Shown here piece by piece: positions 1 to 64,000 of a stretch of DNA of 64,000 bases. A program made the translations under genes and the position numbers. The notes beneath the pieces are model-generated. The model made no database searches. It was not told the DNA's origin and saw only the letters and a program-made list of their open reading frames with translations. Origin of the DNA: Symbiodinium sp. CCMP2592 (Eukaryota; Sar; Dinophyceae; Suessiales; Symbiodiniaceae); assembly GCA_905221615.1 (NCBI GenBank), contig CAJNDT010000606.1:1-64000 (forward strand), read 5' to 3'. How positions within the stretch are numbered: position 1 is the first letter of the stretch; the number at the start of each line of letters is the position of its first letter.

Positions 1-1852
1 TGTGGCACTCCTGATGCTTGAAGGGCTCCGGCCTTTCGACCTCACCCCCCTCCAGCACCTCCGAATCATCTGACTGGACCGCCTCAAGATCAACACTGTG
101 CTCTTCGCCCGGAAGGACGAAACCATGCCCGCGAAGAAACGCGAGATCCTCATCGCATGCCTGAGTATGCTCCGATACACTGAAAGCTATGATGACTAAT
201 CTCTTACCTTTCCAGGGCATTGTGAGGTGAAGATCGCGGTAGGCATGTATGTAGGTGGGTGTCTCACTGATCGGAAGAAGGTGACCACTTAAGCGCTTAC
301 CGTCAACAATCTGAACAGACTCCCCATCCTGGGCCTCGACCCAGATCTCTCCTCCTACGAAGTCAGTAACCCCTATTATCCCATTGGGCAAAGGTGCGTT
401 CCTGGAGTCTTTGTGGGGCTTGGTGCCAGTGTTAAGGTAAAGGCTAATCGTGGTAAAGGGGTGCCCGGGCATGTTGCTACGCACGAAGGATGCCAATGCT
501 TCTGTGGAAGCCGGGAAGCCTTTGCACGCGGACCTGAGCCCGATCAGGCCTCCACCCTTCCGGTACAAGCCTGTCGAAAAGCTGCTAGGAACCCAGTTAG
601 AGGACACCGCCGACCTAGGCGGAGTCTCATGCGGCAGCAGTTTGAAGAGAGCATGGACCTCGGCCCGAGTCGGGGCTCTCGATGAAGAAATGATGCGTGC
701 GAACTCCTCAGCTTCAACTTGTTTCTTAACCCCCCTAGGTGCTGCCTTCGGCTGCGGTTGCCCCGAAGAGTCTGGCCCCGAAGAGTCTGGCGACGGCAAC
801 AAAGTGGAAGGAGGTGCTTCCGACTCGATCAAGCCAACCGCCTCTACCCTATCAGTAACCGCCTCTACCCTATCGGAAACCACCTGGTGCAGCCCCTGCG
901 GCACTTCACATAAATCCTGATGCACCTCCTGCGTCGCCTCGTGGGATTCCTGCATTGGACCTGCCTCACCTGGAACGGAGCTGTGCGGCGCTGACCCAAG
1001 TCCCCCCTGCGAAGCGGAAGCAAGCACAGCATGCGCAAGCCACTCACACAACAGAGGAGGATAGGCTGCTGATGACTCGGTCGCCCAGCGGGAGCCTTCC
1101 CGGCCTGCAAGGACTTTGTCATGTTTCCCGTGCGGGCAGCGTGGCGGCAACGGCCCCACGTAGCGATCACTGGAGTCGAAGCGTGGCCAGGAAGCAAAAG
1201 GCGGAGGCTGCTCGACAAAGGCCCGTAGATTAGTGAGAAGGCGTGTGGGTTTGGAAGTGGGAGCCTCAAAGCTGCATTGAAAGAAAGCAAAAGTGATGGC
1301 CTGAGTGGAAACCTGGAGCTCACGCAGAGCTGGTAGCTGCCAGATGGAAGCCGGTAACTCGTGATCCGGCGTTGCGCCGAGATCCTCCGGGTGCTCCAGA
1401 ACATACTGCCATGCAAGTTGACATGCCGTCACGGTCTGATCAAGAAAATAATTAGCCTGCTCCACCTGCTGCGCGTGCAAATTGCTTAACCATGGAAAAC
1501 CTCTAGGATAAAATGCTGAACGTAGTGGCTTTGGCCCGGGGTGGCGATGCCGGACTCTGGAAAATGTCTCACAAGGAGGAGAGGCAATGAGGATCCAATC
1601 CCCTTCGCCAAGCAATTGAAAGATGTGCTGCCACAAGCCTTCCTTAGTCAAGTCATGCTCCGTGGAGCGCTGAAGATCGAACTGAAGAAGATTAGTGACA
1701 TTGCCCAGTGACTGAAGGTAAGGGCCTACATCACCTTTGCGATGGGGCCCCGCGAAAATGTAGAGCACACGAAGCCCGCTCGGACTGTACAGCTGAGGCT
1801 GGTAGGCGATGTGGTCTGATGTTTCAATGGTAGAAACCGAATCATGCGATAG
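1..1852 (-). CDS. pol: Pol polyprotein of copy A (methyltransferase-like, 2OG-oxygenase-like, start of RT region), partial
   Basis: I translated this frame by hand from the codon after the gag stop to base 1 and found no stop (617 codons). First comes a C5-methyltransferase-like domain (about 1330-1790) with IFAGP as a degenerate motif I, the nucleophile motif PPCETFSRVR, LEHPED in place of ENV, and a KPTRLLTNL motif. A Ser/Glu/Val-rich linker follows. Next is a domain (about 190-560) with PHKDS (HxD), a GGEIWVE strand and a distal H nine residues before R in LHLTMPWKGKR, the pattern of a 2-oxoglutarate/Fe(II) oxygenase. RT and RNase H lie beyond the edge but are present in copy B. There is no convincing AUG near the start, so expression probably depends on readthrough of the gag UGA. 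Confidence 0.82.
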
Positions 1853-1858
1853 TCACTC
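1847..1858 (-). promoter_or_regulatory. Candidate UGA readthrough site between gag and pol (copy A)
   Basis: The gag stop reads UGA followed at once by CUA, and the next 617 codons are open in the same frame and encode pol. UGA-CUA is a known leaky-stop context in animal and viral genes. Copy B keeps the same UGA-CUA with pol in frame after it. Readthrough is an inference. Confidence 0.6.
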
Positions 1859-3112
1859 CTTGGGCTTGCTGGTCTTAAGCTTATGCTCGGTCGCTGAGTG
1901 GGGCTGATAACAGCCCTTGACCCGGCACACATGCAAGCGTTCGCATGAAGGATTGGTGCAGCCCTGCGAGTTGAATGCAAAGCAAATGTCGCGGCCCTCC
2001 GGCGTGCGCCAAACCAACTGAAGGCCCTTAAGCGCCGGGTCCGAGGGGCTTTTGCCGTTCTTGCCCCCCTTGGAGTCTTTGCCCTTGCCGCCCTTGCCTG
2101 TCTTGCCTCCGTCCTTGCCATCCTTGCCCTTGCCCTTGCCTTTGTGCCACTTGCGTGGTCGCTCAATGATGGACAAGGCGAGCGGCGTCGTGAAGTAGGT
2201 CTCCTTAAGCTCCGCTGAAGAAATGACTGAAGCCAGAGCGCCTGCCAGAGTATAACCCTGATCATTGACCAGACGGAAAGCCTCCTTGCGCAACCGGTGC
2301 TCATAGGCCAAGACTACTTCCCAAGGTGGCGAAAGTGAAGGCACATCGGCTGGCTGATGAGACGTAGGCACTGAGAGCTGAGCGACCTTTTCGCCAAGGA
2401 TGTAGTTCACGAAGTGGTCGAAGTCAGACAGCTTAAGATCCTGAAGCCACTGCTTGGATTTGAAGCGGGATGCCATGCATAGCCACGTGAAAGCTTCCAC
2501 GCGAAGGACCTTGCGATAAGCTTCTGTAGTAGTCGGGAGCTCGCTCTTGGATTTGTGCTGAGTAATATGAATTCGCCCCGAAGCGTCAAGGCTGGACTGG
2601 ATGCTCGTGGTGAGCGTGTTCTTCTTCGAAGTTATGGCATCCAAGGTTGAAGCCTGAGGCTCATTGGCTTCGCACTCCTCGCACTTGAGAGCGAGGTACT
2701 CAGACGATGGAGTCTCCGACTCTCCCAGCTGCCCGTGAACGGCCGCTACCGCCTTGAGCATTGCTTGCCTCTCTGTGACTTGCAAGATTCGCGGCTGGCC
2801 TAACACTTTCGCCTCTGCTCGTGTTTCCGTCTCTTTGCTGATTACGTCGCGTGCAAGTTCCCATGCAGCGACGACCCCCGCGATTTGTTGTCGCCCATCA
2901 GCAGCCCCATCATCAAGACCAAAGTCCGCCTTCCCAGCAGCCCGAGCTTCCGGCCGGGAATCGGCGATTGCCTGGAATCGCCTAAGTGTTGTGTGTCGTT
3001 GCACAATGCGATACTGGGCATCCAGAGACAAGCCAGCTTCTCCGAGCACAAACTGCAAATCGCTATCTGCTTTGGTTATGAGCTCGCGCTTCTCGGCATC
3101 TGTGGCGGCCAT
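1853..3112 (-). CDS. gag: Gag-like protein of copy A with CCCH-type zinc knuckle
   Basis: A 419-residue ORF starting MAATDAEKRELITKADSDLQ. The N-terminal two thirds are mostly helical and Ala/Glu-rich, as expected of a capsid-like region. From about residue 325 comes a Gly-Lys-rich basic tract (repeated GKGGK units), then a Cys/His cluster, CFAFNSQGCTNPSCERLHVC followed by another C and H pair, which fits a CCCH zinc knuckle for RNA binding. It ends KTSKPKE just before UGA-CUA. The spacer to YR upstream is about 400 bp. Copy B has a near-identical protein at 50093-51352. The call rests on position, basic tail and zinc knuckle rather than a recognised capsid signature. Confidence 0.75.
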   Translation of the reverse strand: MAATDAEKRELITKADSDLQFVLGEAGLSLDAQYRIVQRHTTLRRFQAIADSRPEARAAGKADFGLDDGAADGRQQIAGVVAAWELARDVISKETETRAEAKVLGQPRILQVTERQAMLKAVAAVHGQLGESETPSSEYLALKCEECEANEPQASTLDAITSKKNTLTTSIQSSLDASGRIHITQHKSKSELPTTTEAYRKVLRVEAFTWLCMASRFKSKQWLQDLKLSDFDHFVNYILGEKVAQLSVPTSHQPADVPSLSPPWEVVLAYEHRLRKEAFRLVNDQGYTLAGALASVISSAELKETYFTTPLALSIIERPRKWHKGKGKGKDGKDGGKTGKGGKGKDSKGGKNGKSPSDPALKGLQLVWRTPEGRDICFAFNSQGCTNPSCERLHVCRVKGCYQPHSATEHKLKTSKPKE

Positions 3113-3338
3113 TGCGACAACAATAACTAACTCCCGCTACTCCTGATGCGAAGGCCGCGCCCCGGCCTGTGGCCCTGTAGGACTTGGATTGCTAGCCGCC
3201 CTGAGGCCTTTAGCTGCACTGCGATGTGTCCACCCGTCGCCCTGAGGCCTGTGACAGGATGCGGAATCCGCCGGCACCTCACGGCCTGCGCCGAGTGAGA
3301 CTTCCTCCTGCTTGAACAGCGCCAGCACGTGCACTTCA

Positions 3339-3436
3339 TCAGCATGAACTGTTATCGCGAAACAACTTCAAGATGCCCTGAGAAAAGTCAGCATGGACTG
3401 TTATCGTGGATCTACTTCAAGGCGCCCTTGCATAAG
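3339..3436. repeat. Two tandem ~49-bp units in the YR-gag spacer
   Basis: Units start at 3339 and 3388, each opening TCAGCATG(A/G)ACTGTTATCG and carrying a CTACTTCAAGG-like block. Copy B has the same pair at about 51579-51676. No ORF crosses here. It could be a regulatory or splice-acceptor region; its function is not visible. Confidence 0.6.
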
Positions 3437-3509
3437 CAACTCATGCCAACTTCTGGCTAGGACTTGCAGGGCACAGCCTATCCACAGCAGTCGAAAGCAT
3501 CTTTTGCCT

Positions 3510-5564
3510 TCACATCGACTCGCTCCCACTGTCACTGCTGGAGGGGTCTGACTCCTCCTCTCCGGCCTGAGCCTTCATTCTTGCTTTGCAATCTTTGCAA
3601 ATGTTATCGACGTCCTCCGCGCCGACATGACTGACAAATTTCACATCATAACAATTCTCAGGCTTGACATAGCAGCCCAACATGTGCAGACGCCTCAGGC
3701 CTGTGGTGCGAGAGGTAACGATGAAGTAATCCCCCCGGCTGCCTGGCATCGAAACCTGCTCGACTGGAGAAGGTGGTGCCGCAACACCCACTTCCAATGC
3801 CAGAGTTGGCCACGACCCGCCCAAGCCTTTGGATCCCTCGAGGAGGGTGTGACGGCGACGAACCTGAGATTCGCTCTCCCCCGCCTTAGCTGCATAATCC
3901 GTCAAAGCCTTGATGGAATCCACCTCGATGTAGTGCTTTGGCTGTCCGGTGACAAGGGAACAAGCAATGTGACTCTGGAGACGATGCACAACCTGCCTAG
4001 AAGTGCGAATGTAGGTTGCAGAACCTTCGCCACCTACCTTCCAGCGACCCAGATAATCAAGCTCCCTGGGGTCGACATCGATGGCCGCTCCGACCGAGCT
4101 AAGGAAGTTCCTCGCAGAATGTCCCGTAAAATGACTGGAAGTGTATCCCGGGAGCAGCGGACGCTGATCATTGGCCTTCCATGTGCGCCCCTCACGCTTG
4201 GGCGTTTTCAACTCACTGAGAACTTTGCGGAAGTAAAGGGCCACCGTGGAGGAAGGCACCGACTTCTCCAGGGGTTCCGTGAAACCTTCATTGGCCTTCA
4301 GAACCAGATAATCCCTCTCAAAATCGAAATCCTTCCAAAGTGCATATCCGACCTTAAGCCAATCATGCCCTGTCAGAGAGATACTCCGTTCCACGAAGAC
4401 CTTGACGGTGTGGGTCCTTTTGTCGGGCCCTGTAGTCTTGGACCGCGCGAGATCAATGCTAAGCCCTCGCTCGTCCAGAAGCATGGTCTGCGGCAAGAGC
4501 CCCTGAACATCATCAGCCCGAAGCGATCCCCATACCATCAATAAGCAGACAAAGCCCAATGCTCTCAAGTAACTAGGCTCCCCGGGCGTGCAAACGAAGA
4601 TCTCACATGCAAGAACGATAGCAACAGTGAGCATGCTGGCTGGCTGCTCCGGCGGTGCCGCCGAAACCAAATCGGCCGTGTAACTTTTGAGCTGCGCCTG
4701 CCATGTGGGATCCTGAGATATCTGCTGCGTAGACGGCACGCGCCCTACACCTTCAATTACACTGAGAGAGGCTTGCAGGCTTTCGAGAACTGTCTTTCCA
4801 CATCCTTCCTGGAATCGTTCATTGGCATAATCTAGCACATCAGCTACCCCTTCCGGATAGCTCCTGCCACGGCTATAAAGCAACCATTCCCGAAACTTGT
4901 CCCAAGCTCTAAAGCGATTTCTCAATGTCTTGGATCGACGGGTCCCGAACAGCCGTGGCCAGGCTTCCTCGGCATTGCTGACCCCTGCAAGCACCTTGCA
5001 CACCGGCAGTTGCGCCTCCTGCATGATGGCTGCAAGACGCAATGCATACTCCTGCCGAAGCCGTATCTCCTCAGTGGCCCTGGCACCGCGATCTACGACC
5101 CTATCAGTAGCTAACTTCCGCTTGCGAAGAACCGGAAGCAACGCAAGTGGACTCTGAAGTGCAATCTGATTGTAATGCTCATGCAAGCTAAGGCCAGTTC
5201 CCGGGACACTGGGCAAGCACTCTGTCAAGCGCCTCCTTGATTCCCTGCGCCCACTCGCAACTGTGCGAGCATTGTCTGCATGCCATTCAAGAAGTGCATC
5301 CGCAATCAACTGCAGGCTACTTTCAAGAAGCGTGTTATCGCAAGCCCTAAGCAATGATACAAGCTCTTCCCTCGTGTCGAATGAGGCATGCAATTTTTCA
5401 GGCGTGCTAAACCACTCTTCAAGGCGGTTGCGGTATGGTGGCACTAAAGCGGGCCATCCGAGTCCTGTGCCACTCATGGCCGACCATGGGCCGCAGGGCC
5501 ACCCTTCTACCGCTTTCGTAGTCCTAAAGTATGGAGCTACCGTGAAGCTAAACTGTCCAGTCAT
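3510..5564 (-). CDS. Tyrosine recombinase of copy A (family 1)
   Basis: A 684-residue ORF. The methionine at 5477 (residue 30, MSGTGLGWPALV) is the start shared with copy B, so the first 29 residues may be untranslated. The core-binding domain includes FRAWDKFREWLLYSRGRSYPE. The catalytic domain shows the expected order: Arg in VWGSLRADDVQGL, a Lys-rich strand, H-x-x-R in TGHSARNFL, Trp in YLGRW, and a Tyr in ATYIRTSRQV. It ends in a Cys-rich tail (CYVKPENCYDVKF then ICKDCKARMK) that may be a small zinc-binding module, then an acidic Ser/Asp tail. YR enzymes of DIRS/PAT/Ngaro elements integrate circular cDNA without target duplication. The frame is intact. Confidence 0.9.
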   Translation of the reverse strand: MTGQFSFTVAPYFRTTKAVEGWPCGPWSAMSGTGLGWPALVPPYRNRLEEWFSTPEKLHASFDTREELVSLLRACDNTLLESSLQLIADALLEWHADNARTVASGRRESRRRLTECLPSVPGTGLSLHEHYNQIALQSPLALLPVLRKRKLATDRVVDRGARATEEIRLRQEYALRLAAIMQEAQLPVCKVLAGVSNAEEAWPRLFGTRRSKTLRNRFRAWDKFREWLLYSRGRSYPEGVADVLDYANERFQEGCGKTVLESLQASLSVIEGVGRVPSTQQISQDPTWQAQLKSYTADLVSAAPPEQPASMLTVAIVLACEIFVCTPGEPSYLRALGFVCLLMVWGSLRADDVQGLLPQTMLLDERGLSIDLARSKTTGPDKRTHTVKVFVERSISLTGHDWLKVGYALWKDFDFERDYLVLKANEGFTEPLEKSVPSSTVALYFRKVLSELKTPKREGRTWKANDQRPLLPGYTSSHFTGHSARNFLSSVGAAIDVDPRELDYLGRWKVGGEGSATYIRTSRQVVHRLQSHIACSLVTGQPKHYIEVDSIKALTDYAAKAGESESQVRRRHTLLEGSKGLGGSWPTLALEVGVAAPPSPVEQVSMPGSRGDYFIVTSRTTGLRRLHMLGCYVKPENCYDVKFVSHVGAEDVDNICKDCKARMKAQAGEEESDPSSSDSGSESM

Positions 5565-5870
5565 GCGTCACAACGATGCTTGTGAATGCTAGCCCCATAC
5601 AATCAAAATTTTTCCCTGCTCCTGAGCCTGAGCTCTGCGTCCATGATAAGCATTGAGATTGTGCGCGCACTCAGCTTCTGGCTCCATTCTGAAAAGCGCA
5701 CGATACGTAAATAAAATAGAAACTCAAAACTGCTCAATAAAACTTTTCTCTTTGAAACTGCGGAGATCTTCGAGTTGGTCCAGTCGAGGGAACTCCTCCT
5801 ACCCACAGAGACACCCCGCCCCGCCCACCCAAAACGTTTACTCTAAACAGCGCCGCCGGGCAAGCCCGGC
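5565..5870 (-). other. 5' leader and terminus of copy A
   Basis: Non-coding, about 90% like the copy B leader (53811-54111) by eye. It holds an A/T-rich run, a G-rich stretch on the sense strand and, at the outer edge, the palindrome GCCGGGCTTGCCCGGC. No convincing ORF. Confidence 0.55.
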
Positions 5871-5880
5871 AGGGCCTGTC

Positions 5881-6354
5881 GGCCTCGGTGCTGCAAAAGG
5901 CAGCCGTTGGCCAGAGCTCACCTTCGAAAGGCAGGATGCCAAACTCGCCCACAGGAGACCACAGCATGCTTGGTCCAATGCCGATGGCGAGCATCTTCTG
6001 CAAAGCCTGCCTCGCACCAAGGAGGTAGGCCTGTCGCTTCTCCACAATGAAATTCACAAGAAGACCCATGGCCCTCGCCACTTTTGCATCTCTAGCGCCC
6101 CCTGGCGCCCCGGATGCACCCCAGTTGCTGCTTCCCAAGCAGCATTGTTTCCAAGATTTGTGCCTCGCTTCCAAAGGGGAAGCTTCGCCTTGCTGGCCAG
6201 ACCAGCTCCATGGTGCTAAGGGCCCGCAAGCCCAAGGCCTGAGGGGTAGACTCAAGCCGTCGTTGTCATCCTTGTGTAGTTGAGCTGTCATAGCTCTGAG
6301 TCGCCTTCGCATATCAGAAGAAAAGGTGGCCACGCCACCAGAGGAAGGAGCCAT
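5881..6354 (-). pseudogene. ORF1 N-terminal fragment (LINE0)
   Basis: The first ~160 residues of LINE ORF1, matching LINE1 ORF1 almost residue for residue (MRRRLRAMTAQLHKDDNDGL, then NFIVEKRQAYLLGARQALQK). The frame then runs by chance into copy A sequence and stops at 5734. There is no other part of ORF1, so it is not functional. Confidence 0.8.
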
Positions 6355-6456
6355 TGCCTGCCCCCTCCCACGCACAGCAGTTTTAGCCGGCTCTACCCAG
6401 CCGTTGCCCGTTTTGGAGCGCTTGGAGCTAACTGCAAGCCAAAACTGTTCTCCGTA
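5881..6456 (-). mobile_element. LINE0: 5' fragment of the tandem LINE family
   Basis: This repeats the first ~575 bp of LINE1 and LINE2 (5' end TACGGAGAACAG), including the ORF1 N-terminus MAPSSGG to AAFCSTEA, then stops abruptly against the copy A terminus with about 10 bp between (5871-5880). It is a 3'-truncated element, which is unusual for target-primed retrotransposition (5' truncation is the norm). Loss of the 3' part by recombination or by insertion of copy A is more likely. Confidence 0.8.
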
Positions 6457-7821
6457 TTGAGTTGTGTCACGACAAGAGCCCTTGCACCTACCGTGGAGAG
6501 CAGGCGCTCAGGTCCCTCGCCGCTGCAGGTTCGTGTCGTCTCGGTGTCCATTCGTCACTGTGCAACGAAAGGCTCGGCTGTACAAGAAGCGAGAGCTGCT
6601 ACTGGCCTTGCTACTTTCACATTCCCCCATGCGAGACTGCAAAGCGAAGCAAGAAGCGTTAGCGGGGAGACTACAAGAGCCAGGTGTCTCAAGAAGACAG
6701 AGGCTGCTACGACGAAGAGTCCTCGGCACCATGCTTTAGCATGTGTAACCAAGTTGACTCAAGTCAGAAAGCTACAAGGCTACGGTCACGTTAAGGCTAC
6801 GCTTGTGCGACGTACACTTCAGAAACTACGCTCGTTCTCAGTGGGACTTGCCGTAGGAACTCAGCTCCAGGAGACCGCGACTCAGCGGCCCAAGCGCAGC
6901 AGCCACAGCGCAGCAGCCACAGCAGCCACCGTGAGGCCTCGACGAGGTAGTGCAGGAGAGTGCTTCAAAGCCCGAAGCCGCAAAGAGAGCCCTGCTTAGA
7001 GGAGCAGGTCCAGGCAGGGTTGCGTCAAGTTTTAGCGCAGACCAGGGGTCTACGCTCCATTTTGCCTTAGCACGAAGAAGATCAGCAGGCTGCAGGGGCC
7101 TCGCCACATTCCCGTGAGAGGCACCGGACGGTGCACAAGCGCAAGAAGGGGGAACCACCGATTAGCCTACTAGGAACGTGAAAGTACGGTCAAGAAGGGA
7201 GGCCAGCACTGTTATAGGGCAGTACCGCTGAGGGCATCGCAGAGCAGGCTCTTTCGAAAACCTGGGTGAGGCCTAAACCCAACACAAGACCCACATACTA
7301 GGGAGGGACATGGAAAGCGGCTAAGCCCAGCTCCAAGCATCTGGGAACGAGAATCCATCGGGAGCTCGCTCAGGCTTTAAGAGGGGCCTAAGCCAAACAC
7401 TAGGGACCACAGAGGGAGGTGGGACGGCGAGGCACAGCACCCACTACGCTCGGAGGGCTCAGCACGAAGCCTCAAAGGGTGAGGAGCTTGCAGGAGCTCG
7501 CCCGGGCATTCAGGTGGGTGGGCCTAAACCAACACTAGGGAAACCACACTTAGGGGGAGCGGGCGAGCAGGCTCGTGCAGAGTAAGGGCCACGCCAACTG
7601 CACAACTAATGGGAAGGAGAGGCCTAAACCCGAGCAAACCCGAAGAGGGGGGTTTGCAGGAGTGCACACGGTCCTTAAGGGGGTGGGCCTAAACCAACAC
7701 TAGGGAACCACACGCAAGGGGGGTGGGCTAGGCGATTTGGCACACGACGGCGATGGGTGGGTGCAGCTTTGCAGCGCACACCGATGGAGAAGGCCTAAAC
7801 AAAAACTGAAAGACACCCGCC
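6457..7821 (-). other. LINE1 3' untranslated region with GGCCTAAACC repeats
   Basis: No sense ORF. Between about 7265 and 7821 there are six imperfect copies of a module built on GGCCTAAACCAACACTAGGG plus ACCACAC, spaced roughly 60-120 bp apart (near 7270, 7383, 7507, 7620, 7685, 7791). The same array is in LINE2 and LINE3. Such 3' repeats could be the RT recognition region. A 180-codon antisense frame in the outer part exists in all copies but has no recognisable protein character. Confidence 0.65.
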
Positions 7822-10800
7822 TTAGGGAGGGGAAACCGAAAGTTTAAGGTGATCGTACAGAAGGGCAGAGGACGCAGCTGCCGCCGAGATGGCAGCAACT
7901 TCCCATCGCTCAGCTTCTTCAAAGCGACGATGCCACGCCACTCGAGAGGAGCCATGAGCTCGTGAGTCACGTCTTTGGTTGGCTGCCCGGTCTGCCTTGT
8001 CGTTCAAATCACGGCACCGGCGATCATCTAGATCAAGAGGCGGTTGCCAGTCGAGTCGCTTGTTGTGCGAAGGGACCCACACCAAGTGTACTGCTTTGTA
8101 GTCCCTACGGAGTGCCCGTAAAAGGGAAGCCGACTCCTCTGCCAGGCACCGAAGCTTGCTGGTGGCGGGGCTCTGGACCGAATCCAAAGCACTTTGGCAG
8201 TCGACCAGGATTGTCACAGTGGAGTTGTTGTACCGCTGTCCAAGCGGAAGACCCTGCAGGAGGGCATTCAAACCGATCATCTCGTAGCGGAAAGGAGATT
8301 GGTCTTCCGCGTCATCACCTGCGGAGAAATAGTCTCCTGAACTCTCCGTCACCACTGCACAAGCGCCCACTCCAAGGTGATGGCTTCCATCACTGGCAAC
8401 GAGAAGGTTATCAGCATCTGGTGTCAGGACCTGGCAAAAGTGAGTCCGCAAAGCCTGTATCATGGCCGGGACCTGATTGCCAACAGGGGCAGCCGGATAT
8501 TCCGGCAGGGGGGCTCCAAAAAGCCTTTCTTCGACTCTGTTCGTAGGGGCCTGAAGGCCGTGCCTGTGCATAACCGTCTTTGGGCATGCCCAAGTAACGT
8601 GGGCACGCGAAGGCAAAGAGAGATTGCACAAGCATTTGACTTCAGAGGCCCGCAAAGGGGGAAGACGCTGACGGTGGTACCAGGCCGAGCCGCCTGTAGC
8701 CAGAGAAGCACGACGAACATCCAATGACTGACTTTTCCCGAGGAGCCTATGGCCAGCCAGTGCAAAGCGGATGCTCGGGTTCGGTGCATCAAGGTTGAGG
8801 CCAGTAGCGAGGCCTGCCTCGTCACGGTGGTAAGAGGTTTTGACACGCCCACAACTTGCGATGCCACGTTTGCGGTGTTCTTCAGTGAGCCAGTCACGCA
8901 AAACATGGATGTTCTGCCAGCCAAAACAAAAACGTCGTGTCTGCCCGGCATCATCTACTCTGGAGACGGCGGCGCCATTCATCTCAAGCTGCCAGCCTAG
9001 ATCAGCTACGGTGCTGACGGCATGGGGAAGGACAGCCTGCACACGGTTTCCACTGTGAGCTGAACCTCCTGTCACGTGTCTCCACACAGCACTCAAAGCC
9101 CGCCATTGCAAGAGCCACTTGGGGTCCCACTGCCACCCGTGGACTTCAGCAAGGAGAACCCACGGAGTCTCGCCTGCGATCTGAGGTTGAAGGGCTCGGT
9201 GGGTGGACTTCCGGATGGCAGTGAGATCTTTCGCCTCCGGGGCCGCAACACCGGCAGCCCATGCCAGAGCAGCAAAGACCAAGCTGGAACACACGACCCT
9301 TGCAACGTGGAAGGAGGGGCTCAGGATGTTTAGGGCGCGAAGGCGAGCCAGAAGGGTATCAACACTTAACTTAAGTAAGCCAGTTTTCCCACTGTCAAGC
9401 TCAACGGTGAGGCCTAGGATTTCTAAGCGGTGACGGGTCGGATATCCTAACTGTGCCGCTAGAGCGTGCAGCCGGGGGCGGGCCTTAGGCTCGACAATCG
9501 CGCACTTTGAAGGACGGCAGGTAAAATTCATGACCTTATCAAAGAAATTACTTCGCGTCACCCCATCGGTGAGGGCTGCTTCCACGTCCCTGGCTCCTGG
9601 CGGCGCCCATAGAAGCCTATCATCCACAAAGATGAGTGCTTTGGTAGGACCTCGGGTGACGTATGCATGCCAAACGTTGCCGATCAGAAGGGCGCACAGG
9701 GGAGAAAGAGGGCACCCCTGCAGAAGACCTTTGGATGACGTCCGCCACCTTTCATTGGTGACCTTAGAGACTTTAAACAATCTCTGAGAGTCGCTGTAGA
9801 AGGAGGCCAGCAGCCTGCCCAGGCATGGCGGGGCCCGCATGTGATCAAGGATAGTCAACAAATGGGGAAGCCTGATGCTGTCAAAATACGCGGACAAATC
9901 CTGCTGTATGTAGGCTTTGGCACCCTGATGCCAGCTCTGCAAGATGACGCCATGTGCGTCAGCGGTGCCTTTGCCTGGAGCTCCTCCAGCAGCCTGGGGC
10001 GAGCACCACGATGCAATCCACGCTTGCATACGCCTGCACAGGATGCGGGCGCCCGCTCGCCAAAGGAAAGAGGTCAGCGCGATGGGACGATACTCGGTAT
10101 GCGTTTTAGGGAGAAGTATTACGACGGCACGTCTCCACAAAAGTGGGACTTGCCCACTGGAGAGCACCCGCGTCCAGAGTCGTCCCAAGGAGTCCCACCA
10201 CTCAGATGGCATGTGCAAGATTTCGGGGCCCCATTGGTCGGGGCCGACGGCCTTGTGGGACATTCTTTTGACCGCGTCAAACAGGTCCCGCCCGCTGATT
10301 GAGAGCTCAACTGAAGCCTGAGTCGGCCTGGGGAGGGCGCTCAAGATGTCTGCCAAATCATCCTGGTTGACAGGCTCAGAATCGCAAGACCACTTATTCA
10401 TCCACACACTGCTCTGAGTCCTGACGACAGAAGTGGGGTGGATGTCAGCGGGAGCTTTGGCCAACTCACAGGGCGGGGTGTCGAGCTCGACACGGCGCGC
10501 AGCCCAACGCTTGACCCAGGCAGTGGCAGCAGTGACATTGTTTGTTTCAGTTCTCCACCTTGCGATGCGGATCTGCTTTTCTTGGGCAGTCAGGTCAGAC
10601 CGCAAAGCTTCGACTTTAGTGAGGGTGTTATCAAGGTCATTAAGGTCAAAGAAAGGGCATTCAGGGAGTCGGCGACGCAGGTCCCCGCATTTTTTCCGTA
10701 CCGCAGTCCGTAGATTTTGGTCGAAGGGCTGGCAACGCAGCTGTCGCAGTTGACCATCCAATTTGCGCAGGGTGTGCAGCGTCAATGAGGCATGGCCTTC

Positions 10801-11730
10801 TGTTGTGGTGTGGTGTGGGCGGCATACGTTGCGCACAGGGTCCCAGAGCAGCGCACGGCTGACGGCCTCGGCACAGCTCGAATCACCGGAATGCAAGCAA
10901 GTTTCGGCAACTCTATAAAGGTGCACAAGGGCCTGGTCTACATCAGCAGCTTCCAAACAGGACTCAAAAACTCGTGGTTCCCAAGCTTCACGAAAACGGT
11001 TCATGATGATTTGGGGGTCCGTTTGTTCCACAGGCTGAAATTTAGGGATACCGGCACACAGTTGCCAGGTCTCCAGGTCCAAACTATAAGCGACACACAA
11101 ATGGTCCGAGATGTCATCTCGATCGTAGTGCATCACGGCATCGGCACGGATGTGCGCGGTGCTCACTCCGTAATCGATTCTTCTGGTGCGGGCGGGATTG
11201 GTGTTCCGAAGGTCGCTGCGATCACCATCGTCAAGCGGAATCAGGTGCCCAGAGGTCACAAGGCGAGCGAGGGCACCCTCCTCCTCTACGGCATTCCAGT
11301 CTCCTACGGCCAGCACAGGGCCTCCAAAGGTGGCTGCTTTTTCAAAGAGGCTTTCTACAAGTAGGGAAGTTTTCGGGAGATTCCCAGGGTAACCATAAAC
11401 GGCAAGGACTAAAATTGACATTTTGTTCCCTTGACGTTGTAGCTCAATCAAACCTGCAGCGACCCTGGAGCTGTCAAAAACCCCACCTAATGCAATAGGC
11501 TTGATAGGCAGCGAAGAGATCAGAGCAACTCGATGTTGGCGTCTTTCGGCGTCCAAAGGCGCCAGCACTGCAGTGAAACCCTGAGTCTTCCAGTGCTTGC
11601 AAAAACCGACTGCAGACTCAAAGTTGACATCCACTTCTTGCAAAGCTGCTAATTGCACGGACTCCTTTCTCATGAGACTCATGAGCAAAGGCGTCTTCGC
11701 AGTGCCGGTACGATTGGTGTTGGCTGTCAA
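7822..11730 (-). CDS. LINE1 ORF2: APE endonuclease-reverse transcriptase-RNase H
   Basis: A 1302-residue frame. The N-terminal apurinic-type endonuclease (about 1-235) shows NTNRTGT, LQEVD, VYGYPG, GDWNAV, RRIDYG and ISDHL. The RT (about 470-790) shows GPDQWGPE, QQDLSAYFDSI, LLQGCPLSPL and FVDD at about residue 698. The RNase H (about 1110-1260) shows ASDGSHH, RYEMIGLNALL, LVDCQSAL and NDKADRAA, so the D-E-D-D set looks complete. There is no AUG at the start: the endonuclease homology begins upstream of the first possible start, in the -1 frame relative to the end of ORF1, and the first AUG (MSLM) comes about 16 residues in. It nicks target DNA and copies the RNA there. It looks functional. 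Confidence 0.93.
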   Translation of the reverse strand: MTANTNRTGTAKTPLLMSLMRKESVQLAALQEVDVNFESAVGFCKHWKTQGFTAVLAPLDAERRQHRVALISSLPIKPIALGGVFDSSRVAAGLIELQRQGNKMSILVLAVYGYPGNLPKTSLLVESLFEKAATFGGPVLAVGDWNAVEEEGALARLVTSGHLIPLDDGDRSDLRNTNPARTRRIDYGVSTAHIRADAVMHYDRDDISDHLCVAYSLDLETWQLCAGIPKFQPVEQTDPQIIMNRFREAWEPRVFESCLEAADVDQALVHLYRVAETCLHSGDSSCAEAVSRALLWDPVRNVCRPHHTTTEGHASLTLHTLRKLDGQLRQLRCQPFDQNLRTAVRKKCGDLRRRLPECPFFDLNDLDNTLTKVEALRSDLTAQEKQIRIARWRTETNNVTAATAWVKRWAARRVELDTPPCELAKAPADIHPTSVVRTQSSVWMNKWSCDSEPVNQDDLADILSALPRPTQASVELSISGRDLFDAVKRMSHKAVGPDQWGPEILHMPSEWWDSLGRLWTRVLSSGQVPLLWRRAVVILLPKTHTEYRPIALTSFLWRAGARILCRRMQAWIASWCSPQAAGGAPGKGTADAHGVILQSWHQGAKAYIQQDLSAYFDSIRLPHLLTILDHMRAPPCLGRLLASFYSDSQRLFKVSKVTNERWRTSSKGLLQGCPLSPLCALLIGNVWHAYVTRGPTKALIFVDDRLLWAPPGARDVEAALTDGVTRSNFFDKVMNFTCRPSKCAIVEPKARPRLHALAAQLGYPTRHRLEILGLTVELDSGKTGLLKLSVDTLLARLRALNILSPSFHVARVVCSSLVFAALAWAAGVAAPEAKDLTAIRKSTHRALQPQIAGETPWVLLAEVHGWQWDPKWLLQWRALSAVWRHVTGGSAHSGNRVQAVLPHAVSTVADLGWQLEMNGAAVSRVDDAGQTRRFCFGWQNIHVLRDWLTEEHRKRGIASCGRVKTSYHRDEAGLATGLNLDAPNPSIRFALAGHRLLGKSQSLDVRRASLATGGSAWYHRQRLPPLRASEVKCLCNLSLPSRAHVTWACPKTVMHRHGLQAPTNRVEERLFGAPLPEYPAAPVGNQVPAMIQALRTHFCQVLTPDADNLLVASDGSHHLGVGACAVVTESSGDYFSAGDDAEDQSPFRYEMIGLNALLQGLPLGQRYNNSTVTILVDCQSALDSVQSPATSKLRCLAEESASLLRALRRDYKAVHLVWVPSHNKRLDWQPPLDLDDRRCRDLNDKADRAANQRRDSRAHGSSRVAWHRRFEEAERWEVAAISAAAASSALLYDHLKLSVSPP

Positions 11731-11735
11731 GATCT

Positions 11736-14700
11736 TTACGAAACCTGCAACTGTTTCTGCCGCCTCACAGCCTTCAGGGCCGACGTGATCAGTTCATGGA
11801 TTTGCTGCGGGAGGCCAGCGCGCCCCGGCTCATCAACCCACTTGCTCAGGTTCTGAAGTTCTTTCTCGTATTTGGCACACAGCGCCTCCGATGCCGGTGT
11901 GCATGGGCCTTGAACATGCTTCTTGGCCTCGCGTCGGCCGCGCAGCGCACGGCCACAGCTGTTGCACGACCAGCCATGCTCCACGGTCAATCGCTCAGAT
12001 TTGCCCTTTTTCTTGCAGCGGGGCCAAGCAAACATGGTGAGGCTGGGGAAGCTGGGGGCCCTGACTTCAGCAATGACGCGCTTGTTGAGGGTTCTCAAGC
12101 GCATGGCCTGAGTGTGTCCAGCGCTGTCCTTGGGACCTTTCTGGGGCCTTTGCTGCTTGAGGAGGGTGGTCCACTGCTGGCGGGTGACCTCATCCTTATG
12201 CTTGGTCGTCCAGTGTCGCAAGCGGATCTGACACAGCACAAATGAGGAGACCTGAGCAATCACCTCCTTACGCAGGCCTTCTTTGCAGAGAGGGCAACGC
12301 CAATCCCCGGGGGACAACCTTTTCGGCATCCTTTGCATGCGAGGCTGAAGTAGTAATCCCGGGAGGTTTACACCATCGTGAGCCGTCCTGTTGTGTTTAT
12401 GACGGATGTTGTAGTACTGCGTCGCACTTTTGCAAATGCGGCGAAAAGGACACAAATCACACTTAAACACAAGGTCTAGGGGAGCTTTCGGGAGAGGTCG
12501 GTACGGGCAGGCTCTCCACTTGGCCTTGCACACCACCACCTTGTCAGTCTGAGCCTCGCAACCCTGCAAGTCCTGACTCTCGGTCTCGCTGAAGGCTTCC
12601 TGCACCTGATCTGGGACTGGTTTGCACTGGGTTGTGGAACCCTGACAAGTCTTAGGAAACTTAGGGGCGGTGCTCTTATGCATGCTAGTCCACACGGTGG
12701 TGGGAGGTCTCAGGGTAGTGGGCCGTGAGCCATCCGTGGGGGCAGCTCTGCCTCGACCAGAAAACCGAGTCCAGACCGTGGGTGGTCGCTTCAAGGTGCT
12801 AGCAGCATCACTGTTCGAGTCCCCCCCGGCACGAAAAGCAACCGCTGGCCCTGACTTGACATTCAAGACCTCCTTAGGGTATGTGCCATTCTCAGGGTCG
12901 GGCAACAACAAGTCGACGTGCCTTTGGCTGAGCCACACAGCGATGGTGCCCTTGGCAGCTTGCGGATTGTACGCTTCGGGGTAGAGCTCGGGGGCTTCGG
13001 GAACTACTATTATCCTGATATCCCATATCTTGGCAAGGGCCCTAATTTCGATGTCGGACCCATAGGCCGACTCAGAAGCCAGCTTGTCAAGATAGTCGGA
13101 CCACGTCTTAAGTTTGTTGCCATCCGGGCCCATCTGGTCCCAGTAAGGCTCATACCTGTCTTGATTTTTCTTCAAGTGTTCAATGGTGGTTGCGCGCAAC
13201 TCCCGTGCAATGGGGATGCGCTTCTTGCCCTCGCGGTGCAGCCATGTCAGACCAGCTGAAACCGTGTGGAAAATGCAAGCCCCATCACGCGGCTGCGGAT
13301 GCAGCTTGGTTCCCTGTGGCACCTGTCGGGCCATGGTTTTGGAGCGCTTCGGGGCACTGACCTCCTTTGGTTCGTCCTGGCCATCTGGGTTCTCAGCAGG
13401 GGCACTGGGCACCGACACAGGCTGGGGGTCGAAAATGGAGGCACGAGGGGCCAAAGGCAAAACCGACGAAGCTTTCAAAGGTCTCTGCTGTCGCACCGGG
13501 GTGCGCGGAGGTGCAACCGTGGCCCACAAGGTCAACTCAGTGTCGCCGTCCTTGGCCGGGAGGGGAATGAGATCCCGGTCTGGCTCCTTGGCTGCAGCAC
13601 GAAAGTAGAACACCTTGAAAGCTTTCTTGCGCAGTTGCCTGAGCATAGCAATTTCTGTGAAAGAGTTTTTAAGCAGGTCGGTGACCTGCTCGACAGTCCA
13701 ATCGGCTGGGACCCACGGCACCGACCAGATTTTCGCAATGGGCTCTCCGTCGGCAAGTGGTGCAATTTGGCCAAGTTTTCCTCCACGATGTGCGAGACCC
13801 AGGTCCCCAGCCGAACGCCGCATGCGAGCAAGGTATTCGCCCGGAGCCTCGCCCTTGGTAGGTTCAACCCAAGTGATTTTGGTGGGAAGCTTCGGTGCTT
13901 CTTTGGTCCTGGCGCATTCAAGAAAGATGCCGTCAATGCCAGAGAGCGCAAGCACCGGCTTCAAGTCACTTTCGCTGACCCTGAGAAGACCATACAACTG
14001 GAGGTCTTTAGCGAGGCGTTCCTCCTTCCAGCCCCAGGCGTCCAGCACATTGACATGGTGGTCGGCCATCCACTGCATCATGACACGGGAGGGCGTCTTG
14101 GCAACAGCAGCCCAAAGCTTTTCGGTGGCAAAGCTTTTCGGGATCCTAGCATGCAGGACCACAGAGGGCTTGCGAACAACGGCAACAGTGGGCTTGGCAC
14201 CCTTAGGTGCCGGGACAGCATCTGTCGGATCAGAACGAAGGAAGCCCGTGGTGGCTTTGCGGAATTGCAGCTGATCCTTCACGAGGCCTGGGACCCGGGT
14301 GGTTCCCGCAGGATCGAGGCACACCAGAGTGACGGAATAAGCCTTGGTACATCCAGCTGCCATGGCCTTGATAAGCTGAGCCTGCTCAGAGTTGCACAAG
14401 ATCACGCCTGTCAGTTTTTCACCCTTGGGGAGCGCCTCAAGCTTTTCAGCGAACTTTGTGGGATCAAGGAGGGACTGATTCCAATCTTGTGCTCTTAAGC
14501 AGAATTCGTCATTGGGTTTCGGTCGTGCTCTGGGGCCAACATTGACCCAGCCAGCCTTGGCATCCTCCGGTGTGATGCCAATGCCCTTGCCTCGGGAATG
14601 AGTCGCAAGGGCCTCAAGAGATGGCTTAGGGGGAGCCTGGGCCTGATCACCTGTGCCTCTGTGCTTGCCTTTACCTTTGGCCTTCCCTTGGGGTTCCGGC

Positions 14701-17700
14701 TGCTCTGCTGGGGGCTGTTGCCCCTTCTTTTTGCGCTTCCTACGAGGTTTGGGCAAGGTACTGTCACCGGCCACATCAGCATTCGGAAGCAGAGGAGCAA
14801 AAGGGCTGTTTGCGATTGGCACCGAAGTTTGACCTCCCAACAGAGAGCCCAAATTAAGGTCAGCTAGGATCTTTTGCACCGCCTCCTGCACAAGCTGCAT
14901 GATTTGTTGCTTGAGTGCATCGGCGAAGCCACCACCCAAGTCGAAACCTGGTCCCGGGTGGCTGGCCTCTCCAATTCGGGCGCCAACCTTGTCGTTATGG
15001 CACTGCTCCAGGCTGGGAGTACACAGACTGTGACCACAATTGGGGTTGAAACTCGGGCCGGGGTGGCCGGCTTCTCCGATACGCTCCCCGATTTTGTCAT
15101 CATGACACTTACCCCGGCTGGGGGTGTAGGCTGCAAAGTTGAGTCCAAAGGCGCACCAGTTGGCAACAGTCCGACCGCAATTAAGAAGCGAGGGGCATAG
15201 CAAAAGCCAGCCTCGCGACAAGTATCGGCAGGGTGCTGCTGAGGATGTTCCGGGCTCTGACGAACGCTCTTGACCTGCAGCAGTAACGTTGGCCAGAGCA
15301 GAAGAGATCTGGGTATTGCCGGGGTGAGGTGCATGCAAGGCTGCACAAGCAATTGCGGCCAAACCTCGGCGGGATATGCTAGGGTCTGCATTTTCCAGAA
15401 AAGGAGCGATCTGTGGGTCAGTGCGGGCAGCAGTGGTCCTAACCCGTCCTTGGCAGGATTTCTTGCCCTCTTTCGAGGAAACTCGACCACACCTCAGACC
15501 AGGCTGGCCGGTTGCGCCACAGCACCAACACTTGTGTGTCTGACCAAGCAAAAGGCCTGAAGATGTAACACATGCGTTGCGCTCAAAGCTCGCCTGGGAC
15601 CAAGAGGGACTACACCCTAAGGGAACCAGGGGAACCGGCGGCGCCTGATCCACATCCCTTCGGCAGCGTTTTCGAGGCTTAGTGTAAGCCCCCCGTGCTG
15701 GGAGCTGTCGTTTATTATCGAAACTCGGCCCTGGGTGGCTAGCTTCCCTGAACCTCGCTCCAATTTTGTCGTCATGGCACTTACCCCGGCTGGGGGTGCA
15801 CACTTCAAAAGGAAGCCTGATGGTGCACCAACTCGCGAAGATCTTACCGCAGTCAAGGACCGAGGGGCACAGCAGGGGCCACTCTCGGAGCGACGTTTGG
15901 CAGGATGCATCTGAGGATGTCCCGGGCTCTGGCGAGCACTCTTGACCTGCAGCATCATCAAGGGCCAAAGCAGGAGGAAACCGGATATTGTCGGAGTGGG
16001 GTGCATGCAAGGCTGCGCAAGCAGTTTCAGCTAACCTTCGGTGGGATAGGCTGGGGTCCTTCAACCAAGCTTGACCGCACCCCGGGCTGGCCTCGGCACC
16101 TTCAAGGAAACGGGCATCATGCGAATCCGTGCGGGCAGCAGTGGTCCTAACCCGTCCTTGGCAGGATTTCTTGCCCTCTTTCGAGGGTTCCCGACCACAC
16201 CTCAGACAAAGCTGGCCGGCTGCGCCACAGCACCAACACTTGAAAGTCGGATCAAGTAAAAGGGCTGAAGATGTATCACATGCAGTGCTCTCGAAGCTCG
16301 TCTGGGACCTAGAGGGACCACACCCAAAGGGAACCAGGGGAACCGGCGGCACATGATCCACGTCCCTTTGGCAACAGCGTTTGCGAGGCTTAGTGTAAGC
16401 CCTGCGTGCTGGGAGCTGTCGTTTGTAATCGAAACTCGGCCCTGGGTGGCTGGCTTCTCCGATTCGCGCGCCTATGTTTCCATCATGATTCTGGCCCCGG
16501 CTGGGGTTACAAGCTGCAAAGGGAAACCCGACGCTGCACCAACCTACAACAGCCTGACCGCAATCAAGAAGAGTGGGGCACGCCGGGAGCCAGCCTCGAA
16601 GCGAAGATCGGCAGGATGCTGTGGGGGATGTCCCGGGTCCTTGCATGTGCTTTCGACCTGCAGCAGCATTGGTGTCCAGAGCAGGAGAAGGTCGGGTGTT
16701 GCCGGAGTGGGGTTCATGCAAGGCTCCACAAACTGTTCCAGCCAATCTTTGGTGGGATATGCTAGGGTCTTTCGACCAATCTTGACCGCACCTCTGGCTG
16801 GCCTCGGCACCTTCAAGAAAGAATTTATCACATGGAAACGTGCGGGCAGCAGAGGTCCTGGCACGTCCTTGGTAGGATTTCTCGCTTTCTTTCGAAATTT
16901 CCCGACCACACCTCAGACAAAGCCGGCCGGTTGCGCCACAGCACCGAAACTGGAGAGTCGAATCAATCGGAAACTCAAGAAATGCATCATCCATGGTATG
17001 CTCAAGACTCGGCTGGGACCCAAAGGGACTACACCCAAAGGGAACCAGGGGAACCGGCTGCACCTGATCACAAGAAAGCTGTCCTGGATGTCCCGCCGTG
17101 ATACGGCAAGAACGCTTGCGAGGCTTAACGTAAGCACGCGTGATTGGGAGCAGCCTTTTGCGATGCTGCCTCATTGCACTACCGGGAATCCCTACAGGAC
17201 TAAACCTTAGGGGGGTCCCAGGGATGCACATGCAGGTGGCACCGGAGCTGCCAACAGCAATTCGTCGCCCGCGGCTGTCGTCTTGGGGCGGCTGTCCTCT
17301 CGCGTCGCCGTCGCCAGTGACCGTGCCCTCCAGGTCCTCGAGAAACGTGTCGGTGGACTTGCCCTTCGGGTGGAAGTGCTCGCTCAACTGGCCGCCAGCA
17401 GCCGCCGCCGCGCAAGCAGGAGGAGCCTGAAAGCCAACACTGTTGCCATGGCTTCCGCACTGCGAGGCTGGAGGCCCCGGGGGGCCCATGGGCGGGCCGG
17501 TGGAGCTAGTATGTTTACTCTTTTTGTCCTCGAGCGGATCTTGATTGTTTCTTCTCGGTTCTAGGGTCCGGTCCCCGGTATCTGGCCGACTTGGCACAGA
17601 CACCTTACCTACCCTACAACACTCTTTGTCCTCACGCGGATCTTTTGTTGTTCTTCTCGGTTCTTGGGTCCGGTTCCCCCTAGACCTAAAATCAGGAACG

Positions 17701-18278
17701 TCTATGGTGGCACAGCCCTCAGCCGAGAAATCACAAGCACTGATAGTCTCGCCGCCGTCCACTGCAGCCACACTTGCACTGATGGCCTCGGTGCTGCAAA
17801 AGGCAGCCGTTGGCCAGAGCTCACCTTCCAAAGGCAGGATGCCAAACTCGCCCACAAGAGACCACAGCATGCTTGGACCAATGCCGATGGCGAGCATCTT
17901 CTGCAAAGCCTGCCTCGCACCAAGGAGGTAGGCCTGTCGCTTCTCCACAATGAAACTCACAAGAAGACCAATGGCCCTCGCCACTTTTGCATCTCTAGCG
18001 CCCCCTGGCGCCCCGGATGCACCCCAGTTGCTGCTTCCCAAGCAGCATTGTTTCCAAAATTTTTGTCTTGCCTCCAGAGGGGAAGCTTTGCCTTGCTGGC
18101 CAGACCAGCTCCATGGTGCTAAGGGCTCGCTAGCCCAAGGCCTGAGGGGTAGACTCAAGCCGTCGTTGTCGTCCTTGTGTAGTTGAGCTGTCATAGCTCG
18201 AAGTCGCCTTCGCATCTCTGAAGAAAAGGTGGCCATGCCACCAGAGGAAGGAGCCATTGCCTGCCCCCTCCCACGCAC
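11736..18278 (-). CDS. LINE1 ORF1: giant repeat/OTU-protease/zinc-finger protein
   Basis: About 2173 residues from the AUG at 18257 (a GTG lies 7 codons upstream). In order: a basic N-terminal region; three repeats of ~220-236 residues (about 385-1070), each with a KPRKRC block, PVPLVPFG, a Cys cluster like CWCCGAAGQLCLRCGR, and the closing motif ARIGEASHPGP (near 613, 849, 1070, 1108); a Lys-rich linker; a middle domain; an OTU-type cysteine protease (about 1655-1795) with DGACIFH (Asp, Cys) and SQRHVDLLL (His); and three C-terminal zinc fingers (FKCDLC..H, WRCPLC..H, WSCNSCGRA..H). Repeat 3 lacks 12 residues present in LINE2. OTU domains are known in some LINEs. Roles in RNA binding and deubiquitination are inferred. 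Confidence 0.88.
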   Translation of the reverse strand: MRGRGQAMAPSSGGMATFSSEMRRRLRAMTAQLHKDDNDGLSLPLRPWASEPLAPWSWSGQQGKASPLEARQKFWKQCCLGSSNWGASGAPGGARDAKVARAIGLLVSFIVEKRQAYLLGARQALQKMLAIGIGPSMLWSLVGEFGILPLEGELWPTAAFCSTEAISASVAAVDGGETISACDFSAEGCATIDVPDFRSRGNRTQEPRRTTKDPREDKECCRVGKVSVPSRPDTGDRTLEPRRNNQDPLEDKKSKHTSSTGPPMGPPGPPASQCGSHGNSVGFQAPPACAAAAAGGQLSEHFHPKGKSTDTFLEDLEGTVTGDGDARGQPPQDDSRGRRIAVGSSGATCMCIPGTPLRFSPVGIPGSAMRQHRKRLLPITRAYVKPRKRSCRITAGHPGQLSCDQVQPVPLVPFGCSPFGSQPSLEHTMDDAFLEFPIDSTLQFRCCGATGRLCLRCGREISKESEKSYQGRARTSAARTFPCDKFFLEGAEASQRCGQDWSKDPSISHQRLAGTVCGALHEPHSGNTRPSPALDTNAAAGRKHMQGPGTSPTASCRSSLRGWLPACPTLLDCGQAVVGWCSVGFPFAACNPSRGQNHDGNIGARIGEASHPGPSFDYKRQLPARRAYTKPRKRCCQRDVDHVPPVPLVPFGCGPSRSQTSFESTACDTSSALLLDPTFKCWCCGAAGQLCLRCGREPSKEGKKSCQGRVRTTAARTDSHDARFLEGAEASPGCGQAWLKDPSLSHRRLAETACAALHAPHSDNIRFPPALALDDAAGQECSPEPGTSSDASCQTSLREWPLLCPSVLDCGKIFASWCTIRLPFEVCTPSRGKCHDDKIGARFREASHPGPSFDNKRQLPARGAYTKPRKRCRRDVDQAPPVPLVPLGCSPSWSQASFERNACVTSSGLLLGQTHKCWCCGATGQPGLRCGRVSSKEGKKSCQGRVRTTAARTDPQIAPFLENADPSISRRGLAAIACAALHAPHPGNTQISSALANVTAAGQERSSEPGTSSAAPCRYLSRGWLLLCPSLLNCGRTVANWCAFGLNFAAYTPSRGKCHDDKIGERIGEAGHPGPSFNPNCGHSLCTPSLEQCHNDKVGARIGEASHPGPGFDLGGGFADALKQQIMQLVQEAVQKILADLNLGSLLGGQTSVPIANSPFAPLLPNADVAGDSTLPKPRRKRKKKGQQPPAEQPEPQGKAKGKGKHRGTGDQAQAPPKPSLEALATHSRGKGIGITPEDAKAGWVNVGPRARPKPNDEFCLRAQDWNQSLLDPTKFAEKLEALPKGEKLTGVILCNSEQAQLIKAMAAGCTKAYSVTLVCLDPAGTTRVPGLVKDQLQFRKATTGFLRSDPTDAVPAPKGAKPTVAVVRKPSVVLHARIPKSFATEKLWAAVAKTPSRVMMQWMADHHVNVLDAWGWKEERLAKDLQLYGLLRVSESDLKPVLALSGIDGIFLECARTKEAPKLPTKITWVEPTKGEAPGEYLARMRRSAGDLGLAHRGGKLGQIAPLADGEPIAKIWSVPWVPADWTVEQVTDLLKNSFTEIAMLRQLRKKAFKVFYFRAAAKEPDRDLIPLPAKDGDTELTLWATVAPPRTPVRQQRPLKASSVLPLAPRASIFDPQPVSVPSAPAENPDGQDEPKEVSAPKRSKTMARQVPQGTKLHPQPRDGACIFHTVSAGLTWLHREGKKRIPIARELRATTIEHLKKNQDRYEPYWDQMGPDGNKLKTWSDYLDKLASESAYGSDIEIRALAKIWDIRIIVVPEAPELYPEAYNPQAAKGTIAVWLSQRHVDLLLPDPENGTYPKEVLNVKSGPAVAFRAGGDSNSDAASTLKRPPTVWTRFSGRGRAAPTDGSRPTTLRPPTTVWTSMHKSTAPKFPKTCQGSTTQCKPVPDQVQEAFSETESQDLQGCEAQTDKVVVCKAKWRACPYRPLPKAPLDLVFKCDLCPFRRICKSATQYYNIRHKHNRTAHDGVNLPGLLLQPRMQRMPKRLSPGDWRCPLCKEGLRKEVIAQVSSFVLCQIRLRHWTTKHKDEVTRQQWTTLLKQQRPQKGPKDSAGHTQAMRLRTLNKRVIAEVRAPSFPSLTMFAWPRCKKKGKSERLTVEHGWSCNSCGRALRGRREAKKHVQGPCTPASEALCAKYEKELQNLSKWVDEPGRAGLPQQIHELITSALKAVRRQKQLQVS

Positions 18279-18362
18279 AGCAGTTTTAGCCGGCTCTACC
18301 CAGCCGTTGCCCGTTTTGGAGCGCTTGGAGCTAACTGCAAGCCAAAACGCCTGTTCTCCGTA

Positions 18363-19726
18363 AACAGTGGTGTTACGACAAGAGCCCTTGCACCTACCGT
18401 GGAGAGCAGGCGCTCAGGTCCCTCGCCGCTGCAGGTTCGTGTCGTCTCGTTGTCCAATCGTCACTTGTGCAACGAAAGGCTCGGCTGTACAAGAAGCGAG
18501 AGCTGCTGCTGGCCTTGCTACTTTCACATTCCCCCATGCGAAACTGCAAAGCGAAACAAAAGGCGTTAGCGGGGAGACTACAAGAGCCAGGTGTCTCAAG
18601 AAGACAGAGGCTGCTACGACGAAGAGTCCTCGGCACCATACTTTAGCATGTGTAACCAAGTTGACTCAAGTCGGAAAGCAACAAGACTACGGTCACGTTA
18701 AGGCAAAGCTTGTGCGACGTACACTTCAGAAACTACGCTCGTTCTCAGTGGGACTTGCCGTAGGAACTCAGCTCCAGGAGACCGCGTCGCAGCGGCCCAA
18801 GCGCAGCAGCCACAGCGCAGCAGCCACAGCAGCCACCTTGAGGCCTCGACGAGGTAGTGCAGGAAGGTGCTTCAAAGCCCGAAGCCGCAAAGAGAGCCCT
18901 GCTTAGAGGAGCAGGTCCAGGCAGGGTTGCGTCGAGTTTTAGTGCAGACCTGGGGTCTACGCTCCAGTTTGCCTTAGCACGAAGAAGATCATCAGGCTGC
19001 AGGGGCCTCTCCACAGTCCCGTGAGAGGCACCGGACGGTGCACAAGCGCAAGAAGGGGGAACCACCGATTAGCCTACTAGGAACGTGAAAGTACGGTCAA
19101 GGAGGGAGGCCAGCACTGTTATAGGGCAGTACTGCTGAAGGCATCGCAGAGCAAGGCTCTTACGAAAACCTGGGTGAGGCCTAATCCCAACACAAGACCC
19201 ACATACTAGGGGAGGGACATGGAAAGCGGCTGAGCCCAGCTCCAAGCATCTGGGAACGAGAATCCATCGGGAGCTCGCTCAGGCTTTAAGAGGGGCCTAA
19301 GCCAAACGCTAGGGACCACAGAGGGAGGTGGGACGGCGAGGCACAGCACTCACTACGCTCGGAGGGCTCAGCACGAAGCCTCAAAGGGTGAAGAGCTTGC
19401 AGGAGCTCGCCCGGGCATTCAGGTGGGTGGGCCTAAACCAACACTAGGGAAACCACACGTAGGGGGAGTGGGCAAGCAGGCTCGTGCAGAGTAGGGGTCA
19501 CGCCAACTGCACAACTAAGGGAAAGGAGAGGCCTAAACCCGAGCAAACCCGAAGAGGAGGGGCTTGCAGGAGCGCACACGGTCCTTAAGGGGTGGGCCTA
19601 AACCAAAACTAGGGAACCACACGCGAGGGGGGTGGGCTAGGCGATTTGGCACTCGACGGCGACGGGTGGGTGCAGCTTTGCAGCGCACACCGAGGGAGAA
19701 AGCCTAAAAACCGAAAGAAACCCGTC
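18363..19726 (-). other. LINE2 3' untranslated region with GGCCTAAACC repeats
   Basis: Homologous to the LINE1 3' region, with the same GGCCTAAACC/ACTAGGGA/ACCACAC modules between about 19170 and 19726. No sense-strand ORF. Confidence 0.65.
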
Positions 19727-22700
19727 CTAGGGAGGGGAAACCGAAAGTTGAAGGTGATCGTACAGAAGGGCAGAGGACGCAGCTGCCGCCGAGATGGCAG
19801 CAACTTCCCATCGCTCAGCTTCTTCAAAGCGACGATGCCACGCCACTCGAGAGGAGCCATGAGCTCGTGAGTCACGTCTTTGGTTGGCTGCCCGGTCTGC
19901 CTTGTCGTTCAAATCACGGCACCGGCGATCATCTAGATCAAGAGGCGGTTGCCAGTCGAGTCGCTTGTTGTGCGAAGGGACCCACACCAGGTGTACTGCT
20001 TTGTAGTCCCTACGGAGTGCCCGTAAAAGGGAAGCCGACTCCTCCGCCAGGCACCGAAGCTTGCTGGTGGCGGGGCTCTGGACCGAGTCCAAGGCACTTT
20101 GGCAATCGACCAGGATTGTCACAGTGGAGTTGTTGTACCGCTGTCCAAGGGGAAGAGCCTGCAGGAGGGCATTCAAACCGATCATCTCGTAGCGGAAAGG
20201 AGATTGGTCTTCCGCGTCATCACCTGCTGAGAAATTGTCTCCTGAACTCTCCGTCACCACTGCACAAGCGCCCACTCCAAGGTGATGACTTCCATCACTG
20301 GCAACGAGAAGGTTATCAGCATCTGGTGTCAGGACCTGGCAAAAGTGAGTCCGCAAAGCCTGTATCATGGCCGGGACCTGATTGCCAACAGGGGCAGCCG
20401 GATATTCCGGCAGGGGGGCTCCAAAGAGCCTTTCTTCGACTCTGTTCGTGGGGGTCTGAAGGCCGTGCCTGTGCATAACCGTCTTTGGGCATGCCCAAGT
20501 AACGTGGGCACGCGAGGGCAAGGAAAGATTGCACAAGCATTTGACTTCAGAGGCTCGCAAAGGGGGAAGACGCTGACGGTGGTACCAGGCCGAGCCGCCT
20601 GTGGCCAGAGAAGCACGACGAACATCCAATGACTGACTTTTCCCGAGGAGCCTATGGCCAGCCAGTGCAAAGCGGATGCTCGGGTTCGGTGCATCAAGGT
20701 TGAGGCCAGTAGCGAGGCCTGCCTCGTCACGGTGGTAAGAGGTTTTGACACGCCCACAACTTGCGATGCCACGTTTGCGGTGTTCTTCAGTGAGCCAGTC
20801 ACGCAAAACATGGATGTTCTGCCAACCAAAACAAAAACGTCGTGTCTGCCCGGCATCATCTACTCTGGAGACGGCGGCGCCATTCATCTCAAGCTGCCAG
20901 CCTAGATCAGCTATGGTGCTGACGGCATGGGGAAGGACAGCCTGCACACGGTTTCCACTGTGAGCTGAGCCTCCTGTCACGTGTCTCCACACAGCACTCA
21001 AAGCCCGCCATTGCAAGAGCCACTTGGGGTCCCACTGCCACCCGTGGACTTCAGCAAGGAGAACCCACGGAGTCTCGCCTGTGATCTGAGGTTGAAGGGC
21101 TCGGTGGGTGGACTTCCGGATGGCAGTGAGATCTTTCGCCTCCGGGGCTGCAACACCGGCAGCCCATGCCAGAGCAGCAAAGACCAAGCTGGAACACACG
21201 ACCCTTGCAACGTGGAAGGAGGGGCTCAGGATGTTTAGGGCGCGAAGGCGAGCCTGAAGGGTATCAACACTTAACTTAAGTAAGCCAGTTTTCCCACTGT
21301 CAAGCTCAACGGTGAGGCCTAGGATTTCTAAGCGGTGACGGGTCGGGTATCCTAACTGTGCCGCTAGAGCGCGCAGCCGGGGGCGGGCCTTAGGCTCGAC
21401 AATCGCGCACTTTGAAGGACGGCAGGTAAAATTCATGACCTTATCAAAGAAATTACTTCGCGTCACCCCATCGGTGAGGGCTGCTTCCACGTCCCTGGCT
21501 CCTGGCGGCGCCCATAGAAGCCTATCATCCACAAAGATGAGTGCTTTGGTAGGACCTCGGGTGACGTATGCATGCCAAACGTTGCCGATCAGAAGGGCGC
21601 ACAGGGGAGAAAGAGGGCACCCCTGCAGAAGACCTTTGGATGACGTCCTCCACCTTTCATTGGTGACCTTAGAGACTTTAAACAATCTCTGAGAGTCGCT
21701 GTAGAAGGAGGCCAGCAGCCTGCCCAGGCATGGCGGGGCCCGCATGTGATCAAGGATAGTCAACAATTGGGGAAGCCTGATGCTGTCAAAATACGCGGAT
21801 AAATCCTGCTGTATGTAGGCTTTGGCACCCTGATGCCAGCTCTGCAAGATGACGCCATGTGCGTCAGCGGTGCCTTTGCCTGGGGCTCCTCCAGCAGCCT
21901 GGGGCGAGCACCACGATGCAATCCACGCTTGCATACGCCTGCACAGGATGCGGGCGCCCGCTCGCCAAAGGAAAGAGGTCAGCGCGATGGGGCGATACTC
22001 GGTATGCGTTTTAGGGAGAAGTATTACGACGGCGCGTCTCCACAAAAGTGGGACTTGCCCACTGGAGAGCACCAGTGTCCAGAGTCGTCCCAAGGAGTCC
22101 CACCACTCAGATGGCATGTGCAAGGTTTCGGGGCCCCATTGGTCGGGGCCGACGGCCTTGTGGGACATTCTTTTGACCGCGTCAAACAGGTCCCGCCCGC
22201 TGATTGAGAGCTCAACTGAAGCCTGAGTCGGCCTGGGGAGGGCGCTCAAGATGTCTGCCAAATCATCCTGGTTGACAGGCTCAGAATCGCAAGACCACTT
22301 ATTCATCCACACGCTGCTCTGAGTCCTGACGACAGAAGTGGGGTGGATGTCAGCGGGAGCTTTGGCCAACTCACAGGGCGGGGTGTCGAGCTCGACACGG
22401 CGCGCAGCCCAACGCTTGACCCAGGCAGTGGCAGCAGTGACATTGTTTGTTTCAGTCTTCCACCTTGCGATGCGGATCTGCTTTTCTTGGGCAGTCAGGT
22501 CAGACCGCAAAGCTTCGACTTTAGTGAGGGTGTTATCAAGGTCATTAAGGTCAAAGAAAGGGCATTCAGGGAGTCGGCGGCGCAGGTCCCCGCATTTTTT
22601 CCGCACCGCAGTCCGTAGATTTTGGTCGAAGGGCTGGCAACGCAGCTGTCGCAGTTGACCATCCAATTTGCGCAGGGTGTGCAGCGTCAAGGAGGCATGG

Positions 22701-23635
22701 CCTTCTGTTGTGGTGTGGTGTGGGCGGCATACGTTGCGCACAGGGTCCCAGAGCAGCGCACGGCTGACGGCCTCGGCACAGCTCGAATCTCCGGAATGCA
22801 AGCAAGTTTCGGCAACTCTATAAAGGTGCACAAGGGCCTGGTCTACATCAGCAGCTTCCAAACAGGACTCAAAAACTTGTGGTTCCCAGGCTTCACGAAA
22901 ACGGTTCATGATGATTTGGGGGTCCGTTTGTTCCACAGGCTGAAATTTAGGGATACCGGCACACTGTTGCCAGGTCTCTAGGTCCAAACTATAGGCGACA
23001 CACAGATGGTCCGAGATGTCATCTCGATCGTAGTGCATCACGGCATCGGCACGGATGTGCGCGGTGCTCACTCCGTAATCGATTCTTCTGGTGCGGGCGG
23101 GATTGGTGTTCCGAAGGTCGCTGCGATCACCATCGTCAAGCGGAATCAGGTGCCCAGAGGTCACAAGGCGAGCGAGGGCACCCTCCTCCTCTACGGCATT
23201 CCAGTCTCCTACGGCCAGCACAGGGCCTCCAAAGGTGGCTGCTTTTTCAAAGAGACTTTCTACAAGTAGGGAAGTTTTCGGGAGATTCCCAGGGTAACCA
23301 TAAACGGCAAGGACTAAAATTGACATTTTGTTCCCTTGACGTTGTAGCTCAATCAAACCTGCAGCGACCCTGGAGCTGTCAAAAACCCCACCTAATGCAA
23401 TAGGCTTGATAGGCAGCGAAGAGATCAGAGCAACTCGATGTTGGCGTCTTTCGGCGTCCAAGGGCGCCAGCACTGCAGTGAAACCCTGAGTCTTCCAGTG
23501 CTTGCAAAAACCGACTGCAGATTCAACGTTGACATCCACTTCTTGCAAAGATGCTAATTGCACGGACTCCTTTCTCATGAGACTCACGAGCAAAGGCGTC
23601 TTCGCAGTGCCGGTACGATTGGTGTTGGCTGTCAA
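19727..23635 (-). CDS. LINE2 ORF2: APE endonuclease-reverse transcriptase-RNase H
   Basis: 1302 residues, differing from LINE1 ORF2 at scattered positions only (for example VNVESAV for VNFESAV, and YSDSQRL unchanged). The endonuclease (LQEVD, GDWNAV, ISDHL), RT (FVDD) and RNase H (ASDGSHH, LVDCQSAL, NDKADRAA) motifs are all kept. As in LINE1, the endonuclease reading frame begins inside the end of ORF1 in the -1 frame; here a TAG at about 23672 limits that overlap to ~10 codons. It is likely active as a protein even though its ORF1 partner is broken, and could be complemented in trans by LINE1 ORF1. Confidence 0.93.
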   Translation of the reverse strand: MTANTNRTGTAKTPLLVSLMRKESVQLASLQEVDVNVESAVGFCKHWKTQGFTAVLAPLDAERRQHRVALISSLPIKPIALGGVFDSSRVAAGLIELQRQGNKMSILVLAVYGYPGNLPKTSLLVESLFEKAATFGGPVLAVGDWNAVEEEGALARLVTSGHLIPLDDGDRSDLRNTNPARTRRIDYGVSTAHIRADAVMHYDRDDISDHLCVAYSLDLETWQQCAGIPKFQPVEQTDPQIIMNRFREAWEPQVFESCLEAADVDQALVHLYRVAETCLHSGDSSCAEAVSRALLWDPVRNVCRPHHTTTEGHASLTLHTLRKLDGQLRQLRCQPFDQNLRTAVRKKCGDLRRRLPECPFFDLNDLDNTLTKVEALRSDLTAQEKQIRIARWKTETNNVTAATAWVKRWAARRVELDTPPCELAKAPADIHPTSVVRTQSSVWMNKWSCDSEPVNQDDLADILSALPRPTQASVELSISGRDLFDAVKRMSHKAVGPDQWGPETLHMPSEWWDSLGRLWTLVLSSGQVPLLWRRAVVILLPKTHTEYRPIALTSFLWRAGARILCRRMQAWIASWCSPQAAGGAPGKGTADAHGVILQSWHQGAKAYIQQDLSAYFDSIRLPQLLTILDHMRAPPCLGRLLASFYSDSQRLFKVSKVTNERWRTSSKGLLQGCPLSPLCALLIGNVWHAYVTRGPTKALIFVDDRLLWAPPGARDVEAALTDGVTRSNFFDKVMNFTCRPSKCAIVEPKARPRLRALAAQLGYPTRHRLEILGLTVELDSGKTGLLKLSVDTLQARLRALNILSPSFHVARVVCSSLVFAALAWAAGVAAPEAKDLTAIRKSTHRALQPQITGETPWVLLAEVHGWQWDPKWLLQWRALSAVWRHVTGGSAHSGNRVQAVLPHAVSTIADLGWQLEMNGAAVSRVDDAGQTRRFCFGWQNIHVLRDWLTEEHRKRGIASCGRVKTSYHRDEAGLATGLNLDAPNPSIRFALAGHRLLGKSQSLDVRRASLATGGSAWYHRQRLPPLRASEVKCLCNLSLPSRAHVTWACPKTVMHRHGLQTPTNRVEERLFGAPLPEYPAAPVGNQVPAMIQALRTHFCQVLTPDADNLLVASDGSHHLGVGACAVVTESSGDNFSAGDDAEDQSPFRYEMIGLNALLQALPLGQRYNNSTVTILVDCQSALDSVQSPATSKLRCLAEESASLLRALRRDYKAVHLVWVPSHNKRLDWQPPLDLDDRRCRDLNDKADRAANQRRDSRAHGSSRVAWHRRFEEAERWEVAAISAAAASSALLYDHLQLSVSPP

Positions 23636-23640
23636 GATCT

Positions 23641-26600
23641 TTACGAAACCTGCAACTGTTTTTGCCGCCTAACAGCCTTCAGGGCCGACGTGATCAGTTC
23701 ATGGATTTGCTGCGGGAGGCCAACGCGCCCCGGCTCATCAACCCACTTGCTCAGGTTCTGAAGTTCTTTCTCGTATTTGGCACACAGCGCCTCCGATGCC
23801 GGTGTGCATGGGCCTTGAGCATGCTTCTTGGCCTCGCGTCTGCCGCGCAGCGCACGGCCACAGCTGTTGCACGACCAGCCATGCTCCACAGTCAATCGCT
23901 CAGATTTGCCCTTTTTCTTGCAGCGGGGCCAAGCAAACATGGTGAGGCTGGGGAAGCTGGGGGCCCTGACTTCAGCAATGACGCGCTTGTTGAGGGTTCT
24001 CAAGCGCATGGCCTGAGTGTGTCCAGCGCTGTCCTTGGGACCTTTCTGGGGCCTTTGCTGCTTGAGGAGGGTGGTCCACTGCTGGCGGGTGACCTCATCC
24101 TTATGCTTGGTCGTCCAGTGTCGCAAGCGAATCTGACACAGCACAGATGAGGAGACCTGAGCAATCACCTCCTTACGCAGGCCTTCTTTGCAGAGAGGGC
24201 AACGCCAATCCCCGGGGGACAACCTTTTCGGCATCCTTTGCATGCGAGGCTGAAGTAGTAATCCCGGGAGGTTTACACCATCGTGGGCCGTCCTGTTGTG
24301 TTTATGACGGATGTTGTAGTACTGCGTCGCACTTTTGCAAATGCGGCGAAAAGGACACAAATCGCACTTAAACACAAGGTCCAGGGGAGCTTTCGGGAGA
24401 GGTCGGTACGGGCAGGCTCTCCACTTGGCCTTGCACACCACCGCCTTGTCAGTCTGAGCCTCGCAACCCTGCAAGTCCTGACTCTCGGTCTCGCTGACGG
24501 CTTCCTGCACCTGATCTGGGACTGGTTTGCACTTGGTTGTGGAACCCTGACAAGTCTTAGGAACCTTAGGGGCGGTGCTCATATGCATGCTAGTCCACAC
24601 GGTGGTGGGAGGTCGCAGGGTAGTGGGCCGTGAGCCATCCGTGGGAGCAGCTCTGCCCCGACTGGAGGACCGAGTCCAGACCGTGGGTGGTCGCTTCAAG
24701 GTGCTAGCAGCATCACTGCTCGAGTCCCCCCCGGCACGAAAAGCAACCGCTGGCCCTGACTTGACATTCAAGACCTCCTTAGGGTAGGTGCCATTCTCAG
24801 GGTCGGGCAACAACAAGTCGACGTGCCTTTGGCTGAGCCACACAGCGATGGTGCCCTTGGCAGCTTGCGGATTGTACGCTTCGGGGTAGAGTTCTGGGGC
24901 TTCGGGAACTACTATGATCCTGATATCCCATATCTTGGCAAGGGCCCTAATTTCGATGTCGGACCCATAGGCCGACTCAGAAGCCAGCTTGTCAAGATAG
25001 TCGGACCACGTCTTAAGTTTGTTGCCATCCGGGCCCATCTGGTCCCAGTAGGGCTCATACCTGTCTTGATTTTTCTTCAAGTGTTCAATGGTTGTTGCGC
25101 GCAACTCCCGTGCAATGGGGATGCGCTTCTTGCCCTCGCGGTGCAGCCATGTCAGACCAGCTGAAACCGTGTGGAAAATGCAAGCCCCATCACGCGGCTG
25201 CGGATGCAGCTTGGTTCCCTGTGGCACCTGTCGGGCCATGGTTTTGGAGCGTTTCGGGGCACTGACCTCCTTTGGTTCGTCCTGGCCATCTGGGTTCTCA
25301 GCAGGGGCACTGGGCACCGACACAGGCTGGGGGTCGAAAATGGAGGCACGAGGGGCCAAAGGCAAAACCGACGAAGCTTTCAAAGGTCTCTGCTGTCGCA
25401 CCGGGGTGCGCGGAGGTGCAACCGTGGCCCACAAGGTCAACTCAGTGTCGCCGTCCTTGGCCGGGAGGGGAATGAGATCCCGGTCTGGCTCCTTGGCTGC
25501 AGCACGAAAGTAGAACACCTTGAAAGCTTTCTTGCGCAGTTGCCTAAGCATAGCAATTTCTGTGAAAGAGTTTTTAAGCAGGTCGGTGACCTGCTCGACA
25601 GTCCAATCGGCTGGGACCCACGGCACCGACCAGATTTTCGCAATGGGCTCTCCGTCGGCAAGTGGTGCAATTTGGCCAAGTTTTCCTCCACGATGTGCGA
25701 GACCCAGGTCCCCAGCCGAACGCCGCATGCGAGCAAGGTATTCGCCCGGAGCCTCGCCCTTGGTAGGTTCAACCCAAGTGATTTTGGTGGGAAGCTTCGG
25801 TGCTTCTTTGGTCTTGGCGCATTCAAGAAAGATGCCGTCAATGCCAGAGAGCGCAAGCACCGGCTTCAAGTCACTTTCGCTGACCCTGAGAAGACCATAC
25901 AGCTGGAGGTCTTTAGCGAGGCGTTCCTCCTTCCAGCCCCAGGCGTCTAGCACATTGACATGGTGGTCGGCCATCCACTGCATCATGACACGGGAGGGCG
26001 TCTTGGCAACAGCAGCCCAAAGTTTTTCGGTGGCAAAGCTTTTCGGGATCCTAGCATGCAGGACCACAGAGGGCTTGCGAACAACGGCAACAGTGGGCTT
26101 GGCACCCTTAGGTGCCGGGACAGCATCTGTCGGATCAGAACGAAGGAAGCCCGTGGTGGCTTTGCGGAATTGCAGCTGATCCTTCACGAGGCCTGGGACC
26201 CGGGTGGTTCCCGCAGGATCGAGGCACACCAGAGTGACGGAATAAGCCTTGGTACATCCAGCCGCCATGGCCTTGATAAGCTGAGCCTGCTCAGAGTTGC
26301 ACAAGATCACTCCTGTCAGTTTTTCACCCTTGGGGAGCGCCTCAAGCTTTTCAGCGAACTTTGTGGGATCAAGGAGGGACTGATTCCAATCTTGTGCTCT
26401 TAAGCAGAATTCGTCATTGGGTTTCGGTCGTGCTCTGGGGCCAACATTGACCCAGCCAGCCTTGGCATCCTCCGGTGTGATGCCAATGCCCTTGCCTCGG
26501 GAATGAGTCGCAAGGGCCTCAAGAGATGGCTTAGGGGGAGTCTGGGCCTGATCACCTGTGCCTCTGTGCTTGCTTTTGCCTTTGGCCTTCCCTTGGGGTT

Positions 26601-29600
26601 CCGGCTGCTCTGCTGGGGGCTGTTGCCCCTTCTTTTTGCGCTTCCTACGAGGTTTGGGCAAGGTACTGTCACCGGCCACAGCAGCATTCTGAAGCAGAGG
26701 AGCAAAAGGGCTGTTTGCGATTGGCACCGAAGTTTGACCTCCCAACAGAGAGCTCAAATTAAGATCAGCTAGGATCTTTTGCACCGCCTCCTGCACAAGC
26801 TGCATGATTTGTTGCTTGAGTGCATCGGCGAAACCACCACCTAAGTCGAAACCGGGTCCCGGGTGGCTGGCCTCACCAATTCGGGCGCCAACCTTGTCGT
26901 TATGGCACTGCTCCAGGCTGGGAGTGCACAGACTGTGACCACAATTGGGGTTGGAACTCGGGCCGGGGTGGCCGGGTTCTCCGATACGCTCCCCGATTTT
27001 GTCATCATGACACTTACCCCGGCTGGGGGTGTAGGCTGCAAAGTTGAGTCCAAAGGCGCACCAGTTAGCAACAGTCCGACCGCAATTAAGAAGCGAGGGG
27101 CATAGCAAAAGCCAGCCTCGCGACAAGTATCGGCAGGGTGCTGCTGAGGATGTTCCGGGCTCTGACGAACGCTCTTGACCTGCAGCAGTAGCGTTGGCCA
27201 GAGCAGAAGAAATCTGGGTATTGCCGGGGTGAGGTGCATGCAAGGCTGCACAAGCAGTTGCGGCCAACTCTCGGCGGGATATGCTAGGGTCTTTCAACCA
27301 ATCTTGACCACACCCTAGGCTGGCTACTGCATTTTCAAGAAAAGGAGCGATCTGTGGGTCAGTGCGGGCAGCAGTGGTCCTAACCCGTCCTTGGCAGGGT
27401 TTCTTGCCCTCTTTCGAGGAAACTCGACCACACCTCAGACCAGGCTGGCCGGTTGCGCCACAGCACCAACACTTGTGTGTCTGATCAAGCAAAAGGGTTG
27501 AAGATGTAACACATGCGTTGCGCTCAAAGCTCGCCTGGGACCAAGAGGGACTAGACCCCAAGGGAACCAGGGGAACCGGCGGCGCCTGATCCACATCCCT
27601 TCGGCAGCGTTTTCGAGGCTTAGTGTAAGCCCCCCGTGCTGGGAGCTGTCGTTTATTATCGAAACTCGGCCCTGAGTGGCTGGCTTCCCTGAACCTCGCT
27701 CCAATTTTGTCGTCATGGCACTTACCCCGGCTGGGGGTGCAAACTTCAAAAGGAAGCCTGATGGTGCACCAACTCGCGAAGATCTTACCGCAGTCAAGGA
27801 ACGAGGGGCACAGCAGGGGCCAAGCTCGGAGCGACGTTTGGCAGGGTGCATCTGAAGATGTCCCGGGCTCTGGCGAGCACTCTTGACCTGCAGCAGCATC
27901 CAGGGCCAAAGTAGGAGGAAACCGGATATTGTCGGAGTGGGGTGCATGCAAGGCTGCGCAAGCAGTTTCAGCTAACCTTCGGTGGGATAGGCTGGGGTCC
28001 TTCAACCAAGCTTGACCGCACCCCGGGCTGGCCTCGGCACCTTCAAGGAAACGGGCATCATGCGAATCCGTGCGGGCAGCAGTGGTCCTAACCCGTCCTT
28101 GGCAGGATTTCTTGCCCTCTTTCGAGGGTTCCCGACCACACCTCAAACAAAGCTGGCCGGCTGCGCCACAGCACCAACACTTGAAAGTCGGATCAAGTAA
28201 AAGGGCTGAAGATGTATCACATGCAGTGCTCTCGAAGCTCGTCTGGGACCTAGAGGGACCACACCCAAAGGGAACCAGTGGAACCGGCGGCACATGATCC
28301 ACATCCCTTTGGCAACAGCGTTTGCGAGGCTTAGTGTAAGCCCTCCGTGCTGGGAGCTGTCGTTTGTAATCGAAACTCGGCCCTGGGTGGCTGGCTTCTC
28401 CGATTCGCGCGCCTATGTTTCCATCATGATTCTGGCCCCGGCTGGGGTTACAAGCTGCAAAGGGAAACCCGACGCTGCACCAACCTACAACAGCCTGACC
28501 GCAATCAAGAAGAGTGGGGCACGCCGGGAGCCAGCCTCGAAGCGAAGATCGGTAGGATGCTGTTGGGGATGTCCCGGGTCCTTGCATGTGCTTTCGACCT
28601 GCAGCAGCATTGGTGTCCAGAGCAGGAGAAGGTCGGGTGTTGCCGGAGTGGGGTTCATGCAAGGCTCTACAAACTGTTCCAGCCAATCTTTGGTGGGATA
28701 TGCTAGGGTCTTTCGACCAATCTTGACCGCACCTCTGGCTGGCCTCGGCACCTTCAAGAAAGAATTTATCACACTGAACCGTGCGGGCAGCAGAGGTCCT
28801 GGCACGTCCTTGGTAGGATTTCCCGCTTTCTTTCGAAAGTTCCCGACCACACCTCAGACAAAGCCGGCCGGTTGCGCCACAGCACCGAACCTGGAGAGTC
28901 GGATCAATCGAAAACTCAAGAAATGCATCATCCATGGTAGGCTCAAGACTCGGCTGGGACCTAAAGGGACTACACCCAAAGGGAACCAGGGGAACCGGCT
29001 GCACCTGATCACAAGAAAGCTGTCCTGGATGCCCAGCCGTGATACGGCAAGAACGCTTGCGAGGCTTAACGTAAGCACGCGTGGTTGGGAGCAGCCTTTT
29101 GCGATGCTGCCTCGTTGCACTACCGGGAAACCCTGCGGGACTAAACCTTAGGGGGGTCCCAGGGATGCACATGCAGGTGGCACCGGAGCTGCCAACATCA
29201 AGTCGTCGCCCGCGGCTGTCGTCTTGGGACGGCTGTCCTCTCGCGTCGCCGTCGCCAGTGACCGTGCCCTCCAGGTCCTCGAGAAACGTGTCGGTGGACT
29301 TGCCCTTCGGGTGGAAGTGCTCGCTCAACTGGCCGCCAGCAGCCGCCGCCGCGCAAGCAGGAGGAGCCTGAAAGCCAACACTGTTGCCATGGCTTCCGCA
29401 CTGCGAGGCTGGAGGCCCCGGGGGGCCCATGGACGGGCCGGTGGAGCTAGTATGTTTACCCTTTTTGTCCTCGAGCGGATCTTGATTGTTTCTTCTCGGT
29501 TCTAGGGTCCGGTCCCCGGTATCTGGTCGACGTGGCACAGACACCTTACCTACCCTACAACACTCTTTGTCCTCACTCGGATCTTTTGTTGTTCTTCTCG

Positions 29601-30216
29601 GTTCTTGGGTCCGGTTCCCCTAGACCTAAAATCAGGAACGTCGATGGTGGCACAGCCCTCAGCCGAGAAATCACAAGCACTGATAGTCTCGCCGCCGTCC
29701 ACTGCAGCCACACTTGCACTGATGGCCTCGGTGCTGCAAAAGGCAGCCGTTGGCCAGAGCTCACCTTCCAAAGGCAGGATGCCAAAATCGCCCACAAGAG
29801 ACCACAGCATGCTTGGACCAATGCCGATGGCGCATCTTCTGCAAAGCCTGCCTCGCACCAAGGAGGTAGGCCTGTCGCTTCTCCACAATGAAACTCACAA
29901 GAAGACCCATGGCCCTCGCCACTTTTGCATCGCTAGCGCCCCCTGGCGCCCCGGATGCACCCCAGTTGCTGCTTCCCAAGCAGCTTTGTTTCCAAAACTT
30001 TTGTCTTGCCTCCAGAGGGGAAGCTTTGCCTTGCTGGCCAGACCAGCTCCATGGTGCTAAGGGCTCGCTAGCCCAAGGCCTGAGGGGTAGACTCAAGCCG
30101 TCGTTGTCGTCCTTGTGTAGTTGAGCTGTCATAGCTCGAAGTCGCCTTCGCATATCTGAAGAAAAGGTGGCCATGCCACCAGAGGAGGGAGCCATTGCCT
30201 GCCCCCGCCCACGCAC
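23641..30216 (-). pseudogene. LINE2 ORF1, broken by two frameshifts
   Basis: The main part (29544-23641, 1967 residues) is open and has the same repeats, OTU protease and C-terminal zinc fingers as LINE1 ORF1; its third repeat is complete. The N-terminal part starts at 30195 (MAPSSGGMATF). A 2-bp loss near 29833 moves it out of frame and gives a stop at 29761, and a 1-bp loss in a C run near 29620 shifts it again. The two losses add to 3, so the flanks are back in phase, but the original frame still meets a TAG in between. Full-length protein is therefore not expected without frameshifting. Confidence 0.85.
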
Positions 30217-30300
30217 AGCAGTTTTAGCCGGCGCTACCCCGCCGTTGCCCGTTTTGGAGCGCTTGGGGCTAACTGCAAGCCAAAACGCCTGTTCTCCGTA

Positions 30301-31646
30301 TTGAGTTGTGTTACGACAAGAGCCCTTGCACCTACCGTGGAGAGCAGGCGCTCAGGTCCCTCGCCGCTGCAGGTTCGTGTCGTCTCGTTGTCCATTCGTC
30401 ACTGTGCAACGAAAGGCTCGGCTGTACAAGAAGCGAGAGCTGCTACTGGCCTTGCTACTTTCACATTCCCCCATGCGAAACTGCAAAGCGAAGCAAGAAG
30501 CGTTAGCGGGGAGACTACAAGAGCCAGGTGTCTCAAGAAGACAGAGGCTGCTACGACGAAGAGTCCTCGGCACCATACTTTAGCATGTGTAACCAAGTTG
30601 ACTCAAGTCAGAAAGCTACAAGACTACGGTCACGTTAAGGCTACGCTTGTGCGACGTACACTTCAGAAACTACGCTCGTTCTCAGTGGGACTTGCCGTAG
30701 GAACTCAGCTCCAGGAGACCGCGTCGCAGCGGCCCCAGCGCAGCAGCCACAGCGCATCAGCCACAGCAGCCACCGTGAGGCCTCGACGAGGTAGTGCAGG
30801 AAGGTGCTTCAAAGCCCGAAACCGCAAAGAGAGCCCTGCTTAGAGGAGCAGGTCCAGGCAGGGTTGCGTCAAGTTTTAGCGCAGACCTGGGGTCTACGCT
30901 CCATGTCACGAAGAAGATCAGCAGGCTGCAGGGGCTCGCCACAGTCCCGTGAGAGGCACCGGACGGTGCACAAGCGCAAGAAGGGGGAACCACCGATTAG
31001 CCTACTAGGAACGTGAAAGTACGGTCAAGGAGGGAGGCCAGCACTGTTATAGGGCAGTACTGCTGAGGGCATCGCAGAGCAAGGCTCTTACGAAAACCTG
31101 GGTGAGGCCTAATCCCAACACAAGACCCACATACTAGGGGAGGGACATGGAAAGCGGCTGAGCCCAGCTCCAAGCATCTGGGAACGAGAACCCATCGGGA
31201 GCTCGCTCAGGCTTTAAGAGGGGCCTAAGCCAAACACTAGGGACCACAGAGGGAGGTGGGACGGCGAGGCACCCACTACGCTCGGAGGGCTCAGCACGAA
31301 GCCTCAAAGGGTGAGGAGCTTGCAGGAGCTCGCCCGGGCATTCAGGTGGGTGGGCCTAAACCAACACTAGGGAAACCACACGTAGGGGGAGTGGGCAAGC
31401 AGGCTCGTGCAGAGTAGGGGTCACGCCAACTGCACAACTAAGGGAAAGGAGAGGCGTAAAGAGCAAACCCGAAGAGGAGGGGCTTGCAGGAGCGCACACG
31501 GTCCTTAAGGGGTGGGCCTAAACCAACACTAGGGAACCACACGCGAGGGGGGTGGGCTAGGCGATTTGGCACACGACGGCAACGGGTGGGTGCAGCTTTG
31601 CAGCGCACACCGAGGGAGAAGGCCTAAAAACCGAAAGAAACCCGTC
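30301..31646 (-). other. LINE3 3' untranslated region with GGCCTAAACC repeats
   Basis: Homologous to the LINE1 and LINE2 3' regions, with several small deletions (for example in the lead-in near 30903 and in one repeat near 31458). No sense ORF. Confidence 0.65.
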
Positions 31647-33204
31647 CTAGGGAGGGGAAACCGAAAGTTGAAGGTGATCGTACAGAAGGGCAGAGGACGC
31701 AGCTGCCGCCGAGATGGCAGCAACTTCCCATCGCTCAGCTTCTTCAAAGCGACGATGCCACGCCACTCGAGAGGAGCCATGAGCTCGTGAGTCACGTCTT
31801 TGGTTGGCTGCCCGGTCTGCCTTGTCGTTCAAATCACGGCACCGGCGATCATCTAGATCAAGAGGCGGTTGCCAGTCGAGTCGCTTGTTGTGCGAAGGGA
31901 CCCACACCAGGTATACTGCTTTGTAGTCCCTACGGAGTGCCCGTAAAAGGGAAGCCGACTCCTCCGCCAGGCACCGAAGCTTGCTGGTGGCGGGGCTCTG
32001 GACCGAGTCCAAGGCACTTTGGCAATCGACCAGGATTGTCACAGTGGAGTTGTTGTACCGCTGTCCAAGGGGAAGAGCCTGCAGGAGGGCATTCAAACCG
32101 ATCATCTCGTAGCGGAAAGGAGATTGGTCTTCCGCGTCATCACCTGCGGAGAAATTGTCTCCTGAACTCTCCGTCACCACTGCACAAGCGCCCACTCCAA
32201 GGTGATGGCTTCCATCACTGGCAACGAGAAGGTTATCAGCATCTGGTGTCAGGACCTGGCAAAAGTGAGTCCGCAAAGCCTGTATCATGGCCGGGACCTG
32301 ATTGCCAACAGGGGCAGCCGGATATTCCGGCAGGGGGGCTCCAAAAAGCCTTTCTTCGACTCTGTTCGTAGGGGTCTGAAGGCCGTGCCTGTGCATAACC
32401 GTCTTTGGGCATGCCCAAGTAACGTGGGCACGCGAGGGCAAGGAAAGATTGCACAAGCATTTGACTTCAGAGGCTCGCAAAGGGGGAAGACGCTGACGGT
32501 GGTACCAGGCCGAGCCGCCTGTAGCCAGAGAAGCACGACGAACATCCAATGACTGACTTTTCCCGAGGAGCCTATGGCCAGCCAGTGCAAAGCGGATGCT
32601 CGGGTTCGGTGCATCAAGGCTGAGGCCAGTAGCGAGGCCTGCCTCGTCACGGTGGTAAGAGGTTTTGACACGCCCACAACTTGCGATGCCACGTTTGCGG
32701 TGTTCTTCAGTGAGCCAGTCACGCAAAACATGGATGTTCTGCCAACCAAAACAAAAACGTCGTGTCTGCCCGGCATCATCTACTCTGGAGACGGCGGCGC
32801 CATTCATCTCAAGCTGCCAGCCTAGATCAGCTATGGTGCTGACGGCATGGGGAAGGACAGCCTGCACAAGGTTTCCACTGTGAGCTGAACCTCCTGTCAC
32901 GTGTCTCCACACAGCACTCAAAGCCCGCCATTGCAAGAGCCACTTGGGGTCCCACTGCCACCCGTGGACTTCAGCAAGGAGAACCCACGGAGTCTCGCCT
33001 GTGATCTGAGGTTGAAGGGCTCGGTGGGTGGACTTCCGGATGGCAGTGAGATCTTTCGCCTCCGGGGCTGCAACACCGGCAGCCCATGCCAGAGCAGCAA
33101 AGACCAAACTGGAACACACGACCCTTGCAACGTGGAAGGAGGGGCTCAGGATGTTTAGGGCGCGAAGGCGAGCCTGAAGGGTATCAACACTTAACTTAAG
33201 TAGG
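31647..33204 (-). pseudogene. LINE3 ORF2 C-terminal fragment (end of RT and RNase H)
   Basis: Corresponds to about residue 790 to the end of LINE ORF2. It has the complete RNase H (ASDGSHH, YEMIGLNALL, LVDCQSAL, NDKADRAA) but no endonuclease and no RT catalytic core, so it is not an autonomous enzyme. The sequence is otherwise open and very close to LINE2. Confidence 0.85.
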
Positions 33205-33217
33205 CCTGTTCTCCGTA

Positions 33218-33591
33218 ACCGTTGTGTTTAGGAAGGGCGCTGTGAGCGAAGTTTACAAAACTCAGTTCCCTCATCAGAAATTTTATTGCCCAGAAGATAT
33301 GTTGGGCAAACGGAAATATCGGCGGAGGTATAAATGCACCGACAGTATCCCCGAAGAATATATGGGGTATAAATTCTCATATCTTGCTTTCGCCACTTGT
33401 GACTCCAATCAAATGTATCCTCGACTCTTCGTGAAATATCTAAAGATATAGCAACTGCCGAAAGGAGCACGCAAGCTGTTTTCAAACGGGTGGCGGCAGG
33501 CTCACGCAGGCATCTAATTCTTGAACAGGTCTTTGACGTGTCGGAAAGGCGCACCTGTGTGCCTTTGCCCCCCCTTCCGCAGGCCGGCACG
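33218..33591 (-). other. Copy B 3' region, with an AT-rich patch
   Basis: Lies after the copy B pol stop. Bases 33228-33450 are clearly more A/T-rich than their surroundings and contain dyads such as ATATC-TAAA-GATAT (around 33440) and GCCCA...TGGGC (around 33288-33307). A 148-codon frame crosses it, but it starts inside pol and looks like chance. It may hold the element's terminal repeat; with copy A's end outside the window I cannot test this. Confidence 0.4.
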
Positions 33592-33778
33592 TCACCAAGG
33601 AGACTTCTCTCTCTTTCTCTTGCCTTTGAAGCGTGGCCTGCCACCGACCGTGTCGCGGATGGAGTCCACTTCACGGGTGCTCAGCTGTGCACGCCTGGCT
33701 TCGTAAAGAGTGTGAAGAAAGGAAAGCGGCAATTCGGAGTACTGCACTGGGACCCGCAACTCCTCAGAGAAACGGTCG
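33592..33778 (-). pseudogene. pol: C-terminal end of copy B pol, cut off by element C
   Basis: Reads DRFSEELRVPVQYSELPL through to KRKREKSPW and a UGA. It continues the copy B RNase H frame exactly if element C (33779-45079) is removed: the codon split by the insertion becomes TTC. The residues resemble the C-terminal end expected after an RNase H. In its present place it has no start of its own. Confidence 0.8.
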
Positions 33779-33994
33779 TTATTTTCCAACGAAACTTCCG
33801 TTAGCGCGCGTTTGGGAAACCCTAACTGCGCTGCAGAAAGGAACCTGTGCAAAGCACTCTCTTTTTTCTCCTAGCGGACATGGGGGGTCGGTTCGGGCCC
33901 GATCTTCGGGCTATGTCGAAACGATGCCACTGGCATTTCAAACCAAAACTCGACCGCTGGTCGGTGGTAAGGCGAACGACTGGTTCACCCCCCC
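33779..33994 (-). repeat. B2 split direct repeat of element C
   Basis: 216 bp nearly identical to B1 (34395-34610), both opening TTATTTTCCAACGAAAC on the plus strand and ending in a C run. Its left edge is the element's 3' terminus. Confidence 0.88.
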
Positions 33995-34228
33995 TACTAG
34001 GGGACAACCCGTACCACGGGGAGATAAAGTGAAACATTCTAGGACCTACTGGGTCACTGCAGCTACTAGGTGCTACTCTGCATTTGCACGGCCTACGGCC
34101 TATATACAAAAGCGCACTCTGTGCTCAAAACTCTCCGCGGGGGAGAGCATAGGAGCGCTGCTCCTGGCAGCTCTGCTGCCAAAGCGGAGTCCCGGACCCC
34201 GCATACTATACAGGGTGTGGTGGGTGGG
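33995..34228 (-). other. Spacer between B2 and A2 of element C
   Basis: About 234 bp with no convincing ORF. It carries two adjacent perfect hairpins, AGGAGC-GCT-GCTCCT and GGCAGC-TCT-GCTGCC (about 34152-34192). Confidence 0.5.
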
Positions 34229-34394
34229 ACAAAAACTTTTTGGATCACAGATCCAACTCCAAGCCGAAAGCTGCACGGCAAAGTTTGTCTAGTGTCACTC
34301 ACACACAAGTGAAAACACTGTTTTCCTTTTTCGACAAACTTTGTCTACACTTTCGGCGGAAAATAAAACCCATTCACGCACGCATGATGGATGC
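34229..34394 (-). repeat. A2 split direct repeat of element C
   Basis: 166 bp matching A1 (44913-45079) except for one T in a T run. Adjacent to B1 with no gap. Confidence 0.9.
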
Positions 34395-34610
34395 TTATTT
34401 TCCAACGAAACTTCCGTTAGCACGCGTTTGGGAAACCCTAACTGCGCTGCAGAAAGGACCCTGTGCAAAGCACTCTCTTTTTTCCTCCTAGCGGACATGG
34501 GGGGTCGGTTCGGGCCCGATCTTCGGGCTATGTCGAAACGATGCCACTGGCATTTCAAACCAAAACTCGACCGCTGGTCGGTGGTAAGGCGAACGACTGG
34601 TTCACCCCCC
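34395..34610 (-). repeat. B1 split direct repeat of element C
   Basis: 216 bp nearly identical to B2. It follows the pol stop by about 33 bp and joins A2 directly. Confidence 0.88.
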
Positions 34611-34643
34611 TTGAAGGCACTCGAAGCCTTACTCACCCCCCAT

Positions 34644-37600
34644 CTAGTCCGCGCCGAGTGACAAAGCCAACGACACTGCGTTGGGAGGCAAAAATTGGCG
34701 CTCTGCGCCAAGCCGTTGTGTCTCTTCCCACCAGTCTCTGCTGGGGCCATCAGCTATATTGCTGTCTGTGGGGACTCGAAAGAAAGCGGCCCTGCACTGC
34801 AGGGATTCTTCGAAGTCCACCGCCTGCGAAACTATCGCAGCTCCTTCCACCTTGCGTGTGAAGGCCTTGTGCAGGGAGGTACGCGCTGCGTCGTTGTCTA
34901 TCCAGACGAACAGGTCGCTGCCTGCTATGTGCTTAGCCCACATCTGCAGGCTGAGCAAGTAGGGCAGCAGCTCGCACTCGTAGACGAGCTGCTGCTTCTG
35001 AGCTCTGGCAGCCCACTGGGCTGTGACTTGGCTGCTGATCTGCAGCCCCCAGGTGCAGGCGATGCCTTCTCCGATGAGCACTGCTCCGAGGCCACACTTG
35101 GGCACGAGTCTCGGGGTCTCCCACTCGCAGGCCCCGTCGATGTAAAGGTGCACTTTGCGGCGTGCATGGATGGACACTGTCCTGGGCGGTCCGTGCACGA
35201 CTCTCTGCAGCAGGAACGCCATGGCTTGGCATTGCTGCTCTGTTAGGGGGACTTGCTCTGGTCCATCCCCAAGGACGTCGCCTACGCAGATCACTGCCAT
35301 GCGAGTGTTACGACCCCAGGCTTGCTGCTCAGCGAAAATGAGCCTGCCGCGCAGGCTCTGCGCTTCCAAAGGGGACATGCTTCCGCGGGCGAGGGCCTCG
35401 CTGAGGACCAACCCCAGCTCTGCTGCGCGGGTTGGCTTGTTGCTCACTGAGATTTCTCCGAGGTGCTGCTTGGACAAGTCCACTCGCACGCCTAGCACGT
35501 CAAAGACTTCGCTGAAGTCTGCGTTCTTTTTGGGCTCTGTGGCCACTTGCCAACCCAGCTTGTGAAAAAGGTTGGACACTGCCAACGTGACGAGCTTTGA
35601 ATGCGCGCTGCGCGTAAGGACGGTGAAGTCGTCAAAGAAGCTTGTCATGACTAAAGCAAGCTTTTCGCGGCCGATGGCTTTGAGCGCTTCGCTGCAGCGG
35701 AGGAAAGCGTGCACGGCGGCAACGGCGCCGAAAGGCATGCTATGCAGGTGGGCGATTTTGACCTTCCCACTCTGTGGGTCCAGCATGACGATGCACGCGA
35801 ATTTCTTGTGTGCGGCCTGCACTGCAAGCTGCTTGTAGGCACTCTTAAGGTCCCAGGTCCTGCCTACAATGCGGTGGGCCCGCTCTGCGGGAACACCTTG
35901 GCGAAGCCACTCCAGGCAAACTGCAAGAAGCTCGTCGATGCTATCGACTTGGACCTTCTCTGTGGTCCCACAGCAGCTGTTAATGAAGCTGCTTTTGAAG
36001 TTATCAATGGGGCGCACTTTGCCCTTTTGAACGACGCCGAAGCGGGACGATACTATCGTCTCGTGCAGCTGCCCTGGCGAGAAGTCTTCCAAAGAGAGCC
36101 AGCCCTGCTGGCCTTCCTCCATAGTGCTTTCCCAGACCCTGTCCGAGATCCCGTCTTGCGAGGGGCGCAGAGCGCTGCGAACACCTCGCATACTGATGCT
36201 TTGGGCGTTTTCCAGTAGTGACTTCTCGTCTAGAGAAGGTGGCAGAATCTGCACTGGCCACAACCCACTGGGTTGTATCCAGCCAAGCAGGGGAAAGCCT
36301 TCTCGCACCTGCTGGGCCAAAGTCTTGTCCGGAAAGTCGATTTCGGTCAGAAGCTTTGCTAAAGCTACAGTCTGCTTGGGCTTGGTGACGCTGTTCACCT
36401 GAGCGTCAATGGACGAACGTACCTCGGTCTCGCGGACTTGGCACTCTGTGCAAGTTCGAGAGATATGCATCGATGCCACCGTGCGGCGCTTGGCCAGCAG
36501 GACAGTGTCCTCGTGGACTTCGGCGGCAATGGCTCGCTTCAGGGATAGAGGCACTGCCTCGATGTCCCTGGCCGGGTGATCGATCAGGTGCGCTCTGCGC
36601 ACCCAGTGTAGAGGCTGCAGCGGGATGGCGATGATGGCTTTCTGGGAGGCTTCAATCCACTGGATGAGCCTTGAGCCCTTTGGGAAGCAAGTCCACGACT
36701 GTGGAATCTTCTGCGGAGTCTTCCAGCCTCGAAAGCACCGCCCTGCGGGGCCTTGGAGAGTGACTTTGTCACTGAAGTCTGGCTCGTAGCGCAGACGACG
36801 CAGTCGCTTGCGACTGAGAGGCGCTGCCCGGAGTGCTGCTGCGCATTGGTCGGCCGCGAGGGAAACCCAGACGGAACTCAACTGAGTAGTGTAGGCGCTT
36901 TCCAGGGATGTGGACCACACTGTGGAACCATCAACTGAGGCTCTGCCCCACGGCAGGTGTTGGTGGCCTCCGTCGCAGTCTCTGCTCAGACCTACGAACC
37001 AATCCAAGTTGGAGAGGATTGCGGTACGTTTGCGGCGCATGCTGCCGAACATGCACGAGTCAAACTCTACTCTGTGAGCTGACTGCAAGGCCTCTCTGAG
37101 GCAGGGCATCCTCCACAGGAGGCTACGAGCCGGATTTTCTATGGACCAGCAAACGCCGCGCTGAGACAGGGAGTGGCAACACTGTGCCATAAAAGCGACT
37201 AGGCTGTTCGCGCTGCGAACTCGCGCGGCGTCGGCTCCTTTGAGGCCTTTAAGGCCCGCTGGGCGCGCTTCGCTGCGCAAGGGGCCCGGAGCTCCCGGCC
37301 TGGGAATCTCTCTAGCTCTGCTAAAGGTGCCGCACGGGGGGGCCCAGTGGACCCATCTCAAATCTTGGTGTGAGAGCACTGCTCTCAGCAAGTTGCGACC
37401 CAACTGGGTGCAGAGGTCGAGCTGAAGGACCTTGAGGCCTCTGGCCTTGGTCCTGTGATCCACGGCGATATTCGAGAAACCTTTCTCGATGGCTGCCTTA
37501 CTAAGGCGACCGAGGCCGCAGAAAACTTCCACAAAAAGCGGAGGCCGAGGGGTCGCTTGCGAAGCCGGCTCGGGAAGAGTAACGCTCCGAGCGTTGTCTG

Positions 37601-37991
37601 CCAGCACGCTGTGCTGTTCGGACAAGAGGAGCACTGGGGGCTCGGCGTTAACCGCGGGCGCGGCGTCGTGAGACGGCGCAGCGGTGGCACGTCCTGGCTT
37701 ACTTGTTGCAGGCGGGTGCAGTGGCGGTGCCGAGGCCGAAGGGTCAGGGCTCTGCCCTGAGCGAGGAGCAAAGGCGGAAGAGCCCAGCGCTGCTGGGATA
37801 GAGCTGCAGGCCCCGTCTCTGAGGGCTGTTGCGGCTCTGCCGCGCTCGGTGCAAGGGTGCCTAGTCAGGCGGCCCCTGCGTTCTTTGGGCAATCTGCGGC
37901 TCCGTGGTCGGTGCTGCCGCAGCTCATGCACTGGTGCAACCCCCTGTCGCACTGCTTGGGGGAGCCGGAGGTCTCGAGGTCGCACCCGCAC
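34644..37991 (-). CDS. pol: Element C pol: methyltransferase-like domain-RT-RNase H
   Basis: A 1115-residue frame overlapping the end of gag in the -1 frame. After a low-complexity Pro/Ala/Ser linker comes a C5-cytosine-methyltransferase-like domain (about 150-370) with FVEVFCGLGRLS (motif I), WAPPCGTFSRAR (nucleophile Cys), SIENPARS (motif VI) and CMFGSMRRKRTAI (motif VIII). The RT follows (about 590-860) with DLKSAYKQ and FFDDF. The RNase H (about 950-1090) shows YIDGACEW, YECELLPYLL, WIDNDAA and NIADGPSR. Pol would be made as a Gag-Pol fusion by -1 frameshifting at CCCAAAG. The frame is fully open. Whether the methyltransferase is active cannot be seen from motifs alone. Confidence 0.9.
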   Translation of the reverse strand: MRVRPRDLRLPQAVRQGVAPVHELRQHRPRSRRLPKERRGRLTRHPCTERGRAATALRDGACSSIPAALGSSAFAPRSGQSPDPSASAPPLHPPATSKPGRATAAPSHDAAPAVNAEPPVLLLSEQHSVLADNARSVTLPEPASQATPRPPLFVEVFCGLGRLSKAAIEKGFSNIAVDHRTKARGLKVLQLDLCTQLGRNLLRAVLSHQDLRWVHWAPPCGTFSRAREIPRPGAPGPLRSEARPAGLKGLKGADAARVRSANSLVAFMAQCCHSLSQRGVCWSIENPARSLLWRMPCLREALQSAHRVEFDSCMFGSMRRKRTAILSNLDWFVGLSRDCDGGHQHLPWGRASVDGSTVWSTSLESAYTTQLSSVWVSLAADQCAAALRAAPLSRKRLRRLRYEPDFSDKVTLQGPAGRCFRGWKTPQKIPQSWTCFPKGSRLIQWIEASQKAIIAIPLQPLHWVRRAHLIDHPARDIEAVPLSLKRAIAAEVHEDTVLLAKRRTVASMHISRTCTECQVRETEVRSSIDAQVNSVTKPKQTVALAKLLTEIDFPDKTLAQQVREGFPLLGWIQPSGLWPVQILPPSLDEKSLLENAQSISMRGVRSALRPSQDGISDRVWESTMEEGQQGWLSLEDFSPGQLHETIVSSRFGVVQKGKVRPIDNFKSSFINSCCGTTEKVQVDSIDELLAVCLEWLRQGVPAERAHRIVGRTWDLKSAYKQLAVQAAHKKFACIVMLDPQSGKVKIAHLHSMPFGAVAAVHAFLRCSEALKAIGREKLALVMTSFFDDFTVLTRSAHSKLVTLAVSNLFHKLGWQVATEPKKNADFSEVFDVLGVRVDLSKQHLGEISVSNKPTRAAELGLVLSEALARGSMSPLEAQSLRGRLIFAEQQAWGRNTRMAVICVGDVLGDGPEQVPLTEQQCQAMAFLLQRVVHGPPRTVSIHARRKVHLYIDGACEWETPRLVPKCGLGAVLIGEGIACTWGLQISSQVTAQWAARAQKQQLVYECELLPYLLSLQMWAKHIAGSDLFVWIDNDAARTSLHKAFTRKVEGAAIVSQAVDFEESLQCRAAFFRVPTDSNIADGPSRDWWEETQRLGAERQFLPPNAVSLALSLGAD

Positions 37992-39121
37992 TGCAGGTTG
38001 AAGCCGTAGCAGAGGCGCTTGCCGGACTTGGAAACACTGTTCAAGTGGCGAAGCTCTTTGGGCATGCTCGGCGGCCTGGCGCGGTCTGCGCTCTCATGGC
38101 GCTTGCCCTTGCCCTTACCGCGGCCTTTCTTGCCGCCTTTCTTACCTTTGCCGGTCGTGCTACGACTGCGGTCTTCTTCGCTGCGCGCCGAGCTGCGGCC
38201 TTTGCCCTTGCGACCCCTGTCCGCCACTGGCGAGGGGAGCAGGTGAAGCGTAACAATCGGATCGGACCACATGTTCTCTACTAGAGAATCTAGTGGCCTC
38301 TTACCATCCTTGTCCGGCTTGCACCCTTTGCGACACTCTCGCGCGAGCAGCGTCCACAGTTCTTTGTCGGCCCGTACTACGTGCCAGCTGTTGCCGCGTT
38401 CCATCCCCGGCGGCGCTGGCCGGTTCAGGACGGAGAAAAACTGTCTCACGAGTCTCTCGTGAATTGTGAAATCCAACACGCCGACTCTGTCGAGCGCGAG
38501 ACCTCGGCGCGTCAGCGCCTGCGTGAGCTTTAGCTCATTGCCGATCTCCACGTGCACGCTGTGCTCCTTTTTCTTTACCGTGATCTCCCCAGACTCTAGG
38601 GAGAGGAAGTCCTTGTCACGCCTCACTGAGGCGATCTCTGCATCCCGGCTGACGCACTGCGACGGCGGGATGTAACGGACGATGCCGTCCTGCAGCATGA
38701 GCGCGGCCTTGTCCACGAGGCTGTTCGCGGGGTCGTAGTCACCTTCGATGACGACGCCCTTGAGGCGCGCAACTTGCGCGGCTCGGCGCTCCTCGCGCTC
38801 GTGCAGGGGCAGGCTCTTTGGGGTGACGCTGTCACCCTCGACCCTCATCTTCAGATCCTGGATACTGAAGGTGAGGCTTTCGAAGGCCAGGCGCCGCGCT
38901 GCGGCCTTGGTGCCTAAGGTCGGCTCTGCCGCCCCGAAGACCTTCTTGATGAGTTCTTCAAACTTCGCATCGCTGATGCGATCGGGTTGGTCGGCGACGC
39001 TGTAAGCGAGCGTGCCGAAGGTGCGGATGTCTGCCGCAAGGAGCTTCGCCGACTCGGCGGCTCCTAGGAGTTGTCCAGCTCTGCTGGAGAATTCTGCGAC
39101 GCTGTCGACGAGGTTTGCCAT
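37865..39121 (-). CDS. gag: Element C Gag-like protein with zinc knuckles
   Basis: The start is placed at the AUG at 39121 (MANLVDSVAEFSSRAGQLLG), four bases after a strong pyrimidine tract and CAG. The frame itself is open a little further up. About 418 residues: helical N-terminal region, then a basic Lys/Gly/Arg tract (GKKGGKKGRGKGKGK), then a Cys-rich end with CYGFNLQCGCDLE and a clear CCHC knuckle, CMSCGSTDHGAADC. It ends NAGAA-UGA followed by CUA. A CCCAAAG heptamer sits in phase 16 bases before the stop codon and would move ribosomes into pol. Confidence 0.82.
   Translation of the reverse strand: MANLVDSVAEFSSRAGQLLGAAESAKLLAADIRTFGTLAYSVADQPDRISDAKFEELIKKVFGAAEPTLGTKAAARRLAFESLTFSIQDLKMRVEGDSVTPKSLPLHEREERRAAQVARLKGVVIEGDYDPANSLVDKAALMLQDGIVRYIPPSQCVSRDAEIASVRRDKDFLSLESGEITVKKKEHSVHVEIGNELKLTQALTRRGLALDRVGVLDFTIHERLVRQFFSVLNRPAPPGMERGNSWHVVRADKELWTLLARECRKGCKPDKDGKRPLDSLVENMWSDPIVTLHLLPSPVADRGRKGKGRSSARSEEDRSRSTTGKGKKGGKKGRGKGKGKRHESADRARPPSMPKELRHLNSVSKSGKRLCYGFNLQCGCDLETSGSPKQCDRGLHQCMSCGSTDHGAADCPKNAGAA
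37883..37889 (-). promoter_or_regulatory. Candidate -1 frameshift heptamer C-CCA-AAG (gag to pol, element C)
   Basis: In the gag frame the codons are UGC CCA AAG, so C CCA AAG fits X XXY YYZ. Slipping back one base continues as PKERRGRLTRH in the open pol frame. Z = G is less favoured in eukaryotes. The local hairpins of element C could act as the stimulator. Inferred. Confidence 0.5.
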
Positions 39122-39165
39122 TGTCCTGCAGGGCGAGAGAAGAAAACAGAGAGAGAGAGACACAC
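39122..39165 (-). promoter_or_regulatory. Pyrimidine tract and CAG acceptor before element C gag
   Basis: The sense strand has about 35 bases of alternating CT/GT and T runs ending GCCCTGCAG, then GACA and the gag AUG. This is a textbook 3' splice acceptor and could accept the dinoflagellate spliced leader. Confidence 0.55.
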
Positions 39166-39224
39166 ACACTGTGCCGACTGCGGGACCTTACTAGGATAGA
39201 CAGGCGCAAGAACTCGCTCTCTTT

Positions 39225-41114
39225 TCACTCTGCATCGAAAGACTTGCTGCTCCAGCACGTCTTGCAGTGTGGCCGGCCTGGGGCCAGGTCGCGAACTTCG
39301 CAACTCTTATACTTTTCATTCAAACAGCGACCACAGAGAAGCCTCTTGGCATTCTCACCGCGACTCGCGTGGAGCTTGCCACTGGCAAGATGACACCACG
39401 AGACGGCCCAGTCCGGGAGGGTGCACTGCACCTCCCTTCTGAGGCGAGGGTGCTCCTCGACCTCTGGCTCGGCGACGAACTCGTCTTCTCTGTCAGTGTC
39501 ACTGGCACTGTCCTCTGTGTCGCTGAGCTCCTGCTGCTGCGAAACCTTCAGGGCTTCCACCCCCACTGGGGGTGCCGAGCCAGAGGAGGTTTTCCGGTGA
39601 GAAACCTTGCTAAGGTTCTCTCGCCTCAGGTTGAGCTGGCTGCTTGGCAGCGCGAATTGTTTCCCGAGCGGCTGGTCGGGAAGGAAGTCGCCATCTCTGA
39701 TGGCAATGAGAACTTCCTCCAGAGCCCGCGCTGCGGGGATGAGCACGTTACGGCTGTACGTCTCGGTGCTCCGAGCACTGTCGTGCACATGGTGGGCGAG
39801 AAGCCTGCGCAGATCCAGGTTGACGCCAGCTTGCGAGGCCCACGTGAGGCAGGTCGCTTTGAGACTGTGACTGCTAAGGCGCTCTGCGTCTTCGCAGCCG
39901 GCGTTGGACAGCGCGCTGCGCAGCCAGGAGGTAATCTCTTGAGAGTTCATCGGGCGATCCGCTAGATCACCATCCGATGTGAAGGCAGGGATCACTGACC
40001 CGAGCGGAATGTCTCCACTGGAGCTGAGGCCCAACTTTTCTCGATTTGCGAGCCACTGACTCACCCAAGACTCTTCGAAGAAAACCACCGGGGCTACCAG
40101 CGGGAGCAGCAGGCGGCTTCTAGCCCCTACGGCGGTTTTCGCCTTGTGAACATTCGCCTGCATCCACACTGTGGCGCAGGGGTCCTCCGGAAGCTCAACC
40201 GAAAAGGAGGCAACTCGGGCCGCGTCACTGGCACGGGCGCATGCGAAGAGCATGAACAACAAGCCCCCAGACACGACACTGTCGTACACAGAGCCAGACA
40301 GCGCGATGCGCTCAAGAGTAGCCACCTCCGAGGCTTTGAGGGCGGGGGCCCGTCTCGGCGGAGGCGCGCTGGCTTCCGTGCTCTTACAAAGGCCCACGAT
40401 GCGGGAGCTGGTCACCTCCGACTCGAAGGAAAGACCGAAAACTCCCGAGCACCAGTTCAGACTCTGAATCAGGCTGGGGGGGCTGCTAGCCCCTTTCCCA
40501 TTCCTCATCATCCACTGGATGTATCGCCAGGTGGCGCGCTCTGACACTGGGAAGGGCACCACCACTGGGTCTTGGCAGTTTGCCCACTGGACAAAATTGC
40601 TGAGGGAGTTGAGACGACGAACCACTGTGTTTGTGGCTTTATAGCTGAGCGCTGCCTCTATGCTGAAGTCGAGCTCGTCCAGGTCGACGCAACCGGCTTC
40701 GTCAGCACACTGTGAGACGATCTCGAAGGCCTCTGGCCAGGCTTTTACCAAAGCCGTCAGTTTGAAAACCGCGCTGTCGCGGCGGTCGCCTTCGTACGCT
40801 GTACGACGGCAGCACACCTTAAGTGCGAAGGCTGTGTCTTCCGCTACTAGCGGCTGAGTGCTAGCGGAAGCTTTCCGCTTAAGCATCAGGCTTGACTCGT
40901 GCAACACTGGCACGGGGCCCACGGAGGCGGGGCGAGTCACTGACAGCTCCCAGGGCCAGCTTGCATTACGCGCAAACCATGAAGCTGATTCCCACGGCTG
41001 ACGAGCACCGGCTCGGCGTGGTATAGACGACCAAAGGTTACTAACCTGGTCGTTGAAATCGCCCTCTGGGGCGCTGCCCCTGGGCAGCATCCTTGACACA
41101 AGGAAGGGGAGCAC
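39225..41114 (-). CDS. Tyrosine recombinase of element C
   Basis: Probable start at the AUG at 41090 (MLPRGSAPEGDFNDQ), giving about 621 residues. The core-binding part contains SLSNFVQWANCQDPVVVPF. The catalytic part has Arg in MLFACARASDAARV, then SSHSLKATCL (H-x-x-K rather than H-x-x-R), LAHHVHD, and a Tyr in STETYSRN. A Cys-rich tail follows (CGRCLNEKYKSC then HCKTCWSSK), probably a zinc-binding module. The start lies about 190 bases downstream of a pyrimidine tract with CCGCAG. YR without target duplication agrees with the clean insertion of the element into copy B. H-x-x-K is shared with the YR of element D. Confidence 0.88.
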   Translation of the reverse strand: MLPFLVSRMLPRGSAPEGDFNDQVSNLWSSIPRRAGARQPWESASWFARNASWPWELSVTRPASVGPVPVLHESSLMLKRKASASTQPLVAEDTAFALKVCCRRTAYEGDRRDSAVFKLTALVKAWPEAFEIVSQCADEAGCVDLDELDFSIEAALSYKATNTVVRRLNSLSNFVQWANCQDPVVVPFPVSERATWRYIQWMMRNGKGASSPPSLIQSLNWCSGVFGLSFESEVTSSRIVGLCKSTEASAPPPRRAPALKASEVATLERIALSGSVYDSVVSGGLLFMLFACARASDAARVASFSVELPEDPCATVWMQANVHKAKTAVGARSRLLLPLVAPVVFFEESWVSQWLANREKLGLSSSGDIPLGSVIPAFTSDGDLADRPMNSQEITSWLRSALSNAGCEDAERLSSHSLKATCLTWASQAGVNLDLRRLLAHHVHDSARSTETYSRNVLIPAARALEEVLIAIRDGDFLPDQPLGKQFALPSSQLNLRRENLSKVSHRKTSSGSAPPVGVEALKVSQQQELSDTEDSASDTDREDEFVAEPEVEEHPRLRREVQCTLPDWAVSWCHLASGKLHASRGENAKRLLCGRCLNEKYKSCEVRDLAPGRPHCKTCWSSKSFDAE

Positions 41115-41288
41115 TGCTCAAGCCAACGGCTGTTGTCCAGGTGGCTTTCAAGAAAAGGCTACCAGCACACGAACACAAGTGCACTCACTCTGGAAAGCTC
41201 AATTCAAGCGACGCGCTGCGACCCGCACCCTCCCCATTCAGTCCTGAGGGAGGAGAGGAGGAAAAAAGAGAGCTGGGAAGAGTGAGGC

Positions 41289-41312
41289 TTAAAAGGCTGC
41301 GGAAAAAACGCA
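41289..41312 (-). promoter_or_regulatory. Candidate splice acceptor before element C YR
   Basis: Sense CGTTTTTTCCGCAG followed by CCTTTTAAG. The same TTTT(C)TTCCGCAGCCTTTT block occurs before ORFb (43151-43175), which suggests a shared acceptor or regulatory module in front of separate cistrons. Confidence 0.45.
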
Positions 41313-41716
41313 CTGAAGATCGCAGGCTCAAATGGTGACACTGCACTTAGAGCAACCTCTGAGGACCTACCAGGTCTCGGGGCACTGCGCACAAACCTAC
41401 TAGGCAAGAAGAGCCTACTAGGCAAAAGAAGATTCAGTCCTACAAGGTCTGTGTGCACACGCAACCTGCGGTGTTCTTTTTGCCAACCTCGCGATGCGAG
41501 TCTCTGGGCGGAGCCCGGTTGTCGAGGTGCGCTGCACCTGCCTTCTGCGATCCGCAGACAGGCCGGTGAGCAGCGAAGGCTCTTGTGGCCGGACTGTGCC
41601 GGCACTGCTGTGCTCTGCACCTGTGTGAAAAAGGGCGCAGACGGAAGGGCCACTGGCCCGTCAAAAAATTTATCCGAACACTGTTCGGAATGCGCTGGAT
41701 TACGCCGCTGGCGTAT

Positions 41717-43129
41717 CTACCATTCGCGATGGTTCCAGCGTCGGTCGTGGTCCCAGGACCAGCGACCACGGGACCACTGGTCCCGGTCCTCGTCGTCACG
41801 GCGGGACCTCTGGTCCTTGCCTTTGCCTTTGCCCTTGCCGTCTCTGCGGCGGGACTCCCGTTCGCGGTGCTCGCGCTCACGGGCCTCGGCTGCCTCGCGC
41901 TGCAAGGTCAGCCGAAGGGACTCGGGCGGCCCCCTAGTAGGGCGGCGCTCGCCACGGTACTCGAGCTTGCCGTCTGTCCGCGGGACAGTGCCTGGGCAAG
42001 AGTAATTTTTCGCGCAGCGTGTGCAATGCATCACGCCGCACTCTGGACACTGCCAGGCCTTGCTGCGACGCTCGTGGGAAAACTGTCCCACAGCGCCACT
42101 GGCGCTAGGCTGATCGTAGGCATGCACTGCAGCCACGAAGGGGTGGAGCTCTCCGCATGCACTGCATACGAATTCCGAAGACGGATCGCTCCAAATGTTC
42201 ATCTGCATGTTGTCGCAGACTGAACATGCGAAGACTCGCTGAATCTCCCCCGCTCGGGGACGCTCCGCCGCTGGCGGGCGAGCTTCCTGATCGTCTCGAT
42301 CAGCATTGTCATCTGACGCCGGGCCGCTGGCCCGGGTCCCAGCGACGCCAGCTGGGTTGTTGCGCGGGGGCTGCTGACAGGGACGCGGGCGAGAGCTCTC
42401 CCCACGACGCGCCACTGGCGGCGGGGGAGGCCGCTTGTTCTGGCGTGGGGCGGAGGCCTTCGGGGGCGCCGCTGGCGCCTGATCCCTGTCAGCTGCCGGC
42501 ACTGCCGGGCTGGAGGACTTGCGCGCCACCTTGCCCTGAAGGGGAGGGTGCGGCTGCGCTGGCGGTGGCGGGGAGTCGCTCTCCGACTCCGACTCTTCCG
42601 AGCGGGAGCCTTGGTCATCTTCGGTTTCGTCCCGCCGCCCGCTGGGCTCCTCCACATCCATATCCTCCGGCGCTGCCGAGGGAGCTTCCGCTGGAAGCGG
42701 TTCTTCTTTGACGCCCGAGCCCGCTTCCTCAGCGGGGCTGGTCGGGGAGCGGCGCTGCGAGGCCGGCGCTGCGGCCGACGTGGGAGAAGAGTTTGCCACC
42801 GCGCTGCGGTGGTCGTCGGAAGACACACCACGGGCCGCCGCTGGCGGCTCGGTGTTCGCAGGAACCACTGGGGGCTCGTAGCCCAAAAGAAGACGCTGGA
42901 GGGCGACGGCATTGGCCTCTGAGCCGCCACTGGCGGGCTTGGTCCAGCCGGCGAGTTCCGCTGCCTCCGCCGCATTTACCACCACGTCCCCTATCTCTGA
43001 TAGGGAGACGGCGGCTTCGTAGATGGCGGCCCTCTGGGCCTCCGGCACTGCACTGAGCGCCTGCAGCATCTGCTCGTTCGTTGGGTTCGCCATCGCTGAT
43101 AGCATACAAAGGCTGTTAGCTGAAGGCAC
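41717..43129 (-). CDS. Element C accessory protein ORFb (zinc ribbon, Arg/Ser-rich)
   Basis: Probable start at the AUG at 43093 (MANPTNEQMLQALSAVPEAQ), about 458 residues. A short helical N-terminal region is followed by long Pro/Ala/Ser/Glu-rich disordered sequence. Next come two Cys-pair clusters, FACSVCDNMQ...FVCSACGEL and WQCPECGVMHCTRCAKNYSC, which look like zinc ribbons. The tail is strongly charged and RE/RD/RS-rich, ending in a GKGKGKG run and Trp/Arg repeats. I do not recognise a family. Its place inside element C, between ORFa and YR, makes it an accessory protein of the element. The zinc clusters and basic tail suggest nucleic-acid binding. Confidence 0.7.
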   Translation of the reverse strand: MPSANSLCMLSAMANPTNEQMLQALSAVPEAQRAAIYEAAVSLSEIGDVVVNAAEAAELAGWTKPASGGSEANAVALQRLLLGYEPPVVPANTEPPAAARGVSSDDHRSAVANSSPTSAAAPASQRRSPTSPAEEAGSGVKEEPLPAEAPSAAPEDMDVEEPSGRRDETEDDQGSRSEESESESDSPPPPAQPHPPLQGKVARKSSSPAVPAADRDQAPAAPPKASAPRQNKRPPPPPVARRGESSRPRPCQQPPRNNPAGVAGTRASGPASDDNADRDDQEARPPAAERPRAGEIQRVFACSVCDNMQMNIWSDPSSEFVCSACGELHPFVAAVHAYDQPSASGAVGQFSHERRSKAWQCPECGVMHCTRCAKNYSCPGTVPRTDGKLEYRGERRPTRGPPESLRLTLQREAAEAREREHRERESRRRDGKGKGKGKDQRSRRDDEDRDQWSRGRWSWDHDRRWNHREW

Positions 43130-43150
43130 GAAAGGGGCGACTTACTAAGC

Positions 43151-43175
43151 TGAAAAGGCTGCGGAAGAAAAGCAC
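43151..43175 (-). promoter_or_regulatory. Candidate splice acceptor before element C ORFb
   Basis: Sense TGCTTTTCTTCCGCAG followed by CCTTTTCAG, 60-70 bases before the ORFb AUG. It matches the block before YR, including a nearby GACCTACCAGG element further upstream in both. Confidence 0.45.
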
Positions 43176-43450
43176 TGCTTGAAAACCGACACGGTTCAAA
43201 GAGCTGACTCAGCTGGAGAGACCTACCAGGCTCGCGTGACACACGACTGAAAAGGGCGAGCGGCAAACTTTTGCCGCATTTCAAATCATGCCGTCGGCTC
43301 GCCGCTGTGGGCGAGGTTCCAAAAACCTCGGAGACGCCCGCCCTGCAGAGGCTGCCGAACTGTCGGCGGCGAAGCAAAAAGAGGTGCACTGCACCAAAGT
43401 GACTAGGGCGACTCACTGAGAAGCCAGCAGCTGCGCGCTGCGCTCAGAGA

Positions 43451-44838
43451 CTAGCGGCGACCGCCACGGGCGCCGTGGTTCCGGGGTCGCTGACCCCGGC
43501 TGCTGCGGTAGCAGTTGTCGCATTCGTGATGATTGTGGGGGCTCCTGCCCACTGAGCAGTGCCGCCCACAAATTGCCATACCTTGGGAAATGCAGCCCTG
43601 CTGCGCGCAGGGCAGACAGCACATGAGGTCGCCTCGCCTCTCCGGGTACCTATCCCATCTCTCTGAGTTGGGTTGTGCCCAATAGGGCCATTCGTGCACG
43701 TCCGTGACGTGCAACTGTGGGGAAACCCTCCTGGCGTGCGTCACTAACGCACGGAGGCCAGGGTACCTGTTGTCGGTCGCTGACCCCAGGTTGCGCCAAT
43801 CGTTATTTTGGGGGTCCTCCCCGGGCTGGAACTGCCAGCCCCGCTGGCGATTGCGACGCTGCGGTCGGGACACGACCACAGTGTTCGCGTTGGGCGCGAA
43901 CGGCACTGCCGTTGCGGCCTGGCTGCTAGCCAGGGATACCTCGGAGTCTCCCGAGTTCTGATCACTGTCAGTATCGATAACTTCGATGGCAGGCTCCGCC
44001 TCTGGCGGAGCGACGTCGGCAGCTGCGGCTGCGGGCGGGCTGCCTGTTGTGGCGCAGCGGGCTTAGCAGGAGCGGCCGCTGGCGGCGGTAAGGGAGGGTC
44101 CGAGGCCGATGCCGACGCTGTCGGCAGAGCGGTACTGGACGAGGCGGTAGGGTCGGTGCTGCCGCTGGCAACTTTGTGAGACTTCTTCTTTTTCTTTTCC
44201 GAAGGGATTATCTTAATCCAACCGCCCTTGCCTTTGCCCTTACCCTCTGGGTGCCAATGGAAGCCGCTGGCTTCCACCTTGGTGGCCACGTGGCCCTCTA
44301 GGGCGTCCACCCAATTAAGTCTCCACTGGAGTTTGGGCACATTATCCTCCTCCCCACTGGGGGGCCAGTCAAAAAGGCCAGTATACGGCCAGCCAGGTGT
44401 GGCCGCTGGCCGCATAGGCACGTCGCGCTGCGACATGGTATACCGGTGCATCGGATAGGCACTGCCTGAGGTATCCGGTTGTTCCCCTTGCATCTGCGCG
44501 AAAGGGTAAAAGGGAGGCCAAACTTTGGACTCCCCTTCCCCTGCGCGGTTCAGAGATTCATGGTCGTCGCTGACGACCGCGGGATCTACCCGCATGGCAC
44601 AGCTAATGGCCCAAAGGAGATAACTTATCTCCTGTTGTGCCATCTCCTCACGCATGGCCTGCTCTAGCACGAAAATTGGATTGCACTGCAAAAAACGGAG
44701 GCAGGAGCGACACTGTCGCACGCGTTGCAAACATTGTGGCGCTGCCAACTGATTCTCTCGACCGTCCCTTCTAGGGTACGGCGCCTCTGGCGACTCAGCC
44801 GCGTAATTGCGGGCTGCTTGGTCAACCATAACTGCCAC
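43451..44838 (-). CDS. Element C accessory protein ORFa (one frameshift)
   Basis: Starts at the AUG at 44829 (MVDQAARNYAAESPEAPYPR). The first ~270 residues have RQCRSCLRFLQC, an acidic/aromatic middle part (VWPPFYPFAQMQG), a GKGKGKGG tract and Ala/Pro-rich sequence. Near 44030, in a GCCCGCCCGCAGCCGC run, the coding sense moves to another frame, which continues as IEVIDTDSDQNSGDSE to a Cys/His-rich end (MCCLPCAQQGC, ICGRHCSVGRSPHNHHEC, CYRSSRG) at 43451. The shift could be a real mutation, a sequencing error or programmed slippage. I do not recognise a family. The clustered Cys/His points to zinc and possibly RNA binding. Confidence 0.55.
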
Positions 44839-44912
44839 TGACAGTTATAAAAAGGGGAGTGGAAGGACGTCGCTGACGACCCCCACTGCTGCGGAGCACT
44901 ACAAGCTAATCT

Positions 44913-45079
44913 ACAAAAACTTTTTTGGATCACAGATCCAACTCCAAGCCGAAAGCTGCACGGCAAAGTTTGTCTAGTGTCACTCACACACAAGTGAAAA
45001 CACTGTTTTCCTTTTTCGACAAACTTTGTCTACACTTTCGGCGGAAAATAAAACCCATTCACGCACGCATGATGGATGC
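44913..45079 (-). repeat. A1 split direct repeat of element C (5' terminus)
   Basis: 167 bp matching A2. Its right edge, GCATCCATCATGCG on the sense strand, is the element's 5' end. By chance the copy B pol frame runs through it to a stop at 44980. Confidence 0.9.
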
Positions 45080-48000
45080 AAGATTTCGTTGGTTAAATCA
45101 TCGGCCTCCTGATTTTCGTCCCGGGGACGCCATCCCAAGTTCAACCGCAAGCCGGCCTTCATGAGAACATGGGTGAGCTGCATGTTCACCATGAGCAAGG
45201 GCCAGCGCGTTGTAGAACCCTTGCGAGTTAAGCCCTCGTTAGACTTATTATCCGTCTGAGCTAAAACCTCCACCTTCATCAAACGCCTAGTTGGCCCGGC
45301 TTCAAGGTGACCGAAGATGTGCAACGCGGCCAGCGTGGCCAGCAGCTCAGCCGATGCCGAAGCCCACTGACTGTGACCTTCTGAGTCAAAGAGGTAAGGG
45401 GCCTCCGAACGTGTGAGTCGAAGTGAAAACCACCTGGACTCCTGAGTTGTGCCTGCGCAATCCCAACCCCCAAGGACCACGTACCCGTCCGCACACTTTG
45501 CGTCAGTGCGGAAGGCCACGCCTGCCCTCTTGACCGATCTTGCTGCGGCGACCTTGAATGTCATGTCCCTGAACGTGAGATCAAGATATTCAAGAGTAAG
45601 GATGACGGTATCGGGCATCCGAGCGACTGAGCTGTCGTTCACCGCTGCCCTCCAGCTGTAAAGCGGTGCAAGGTGTGCCTTAAGCCAAACCAAAAGCCGA
45701 GCAACGAAGCCCAGTCTCCCTAAGAACTCAGCAAACTTGCGAACCGACACAACAAACTTCGAGGACCGGGCCTCAGCGATCCATTTCAAGAGCCACTGGC
45801 CCCGCGATTCCGAAATTCCAACCCTCTGGTCTGGATAAGAAAGTTCGTAACCCACAAAAGCCGAAGTGAGCCCACCGCGGAACTTCTTGTATGCGAAAGG
45901 TGTGCCAAACATCTCGAAGCATGCTAGCCACATGAGCAAATGATGAAATTTTTCCCTTCCTGCGAAGTTGGCGTGAACATCATCTACAAAGACGAGGTGA
46001 TAGAACCACAAGGTCAAAAGGAAGCGTGCGGTGCATCGGCCGATGATCCCGAACAATCTAGACCAAAGGAAGGCGGATGATGATATACCGAATGTTCCTA
46101 CCTTGTTGTACCAAACGACCGGCGTGTCGTTGCGCACCTTACAGCACAACAGAGGCCAGTCGGCCTCTCTGACAAGGAACAACCTGTGAGCCGCCGTCAC
46201 ATCGCCGGTGATGCAAAAGGTGGCCTCCTGACTCTGCTTCGCGCTGCGCACAAGGTGAACTACTTCCTGGGGTCCGGGATTAGATTGCTGATTAAGTAGC
46301 CTAATACCATTGTTGACGTGCACACCGTGGGTGCCATCGTGTAACGGCCGAGCGGAGCCGTCTGGTTTAATCAAGGAACCTAAAGAAGCTATCCTAACCC
46401 TATCCCGCCCGTACTTTTGCTCAAGAACCGGCAAAGTGGATGGCGCCATGCGCCCAAGAGCCTCTTCCTCTGCAAACTTCTTCTCAAGCTGATCCGATGT
46501 TTCGTTTGCCGACGAATAATTCTCGCGATGCCACTCGGCATCCGATTCATCGAGCTTGCGGGACTTGTACTTGTACTCGTACACCTGTGGCAAGTGAGGC
46601 GCGGGGCAGTCATAACCGATCGCGACCCCGCTGACATAGGAGTCCCCCTGGCAAGAAACGGCTTTCCAATCTGGGTCCTGCAACAGCCGCGCTGTCGCAG
46701 ACACAGCATGCAAGAAGAATGGCTGGCCACTCGGCACCACGTCAAGATCCGTGCACTTGCCTCCCGAAGCAGCCTCTATGCAACTAAACCACTCTTTCCT
46801 AAGGATCCCTAACATCTCTGGAGTGAAGGGTGATTCCTTAAGGCGGCCTAGCGCAAGCTCCATCGCCGTGCGCCTGACATCAGGCACAACGTCCGCTACA
46901 AAGTCTCGAAGCACTTGATGCATGGAAGTGGCGAACTCCAAAGCTTGCTTGGGCAACAGGCCCCCCCTGGCTTCCGGAGGCCATCTAGTGGGTGAGCAGA
47001 GCCCAAAGCCATCCGTGATCGGCTGAGTTTTGCCGTCCCACTCGAGGTTCAAAGGCAGTCCGATGTTGTGGCACTCCTGATGCTTGAAGGGCTCCGGTCT
47101 TTCGACTTCGCCCCCCTCCAGCACCTCCGAATCATCCGACTGGACCGCCTCAAGATCAACACTGTGCTCTTCGCCCGGAAGGACGAAACCATGCCCGCGA
47201 AGAAACGCGAGATCCTCGTCGCATGCCTGAGTATGCTCCGACACACTGAAAGCTATGATGACTAATCTCTTACCTTTCCAGGGCATTGTGAGGTGAAGAT
47301 CGCGATAAGCATGTATGTAAGTGGGTGTCTCACTGATCGGAAGGAGGTGACCATTTAAGCGCCTACCGTCAACTATCTGAACAGATTCCCCACCCTGGGC
47401 CTCGACCCAGATCTCTCCTCCTACGAAGTCAGTAACCCCTATTATCCCATTGGGCAAAGGTGCGTTCCTGGAGTCTTTGTGGGGCTTAGTGCCAGTGTTA
47501 AGGTAAAGGCTAATCGTGGTAAAGGGGTGCCCGGGCATGTTGCTACGCACGAATGATGCCAATGCTTCAGTGGAAGCCGGGAAGCCTTTGCACGCGGACC
47601 TGAGCCCGATCAGGCCTCCACCCTTCCGGTACAAACCTGTCGAAAAGCTGCTAGGAACCCAATTGGAGGACACCGCCGACCTAGGCGGAGTCTCCTGCGG
47701 CAGCAGTTTGAAGAGTGCGTGAACCTCGGCCCGCGTCGGGGCCCTCGACGAAGAAATGATGCGTGCAAACTCCTCGGCTTCAACCTGTTTCTTAACCCCC
47801 CTAGGTGATGCCTTCGGATGCGGTTGCCCCGAAGAGTCTGGCGACGGCAACAAAGTGGAAGGAGGTGCTTCCGACTCGATCAAGCCAACCGCCTCTACCC
47901 TATCTGTAACCGCCTCTACCCTATCGGAAACCACCTGATGCAGACCCTGAGGCACTTCACATAAATCCTGATGCACCTCCTGCGTCTCCTCGTGGGATTC

Positions 48001-48102
48001 CTGCTGCACCTCCGGCCAAACCTGAGGTGCCTCACAAAACTCCTCCTGCATTGGACCTGCCTCACCTGGAACGAAGCTGTGCGACGCTGACCCAAGTCCC
48101 CC
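45080..48102 (-). pseudogene. pol: Copy B pol, main part: 2OG-oxygenase-like domain, RT, RNase H
   Basis: Open from MQEEFCEAP (48051) to the element C boundary. It includes the oxygenase-like domain (about 47180-47560: PHKDS, GGEIWVE, then LHLTMPWKGKR). The RT (about 46500-45750) shows KPDGSARPLHD, CITGDVTAAHR, FVDDVHANF and FVGYELSY. The RNase H (about 45510-45110) shows RTDAKCADG, AELLATLAAL, QTDNKSNEGL and NQEADDLTNE. The true C-terminus lies at 33778-33592. The upstream part is out of frame because of the 541-bp duplication. As a family member it supplies the domains that copy A loses at the window edge. Confidence 0.85.
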
Positions 48103-48643
48103 ATGCTTCAGTGGAAGCCGGGAAGCCTTTGCACGCGGACCTGAGCCCGATCAGGCCTCCACCCTTCCGGTACAAACCTGTCGAAAAGCTGCTAGGAACC
48201 CAATTGGAGGACACCGCCGACCTAGGCGGAGTCTCCTGCGGCAGCAGTTTGAAGAGTGCGTGAACCTCGGCCCGCGTCGGGGCCCTCGACGAAGAAATGA
48301 TGCGTGCAAACTCCTCGGCTTCAACCTGTTTCTTAACCCCCCTAGGTGATGCCTTCGGATGCGGTTGCCCCGAAGAGTCTGGCGACGGCAACAAAGTGGA
48401 AGGAGGTGCTTCCGACTCGATCAAGCCAACCGCCTCTACCCTATCTGTAACCGCCTCTACCCTATCGGAAACCACCTGATGCAGACCCTGAGGCACTTCA
48501 CATAAATCCTGATGCACCTCCTGCGTCTCCTCGTGGGATTCCTGCTGCACCTCCGGCCAAACCTGAGGTGCCTCACAAAACTCCTCCTGCATTGGACCTG
48601 CCTCACCTGGAACGAAGCTGTGCGACGCTGACCCAAGTCCCCC
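47562..48643. repeat. 541-bp tandem duplication in copy B pol
   Basis: Units 47562-48102 and 48103-48643 are essentially identical. The junction shares ATGC microhomology. Since 541 is 3 x 180 + 1, the duplication shifts the reading frame. Copy A has a single unit. Confidence 0.9.
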
Positions 48644-49086
48644 ATGCGTAGCGGAAGCAAGCACAGCATGCGCAAGCCACTCACACAACAGAGGAGGATA
48701 GGCTGCCGATGACTCTGTTGCCCAACGGATGCCTTCTCGGCCTGCAAGTACCTTGTCGTGTTTGCCGTGCGGGCAACGTGGTGGCAACGGCCCCACGTAG
48801 CGATCGCTGGAGTCGAAGCGTGGCCATGAAGCAAAAGGCGGAGGCTGCTCGACAAAGGCCGTGAGATTAGTGAGAAGGCGGGTAGGTTTAGAAGTGGGAG
48901 CCTCAAAGCTACACTGAAAGAATGCAAAAGTGATGGCCTGAGTGGAAACCTGGAGCTCACGCAGAGCTGGTAGTTGCCAAATGGAAGCCGGTAACTCGTG
49001 ATCTGGAGTCGCACCGAGATCCTCCGGGTGCTCCAGGACATACTGCCATGCAAGTTGACATGCCGTCACGGTCTGATCAAGAAAAT
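48644..49086 (-). pseudogene. pol: Copy B pol: C-terminal half of the methyltransferase-like domain
   Basis: Reads TACQLAWQYVLEHPEDLG, then QCSFEAPTSKPTRLLTNL, then RCPHGKHDKVL, in frame with the upstream part once the 594-bp insertion is removed. It corresponds to motifs VI to X of a C5 methyltransferase-like fold. It continues into the first duplicated unit. Confidence 0.8.
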
Positions 49087-49680
49087 TTGTACCCTGGAGG
49101 CGTAGTTAAACATTCCCAAAAGCCCGAAGGGCTAAAAGTTCAAAGGTTCAAGAGTTTGGAGGATCGCACAGCCCATACCAGTCATGCATATGAAACTTTT
49201 GGGAGACGATGCCGAAAGCATCAATCCCCCTGTATGTATGGGCTGTTTTGAACAGTCCTGAAAACGAGAACTAAAAGGGCGGGTAGGGTGGGTAACTAAA
49301 ATTTCTAAGATCCCCTCCCGATTGGTCCGCAATGTGTCGGATGCAAAGATCAGATTCCGCAAAAGCTCTCCAGAGATTGTTCGAAAAGTCAAAGGCAAAA
49401 CTGAAAAGGTTTCGTGGCCAAAGAAAAAGGCCAACTGAAAATGCACTCAAACCGACATGCCTAAAAGAGACTGAAAAACATGCAAGCACTGACATGTCTG
49501 ACATGACTGAACATAAGTGTAACTGACAGAACTGAAGACTGCATGACAACATGGCTGTGGTCCGAAGCCGCAGTGGCCGGGCGTACAACTGAAAGAGCCG
49601 CCGCGCCCCTGCCATCCCCCCCACCCCCCCAGGCCTCCAGGGAACAATTCGTTTGGTTCGTTTCACTGCCCAAACAGGGC
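49087..49680. mobile_element. 594-bp insertion in copy B pol, MITE-like
   Basis: Absent from copy A (1446/1447). Near its ends it has inverted TGT(A/T)CCCTGGAGGC motifs (left 49088-49101; right, in reverse complement, about 49632-49645) flanked by ATT, followed by 35 bp of extra sequence on the right. It also contains an 11-bp inverted pair, ACAGCCCATAC (49168) and GTATGGGCTGT (49236). No ORF of its own. The family is unknown. Confidence 0.55.
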
Positions 49681-50092
49681 AATTAGCCTGCTCTACCTGC
49701 TGTGCGTGCAAATTGCTTAACCATGGAAAACCTCTAGGATAAAATGCTGAACGTAGTGGCTTTGGCCCGGGGTGGCGATGCCGGACTCTGGAAAATGTCT
49801 CACAAGGAGGAGAGGCAATGAGGATCCAATCCCCTTCGCCAAGCAACTGAAAGATGTGCTGCCACAAACCTTCCTTAGTCAAGTCACGCTCTGTGGAGCG
49901 CTGAAGATCGAACTGAAGAAGGTCAGTGACATTGCCCAAAGACTGAAGGTAAGAGCCCACATCACCTTTGCGATGGGGCCCCGCGAAAATGTAGAGCACA
50001 CGAAGCCCGCTCGGACTGTACAGCTGAGGCTGATAGGCCTGATAGGCGATGTGATCTGATGTCTCAATGGTAGAAACCGAATCATGCGATAG
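49681..50092 (-). pseudogene. pol: Copy B pol: N-terminal half of the methyltransferase-like domain
   Basis: Starts directly after the gag UGA, in frame, and has VLYIFAGPHRKGDVGSYL (degenerate motif I) and ASPPCETFSRVR (nucleophile motif). It carries a 9-base duplication (GCCTATCAG twice) that copy A lacks. The frame then runs into the 594-bp insertion. Confidence 0.8.
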
Positions 50093-50098
50093 TCACTC
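50088..50098 (-). promoter_or_regulatory. Candidate UGA readthrough site between gag and pol (copy B)
   Basis: The same UGA-CUA context as copy A, with pol in frame after it. Confidence 0.6.
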
Positions 50099-51352
50099 CT
50101 TGGGCTTGCTGGTCTTAAGCTTGTGCTCGGTCGCTGCGTGGGGCTGATAACAGCCCTTGACTCTGCATACGCGCAAACGCTCGCACGATGGATTGGTGCA
50201 GCCCTGGGAGTTAAAGGCAAAGCAAATGTCGCGTCCCTCCGGCGTGCGCCAAACCAACTGAAGGCCCTTGAGTGCCGGGTCCGAGGCGCTTTTGCCGTTC
50301 TTGCCCCCCTTGGAGTCTTTGCCCTTGCCTCCCTTTCCCGTCTTGCCTCCGTCCTTGCCATCCTTGCTCTTGCCCTTGCCTTTGTGCCACTTGCGTGGCC
50401 GCTCAATGATGGACAATGCGAGCGGAGTCGTGAAGTAGGTCTCCTTAAGCTCCGCTGAAGAAATGACTGAAGCCAAAGCGCCTGCCAGGGTATAACCCTG
50501 ATCATTGACCAGACGGAAGGCCTCCTTGCGCAACCGGTGCTCATAGGCCAAGACTACTTCCCAAGGGGGCGAAAGGGAAGGCACATCGGCTGGTTGATGA
50601 GAAGTAGGCACTGAGAGCTGGGCGACCTTTTCGCCAAGGATGTAGTTCACGAAGTGGTCGAAGTCGGACAGCTTGAGATCCTGAAGCCACTGCTTGGATT
50701 TGAAGCGGGATGCCATGCATAGCCATGTGAAAGCTTCCACGCGAAGGACCTTGCGATAAGCTTCAGTAGTGGTCGGAAGCTCACTCTTGGATTTGTGCTG
50801 AGTAATATGAATACGCCCTGAAGCGTCAAGGCTGGACTGGATGCTCGTGGTAAGCGTGTTCTTCTTAGAAGTTATGGCATCCAAGGTTGAAGCCTGAGGC
50901 TCATTGGCTTCGCACTCCTCGCACTTGAGAGCGAGGTACTCAGACGATGGAGTCTCTGACTCTCCCAGCTGCCCGTGAACGGCCGCTACCGCCTTGAGCA
51001 TTGCCTGCCTCTCTGTGACTTGCAAGATTCGCGGCTGGCCTAACACTTTTGCCTCTGCTCGCGTTTCCGTCTCTTTGCTGATTACGTCTCGCGCGAGTTC
51101 CCATGCAGCGACGACCCCCGCGATTTGTTGTCGCCCTTCTGCAGCCCCGTCATCCAATCCGAAGTCCGCCTTCCCAGCAGCCCGAGCTTCCGGCCGGGAA
51201 TCGGCGATTGCCTGGAATCGCCTAAGTGTTGTATGTCGTTGCACAATGCGATACTGGGCATCCAGAGACAAGCCAGCTTCTCCGAGCACAAACTGCAAGT
51301 CGCTATCTGCTTTGGTTATGAGCTCGCGCTTCTCGGCATCTGTGGCGGCCAT
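50093..51352 (-). CDS. gag: Gag-like protein of copy B
   Basis: 419 residues, nearly identical to the copy A Gag, with the same Gly-Lys tract and CFAFNSQGCTNPSCERLRVC zinc-knuckle region, ending KTSKPKE-UGA-CUA. The frame is intact although pol is broken, so Gag from this copy could still be made. The start is MAATDAEKRELITKADSDLQ, as in copy A. Spacer to YR about 400 bp, containing the same two ~49-bp units. Confidence 0.75.
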   Translation of the reverse strand: MAATDAEKRELITKADSDLQFVLGEAGLSLDAQYRIVQRHTTLRRFQAIADSRPEARAAGKADFGLDDGAAEGRQQIAGVVAAWELARDVISKETETRAEAKVLGQPRILQVTERQAMLKAVAAVHGQLGESETPSSEYLALKCEECEANEPQASTLDAITSKKNTLTTSIQSSLDASGRIHITQHKSKSELPTTTEAYRKVLRVEAFTWLCMASRFKSKQWLQDLKLSDFDHFVNYILGEKVAQLSVPTSHQPADVPSLSPPWEVVLAYEHRLRKEAFRLVNDQGYTLAGALASVISSAELKETYFTTPLALSIIERPRKWHKGKGKSKDGKDGGKTGKGGKGKDSKGGKNGKSASDPALKGLQLVWRTPEGRDICFAFNSQGCTNPSCERLRVCRVKGCYQPHAATEHKLKTSKPKE

Positions 51353-51749
51353 TGCGACAACAGTAACTAACTCCAGCTACTCCTGATGCGAAGGCCGCGC
51401 TCCCGCCTGTGGCCCTGTAGGACTTTGATTGCTAGCCGCCCTGAGGCCTTTAGCTGCACTGCAATGTGTCCACCCGTCGCCCTGAGGCCTGTGACAGGAT
51501 GCGGAATCCGTCGGCACCTCACGGCCTGCGCCGAGTGAGACTTCCTCCTGCTTGAACAGCGCCAGCACGTGCACTTAATCAGCATGAACTGTAATCGCGG
51601 AACAACTTCAAGGCGCCCTGCGAAATATCAGCATGGACTGTTATCGTGGATCTACTTCAAGGCGCCCCTGCATACGCAACTCATGCCCACTTCTGGCTAG
51701 GACTTGCAGGGCACAGCCTATACACAGCAGTCGGAAGCATCTTTTGCCT

Positions 51750-53810
51750 TCACATCGACTCGCTCCCACTGTCACTGCTGGAGGGGTCTGATTCCTCCTC
51801 TCCGGCCTGAGCCTTCATTCTTGCTTTGCAATCTTTGCAAATGCTATCGACGTCCTCCGCGCCGACATGATTGACAAATTTTACATCGTAACAGTTCTCA
51901 GGCTTGACATAGCAACCCAACATGTGCAAACGCCTCAGGCCTGTGGTGCGAGAGGTAACGATGAAGTAATCCCCCCGGCTGCCTGGCATCGAGACCTGCT
52001 CGACTGGAGAAGGTGGTGCCGCAACATCCACTTCCAATGCCAGAGTTGGCCACGATCCGCCCAACCCTTTGGATCCCTCGAGGAGGGTGTGACGGCGGCG
52101 AACCTGAGATTCGCTCTCTCCAGCCTTAGCCGCATAGTCCGTCAAAGCCTTGATGGAATCCAACTCGATGTAGTGCTTAGGCTGCCCGGTGACAAGTGAA
52201 CATGCAATGTGGCTCTGGAGACGATGCACAACCTGTCTAGAAGTGCGAATGTATGTTGCAGAACCTTCGCCACCTACCTTCCAGCGACCCAGATAATCAA
52301 GCTCCCTGGGGTCAACATCGATGGCCGCTCCGACCGAGCTAAGGAAGTTCCTCGCAGAGTGACCCGTAAAATGACTGGAAGTGTATCCTGGGAGCAGCGG
52401 ACGCTGATCATTGGCCTTCCAGGTGCGCCCCACACGCTTGGGCGTCTTCAATTCACTGAGAACTTTGCGGAAGTAAAGGGCCACCGTGGATGAAGGCACC
52501 GACTTCTCAAGGGGTTCCGTGAAACCTTCATTGGCCTTCAAAACCAAATAATCCCTTTCAAAATCGAAATCCCTCCAAAGTGCATATCCGACCTTCAGCC
52601 AATCATGCCCTGTCAGAGAGATACTCCGTTCCACGAAGACCTTGACGGTGTGGGTCCTTTTGTCGGGCCCTGTAGTCTTGGACCGCGCGAGATCAATGCT
52701 AAGCCCTGGCTCGTCCAGAAGCATGGTCTGCGGCAGGAGCCCCTGAACATCATCGGCCCGAAGTGAGCCCCAAACCATCAATAAGCATACAAAGCCCAAT
52801 GCCCTCAAGTAACTCGGCTCCCCGGGCGTGCAGACGAAGATCTCGCATGCGAGAACGATAGCAACGGTGAGCATGCTGGCTGGCTGCTCCGGCGGTGCCG
52901 CCGAAATCAGATCAGCTGTGTAACTTTTGAGCTGCGCCTGCCATGTGGGATCCTGAGATATCTGCTGCGTAGACGGCACGCGCCCTACACCTTCAATTAC
53001 ACTGAGAGATGCTTGCAGGCTTTCGAGAACTGTCTTTCCACATCCTTCCTGGAAACGTTCATTGGCATAGTCTAGCACGTCAGCTACCCCTTCCGGATAG
53101 CTTCTGCCACGGCTATAAAGCAACCATTCCCGAAACTTATCCCAAGCCCTAAAGCGATTCCTCAATGTCTTGGAGCGACGGGTCCCAAACAACCGTGGCC
53201 AAGCCTCCTCGGCATTGCTGACCCCTGCAAGCACCTTGCACACCGGCAGCTGCGCCTCTTGCATGATGGCTGCAAGACGCAATGCATACTCCTGCCGAAG
53301 TCGTATCTCTTCAGTGGCCCTGGCCCCGCGATCTACGACCCTATCAGTAGCTAACTTTCGCTTGCGAAGAACCGGAAGCAATGCAAGAGGACTCTGAAGT
53401 GCAATCTGATTGTAATGCTCATGCAGGCTAAGGCCAGTTCCCGGGACACCGGGCAAGCACTCTGTCAAGCGCCTCCTTGCTTCCCTGCGCCCACTGGCTA
53501 CCAATCCGGAAACATCAGTATGCCATTCAAGAAGAGCATCTGCAATCAAGGCAACACTGCTTTCCGACAAAGTTTTATCACAATTCCTAAGCAACTCCAC
53601 GAGCTCTTCTTTAGTGTCGAAGGATGCATGCAGCTTCTCTGGCGTGCCAAACCACTCTTCGAGCCGACCGCGGTAAGGCTGCACGAGTGCGGGCCAGCTG
53701 AGACCTGCACCACTCATGGCCGTCCCGAGCCGCAAGGCTGCCCTGTTACCGCGATCTAAGACCTGAAGTTTGGAGCTGCTAAGCATGTCCACTGTCCAGT
53801 CATGCGTCAC
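51750..53810 (-). CDS. Tyrosine recombinase of copy B (family 1)
   Basis: 686-residue frame; the start shared with copy A is the methionine at 53717 (MSGAGLSWPALV). The catalytic set is present: Arg in WGSLRADDVQG, TGHSARNFL, YLGRW and YIRTSR. From about residue 130 on it is almost identical to copy A. The N-terminal ~100 residues differ strongly (for example ELVELLRNCDKTLSESS against ELVSLLRACDNTLLESS), which suggests a mosaic origin. The Cys-rich tail (CKDCKARMK) is kept. Open frame. Confidence 0.9.
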   Translation of the reverse strand: MTHDWTVDMLSSSKLQVLDRGNRAALRLGTAMSGAGLSWPALVQPYRGRLEEWFGTPEKLHASFDTKEELVELLRNCDKTLSESSVALIADALLEWHTDVSGLVASGRREARRRLTECLPGVPGTGLSLHEHYNQIALQSPLALLPVLRKRKLATDRVVDRGARATEEIRLRQEYALRLAAIMQEAQLPVCKVLAGVSNAEEAWPRLFGTRRSKTLRNRFRAWDKFREWLLYSRGRSYPEGVADVLDYANERFQEGCGKTVLESLQASLSVIEGVGRVPSTQQISQDPTWQAQLKSYTADLISAAPPEQPASMLTVAIVLACEIFVCTPGEPSYLRALGFVCLLMVWGSLRADDVQGLLPQTMLLDEPGLSIDLARSKTTGPDKRTHTVKVFVERSISLTGHDWLKVGYALWRDFDFERDYLVLKANEGFTEPLEKSVPSSTVALYFRKVLSELKTPKRVGRTWKANDQRPLLPGYTSSHFTGHSARNFLSSVGAAIDVDPRELDYLGRWKVGGEGSATYIRTSRQVVHRLQSHIACSLVTGQPKHYIELDSIKALTDYAAKAGESESQVRRRHTLLEGSKGLGGSWPTLALEVDVAAPPSPVEQVSMPGSRGDYFIVTSRTTGLRRLHMLGCYVKPENCYDVKFVNHVGAEDVDSICKDCKARMKAQAGEEESDPSSSDSGSESM

Positions 53811-54111
53811 AACGATGCTTGTGAAATCTAATCCCTATACAAATCAAAATTTTCTCTGCTCCTGAGCCTGAGCTCTGCGTCCGTGATAAGCAATGAGACT
53901 GTGCGCGCACTCAGCTTCTGACCTAATTCTGAAAAGCGCACGAAACGTAAAATGAAATCGAAACTCAAAACTGTAAAATAAAACTTTTCTCTTCGAAACT
54001 GCGGAGATCTTCGAGGTGGTCTATTCAAAGGAACTCCTCCTACCCACAGAGACACCCCGCCCCGCCCACCCAAAACGTTTACTCTAAACAGTGCCGCCGG
54101 GCAAGCCCGGC
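53811..54111 (-). other. 5' leader and terminus of copy B
   Basis: Like the copy A leader. The palindrome GCCGGGCTTGCCCGGC at 54096-54111 marks the outer edge; beyond it copies A and B no longer match. Confidence 0.55.
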
Positions 54112-55200
54112 TGGGCAGGACGGGGTGCCACTGGAATCGAGAGAAGAACCGCCCTCCTCAATCCCCGCACAAGGGAGGGCGCAGAGAACACGTGATTTAG
54201 CAGGCAAGAGAGGATAATGCGGCTGGCACTGAACGCCTGCGCAAGGCAACCAAGGCTGCTGTAACACGGGCCCGGAAGGAAGCAACTGCGCTGGACCCTG
54301 CAAGACGCAAATGGCTTTGTGTTCTGGCAGAAGAGGAGGTACCCGTTTGCCGCGCGGTTGAGTGCCAGAAGCCACCCTAGCTTGTAGATGAACATCAGAA
54401 AGACCCGGCAAGGCTTGCGCAGGTGGCGGAGAACCAGCCTCGCCAAGAGCATGCTGCAAAGCCTGCGCATAAGCTCTACAGAAGGGAGCAGGGTATGTTG
54501 TGACCGACTCCCTCGGCGCAGAATGCGCCGGGTGCGACGAAGTATGATCACATGGGAGTTGCAAGGCCTGAAAGGCAGCGTGGAAGTGTGCAATGCAAAG
54601 CTGACGTTTGAAAGTAGCCCCGAACATGCAAGTGTGAAAAGACGAAAACTGCAGTGTGACAATCGACGAAGATGCATCCAGCCAAGCACTGCTTTGCCAG
54701 AAATGGCTGGAGGCTGGGTTTTCCAGAGTGGCAACAATGCCTGTCTGGAAAGCCTGAAGGAAAAGGGTCGACGCCAATGCAAAGAAACGATTGTACAGCT
54801 CAACTTTAGCTTGATTGGGTGGGGAAAGGTCAGGCAGGCCGTCCGGAAACGCCTGTGAGCGAAGCGGCGGACTGCCACGACCTGGGAGGGCTGCAGGCGG
54901 CGCCAAATGCACCGCAGCCAAGGCCCGATTGGAAAGCAGCAAAAAGAGCACTCTGACATCCTCATCAAGCGCGAGGTCCAATTTGACCACGGGCGCTGGA
55001 GCTGACTTGGGTGTCCACGCATCGATGCCGAAGACACTGCCCACGCCACACGCATGGACAACACCTGACAGGCGAGCTGAACCCGCGAAAACTTCCACAA
55101 AAAGCAAAGACTGAAGTGGCCTGCCGCGAACACGCTCTTGCAGGGCCTGGAAGAAGGACTCGGCTGAGTCGACAACGCGTGCCTGCGGCAGGCCTGGCTC
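54112..55200 (-). pseudogene. pol: Element D pol fragment: methyltransferase-like domain without its catalytic Cys
   Basis: In frame after the gag UGA, without AUG: EPGLPQARVVDSAESF, then LLFVEVFAGSARLSGVV (motif I), VFGIDAW (motif II), HLAPPAALPGRG where PPC is expected, TLENPASSHFW (motif VI) and CMFGATFKRQLC (motif VIII). The nucleophile Cys is replaced by Ala; compared with a PPCSL pattern this looks like a T lost and a C gained nearby, so it may be decay. Further on it reads QPRGKRVPPLLPEHKAI, and it ends at the copy B junction. No RT is left, so it is a truncated polyprotein. Confidence 0.75.
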
Positions 55201-56391
55201 TCAGGCTTTGGTGGGATGCTTGTGCTTGCCCTTGCCCTTGCCTTTCGGAATGGGCTGGGGCGGCGTAGGCGGCAGAGCATTGTGCGCATGCGGAGCAGGA
55301 GGCTTGGGCGGGAAGGGATGAGATGCGGGTGCAGACGCGAGTGCCAGGGCTTCCTGCAGACGCTGCTTTTGGCGTTCACGGCGCGCCTTGGTGCGGCTCT
55401 TTTTGGTCGGGTTGGGTGGGTCGGTGCTACCATTGGGCGTCGCCAGGGCCATGACCTGTGAAGCAGAAGGGCGCTTGCTCTGGCCACCCGCAGGCAGCGG
55501 CATCAGGAACATCATGACATCGGTAGCCGTGGTGAGGGCTGCAAAGAGATCATCCATGGGCAAGCTCCCATCTGCACGCTTTTTTAAGGAAGTGCCTTTT
55601 TCGGCCATGTACGTCCATGCCGCCCTGTCAGCCCTTAAAATTTGCATGGTATCCACCTGCTTGTACTCCATGGGAGGTGCCTGCTGCAAATGCCTCAGAA
55701 GCTCGGCGTGCCACCGTTCGGAGGCTGCAAACGTTGCGGCTTCACACAAGTCAAGCGCGAGAGACCTTCGGGTCAAAGCCTGACTTAAGCTGAGTGCATC
55801 AGGGAGATGACACGTGTCGGCAAGCTCAGCAGAGTCACGCACCTTGATGGCAGACGATGCATCGATGATGACTTCTTTGGGAGGTTTGGATTGCTGAACC
55901 TCATGAGCCCGAGTGGTGAACCGATTAGGGGCGAGGTAAGTAATTTCATCAGTAGCCAGCATGCGAATGACAAGTGTGTAGCAGCTGAAAGAGCATTCCA
56001 ACGGCCCGCGGAGCGACATACCGGCCAGGCGGCGTGCTTGCTCTTCCAGTCGGAACCTCCTTTCGGCGGGCTGAAGGTCTTGTCGCTTCTCGTCCGGCCC
56101 CTCGATCTGCTGACGCAGCTGGCTTACTGCAAGTGTCTGTGCCTCAAAGATTAGGCGCCTAGCAATTGCAACCTGACCCTGCTCAACAGTAGCAGGCGAC
56201 TCTGGATTCAGAAAGGCTCGCAGGGCATCTTCGGCGGGTACAACACCCGGGGCCCCCACAGCATATGCAGCCTTGCTAAGAGTGTCGACTCCACGTCTTA
56301 CAATGGCCTCGAAGACAGTATTGGTCAAGCCATACTCCAACACCTTGTTTTTGAAGGCAGCTTTCGAATCCAAGAGTGAGGCACCGGACAT
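55201..56391 (-). CDS. gag: Element D Gag-like protein
   Basis: 396 residues beginning MSGASLLDSKAAFKNKVLEY. The helical N-terminal two thirds include ARRLIFEAQTLAVSQLRQQ, similar in plan to the element C Gag (RRLAFESLTFSIQDLKMR at the same place), so the two Gags are probably related. The C-terminal third is Pro/Ala-rich with basic runs (KKSRTKARRERQKQR, GKGKGKHKHPTKA). Unlike the other Gags here it shows no Cys/His zinc knuckle. The UGA stop is followed in the same frame by pol. Confidence 0.75.
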   Translation of the reverse strand: MSGASLLDSKAAFKNKVLEYGLTNTVFEAIVRRGVDTLSKAAYAVGAPGVVPAEDALRAFLNPESPATVEQGQVAIARRLIFEAQTLAVSQLRQQIEGPDEKRQDLQPAERRFRLEEQARRLAGMSLRGPLECSFSCYTLVIRMLATDEITYLAPNRFTTRAHEVQQSKPPKEVIIDASSAIKVRDSAELADTCHLPDALSLSQALTRRSLALDLCEAATFAASERWHAELLRHLQQAPPMEYKQVDTMQILRADRAAWTYMAEKGTSLKKRADGSLPMDDLFAALTTATDVMMFLMPLPAGGQSKRPSASQVMALATPNGSTDPPNPTKKSRTKARRERQKQRLQEALALASAPASHPFPPKPPAPHAHNALPPTPPQPIPKGKGKGKHKHPTKA

Positions 56392-56521
56392 GCTGGAGCC
56401 TTAGGCGTCTACGTCTGGCCCATGCACTGAGCTACACTTGAGATGAGCAAGCCGAGCGTTTGGATAGCTGAGCCATGCACGACAACACATAAGCCCTCAT
56501 GAGTGCTCCAGTTTTTTTTCC

Positions 56522-56754
56522 TGTAACCACTTCTCGAGCGAATGCGGACCCCGGCGTGCCCGAGGCTGGGTGCTGCTGGCTCTCACCACAGGGAGCGCAC
56601 AGCGTCACCGAAAATGTAAGACAGCACACTCTAACCCAAGCAAGTTCCAGCTCCTGTAACCACTGCTCGAGCGAATGTAGCAACCCCCGGCATTGCCGAG
56701 GTTGAGATGCTGCTGGCTCTCACCACAGGGAGCGCACAGCTGCACCGAAAATGT
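56522..56754. repeat. Imperfect ~97-bp duplication in the YR-gag spacer of element D
   Basis: Copies at 56522-56617 and 56655-56754, both running from TGTAACCACT(T/G)CTCGAGCGAATG to ACCGAAAATGT and sharing CTGCTGGCTCTCACCACAGG. No ORF. Family 1 also has a duplication in the equivalent spacer. Confidence 0.7.
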
Positions 56755-56841
56755 TGGGAAGAGCGGTGACATCTGGGTCCTCATGGAGCACACGCCGAGC
56801 GGTTCTCACACGGGTCCACACGAGTCACTCACCGGCACACT

Positions 56842-58857
56842 CTAACCAGTGCGCCGCCTCTTGTCAAGAACATGCACAAGCTGTGCCGTGCTTCTGATGG
56901 TTTTACCACCATCGCACTGCACACACTTCAGAGAATCGACAATCGGATGCCCAGTGGCTCGGAAGTAGGCTTGCGACTTGACCCTCCCACACACGAAGGA
57001 TCCTGACTCTGCATCGGCCTCCGGGAGCAGATGCACGGTTCTGCTTTGCCTGTGCTGCCAAACCTGGCAAGCGTCTCGCCAAACTGGCCGTTCAAGAGCG
57101 GCAAGGTGTGGGCCAGGTTCCGACTCCACCTCCGTGTCCGTCGATGAAGAACTCGTCGAACTGGAGGACGACTCGTCGAGTGCGACATCCTGATCAGGAT
57201 TGCTTCCATGGAAGCTCGGGCTCGGGGCCGGGTGCTCAATGGCATCAGGCTCGAAGCCCTCAGAGGCATTGGCATCATTGTCTAAGTCGCTTTGGTCGGC
57301 CGGTGCCCCGAAAGAGAGCTCAGCCGGGTCAAAGCTCTTGTTCGCTTCAACATCACTGGAGCCAATGCCACCCTGCGGCTCGGTTGCTCCCTCACAAGAC
57401 GGTGACTTGTCAGGCATTTCAGGGAAATAACCACTTCGAGAAACGTCTGGCAAGAAGGATCCGGTGCGAATCGCCAAAATGCACGCCTCCAGATCTCTCA
57501 ACGGTGCGGCAAGTGTGTCTCTCCCGTAACACTCTGCAGATCCACGATCATTGTGATTGCCCAAGCGAGTCCTCGTATCTTTGGAGATGCCGTACTTGGC
57601 CGCCCATGATAAGCAAGTTGCCTTACACGAGTGAGCGCCTAGCGACGGAGCCTCGACATGCCCAGCATTCTGAAGAATCTGAACCAGCCAAGCCCTCGCT
57701 TCAGTCGTCGAGCAACTCGACTCGAGCCACCCGCCTTGGCTCGGGAGTGGCAACAATGGTCCTTTGGCACCTCCTTGAAACCGTTCAAGAGGGAGACCCA
57801 CCTCAGTGGCGATGGACCGCCACGACTCGACCCAACTTCCTATGGTGGCACCCTGAACCGGGGCAACCAAAGGGATTGAAGGAAAATGGCGCCGCATCTT
57901 GTGCGACCAAGAGATGACCTCGATGTACCCGACAAGCTCGCCACTCTTCGTGACGATGTCAAAGACTGCATCACTGATGATTTTGCAATCGCCGAACCTC
58001 GCTCTCGAAAAGATTAAGAACAAGAAGCACCCTGCCGCGTAGAGGTCTTGCAATGCTCCCACTCTGCGTTTGACGAAAGCCTCGAGTGTTGCAACCTCTC
58101 CGACCGTGAGCGGCCGAGCCTTGGCAGTGGGCTTGGCATTCGCCGCGGCCATCCGTAGCACCCCGCGAATCCAAGGTGAATCGCCTGCATTCTCAGCAAC
58201 GGGTAGGCCAACAACATGTCTGAGGAACCCCACCATCTCTAGCACGCCTTTGATGCGAGAGGCAGGTGCCTTCTCTTCCACCAGCTTCTTCAAATACGTT
58301 CGGCATGCATGCTCAGTCATAGGAAATGGCGTAACACTCGCAAGGAGGGCCCATGCCAGGAGTGCTTTCACTTGCCTCAGCCGCTTTTGCAGTGTCGACA
58401 AGGCCTTGCCGCCAAGGGTTTGCGTGACAACTGCAAGCTTCTCAGTTTGGTCGGCTGCAGCAGACACCATGAGGCCGAGCACTGTTCCATCGCCAGCCCA
58501 TGGAAGGATCACTTGAAGCCACTCCTGGTACACGAGATTGAACCGATCTCGCTCAGGGAGGCGATCTCGTCTGAATGTATCCTTGTTCCATGCAGCAGTG
58601 AAAGCTTTCTTATCACCTGGGACAGTTTCCGACGGTTCAGGCCCCAAAGGCCGGACAGATGCAGTGTCAATGACATCTTCGATGTCTAGCGCGGGCCTAG
58701 GCAGCACTTCCGGTTTCCCAAAAATGGCTGCCAGCGGTCCTGTCTCCCAAGGCAAAGTAAGGGCAGCGATACTCGGCGCCGTCGTCAGGGCCTCGACAGA
58801 CATTCGGCGAAGCCTGTCCCTGGCACCTTGATCAAAGTCACCACCCCCAGCCATCAC
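56842..58857 (-). CDS. Tyrosine recombinase of element D
   Basis: Start at the AUG at 58854 (MAGGGDFDQGARDRLRRMSV), about 670 residues. The core-binding region includes LPERDRFNLVYQEWLQVILPW and EHACRTYLKKLVEEK. The catalytic domain has Arg in FLIFSRARFGDCK, Lys in SWSHKMRRHF, GAHSCKATCL (H-x-x-K), LGNHNDRG and a Tyr in SAECYGRD. The tail has a Ser/Asp/Glu-rich linker and a Cys-containing end (VDSLKCVQCDGG). It is the same subgroup (H-x-x-K, H-H, AECYGRD/TETYSRN) as the YR of element C and apparently E. Open frame. Confidence 0.88.
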   Translation of the reverse strand: MMAGGGDFDQGARDRLRRMSVEALTTAPSIAALTLPWETGPLAAIFGKPEVLPRPALDIEDVIDTASVRPLGPEPSETVPGDKKAFTAAWNKDTFRRDRLPERDRFNLVYQEWLQVILPWAGDGTVLGLMVSAAADQTEKLAVVTQTLGGKALSTLQKRLRQVKALLAWALLASVTPFPMTEHACRTYLKKLVEEKAPASRIKGVLEMVGFLRHVVGLPVAENAGDSPWIRGVLRMAAANAKPTAKARPLTVGEVATLEAFVKRRVGALQDLYAAGCFLFLIFSRARFGDCKIISDAVFDIVTKSGELVGYIEVISWSHKMRRHFPSIPLVAPVQGATIGSWVESWRSIATEVGLPLERFQGGAKGPLLPLPSQGGWLESSCSTTEARAWLVQILQNAGHVEAPSLGAHSCKATCLSWAAKYGISKDTRTRLGNHNDRGSAECYGRDTLAAPLRDLEACILAIRTGSFLPDVSRSGYFPEMPDKSPSCEGATEPQGGIGSSDVEANKSFDPAELSFGAPADQSDLDNDANASEGFEPDAIEHPAPSPSFHGSNPDQDVALDESSSSSTSSSSTDTEVESEPGPHLAALERPVWRDACQVWQHRQSRTVHLLPEADAESGSFVCGRVKSQAYFRATGHPIVDSLKCVQCDGGKTIRSTAQLVHVLDKRRRTG

Positions 58858-59195
58858 ACCGAGTTCAAAGACTCTTAATGCAGCTTGAACCTGAAAACTT
58901 AATGCAAGCAGTCAAGCATGAGGAGTGAGCCTGCAGATTCCCCTAGCAAAACAGGCGACACTTTGTAGCGTGCCAGCAACAGCTCACATGAAGAGCCCAG
59001 GCTCGGAAAATCACAGTGACCTACGCCAAGCAGATCACTGATTGCTGCACGGCTCCAGCCCGCCTCGAAGATGCAAGACAAAACTCGGAGCGAGGCCGCA
59101 GCAGTTCAGGGCACAAGTTAGGGGTCCGCCGGAAAGCTGGGCATCGGCTGTGGCACAGGGTTAGGGCAGGAATTAGGGAACCAAAAAGGGGCACC
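58858..59195. other. Non-coding stretch upstream of element D YR
   Basis: Probably includes the element D leader and 5' repeat, but no partner repeat is in the window. On the minus strand a weak pyrimidine-AG (AAGTTTTCAG) lies about 35 bp before the YR start. Nothing else recognised. Confidence 0.35.
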
Positions 59196-60071
59196 TCAGT
59201 CGCAGCCAGGGGCAGGGCGCAACGGTGGAACCTGCAGATATTGCATGATGTGCTGCAGGAGTGCGTCAACACGACGCAACTGCCGCTCGACCTCGTCAAT
59301 CCTGTGGCTTGCCACCATCTGTTGCTCCGCGGCAACGCGGCGCAACGCAGCAACTTCCAATGCAAAATCGCTAAGCTGACTCTGTTGCCGTTGCAAAAGA
59401 TTCTACAAGTACTGAACATGTTCCCCTGGCAAAAGGTGAGGTTGGGTGAGAGGCACTGCAGGTAAGAAAAGGTGAGGTTGGGTGAGAGGCACTGCAGGTA
59501 AGAAGCTCACACGGGGCCGCACAGTAAGATGCCCAAAGCTGAGCAGGGACAGCATGAAACCTCTGCGAAACCCTGGGCCTGCGGCGAGAATCCGAGCGAC
59601 TCCTGGAGGCAAGCCTAGCACGGCGGCTTGCACGCTCAGCTGAGACCTCATATGTATCCGCAGCACTAGCAGTGAAATCTTCAATTGGATCGTCCGCCAA
59701 TTCAGGGCGCTCAAGGCCTGTTAGGCGCGACCAAGGATCGGCAGAAGCTCGTCGCATGTTATCAAGCAAATCCGAAAACATGAAAGCTGGGTGAAAGCCC
59801 CTCAAAGCAACTGCTGCTGTCGCGAAAAACAGCACGCAAAGATGTCCCACCACGTGGAACAGCCCGGAGGAGCAGCCTGACGAAGGTCAGCCAGATCAGC
59901 TTCTAATTGACGGATTCGACGCTCGCAAGCACCGACGTGAGCACTAAGCGTCCGCAACTGCAAGTCCAGCTGATGCACGTGCCGGCTAACTAAAGAGACA
60001 GTAGAGGGTGACTGGCTAGCGGAGCGATCAGAGGAGTCAAGGTCGACTCCCCAAATCGTTTGGCCTTGCAT
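59196..60071 (-). CDS. Possible multi-exon gene for a small coiled-coil protein
   Basis: Three minus-strand pieces look coding. 60071-about 59850 reads TIWGVDLDSSDRSASQSPST and continues with heptads (LDLQLRTLSAHVGACERRIRQLEADLADLRQ). About 59780-59530 reads PWSRLTGLERPELADDPIED and is then Arg/Ser-rich. 59396-59196 has heptads again (LSDFALEVAALRRVAAEQQ), ending PAPGCD-stop. They lie in different frames, so introns or frameshifts are needed to join them; I cannot place splice sites with confidence. The repeated heptad register suggests a coiled coil. No family recognised. It may be a host gene or an ORF of an unrecognised element. Confidence 0.3.
59431..59502. repeat. 36-bp perfect tandem duplication
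   Basis: Units 59431-59466 and 59467-59502, each ending CTGCAGGTAAG, so the plus strand has two consensus-like 5' splice donors (CAG/GTAAG). Confidence 0.85.
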
Positions 60072-60419
60072 ACAACAGGCCTAGGAGCACACCAGCCAGA
60101 GCGAGAACTGTTCCCCGTGGGTACTAAGAACGTCACAGCTGGCACCCGCTACAGGCAAAATTTTGCCGGCACTCCCTCCTTGAGAGTGCAGTTGCTGCAC
60201 GTTCGAGCAGTTCACAAAATTTTGCAACCAACAGGAAATAAAAACATGTGTAGAAGACCGTGAGACAACAATGCCAGGACAAAGTGAGAAAATCTGTCTG
60301 CGCGCCCGACATGAGAAATGTACGTGCACGCGTGAAATGATGTGGCGAAATAAGGTGTTCGCCAGGCAAGCTGGAGATAGCACTTGCTGTGCTTGTTGTT
60401 GCTGACTCGACTGAGGGAA

Positions 60420-61358
60420 ATGTCACAAGCATGTCGGACTCTCGCAGACTGCCAGAATCTCGCCGAGCATGTGATCTCCCAGACTGGAAATGAAGACGAA
60501 AGAAAGCGAAAGGAGCTGCAACGAATGCGCCGTCCAAAGCTCATGAGCCTGATCGCTTCTCATCTCCTTCCGGAAGATGAGGATTTCATACGCAAAATTG
60601 AGGCTATGTATTCGACAGCCAAAGATTCAACAGAGGATGAGGATGAGGATGATATTATCATGGGGGACTTTGTTGATGAGCTGGTTCTTGACGACCTGCT
60701 TACTGAGGACAAATAGGAATTTAAAATGGTCTCAGACGCAGTCAGAAAACGCAGAATCAAAAGGGTGCAACAAACCTGGCAGGCCATCAAGACGCAGCAA
60801 GCAAAGGCCAAGGCAAAGGGCAAGGCCAAAGCAAAGACCAAAGCAAAGGTCAAGCCACAGGCCAAACGGAAAACCAAGAGAAAGATTTGTCGCCCACGTA
60901 TGTTGCCCAGGAAGCAACCCGCGGCTCCTGATGAAAGTGGTCAAGAGGCAACAGAAGAGCCTGCTGCAATCCCTGTTCCAGCACCCAGAGAGGAGCCTGA
61001 TAATCACGTGGAGGCCGAGGAAGGCAGAGTGCCAACCCCTCCTGCTGAGATGCCGGAGGTGCCTGCTGCAATCCCTATCCCAGAGCCTGATGATCACGTG
61101 GAGCCCGAGGAAGGCAGAGTGCCAGCCCCTCCTGCTGAGATGCCGGAGGTGCCTGCAGTGCCTATCCCAGCACTCGAGCCACGGGTGTATGTACCCCGTG
61201 GCCCCCAACATCAGCGGCAGCCGAACCGTGTTGACTACCAAGGGGTATGGACACCTGTTCAATGCCCGGAGTGTCCCAAGATCGCTGGTGAGATGAAGTA
61301 CGACCCGAATCCTGGTGGCACTGAGAGAGAGCAATTTGGTTTCTCCGAGTTCGTGTGA
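60420..61358 (+). CDS. Acidic/Lys-Ala-rich/Pro-rich protein interrupted by one UAG
   Basis: From MSQACRTLADCQNLAEHV the frame runs through an acidic block (STEDEDEDDIIMGDF) to EDK-UAG at 60714. In the same frame it continues EFKMVSDAVRKRRIKRVQQ to a stop at 61358. The second part is very basic and Lys/Ala-rich (QQAKAKAKGKAKAKTKAKV), then has repeats of EEGRVP.PPAEMPEVPA, and ends with a CPECPK pair. It could be two proteins, one protein with a nonsense mutation, or readthrough. The Lys-Ala part resembles linker-histone tails in composition only. No family recognised. It lies outside the retroelements and may be a host gene. Confidence 0.45.
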
Positions 61359-61886
61359 CAGACGGCGGTCTCTTGGAAAGATTCGGAACATTTGTTATAG
61401 CTTCGATGTGGTTGCCTGATCTGCTGTGTGTTGTGTCATATTACATGAACCAATGTGTGTCTGGCGTTGAAGGCGTGTGGAACCACCTCATATACCCTAT
61501 CACTGGAAACGCAGGGCTTCCACGATGACAGAAGCGCAGGCCAGACAAGACGTCATTGACCATAGGCCCTGTTGTGGCCCGAGCAGGAGGCCTGGCAACA
61601 ACTAGAGGATTCATCCTGTGCTGCAAAGAAAAGTTGTGTGTCTGTCTGTGTGCTTGCATTGATGGCAGCGGGTCCTGCTAGATTGGAGTGTGTCCGAGAG
61701 ACTGTGTGTTTTCTGCTTGGGGAAGACGGATTGCGAAAATATGTTTGCATTTTCACACATGTGGAATTTGTCACGTGCAAGCACATGGACAACCATTTCG
61801 AGTGCCGCAACCCGGAAGCCGCGCAAACTGGCACATGTGGTTTGAAGCCGTGCGTGCTTGTGACTGAACAGTAGCCGTCCAGAGCA
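61359..61886. other. No recognisable gene
   Basis: About 530 bp with short frames on both strands, none with protein-like character. Could be intron or 3' untranslated sequence between the two plus-strand ORF groups. Confidence 0.4.
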
Positions 61887-62407
61887 ATGCAATTCGCCCC
61901 GATCGAACGAGGAGAGTGTTTCTTCAGAGGCGAGCTCTCCCCAATCTTGATCAAAACCGTTTGCGAAAAATTGGACAAAAAGCCTGCCCAGTGGAAATCA
62001 GCTGAGAGATGGAAGGAAGTTTATGACGTGCCTTGGGAAATCATGGTTCGCTACCTGCGTTACTGGCCACTTATTGGCTTCCGCATTACAGGAGGCTTCA
62101 GGCTTCTTCGACAGTACGAAGGCCCCTTCCCGCAGTATTATCAGGTGGATGAGGGAGAAGAACCGCTGGAATTGCCGCTCGTTTCTCTCGTTTATGATTT
62201 TATTTATGTTTGGAATACGAAGATGAACAACAACGGCAGTTTGTCCTTCAGATGAAAAACCTCTCACTGGTTGCCATCCGTCTCGGTAGTCCGGGGGAAC
62301 TTCTTGACCTTGATGCTGGAGCAATACCTTTGATCGACCAGCTTCGTGCAAAGTTGGGGATGAATTCCAAATTGGGTCCAAAAGGAAGCCCCTGGGTTTC
62401 TGGCTAA
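61887..62407 (+). pseudogene. Unrecognised ~170-residue plus-strand ORF with a frameshift
   Basis: Begins MQFAPIERGECFFRGELSPI and continues YDVPWEIMVRYLRYWPLIGF. Near 62205 the natural continuation moves to another frame, which reads LEYEDEQQRQFVLQMKNLSL to a stop at 62407. The balanced hydrophobic pattern on both sides of the shift suggests a once continuous protein. Not recognised. It could be an exon pair with a very short misread boundary, or a decayed gene. Confidence 0.4.
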
Positions 62408-62960
62408 GTAATCTTGAGGCGGGAAGGCAGAGTGCCAGCAGCTGGGAAGGCAGAGTGCCAGACGTTATCGCGTCACCCAGCTGTACCCTGCTTCGCCTGC
62501 ACGTGATTCGCTTGACAGTGTGGTCAATGCAGAAAAGCGCAACATCCAGCAGTTCGTAGGCACTTCACGTGATTTGTGCATCCCTAAACCCAAGAACCAC
62601 ACCACCCTGAAACTCTAACCCTAACCCTTTCATTACCCTCAAGCAGATTTAGAACGGAGCGGAGCGAAGTTCTTAATGTTTTATACCCGGACGATGCTTT
62701 TTGGCATTGGCCAAAAACTTGATTTCGCAATCCCGTTTTTCAATCACTTGGTTTGAACCATTCTTTTGCAAGTTCCTTTGCATGATGTCTCTTATGCTCT
62801 TGGCATAACGAATGTTGTGACTTGCAATTCTTGATCAAGGGTGGGAGGGAGCGCCTCCTTGAATGGGCAAATTTTGCATGGCCTGGGGGTGCTACTTTGA
62901 ACAGGTTCTAACGGGCCCTTGGAACGAAACTTTGACATTTTCTCTTAGAGGGCCCGGTCC
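62408..62960 (+). other. Non-coding stretch, probably including the 5' leader of element E
   Basis: Contains two close copies of GGGAAGGCAGAGTGCCAG (about 62420-62462), a short CTAACCCTAACCC tract (62613-62630) and A/T-rich sequence before the element E YR start. No ORF. Confidence 0.4.
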
Positions 62961-64000
62961 ATGGATGCTGACCTTTCTGGTCACCTGAGAAGGAAGAGGG
63001 ACAGCAGTGCTTTGGATGATCACTTGATTTATGCTGTCCGTGTTTCCACCACTACATCTGAGAAGCAGCCCTGGGAGAGGGGCGATATCCTGGCGCCTCG
63101 ATCAGCTTTCTCGTCTCCCTTCCCGAGTGTCGGCAGGCCTCAGGTAGCTGCGCAAGTGCTGCCTGCCCCAAGTTCGTCTCCTGCAGGAGCTGTTGCAACT
63201 TCTGTGGCTGTTAAAGTATTGGGCAAGCTGCCGGCTACGAAGGGGCCTAGTTGGGAGGAGAAATTGACTGATAACAGGCGGGCTGCAGTGGCAAAATGGG
63301 AGGCTCTTCTTATGGCTCACGGCGAGCACTTTGATTGCTACAGGGGAGTCAGTGGCGACGCCAGTGCGGGACGCAAGGCAGATCTGGTTCAGACGCTGAA
63401 GGACTGCTTTGCGGGCAAGGCGAGCGCTACTCTGCACTCGAGAGTGGGACCGATGATGCGTTATATAAAGTTTACCAAATCTGCTGGTCTTGATGCTTTT
63501 CCTTTGACTGAGAGCGTCTTATATGTATTCATGGATCAGTATTGTCGGACGGCGGCGGCAACCTTTGGAAGGAGCTTCCTTGAGTCACTGAATTTCGCTG
63601 TCATGTCTTGGGCCTCGATCTGCATGTGACCATCAGTGGCAGGATACAAGGGGTAGCCAAAACCAGGTACCTTGAAAAAAGGAAAGCTGTCCAGAAGCCG
63701 GCGCTTACAGCGCTGCATGTGAGGACTCTTGAGAAGATAGTGATTGGAGGAACTATTGAAGAATACAGCGGCTTCGACAGACATTGTGCTGGATTTTTCT
63801 GCTATACTTTGTACGCTCGGGCCCGGTTCTCCGATGCCCAAGCCTCGGCTAACCTCATGCTTGATGTCACCGAGAGCGACGACGGGCCTTATGGGTTCCT
63901 GGAGGCCTCTGTTACGAGGTCCAAGACGTCGTATACTCTGGAAAGAAAAACGAGATTCCTCCCAATGGTTGCTCCTATTAATGGACTGCTTGATGAGTCT
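62961..64000 (+). mobile_element. Element E: start of a plus-strand YR retroelement
   Basis: Only the first ~1 kb of a YR gene is in the window. Its orientation is opposite to every other element here. Confidence 0.65.
62961..64000 (+). pseudogene. Element E tyrosine recombinase, N-terminal part, frameshifted
   Basis: Begins MDADLSGHLRRKRDSSALDD. The first frame covers a core-binding domain (RVGPMMRYIKFTKSAGLDAF, then VLYVFMDQYCRTAAATF) and stops at 63629. Homology-like sequence moves to another frame near 63600 (HVLGLDLHVTISGRIQGVAK) and stays open to the window end, with the first catalytic Arg in YTLYARARFSDAQA and a Lys-bearing strand (VTRSKTSYTLERK). A single-base loss near 63600 explains the break. 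The H-x-x-[RK], H/W and Tyr motifs would lie to the right. It resembles the YRs of C and D in this region (FACARASDA, FSRARFGD). Confidence 0.65.

Follow-up and report, generated by a model that had tools for sequence, protein, structure and literature searches.

Short hairpins of one kind, each with the loop AGH on the sense strand (H is A, C or T; the plus strand reads ACT, GCT or TCT), run along the whole sense RNA of a retroelement of about 11 kb, probably of dinoflagellate origin, here called element C. The element lies in a window of 64,000 nucleotides, the whole stretch of DNA analyzed. We propose, with a probability of roughly 0.5, that an RNA-binding protein docks on these hairpins all along the transcript, the likeliest candidate being the element's own Gag-like protein. 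The unit to be recognized would be a stem of 4 to 8 bp, of any sequence, under an AGH loop mostly closed by C-G.

Element C is a tyrosine-recombinase retroelement (DIRS order) with split direct repeats, and its sense strand is the minus strand. Specifically, it encodes a reverse transcriptase (RT), whose Pfam RVT_1 score in the element itself (E 1e-4, 22.5 bits) is below the cut-off of 29.6, and a tyrosine recombinase (YR), whose Phage_integrase score (E 4.3e-4, 20.5 bits) is below the cut-off of 27.1 and whose match to Cre recombinase (E 1.3e-5, probability 1.00) comes from a low-confidence AlphaFold model (mean pLDDT 46.9). All 32 PDB matches of that model with E <= 1e-3 are Cre, Cre variants or integron integrases. 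The RT homolog P0002 carries PF00078, and the FDD region is conserved in the RT alignment. PDB sequence searches gave nothing convincing, whether started from the RT sequence or from the RT, YR and Gag alignments. The repeats are of the Ngaro/PAT/VIPER type; only four differences separate the copies of the X and Y pairs, too few to inform. End repeats mark the limits of the element, where hairpin density falls to background. Its parts, listed in the sense direction, are these:

33779..45079, minus strand: element C, the tyrosine-recombinase retroelement bearing AGH hairpins
44913..45079, minus strand: split direct repeat X, 5' copy (sense), 99.4% identical to 34229-34394
43744..44838, minus strand: ORF1, 364 aa, no assigned family (no Pfam match at E <= 1)
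41717..43129, minus strand: ORF2, 470 aa, Cys-rich (zinc-ribbon-like by eye), basic GKGKGKGK tail
39225..41114, minus strand: tyrosine recombinase ORF, 629 aa (Pfam Phage_integrase and AlphaFold/Cre match)
37865..39169, minus strand: Gag-like ORF, 434 aa, with helical domain, GKGKG linker and C-terminal CCHC-like knuckle; proposed hairpin reader
38834..39115, minus strand: SAM-like N-terminal region of the Gag-like protein, residues 19-112
34644..37991, minus strand: RT ORF, 1115 aa (Pfam RVT_1), methyltransferase-like N-terminal part (motifs by eye)
34395..34610, minus strand: split direct repeat Y, inner copy, 98.6% identical to 33779-33993
34229..34394, minus strand: split direct repeat X, 3' copy (repeat comparison)
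33779..33993, minus strand: split direct repeat Y, outer copy, the element's 3' end (repeat comparison)

For ORF2, Pfam gives two matches, both sub-threshold. The Gag-like protein has an AlphaFold model of mean pLDDT 84.5; its N-terminus weakly resembles SAM domains, and its knuckle matches Pfam zf-CCHC at E 0.89 at best. No retroviral-capsid fold is listed for the model in PDB or viral structure libraries, a result that excludes nothing. Homolog searches, limited to scoring the 8000 candidates with the most words in common, yielded 79 Gag homologs. The alignments hold 59 of these 79 (A3), 9 of 11 YR homologs (A2, without P0018 and P0019) and all three RT homologs (A1). Scans of viral and genome contig collections yielded no relative at the DNA level, and Rfam gave no match at the gathering score.

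Between 33779 and 45079, perfect stems of at least 6 bp with a 3-nt loop number 69, while 20 dinucleotide shuffles give a mean of 3.45 and never more than 10; lowering the threshold to 5 bp raises the count to 120 (shuffle mean 14.45, maximum 25). The hairpin saturation claimed in a preliminary description of this DNA is real and stronger than claimed: its count of at least 38 stems of 6 to 8 bp caught the excess and was too low. Each of the 12 examples that it locates is a perfect inverted repeat whose loop reads ACT, GCT or TCT; one of them, given as 44259-44275, has a longer stem, of 8 bp, at 44258-44276. The loop is AGH in 56 of the 69 longer stems and in 92 of the 120, the latter compared with 2.1 expected (about a 44-fold excess), and C-G closes 65 of these 92. 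By sense loop, hairpins of at least 5 bp per site are 38/225 for AGT, 34/337 for AGC and 20/214 for AGA, with 2/204 for AGG and 5/113 for TGT. The NCT loop and CNCTG core proposed earlier hold for ACT, GCT and TCT; the plus-strand N shows no preference for C, sense AGG being at background. Counted from 4 bp, AGH hairpins total 144 without any overlap, or one every 78 nt. The perfect-stem scan gave the following longest examples:

44615..44633, minus strand: AGH hairpin, 8 bp, loop AGT
44562..44578, minus strand: AGH hairpin, 7 bp
44258..44276, minus strand: AGH hairpin, 8 bp
44110..44126, minus strand: AGH hairpin, 7 bp
43993..44011, minus strand: AGH hairpin, 8 bp
43918..43934, minus strand: AGH hairpin, 7 bp
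43481..43499, minus strand: AGH hairpin, 8 bp
42989..43005, minus strand: AGH hairpin, 7 bp
42796..42812, minus strand: AGH hairpin, 7 bp
42319..42335, minus strand: AGH hairpin, 7 bp
42287..42303, minus strand: AGH hairpin, 7 bp
41769..41785, minus strand: AGH hairpin, 7 bp
41673..41689, minus strand: AGH hairpin, 7 bp, between ORFs
40863..40879, minus strand: AGH hairpin, 7 bp
39558..39574, minus strand: AGH hairpin, 7 bp
38965..38981, minus strand: AGH hairpin, 7 bp
38821..38837, minus strand: AGH hairpin, 7 bp
38446..38462, minus strand: AGH hairpin, 7 bp
37744..37760, minus strand: AGH hairpin, 7 bp
37371..37387, minus strand: AGH hairpin, 7 bp
36587..36603, minus strand: AGH hairpin, 7 bp
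36260..36276, minus strand: AGH hairpin, 7 bp
35504..35520, minus strand: AGH hairpin, 7 bp
34695..34711, minus strand: AGH hairpin, 7 bp
34165..34181, minus strand: AGH hairpin, 7 bp, non-coding 3' region

Only a single loop class, on one strand of one element, shows the excess, and the stems have no sequence in common. Stems of at least 5 bp with loops of 0, 2, 4, 6, 7 or 8 nt are near chance or slightly higher (size 2, 25 against 15.3), and size 5 shows a mild rise (23 against 10.4). Loop size 1 gives 43 against 3.85 at 6 bp, 38 of the 43 being the ACT class with its A-T scored as a pair. No comparable excess is seen in the LINEs, in element D or in the flanks. AGH hairpins of at least 4 bp number 0 in one 3-kb flank and 1 in the other; region 45080-54116 has two AGA-loop stems of at least 5 bp among 135 AGA sites, and one LINE copy has a single AGT-loop stem. 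Apart from these stray stems, LINEs and element D are, as had been stated, unlike element C, and the check suggested at the time, against dinucleotide and codon shuffles, finds the excess in 33779-45079 and not in the neighboring elements. Regular spacing, as in an ordered coat, is rejected: p was 0.0005 at first and 0.36 once the null included mutual exclusion. A tendency toward longer stems around A+T-rich cores is weak and not significant (Spearman -0.13, p = 0.11). Finally, in dinoflagellates AGG is an acceptor-like splice context; because AGG loops are not enriched, we reject the idea that the hairpins hide splice acceptors.

Coding and non-coding parts carry the hairpins at equal density (114 in 8924 nt and 30 in 2377 nt), and codon shuffling (200 shuffles per ORF) abolishes the excess, both of which bear out the earlier view that the constraint is on nucleic acid, not protein. 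Specifically, the five ORFs contain 15, 7, 7, 9 and 8 AGH stems of at least 6 bp, with at most 2 in the codon shuffles in every case; two LINE ORFs contain 0 in the same test. ORF1 has the highest hairpin density of the five, 20.1 per kb. Of 151 sites at which an AGH hairpin is compatible with the protein, 75 carry one (codon shuffles, about 6), compared with 2/38, 2/108, 3/92, 1/100 and 2/80 in five other loop classes and with 1/92 in two LINE ORFs. Different codon phases are used, as had been noted, in fact all three, and unequally: central G at codon position 1, 2 or 3 carries a hairpin at 46/236, 48/163 and 20/226 sites. The phase with the fewest wobble-containing pairs is the depleted one (20/226 against 94/399, p = 2.8e-6). 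Selection would have built the hairpins via synonymous codons and tolerated amino-acid changes, with the proteins kept. At columns that are highly conserved in relatives, element C retains the consensus inside hairpins (8/8 for the Gag-like protein, 14/15 for RT) and outside them (122/132 and 157/179).

Stem features bear on whether the fold is selected or one arm is copied from the other. Single interior mispairs, at stem positions 2 to 4, comprise 16 G.U, 2 A.C and 12 others in AGH hairpins, against 10, 25 and 69 around all other centers in the element (G.U versus A.C, Fisher p = 3e-5). At positions 5 and 6, the stem ends, G.U:A.C is 7:6 and 3:13; since no G.U preference appears there, strand-biased mutation alone is insufficient. 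When stem ends are pooled with the interior, no clear G.U preference is seen, the preference being one of the interior only. With a bulge placed after 1 to 4 pairs, one-base-bulge AGH hairpins number 25 against about 6 expected over eight bulge classes, including eight with a 3' bulge after the closing pair (1.3 expected). Stem G+C over 609 pairs is 0.703; independent pairing predicts 0.699 and a copied arm 0.603 (p = 4e-7), which fits arms changing independently, not one arm copied. The constraint appears to act on the sense-strand RNA, and maintenance of the hairpins by natural selection on the RNA fold is supported indirectly.

Three causes had been suggested at the outset; RNA signals fit best, and palindromic inserts and snap-back templating fit badly. 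Snap-back templating would be a functionless mutational process in which the element's reverse transcriptase, at CAGHG, perfects imperfect palindromes. It accounts for one element, one loop orientation and equal coding and non-coding density, and stems do fade at 6 to 7 bp. Moreover, the permitted sites left unrealized, 76 in about 9 kb, are like the 91 in about 10.4 kb of LINE ORFs, a density to be expected if hairpins were later additions that altered the amino acids. Nevertheless, we regard this origin as unlikely: interior G.U is tolerated and A.C is not, bulged variants are present, stem G+C equals that of independent pairing, neither arm is clearly more diverged from relatives than the other, and the process gives no reason for the exclusion of AGG. 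In one analysis the 5' arm is nominally slightly less diverged in all three comparisons. We infer that copying would leave a copied-arm composition and no wobble preference; neither mark of a templated (quasi-palindrome) repeat is found here. Small palindromic inserts scattered along the element would place hairpins in many locations and in all codon phases, as observed, yet they are scarcely credible given stems that share no sequence, a codon-phase bias with depletion where synonymous change helps least, and hairpin sites (at least 5 bp) that mostly align without gaps to relatives (8/10 to P0023, 13/15 to P0009, 15/22 to P0001). DIRS-order elements are thought to use DNA intermediates, and hairpins in the sense-strand cDNA could be read during replication by the recombinase or another DNA-binding protein. 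The G.T mismatch is well tolerated in DNA, so the G.U data do not separate RNA from sense-strand DNA. Still, a function in single-stranded DNA is improbable: recombinase sites are expected at the ends, not every 78 nt, and expression and packaging involve the RNA form.

A further alternative keeps the selection on RNA and changes the reader. A host stability, export or translation factor, of the iron-responsive element, Smaug or Roquin type, could bind the hairpins for transcript control or protection rather than packaging. Eukaryotic proteins that recognize a hairpin via its loop do exist, according to PMC11499389, and 30 of the 144 hairpins lie in non-coding parts. The relatives lend this reading some support as well, in that no clear trace is seen in the proteins of Gag relatives, which suggests that belonging to the Gag family does not by itself call for hairpins. 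Specifically, each of the five element C proteins shows raised middle-base complementarity around Ser (z 1.6 to 3.1); YR relatives P0009-P0017 and the 79 Gag relatives (three groups) do not. Ser plus Arg gives raised values for two of the Gag groups (z 3.9, z 2.2) and for one YR measure; control residues (Asp; Thr/Asn/Gly/Gln) are likewise raised and the rows are related, and we discount that signal. P0001 (RT, 48%) is ambiguous, two of its three measures giving z 1.7 and 1.9. In none of 15 comparisons do the relatives keep hairpin sites compatible with the protein significantly more than control sites. The relatives show no clear hairpin trace at the protein level. We nonetheless hold a host reader to be rather unlikely: the excess is absent from the LINE ORFs and element D of this window, which argues against a factor common to all elements, and more than 100 copies per RNA far exceeds the known deployment of such regulatory elements.

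Binding by the element's own Gag-like protein remains our preferred reading. Element C encodes such a protein with a basic linker and a CCHC-like knuckle, and it is the likeliest partner for many copies of one site. It would read the triloop, ignore the stem sequence, and coat, recognize and package its own transcript, much like the dispersed packaging signals of some RNA viruses and of hepatitis B virus. We tentatively speculate, at somewhat less than even odds, that the triloop hairpin, present more than 100 times, is a recent self-identity code of one lineage, whose own, possibly SAM-type, Gag-like reader packages only its own RNA. Such a code, if real, would have the strength to remodel synonymous codons and tolerated amino acids in every gene of the element. 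The generality of dispersed packaging signals is debated, and viral motifs are weak and degenerate; the nearly invariant motif of element C, at its roughly 44-fold excess, makes the idea directly testable. If the proposal is right, it explains simply how the protein of a retrotransposon selects its own RNA from many, and it shows to what extent coding sequence can yield to a code at the RNA level.

Among known systems, Ngaro, PAT and VIPER share with element C, according to PMC6681497, the repeat order X - internal - Y X Y and the pairing of reverse transcriptase with tyrosine recombinase; element C differs in its ORF order (recombinase, Gag-like, RT), its two extra upstream ORFs and its hairpins all along. 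The preliminary description knew of no retroelement with this property, and among literature search results we likewise found none with a genome-wide hairpin code. The iron-responsive element has the loop CAGUGN, a pseudo-triloop closed by C-G; in element C, AGT is the top loop by hairpins per site, and eight hairpins have the 3' bulge. However, 92 hairpins pair on without a bulge to at least 5 bp, AGC and AGA loops occur too, and the hairpins spread over the whole RNA. Some RNA viruses have genome-scale ordered RNA structure, pervasive in coding RNA as in element C, where a single type of small hairpin with a constant loop makes up the structure. The Smaug loop is CNGG(N), whereas the core in element C is C-AGH-G, with AGG loops at background and a different number and density of hairpins. 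Smaug/Vts1 recognition elements are, according to PMC11499389, short hairpins read by SAM domains via the loop, and several can occur within one open reading frame (Hsp83 mRNA, cited there); element C likewise has a short hairpin, putatively loop-read, and a weakly SAM-like Gag N-terminus. Similar in layout are the dispersed packaging signals of hepatitis B virus and of single-stranded RNA viruses, which, according to PMC6281560 and PMC7612645, are many coding-compatible stem-loops per genome with a shared short motif. Element C also has many shared-loop stem-loops along its genome above chance; it differs in being a retrotransposon of a eukaryote, and its triloop, in more than 100 copies, is nearly invariant.

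Element C, a tyrosine-recombinase retroelement at 33779-45079 with its sense strand on the minus strand, is full of perfect micro-hairpins, as the preliminary description held. Specifically, 69 stems of at least 6 bp enclose a 3-nt loop (shuffle mean 3.45), and 120 do so at a threshold of at least 5 bp (mean 14.45), the controls being 20 dinucleotide shuffles; G+C, computed with the same scan, is 57%. This G+C and the GKGKG-rich proteins are in keeping with a dinoflagellate, the probable host. The 12 hairpins originally cited as examples all lie where they had been placed (12 of 12). The proposed NCT loop must be narrowed. Of the 120 stems of at least 5 bp, 92 have the loop AGH (H = A, C or T) when read on the sense (minus) strand, and AGG is at or near background. 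Also at or near background in element C are CGN loops, GGN loops, and loops on the opposite strand.

The element's repeats follow the sense-strand order X - internal - Y X Y:

Direct repeats of element C, from repeat comparison
44913-45079 and 34229-34394, minus strand, repeat X
34395-34610 and 33779-33993, minus strand, repeat Y

PMC6681497 describes a split-direct-repeat order for Ngaro, PAT, and VIPER elements, and element C has that order. From 5' to 3', its genes are ORF1, ORF2, the tyrosine recombinase, a Gag-like protein, and the reverse transcriptase (RT) protein. The recombinase ORF gives a weak Pfam match, and its model, which is of low confidence (mean pLDDT 46.9), matches Cre with a Foldseek E of 1.3e-5. 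The RT ORF (34644-37991, minus strand) is supported by a weak Pfam match and homologues. By eye, its N-terminal third shows cytosine-methyltransferase-like motifs (FVEVFCGLGRLS, WAPPCGTFSRARE, SIENP) that are partly conserved in the RT homologues P0001-P0003; this part has no match in Pfam.

Counting stems of at least 4 bp, element C holds 144 AGH hairpins, at a mean spacing of 78 nt, which cover 17% of its length. Their centers are at least 15 nt apart, so none overlap. Second repeat copies hold 7 of them (144 versus 137), and thus the independent number is slightly below 144. Pairing is elevated from pair 1 to approximately pair 6 and is at background from pair 7 on. The closing pair of the 92 AGH stems of at least 5 bp is C-G in 65, T-A in 12, A-T in 9, and G-C in 6. 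The stems share no common sequence, and spacing is no more regular than that of random AGH sites picked with mutual exclusion. Within 33779-45079, there are eight AGH hairpins (1.3 expected) in which the closing pair is followed by a 3' bulge, for example, sense loop CAGTGT, a topology similar to that of the iron-responsive element. Sense TGT loops form a minor second class (34240-34256, 44925-44941, 41090-41104). Their excess is small (5 stems of at least 5 bp at 113 sites), and a single hairpin of repeat X, present in both repeat copies, accounts for two of the five.

The neighbors are indeed unlike element C: neither the LINE ORFs nor element D nor the rest of the window has the excess. AGH-class stems outside C are isolated; 45080-54116, for instance, has 2 at its 135 AGA sites. 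The 3-kb flanks hold 0 and 1 AGH hairpins of at least 4 bp. The LINE copies lie head to tail in 5881-33214 (5881-21294 versus 17784-33214, 97.6% over 15.4 kb, offset 11.9 kb); an OTU-type cysteine protease domain is encoded by one LINE ORF, endonuclease and RT by the other. Another repeat occurs in two copies (1450-5875 versus 49681-54116, 93%; 1-1010 versus 47067-48106, 90%); the ORFs tested in 1-5875 and 47067-54116 have no Pfam match. Element D includes a 560-bp tandem duplication, 99% identical, at 47559-48658.

Coding and non-coding parts of element C carry hairpins at the same density (114 in 8924 nt versus 30 in 2377 nt), and the excess is lost on synonymous codon shuffling in all five ORFs (200 shuffles each). 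The five proteins permit an AGH hairpin of at least 5 bp at 151 places, 75 of which hold a hairpin with a stem of 4 bp or longer. With shuffled codons (100 shuffles per ORF), about 6 are occupied across the five ORFs. For other loop classes the occupied fraction of permitted places is 2/38, 2/108, 3/92, 1/100, and 2/80; it is 1/92 in two LINE ORFs and 0/13 in a D ORF. All three codon phases are used, but unequally, with the central G at position 1, 2, or 3 in 46/236, 48/163, and 20/226 sites. Position 3 is the phase with the fewest wobble-containing stem pairs, so the shortage of hairpins in it marks protein constraint. ORF1 is the exception, with no such shortage (7, 7, 8).

At columns highly conserved in relatives, hairpins of at least 5 bp keep the consensus at 8/8 in the Gag-like protein (122/132 outside) and 14/15 in the RT (157/179 outside). 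The recombinase keeps it less inside such hairpins (14/25 versus 173/218, p = 0.021), and its hairpin residues are less like relatives overall (0.31 versus 0.46). In the Gag-like protein, highly conserved columns are rarer among hairpin residues (17%) than among others (34%). Moreover, residues flanking Ser have complementary middle codon bases above shuffled proteins in all five C proteins (z 1.6-3.1). Together, this trace around Ser and the hairpin-residue comparisons suggest that amino-acid changes helped build hairpins where tolerated.

Copying of one arm should not distinguish G.U from A.C, and neither should a process that acts on double-stranded palindromes. Where a hairpin has a single interior mispair (positions 2-4), this is G.U in 16 cases, A.C in 2, and another mispair in 12, versus 10, 25, and 69 at all other centers of C (Fisher p = 3e-5). 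The preference is absent at outer positions (7:6 at position 5, 3:13 at position 6), as expected, because the stem simply ends there. One-base-bulge hairpins are enriched (25 versus about 6, eight classes). Beyond the closing pair, G+C is 0.703 in 609 stem pairs; 0.699 is expected if independent bases pair by chance, and 0.603 (composition) or 0.5625 (flank value) if an arm is copied. The G.U preference, the bulges, and stem G+C point to selection on the fold of sense-strand RNA; sense-strand DNA would fit these equally. Energy-based folding in 100-nt windows gives z of -1.10 for the sense and -0.87 for the antisense strand of C (a LINE -0.27, element D +0.05), with predicted hairpin probabilities of 0.70 and 0.74, and does not separate the strands.

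Relatives were compared as proteins. Recombinase relatives are 42-51% identical to C, and the closest 14 Gag-like relatives 48-84%. The Gag-like family (P0020-P0098) is large: of the 8000 candidates scored, 79 are homologues, and two of these carry Symbiodinium names. P0010 looks like a fusion of a recombinase with a Gag-like protein. Tested as groups, neither set of relatives shows the trace around Ser. For P0023 (84% identity) z is 0.4 and for P0025 (75%) 1.4, in a test that is weak for single short proteins. At recombinase hairpin sites with amino-acid changes, a hairpin is still possible at 1/13 in the recombinase relative P0009, 0/10 in P0010, and 1/9 in P0013. Alignable hairpin sites still permit one at 7/8 in both P0023 and P0025, not significantly different from control sites. 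The simplest reading of these protein comparisons is that the code belongs to C's lineage alone, or perhaps also to its near relatives; relatives may have fewer or shifted hairpins.

A hairpin code of this kind is not mentioned for any retroelement in the titles and abstract openings of the literature searched. A bolder reading would make it a categorically new self-identity code. The nearest known kind is the dispersed packaging signal; such signals are far less uniform than the hairpins of element C.
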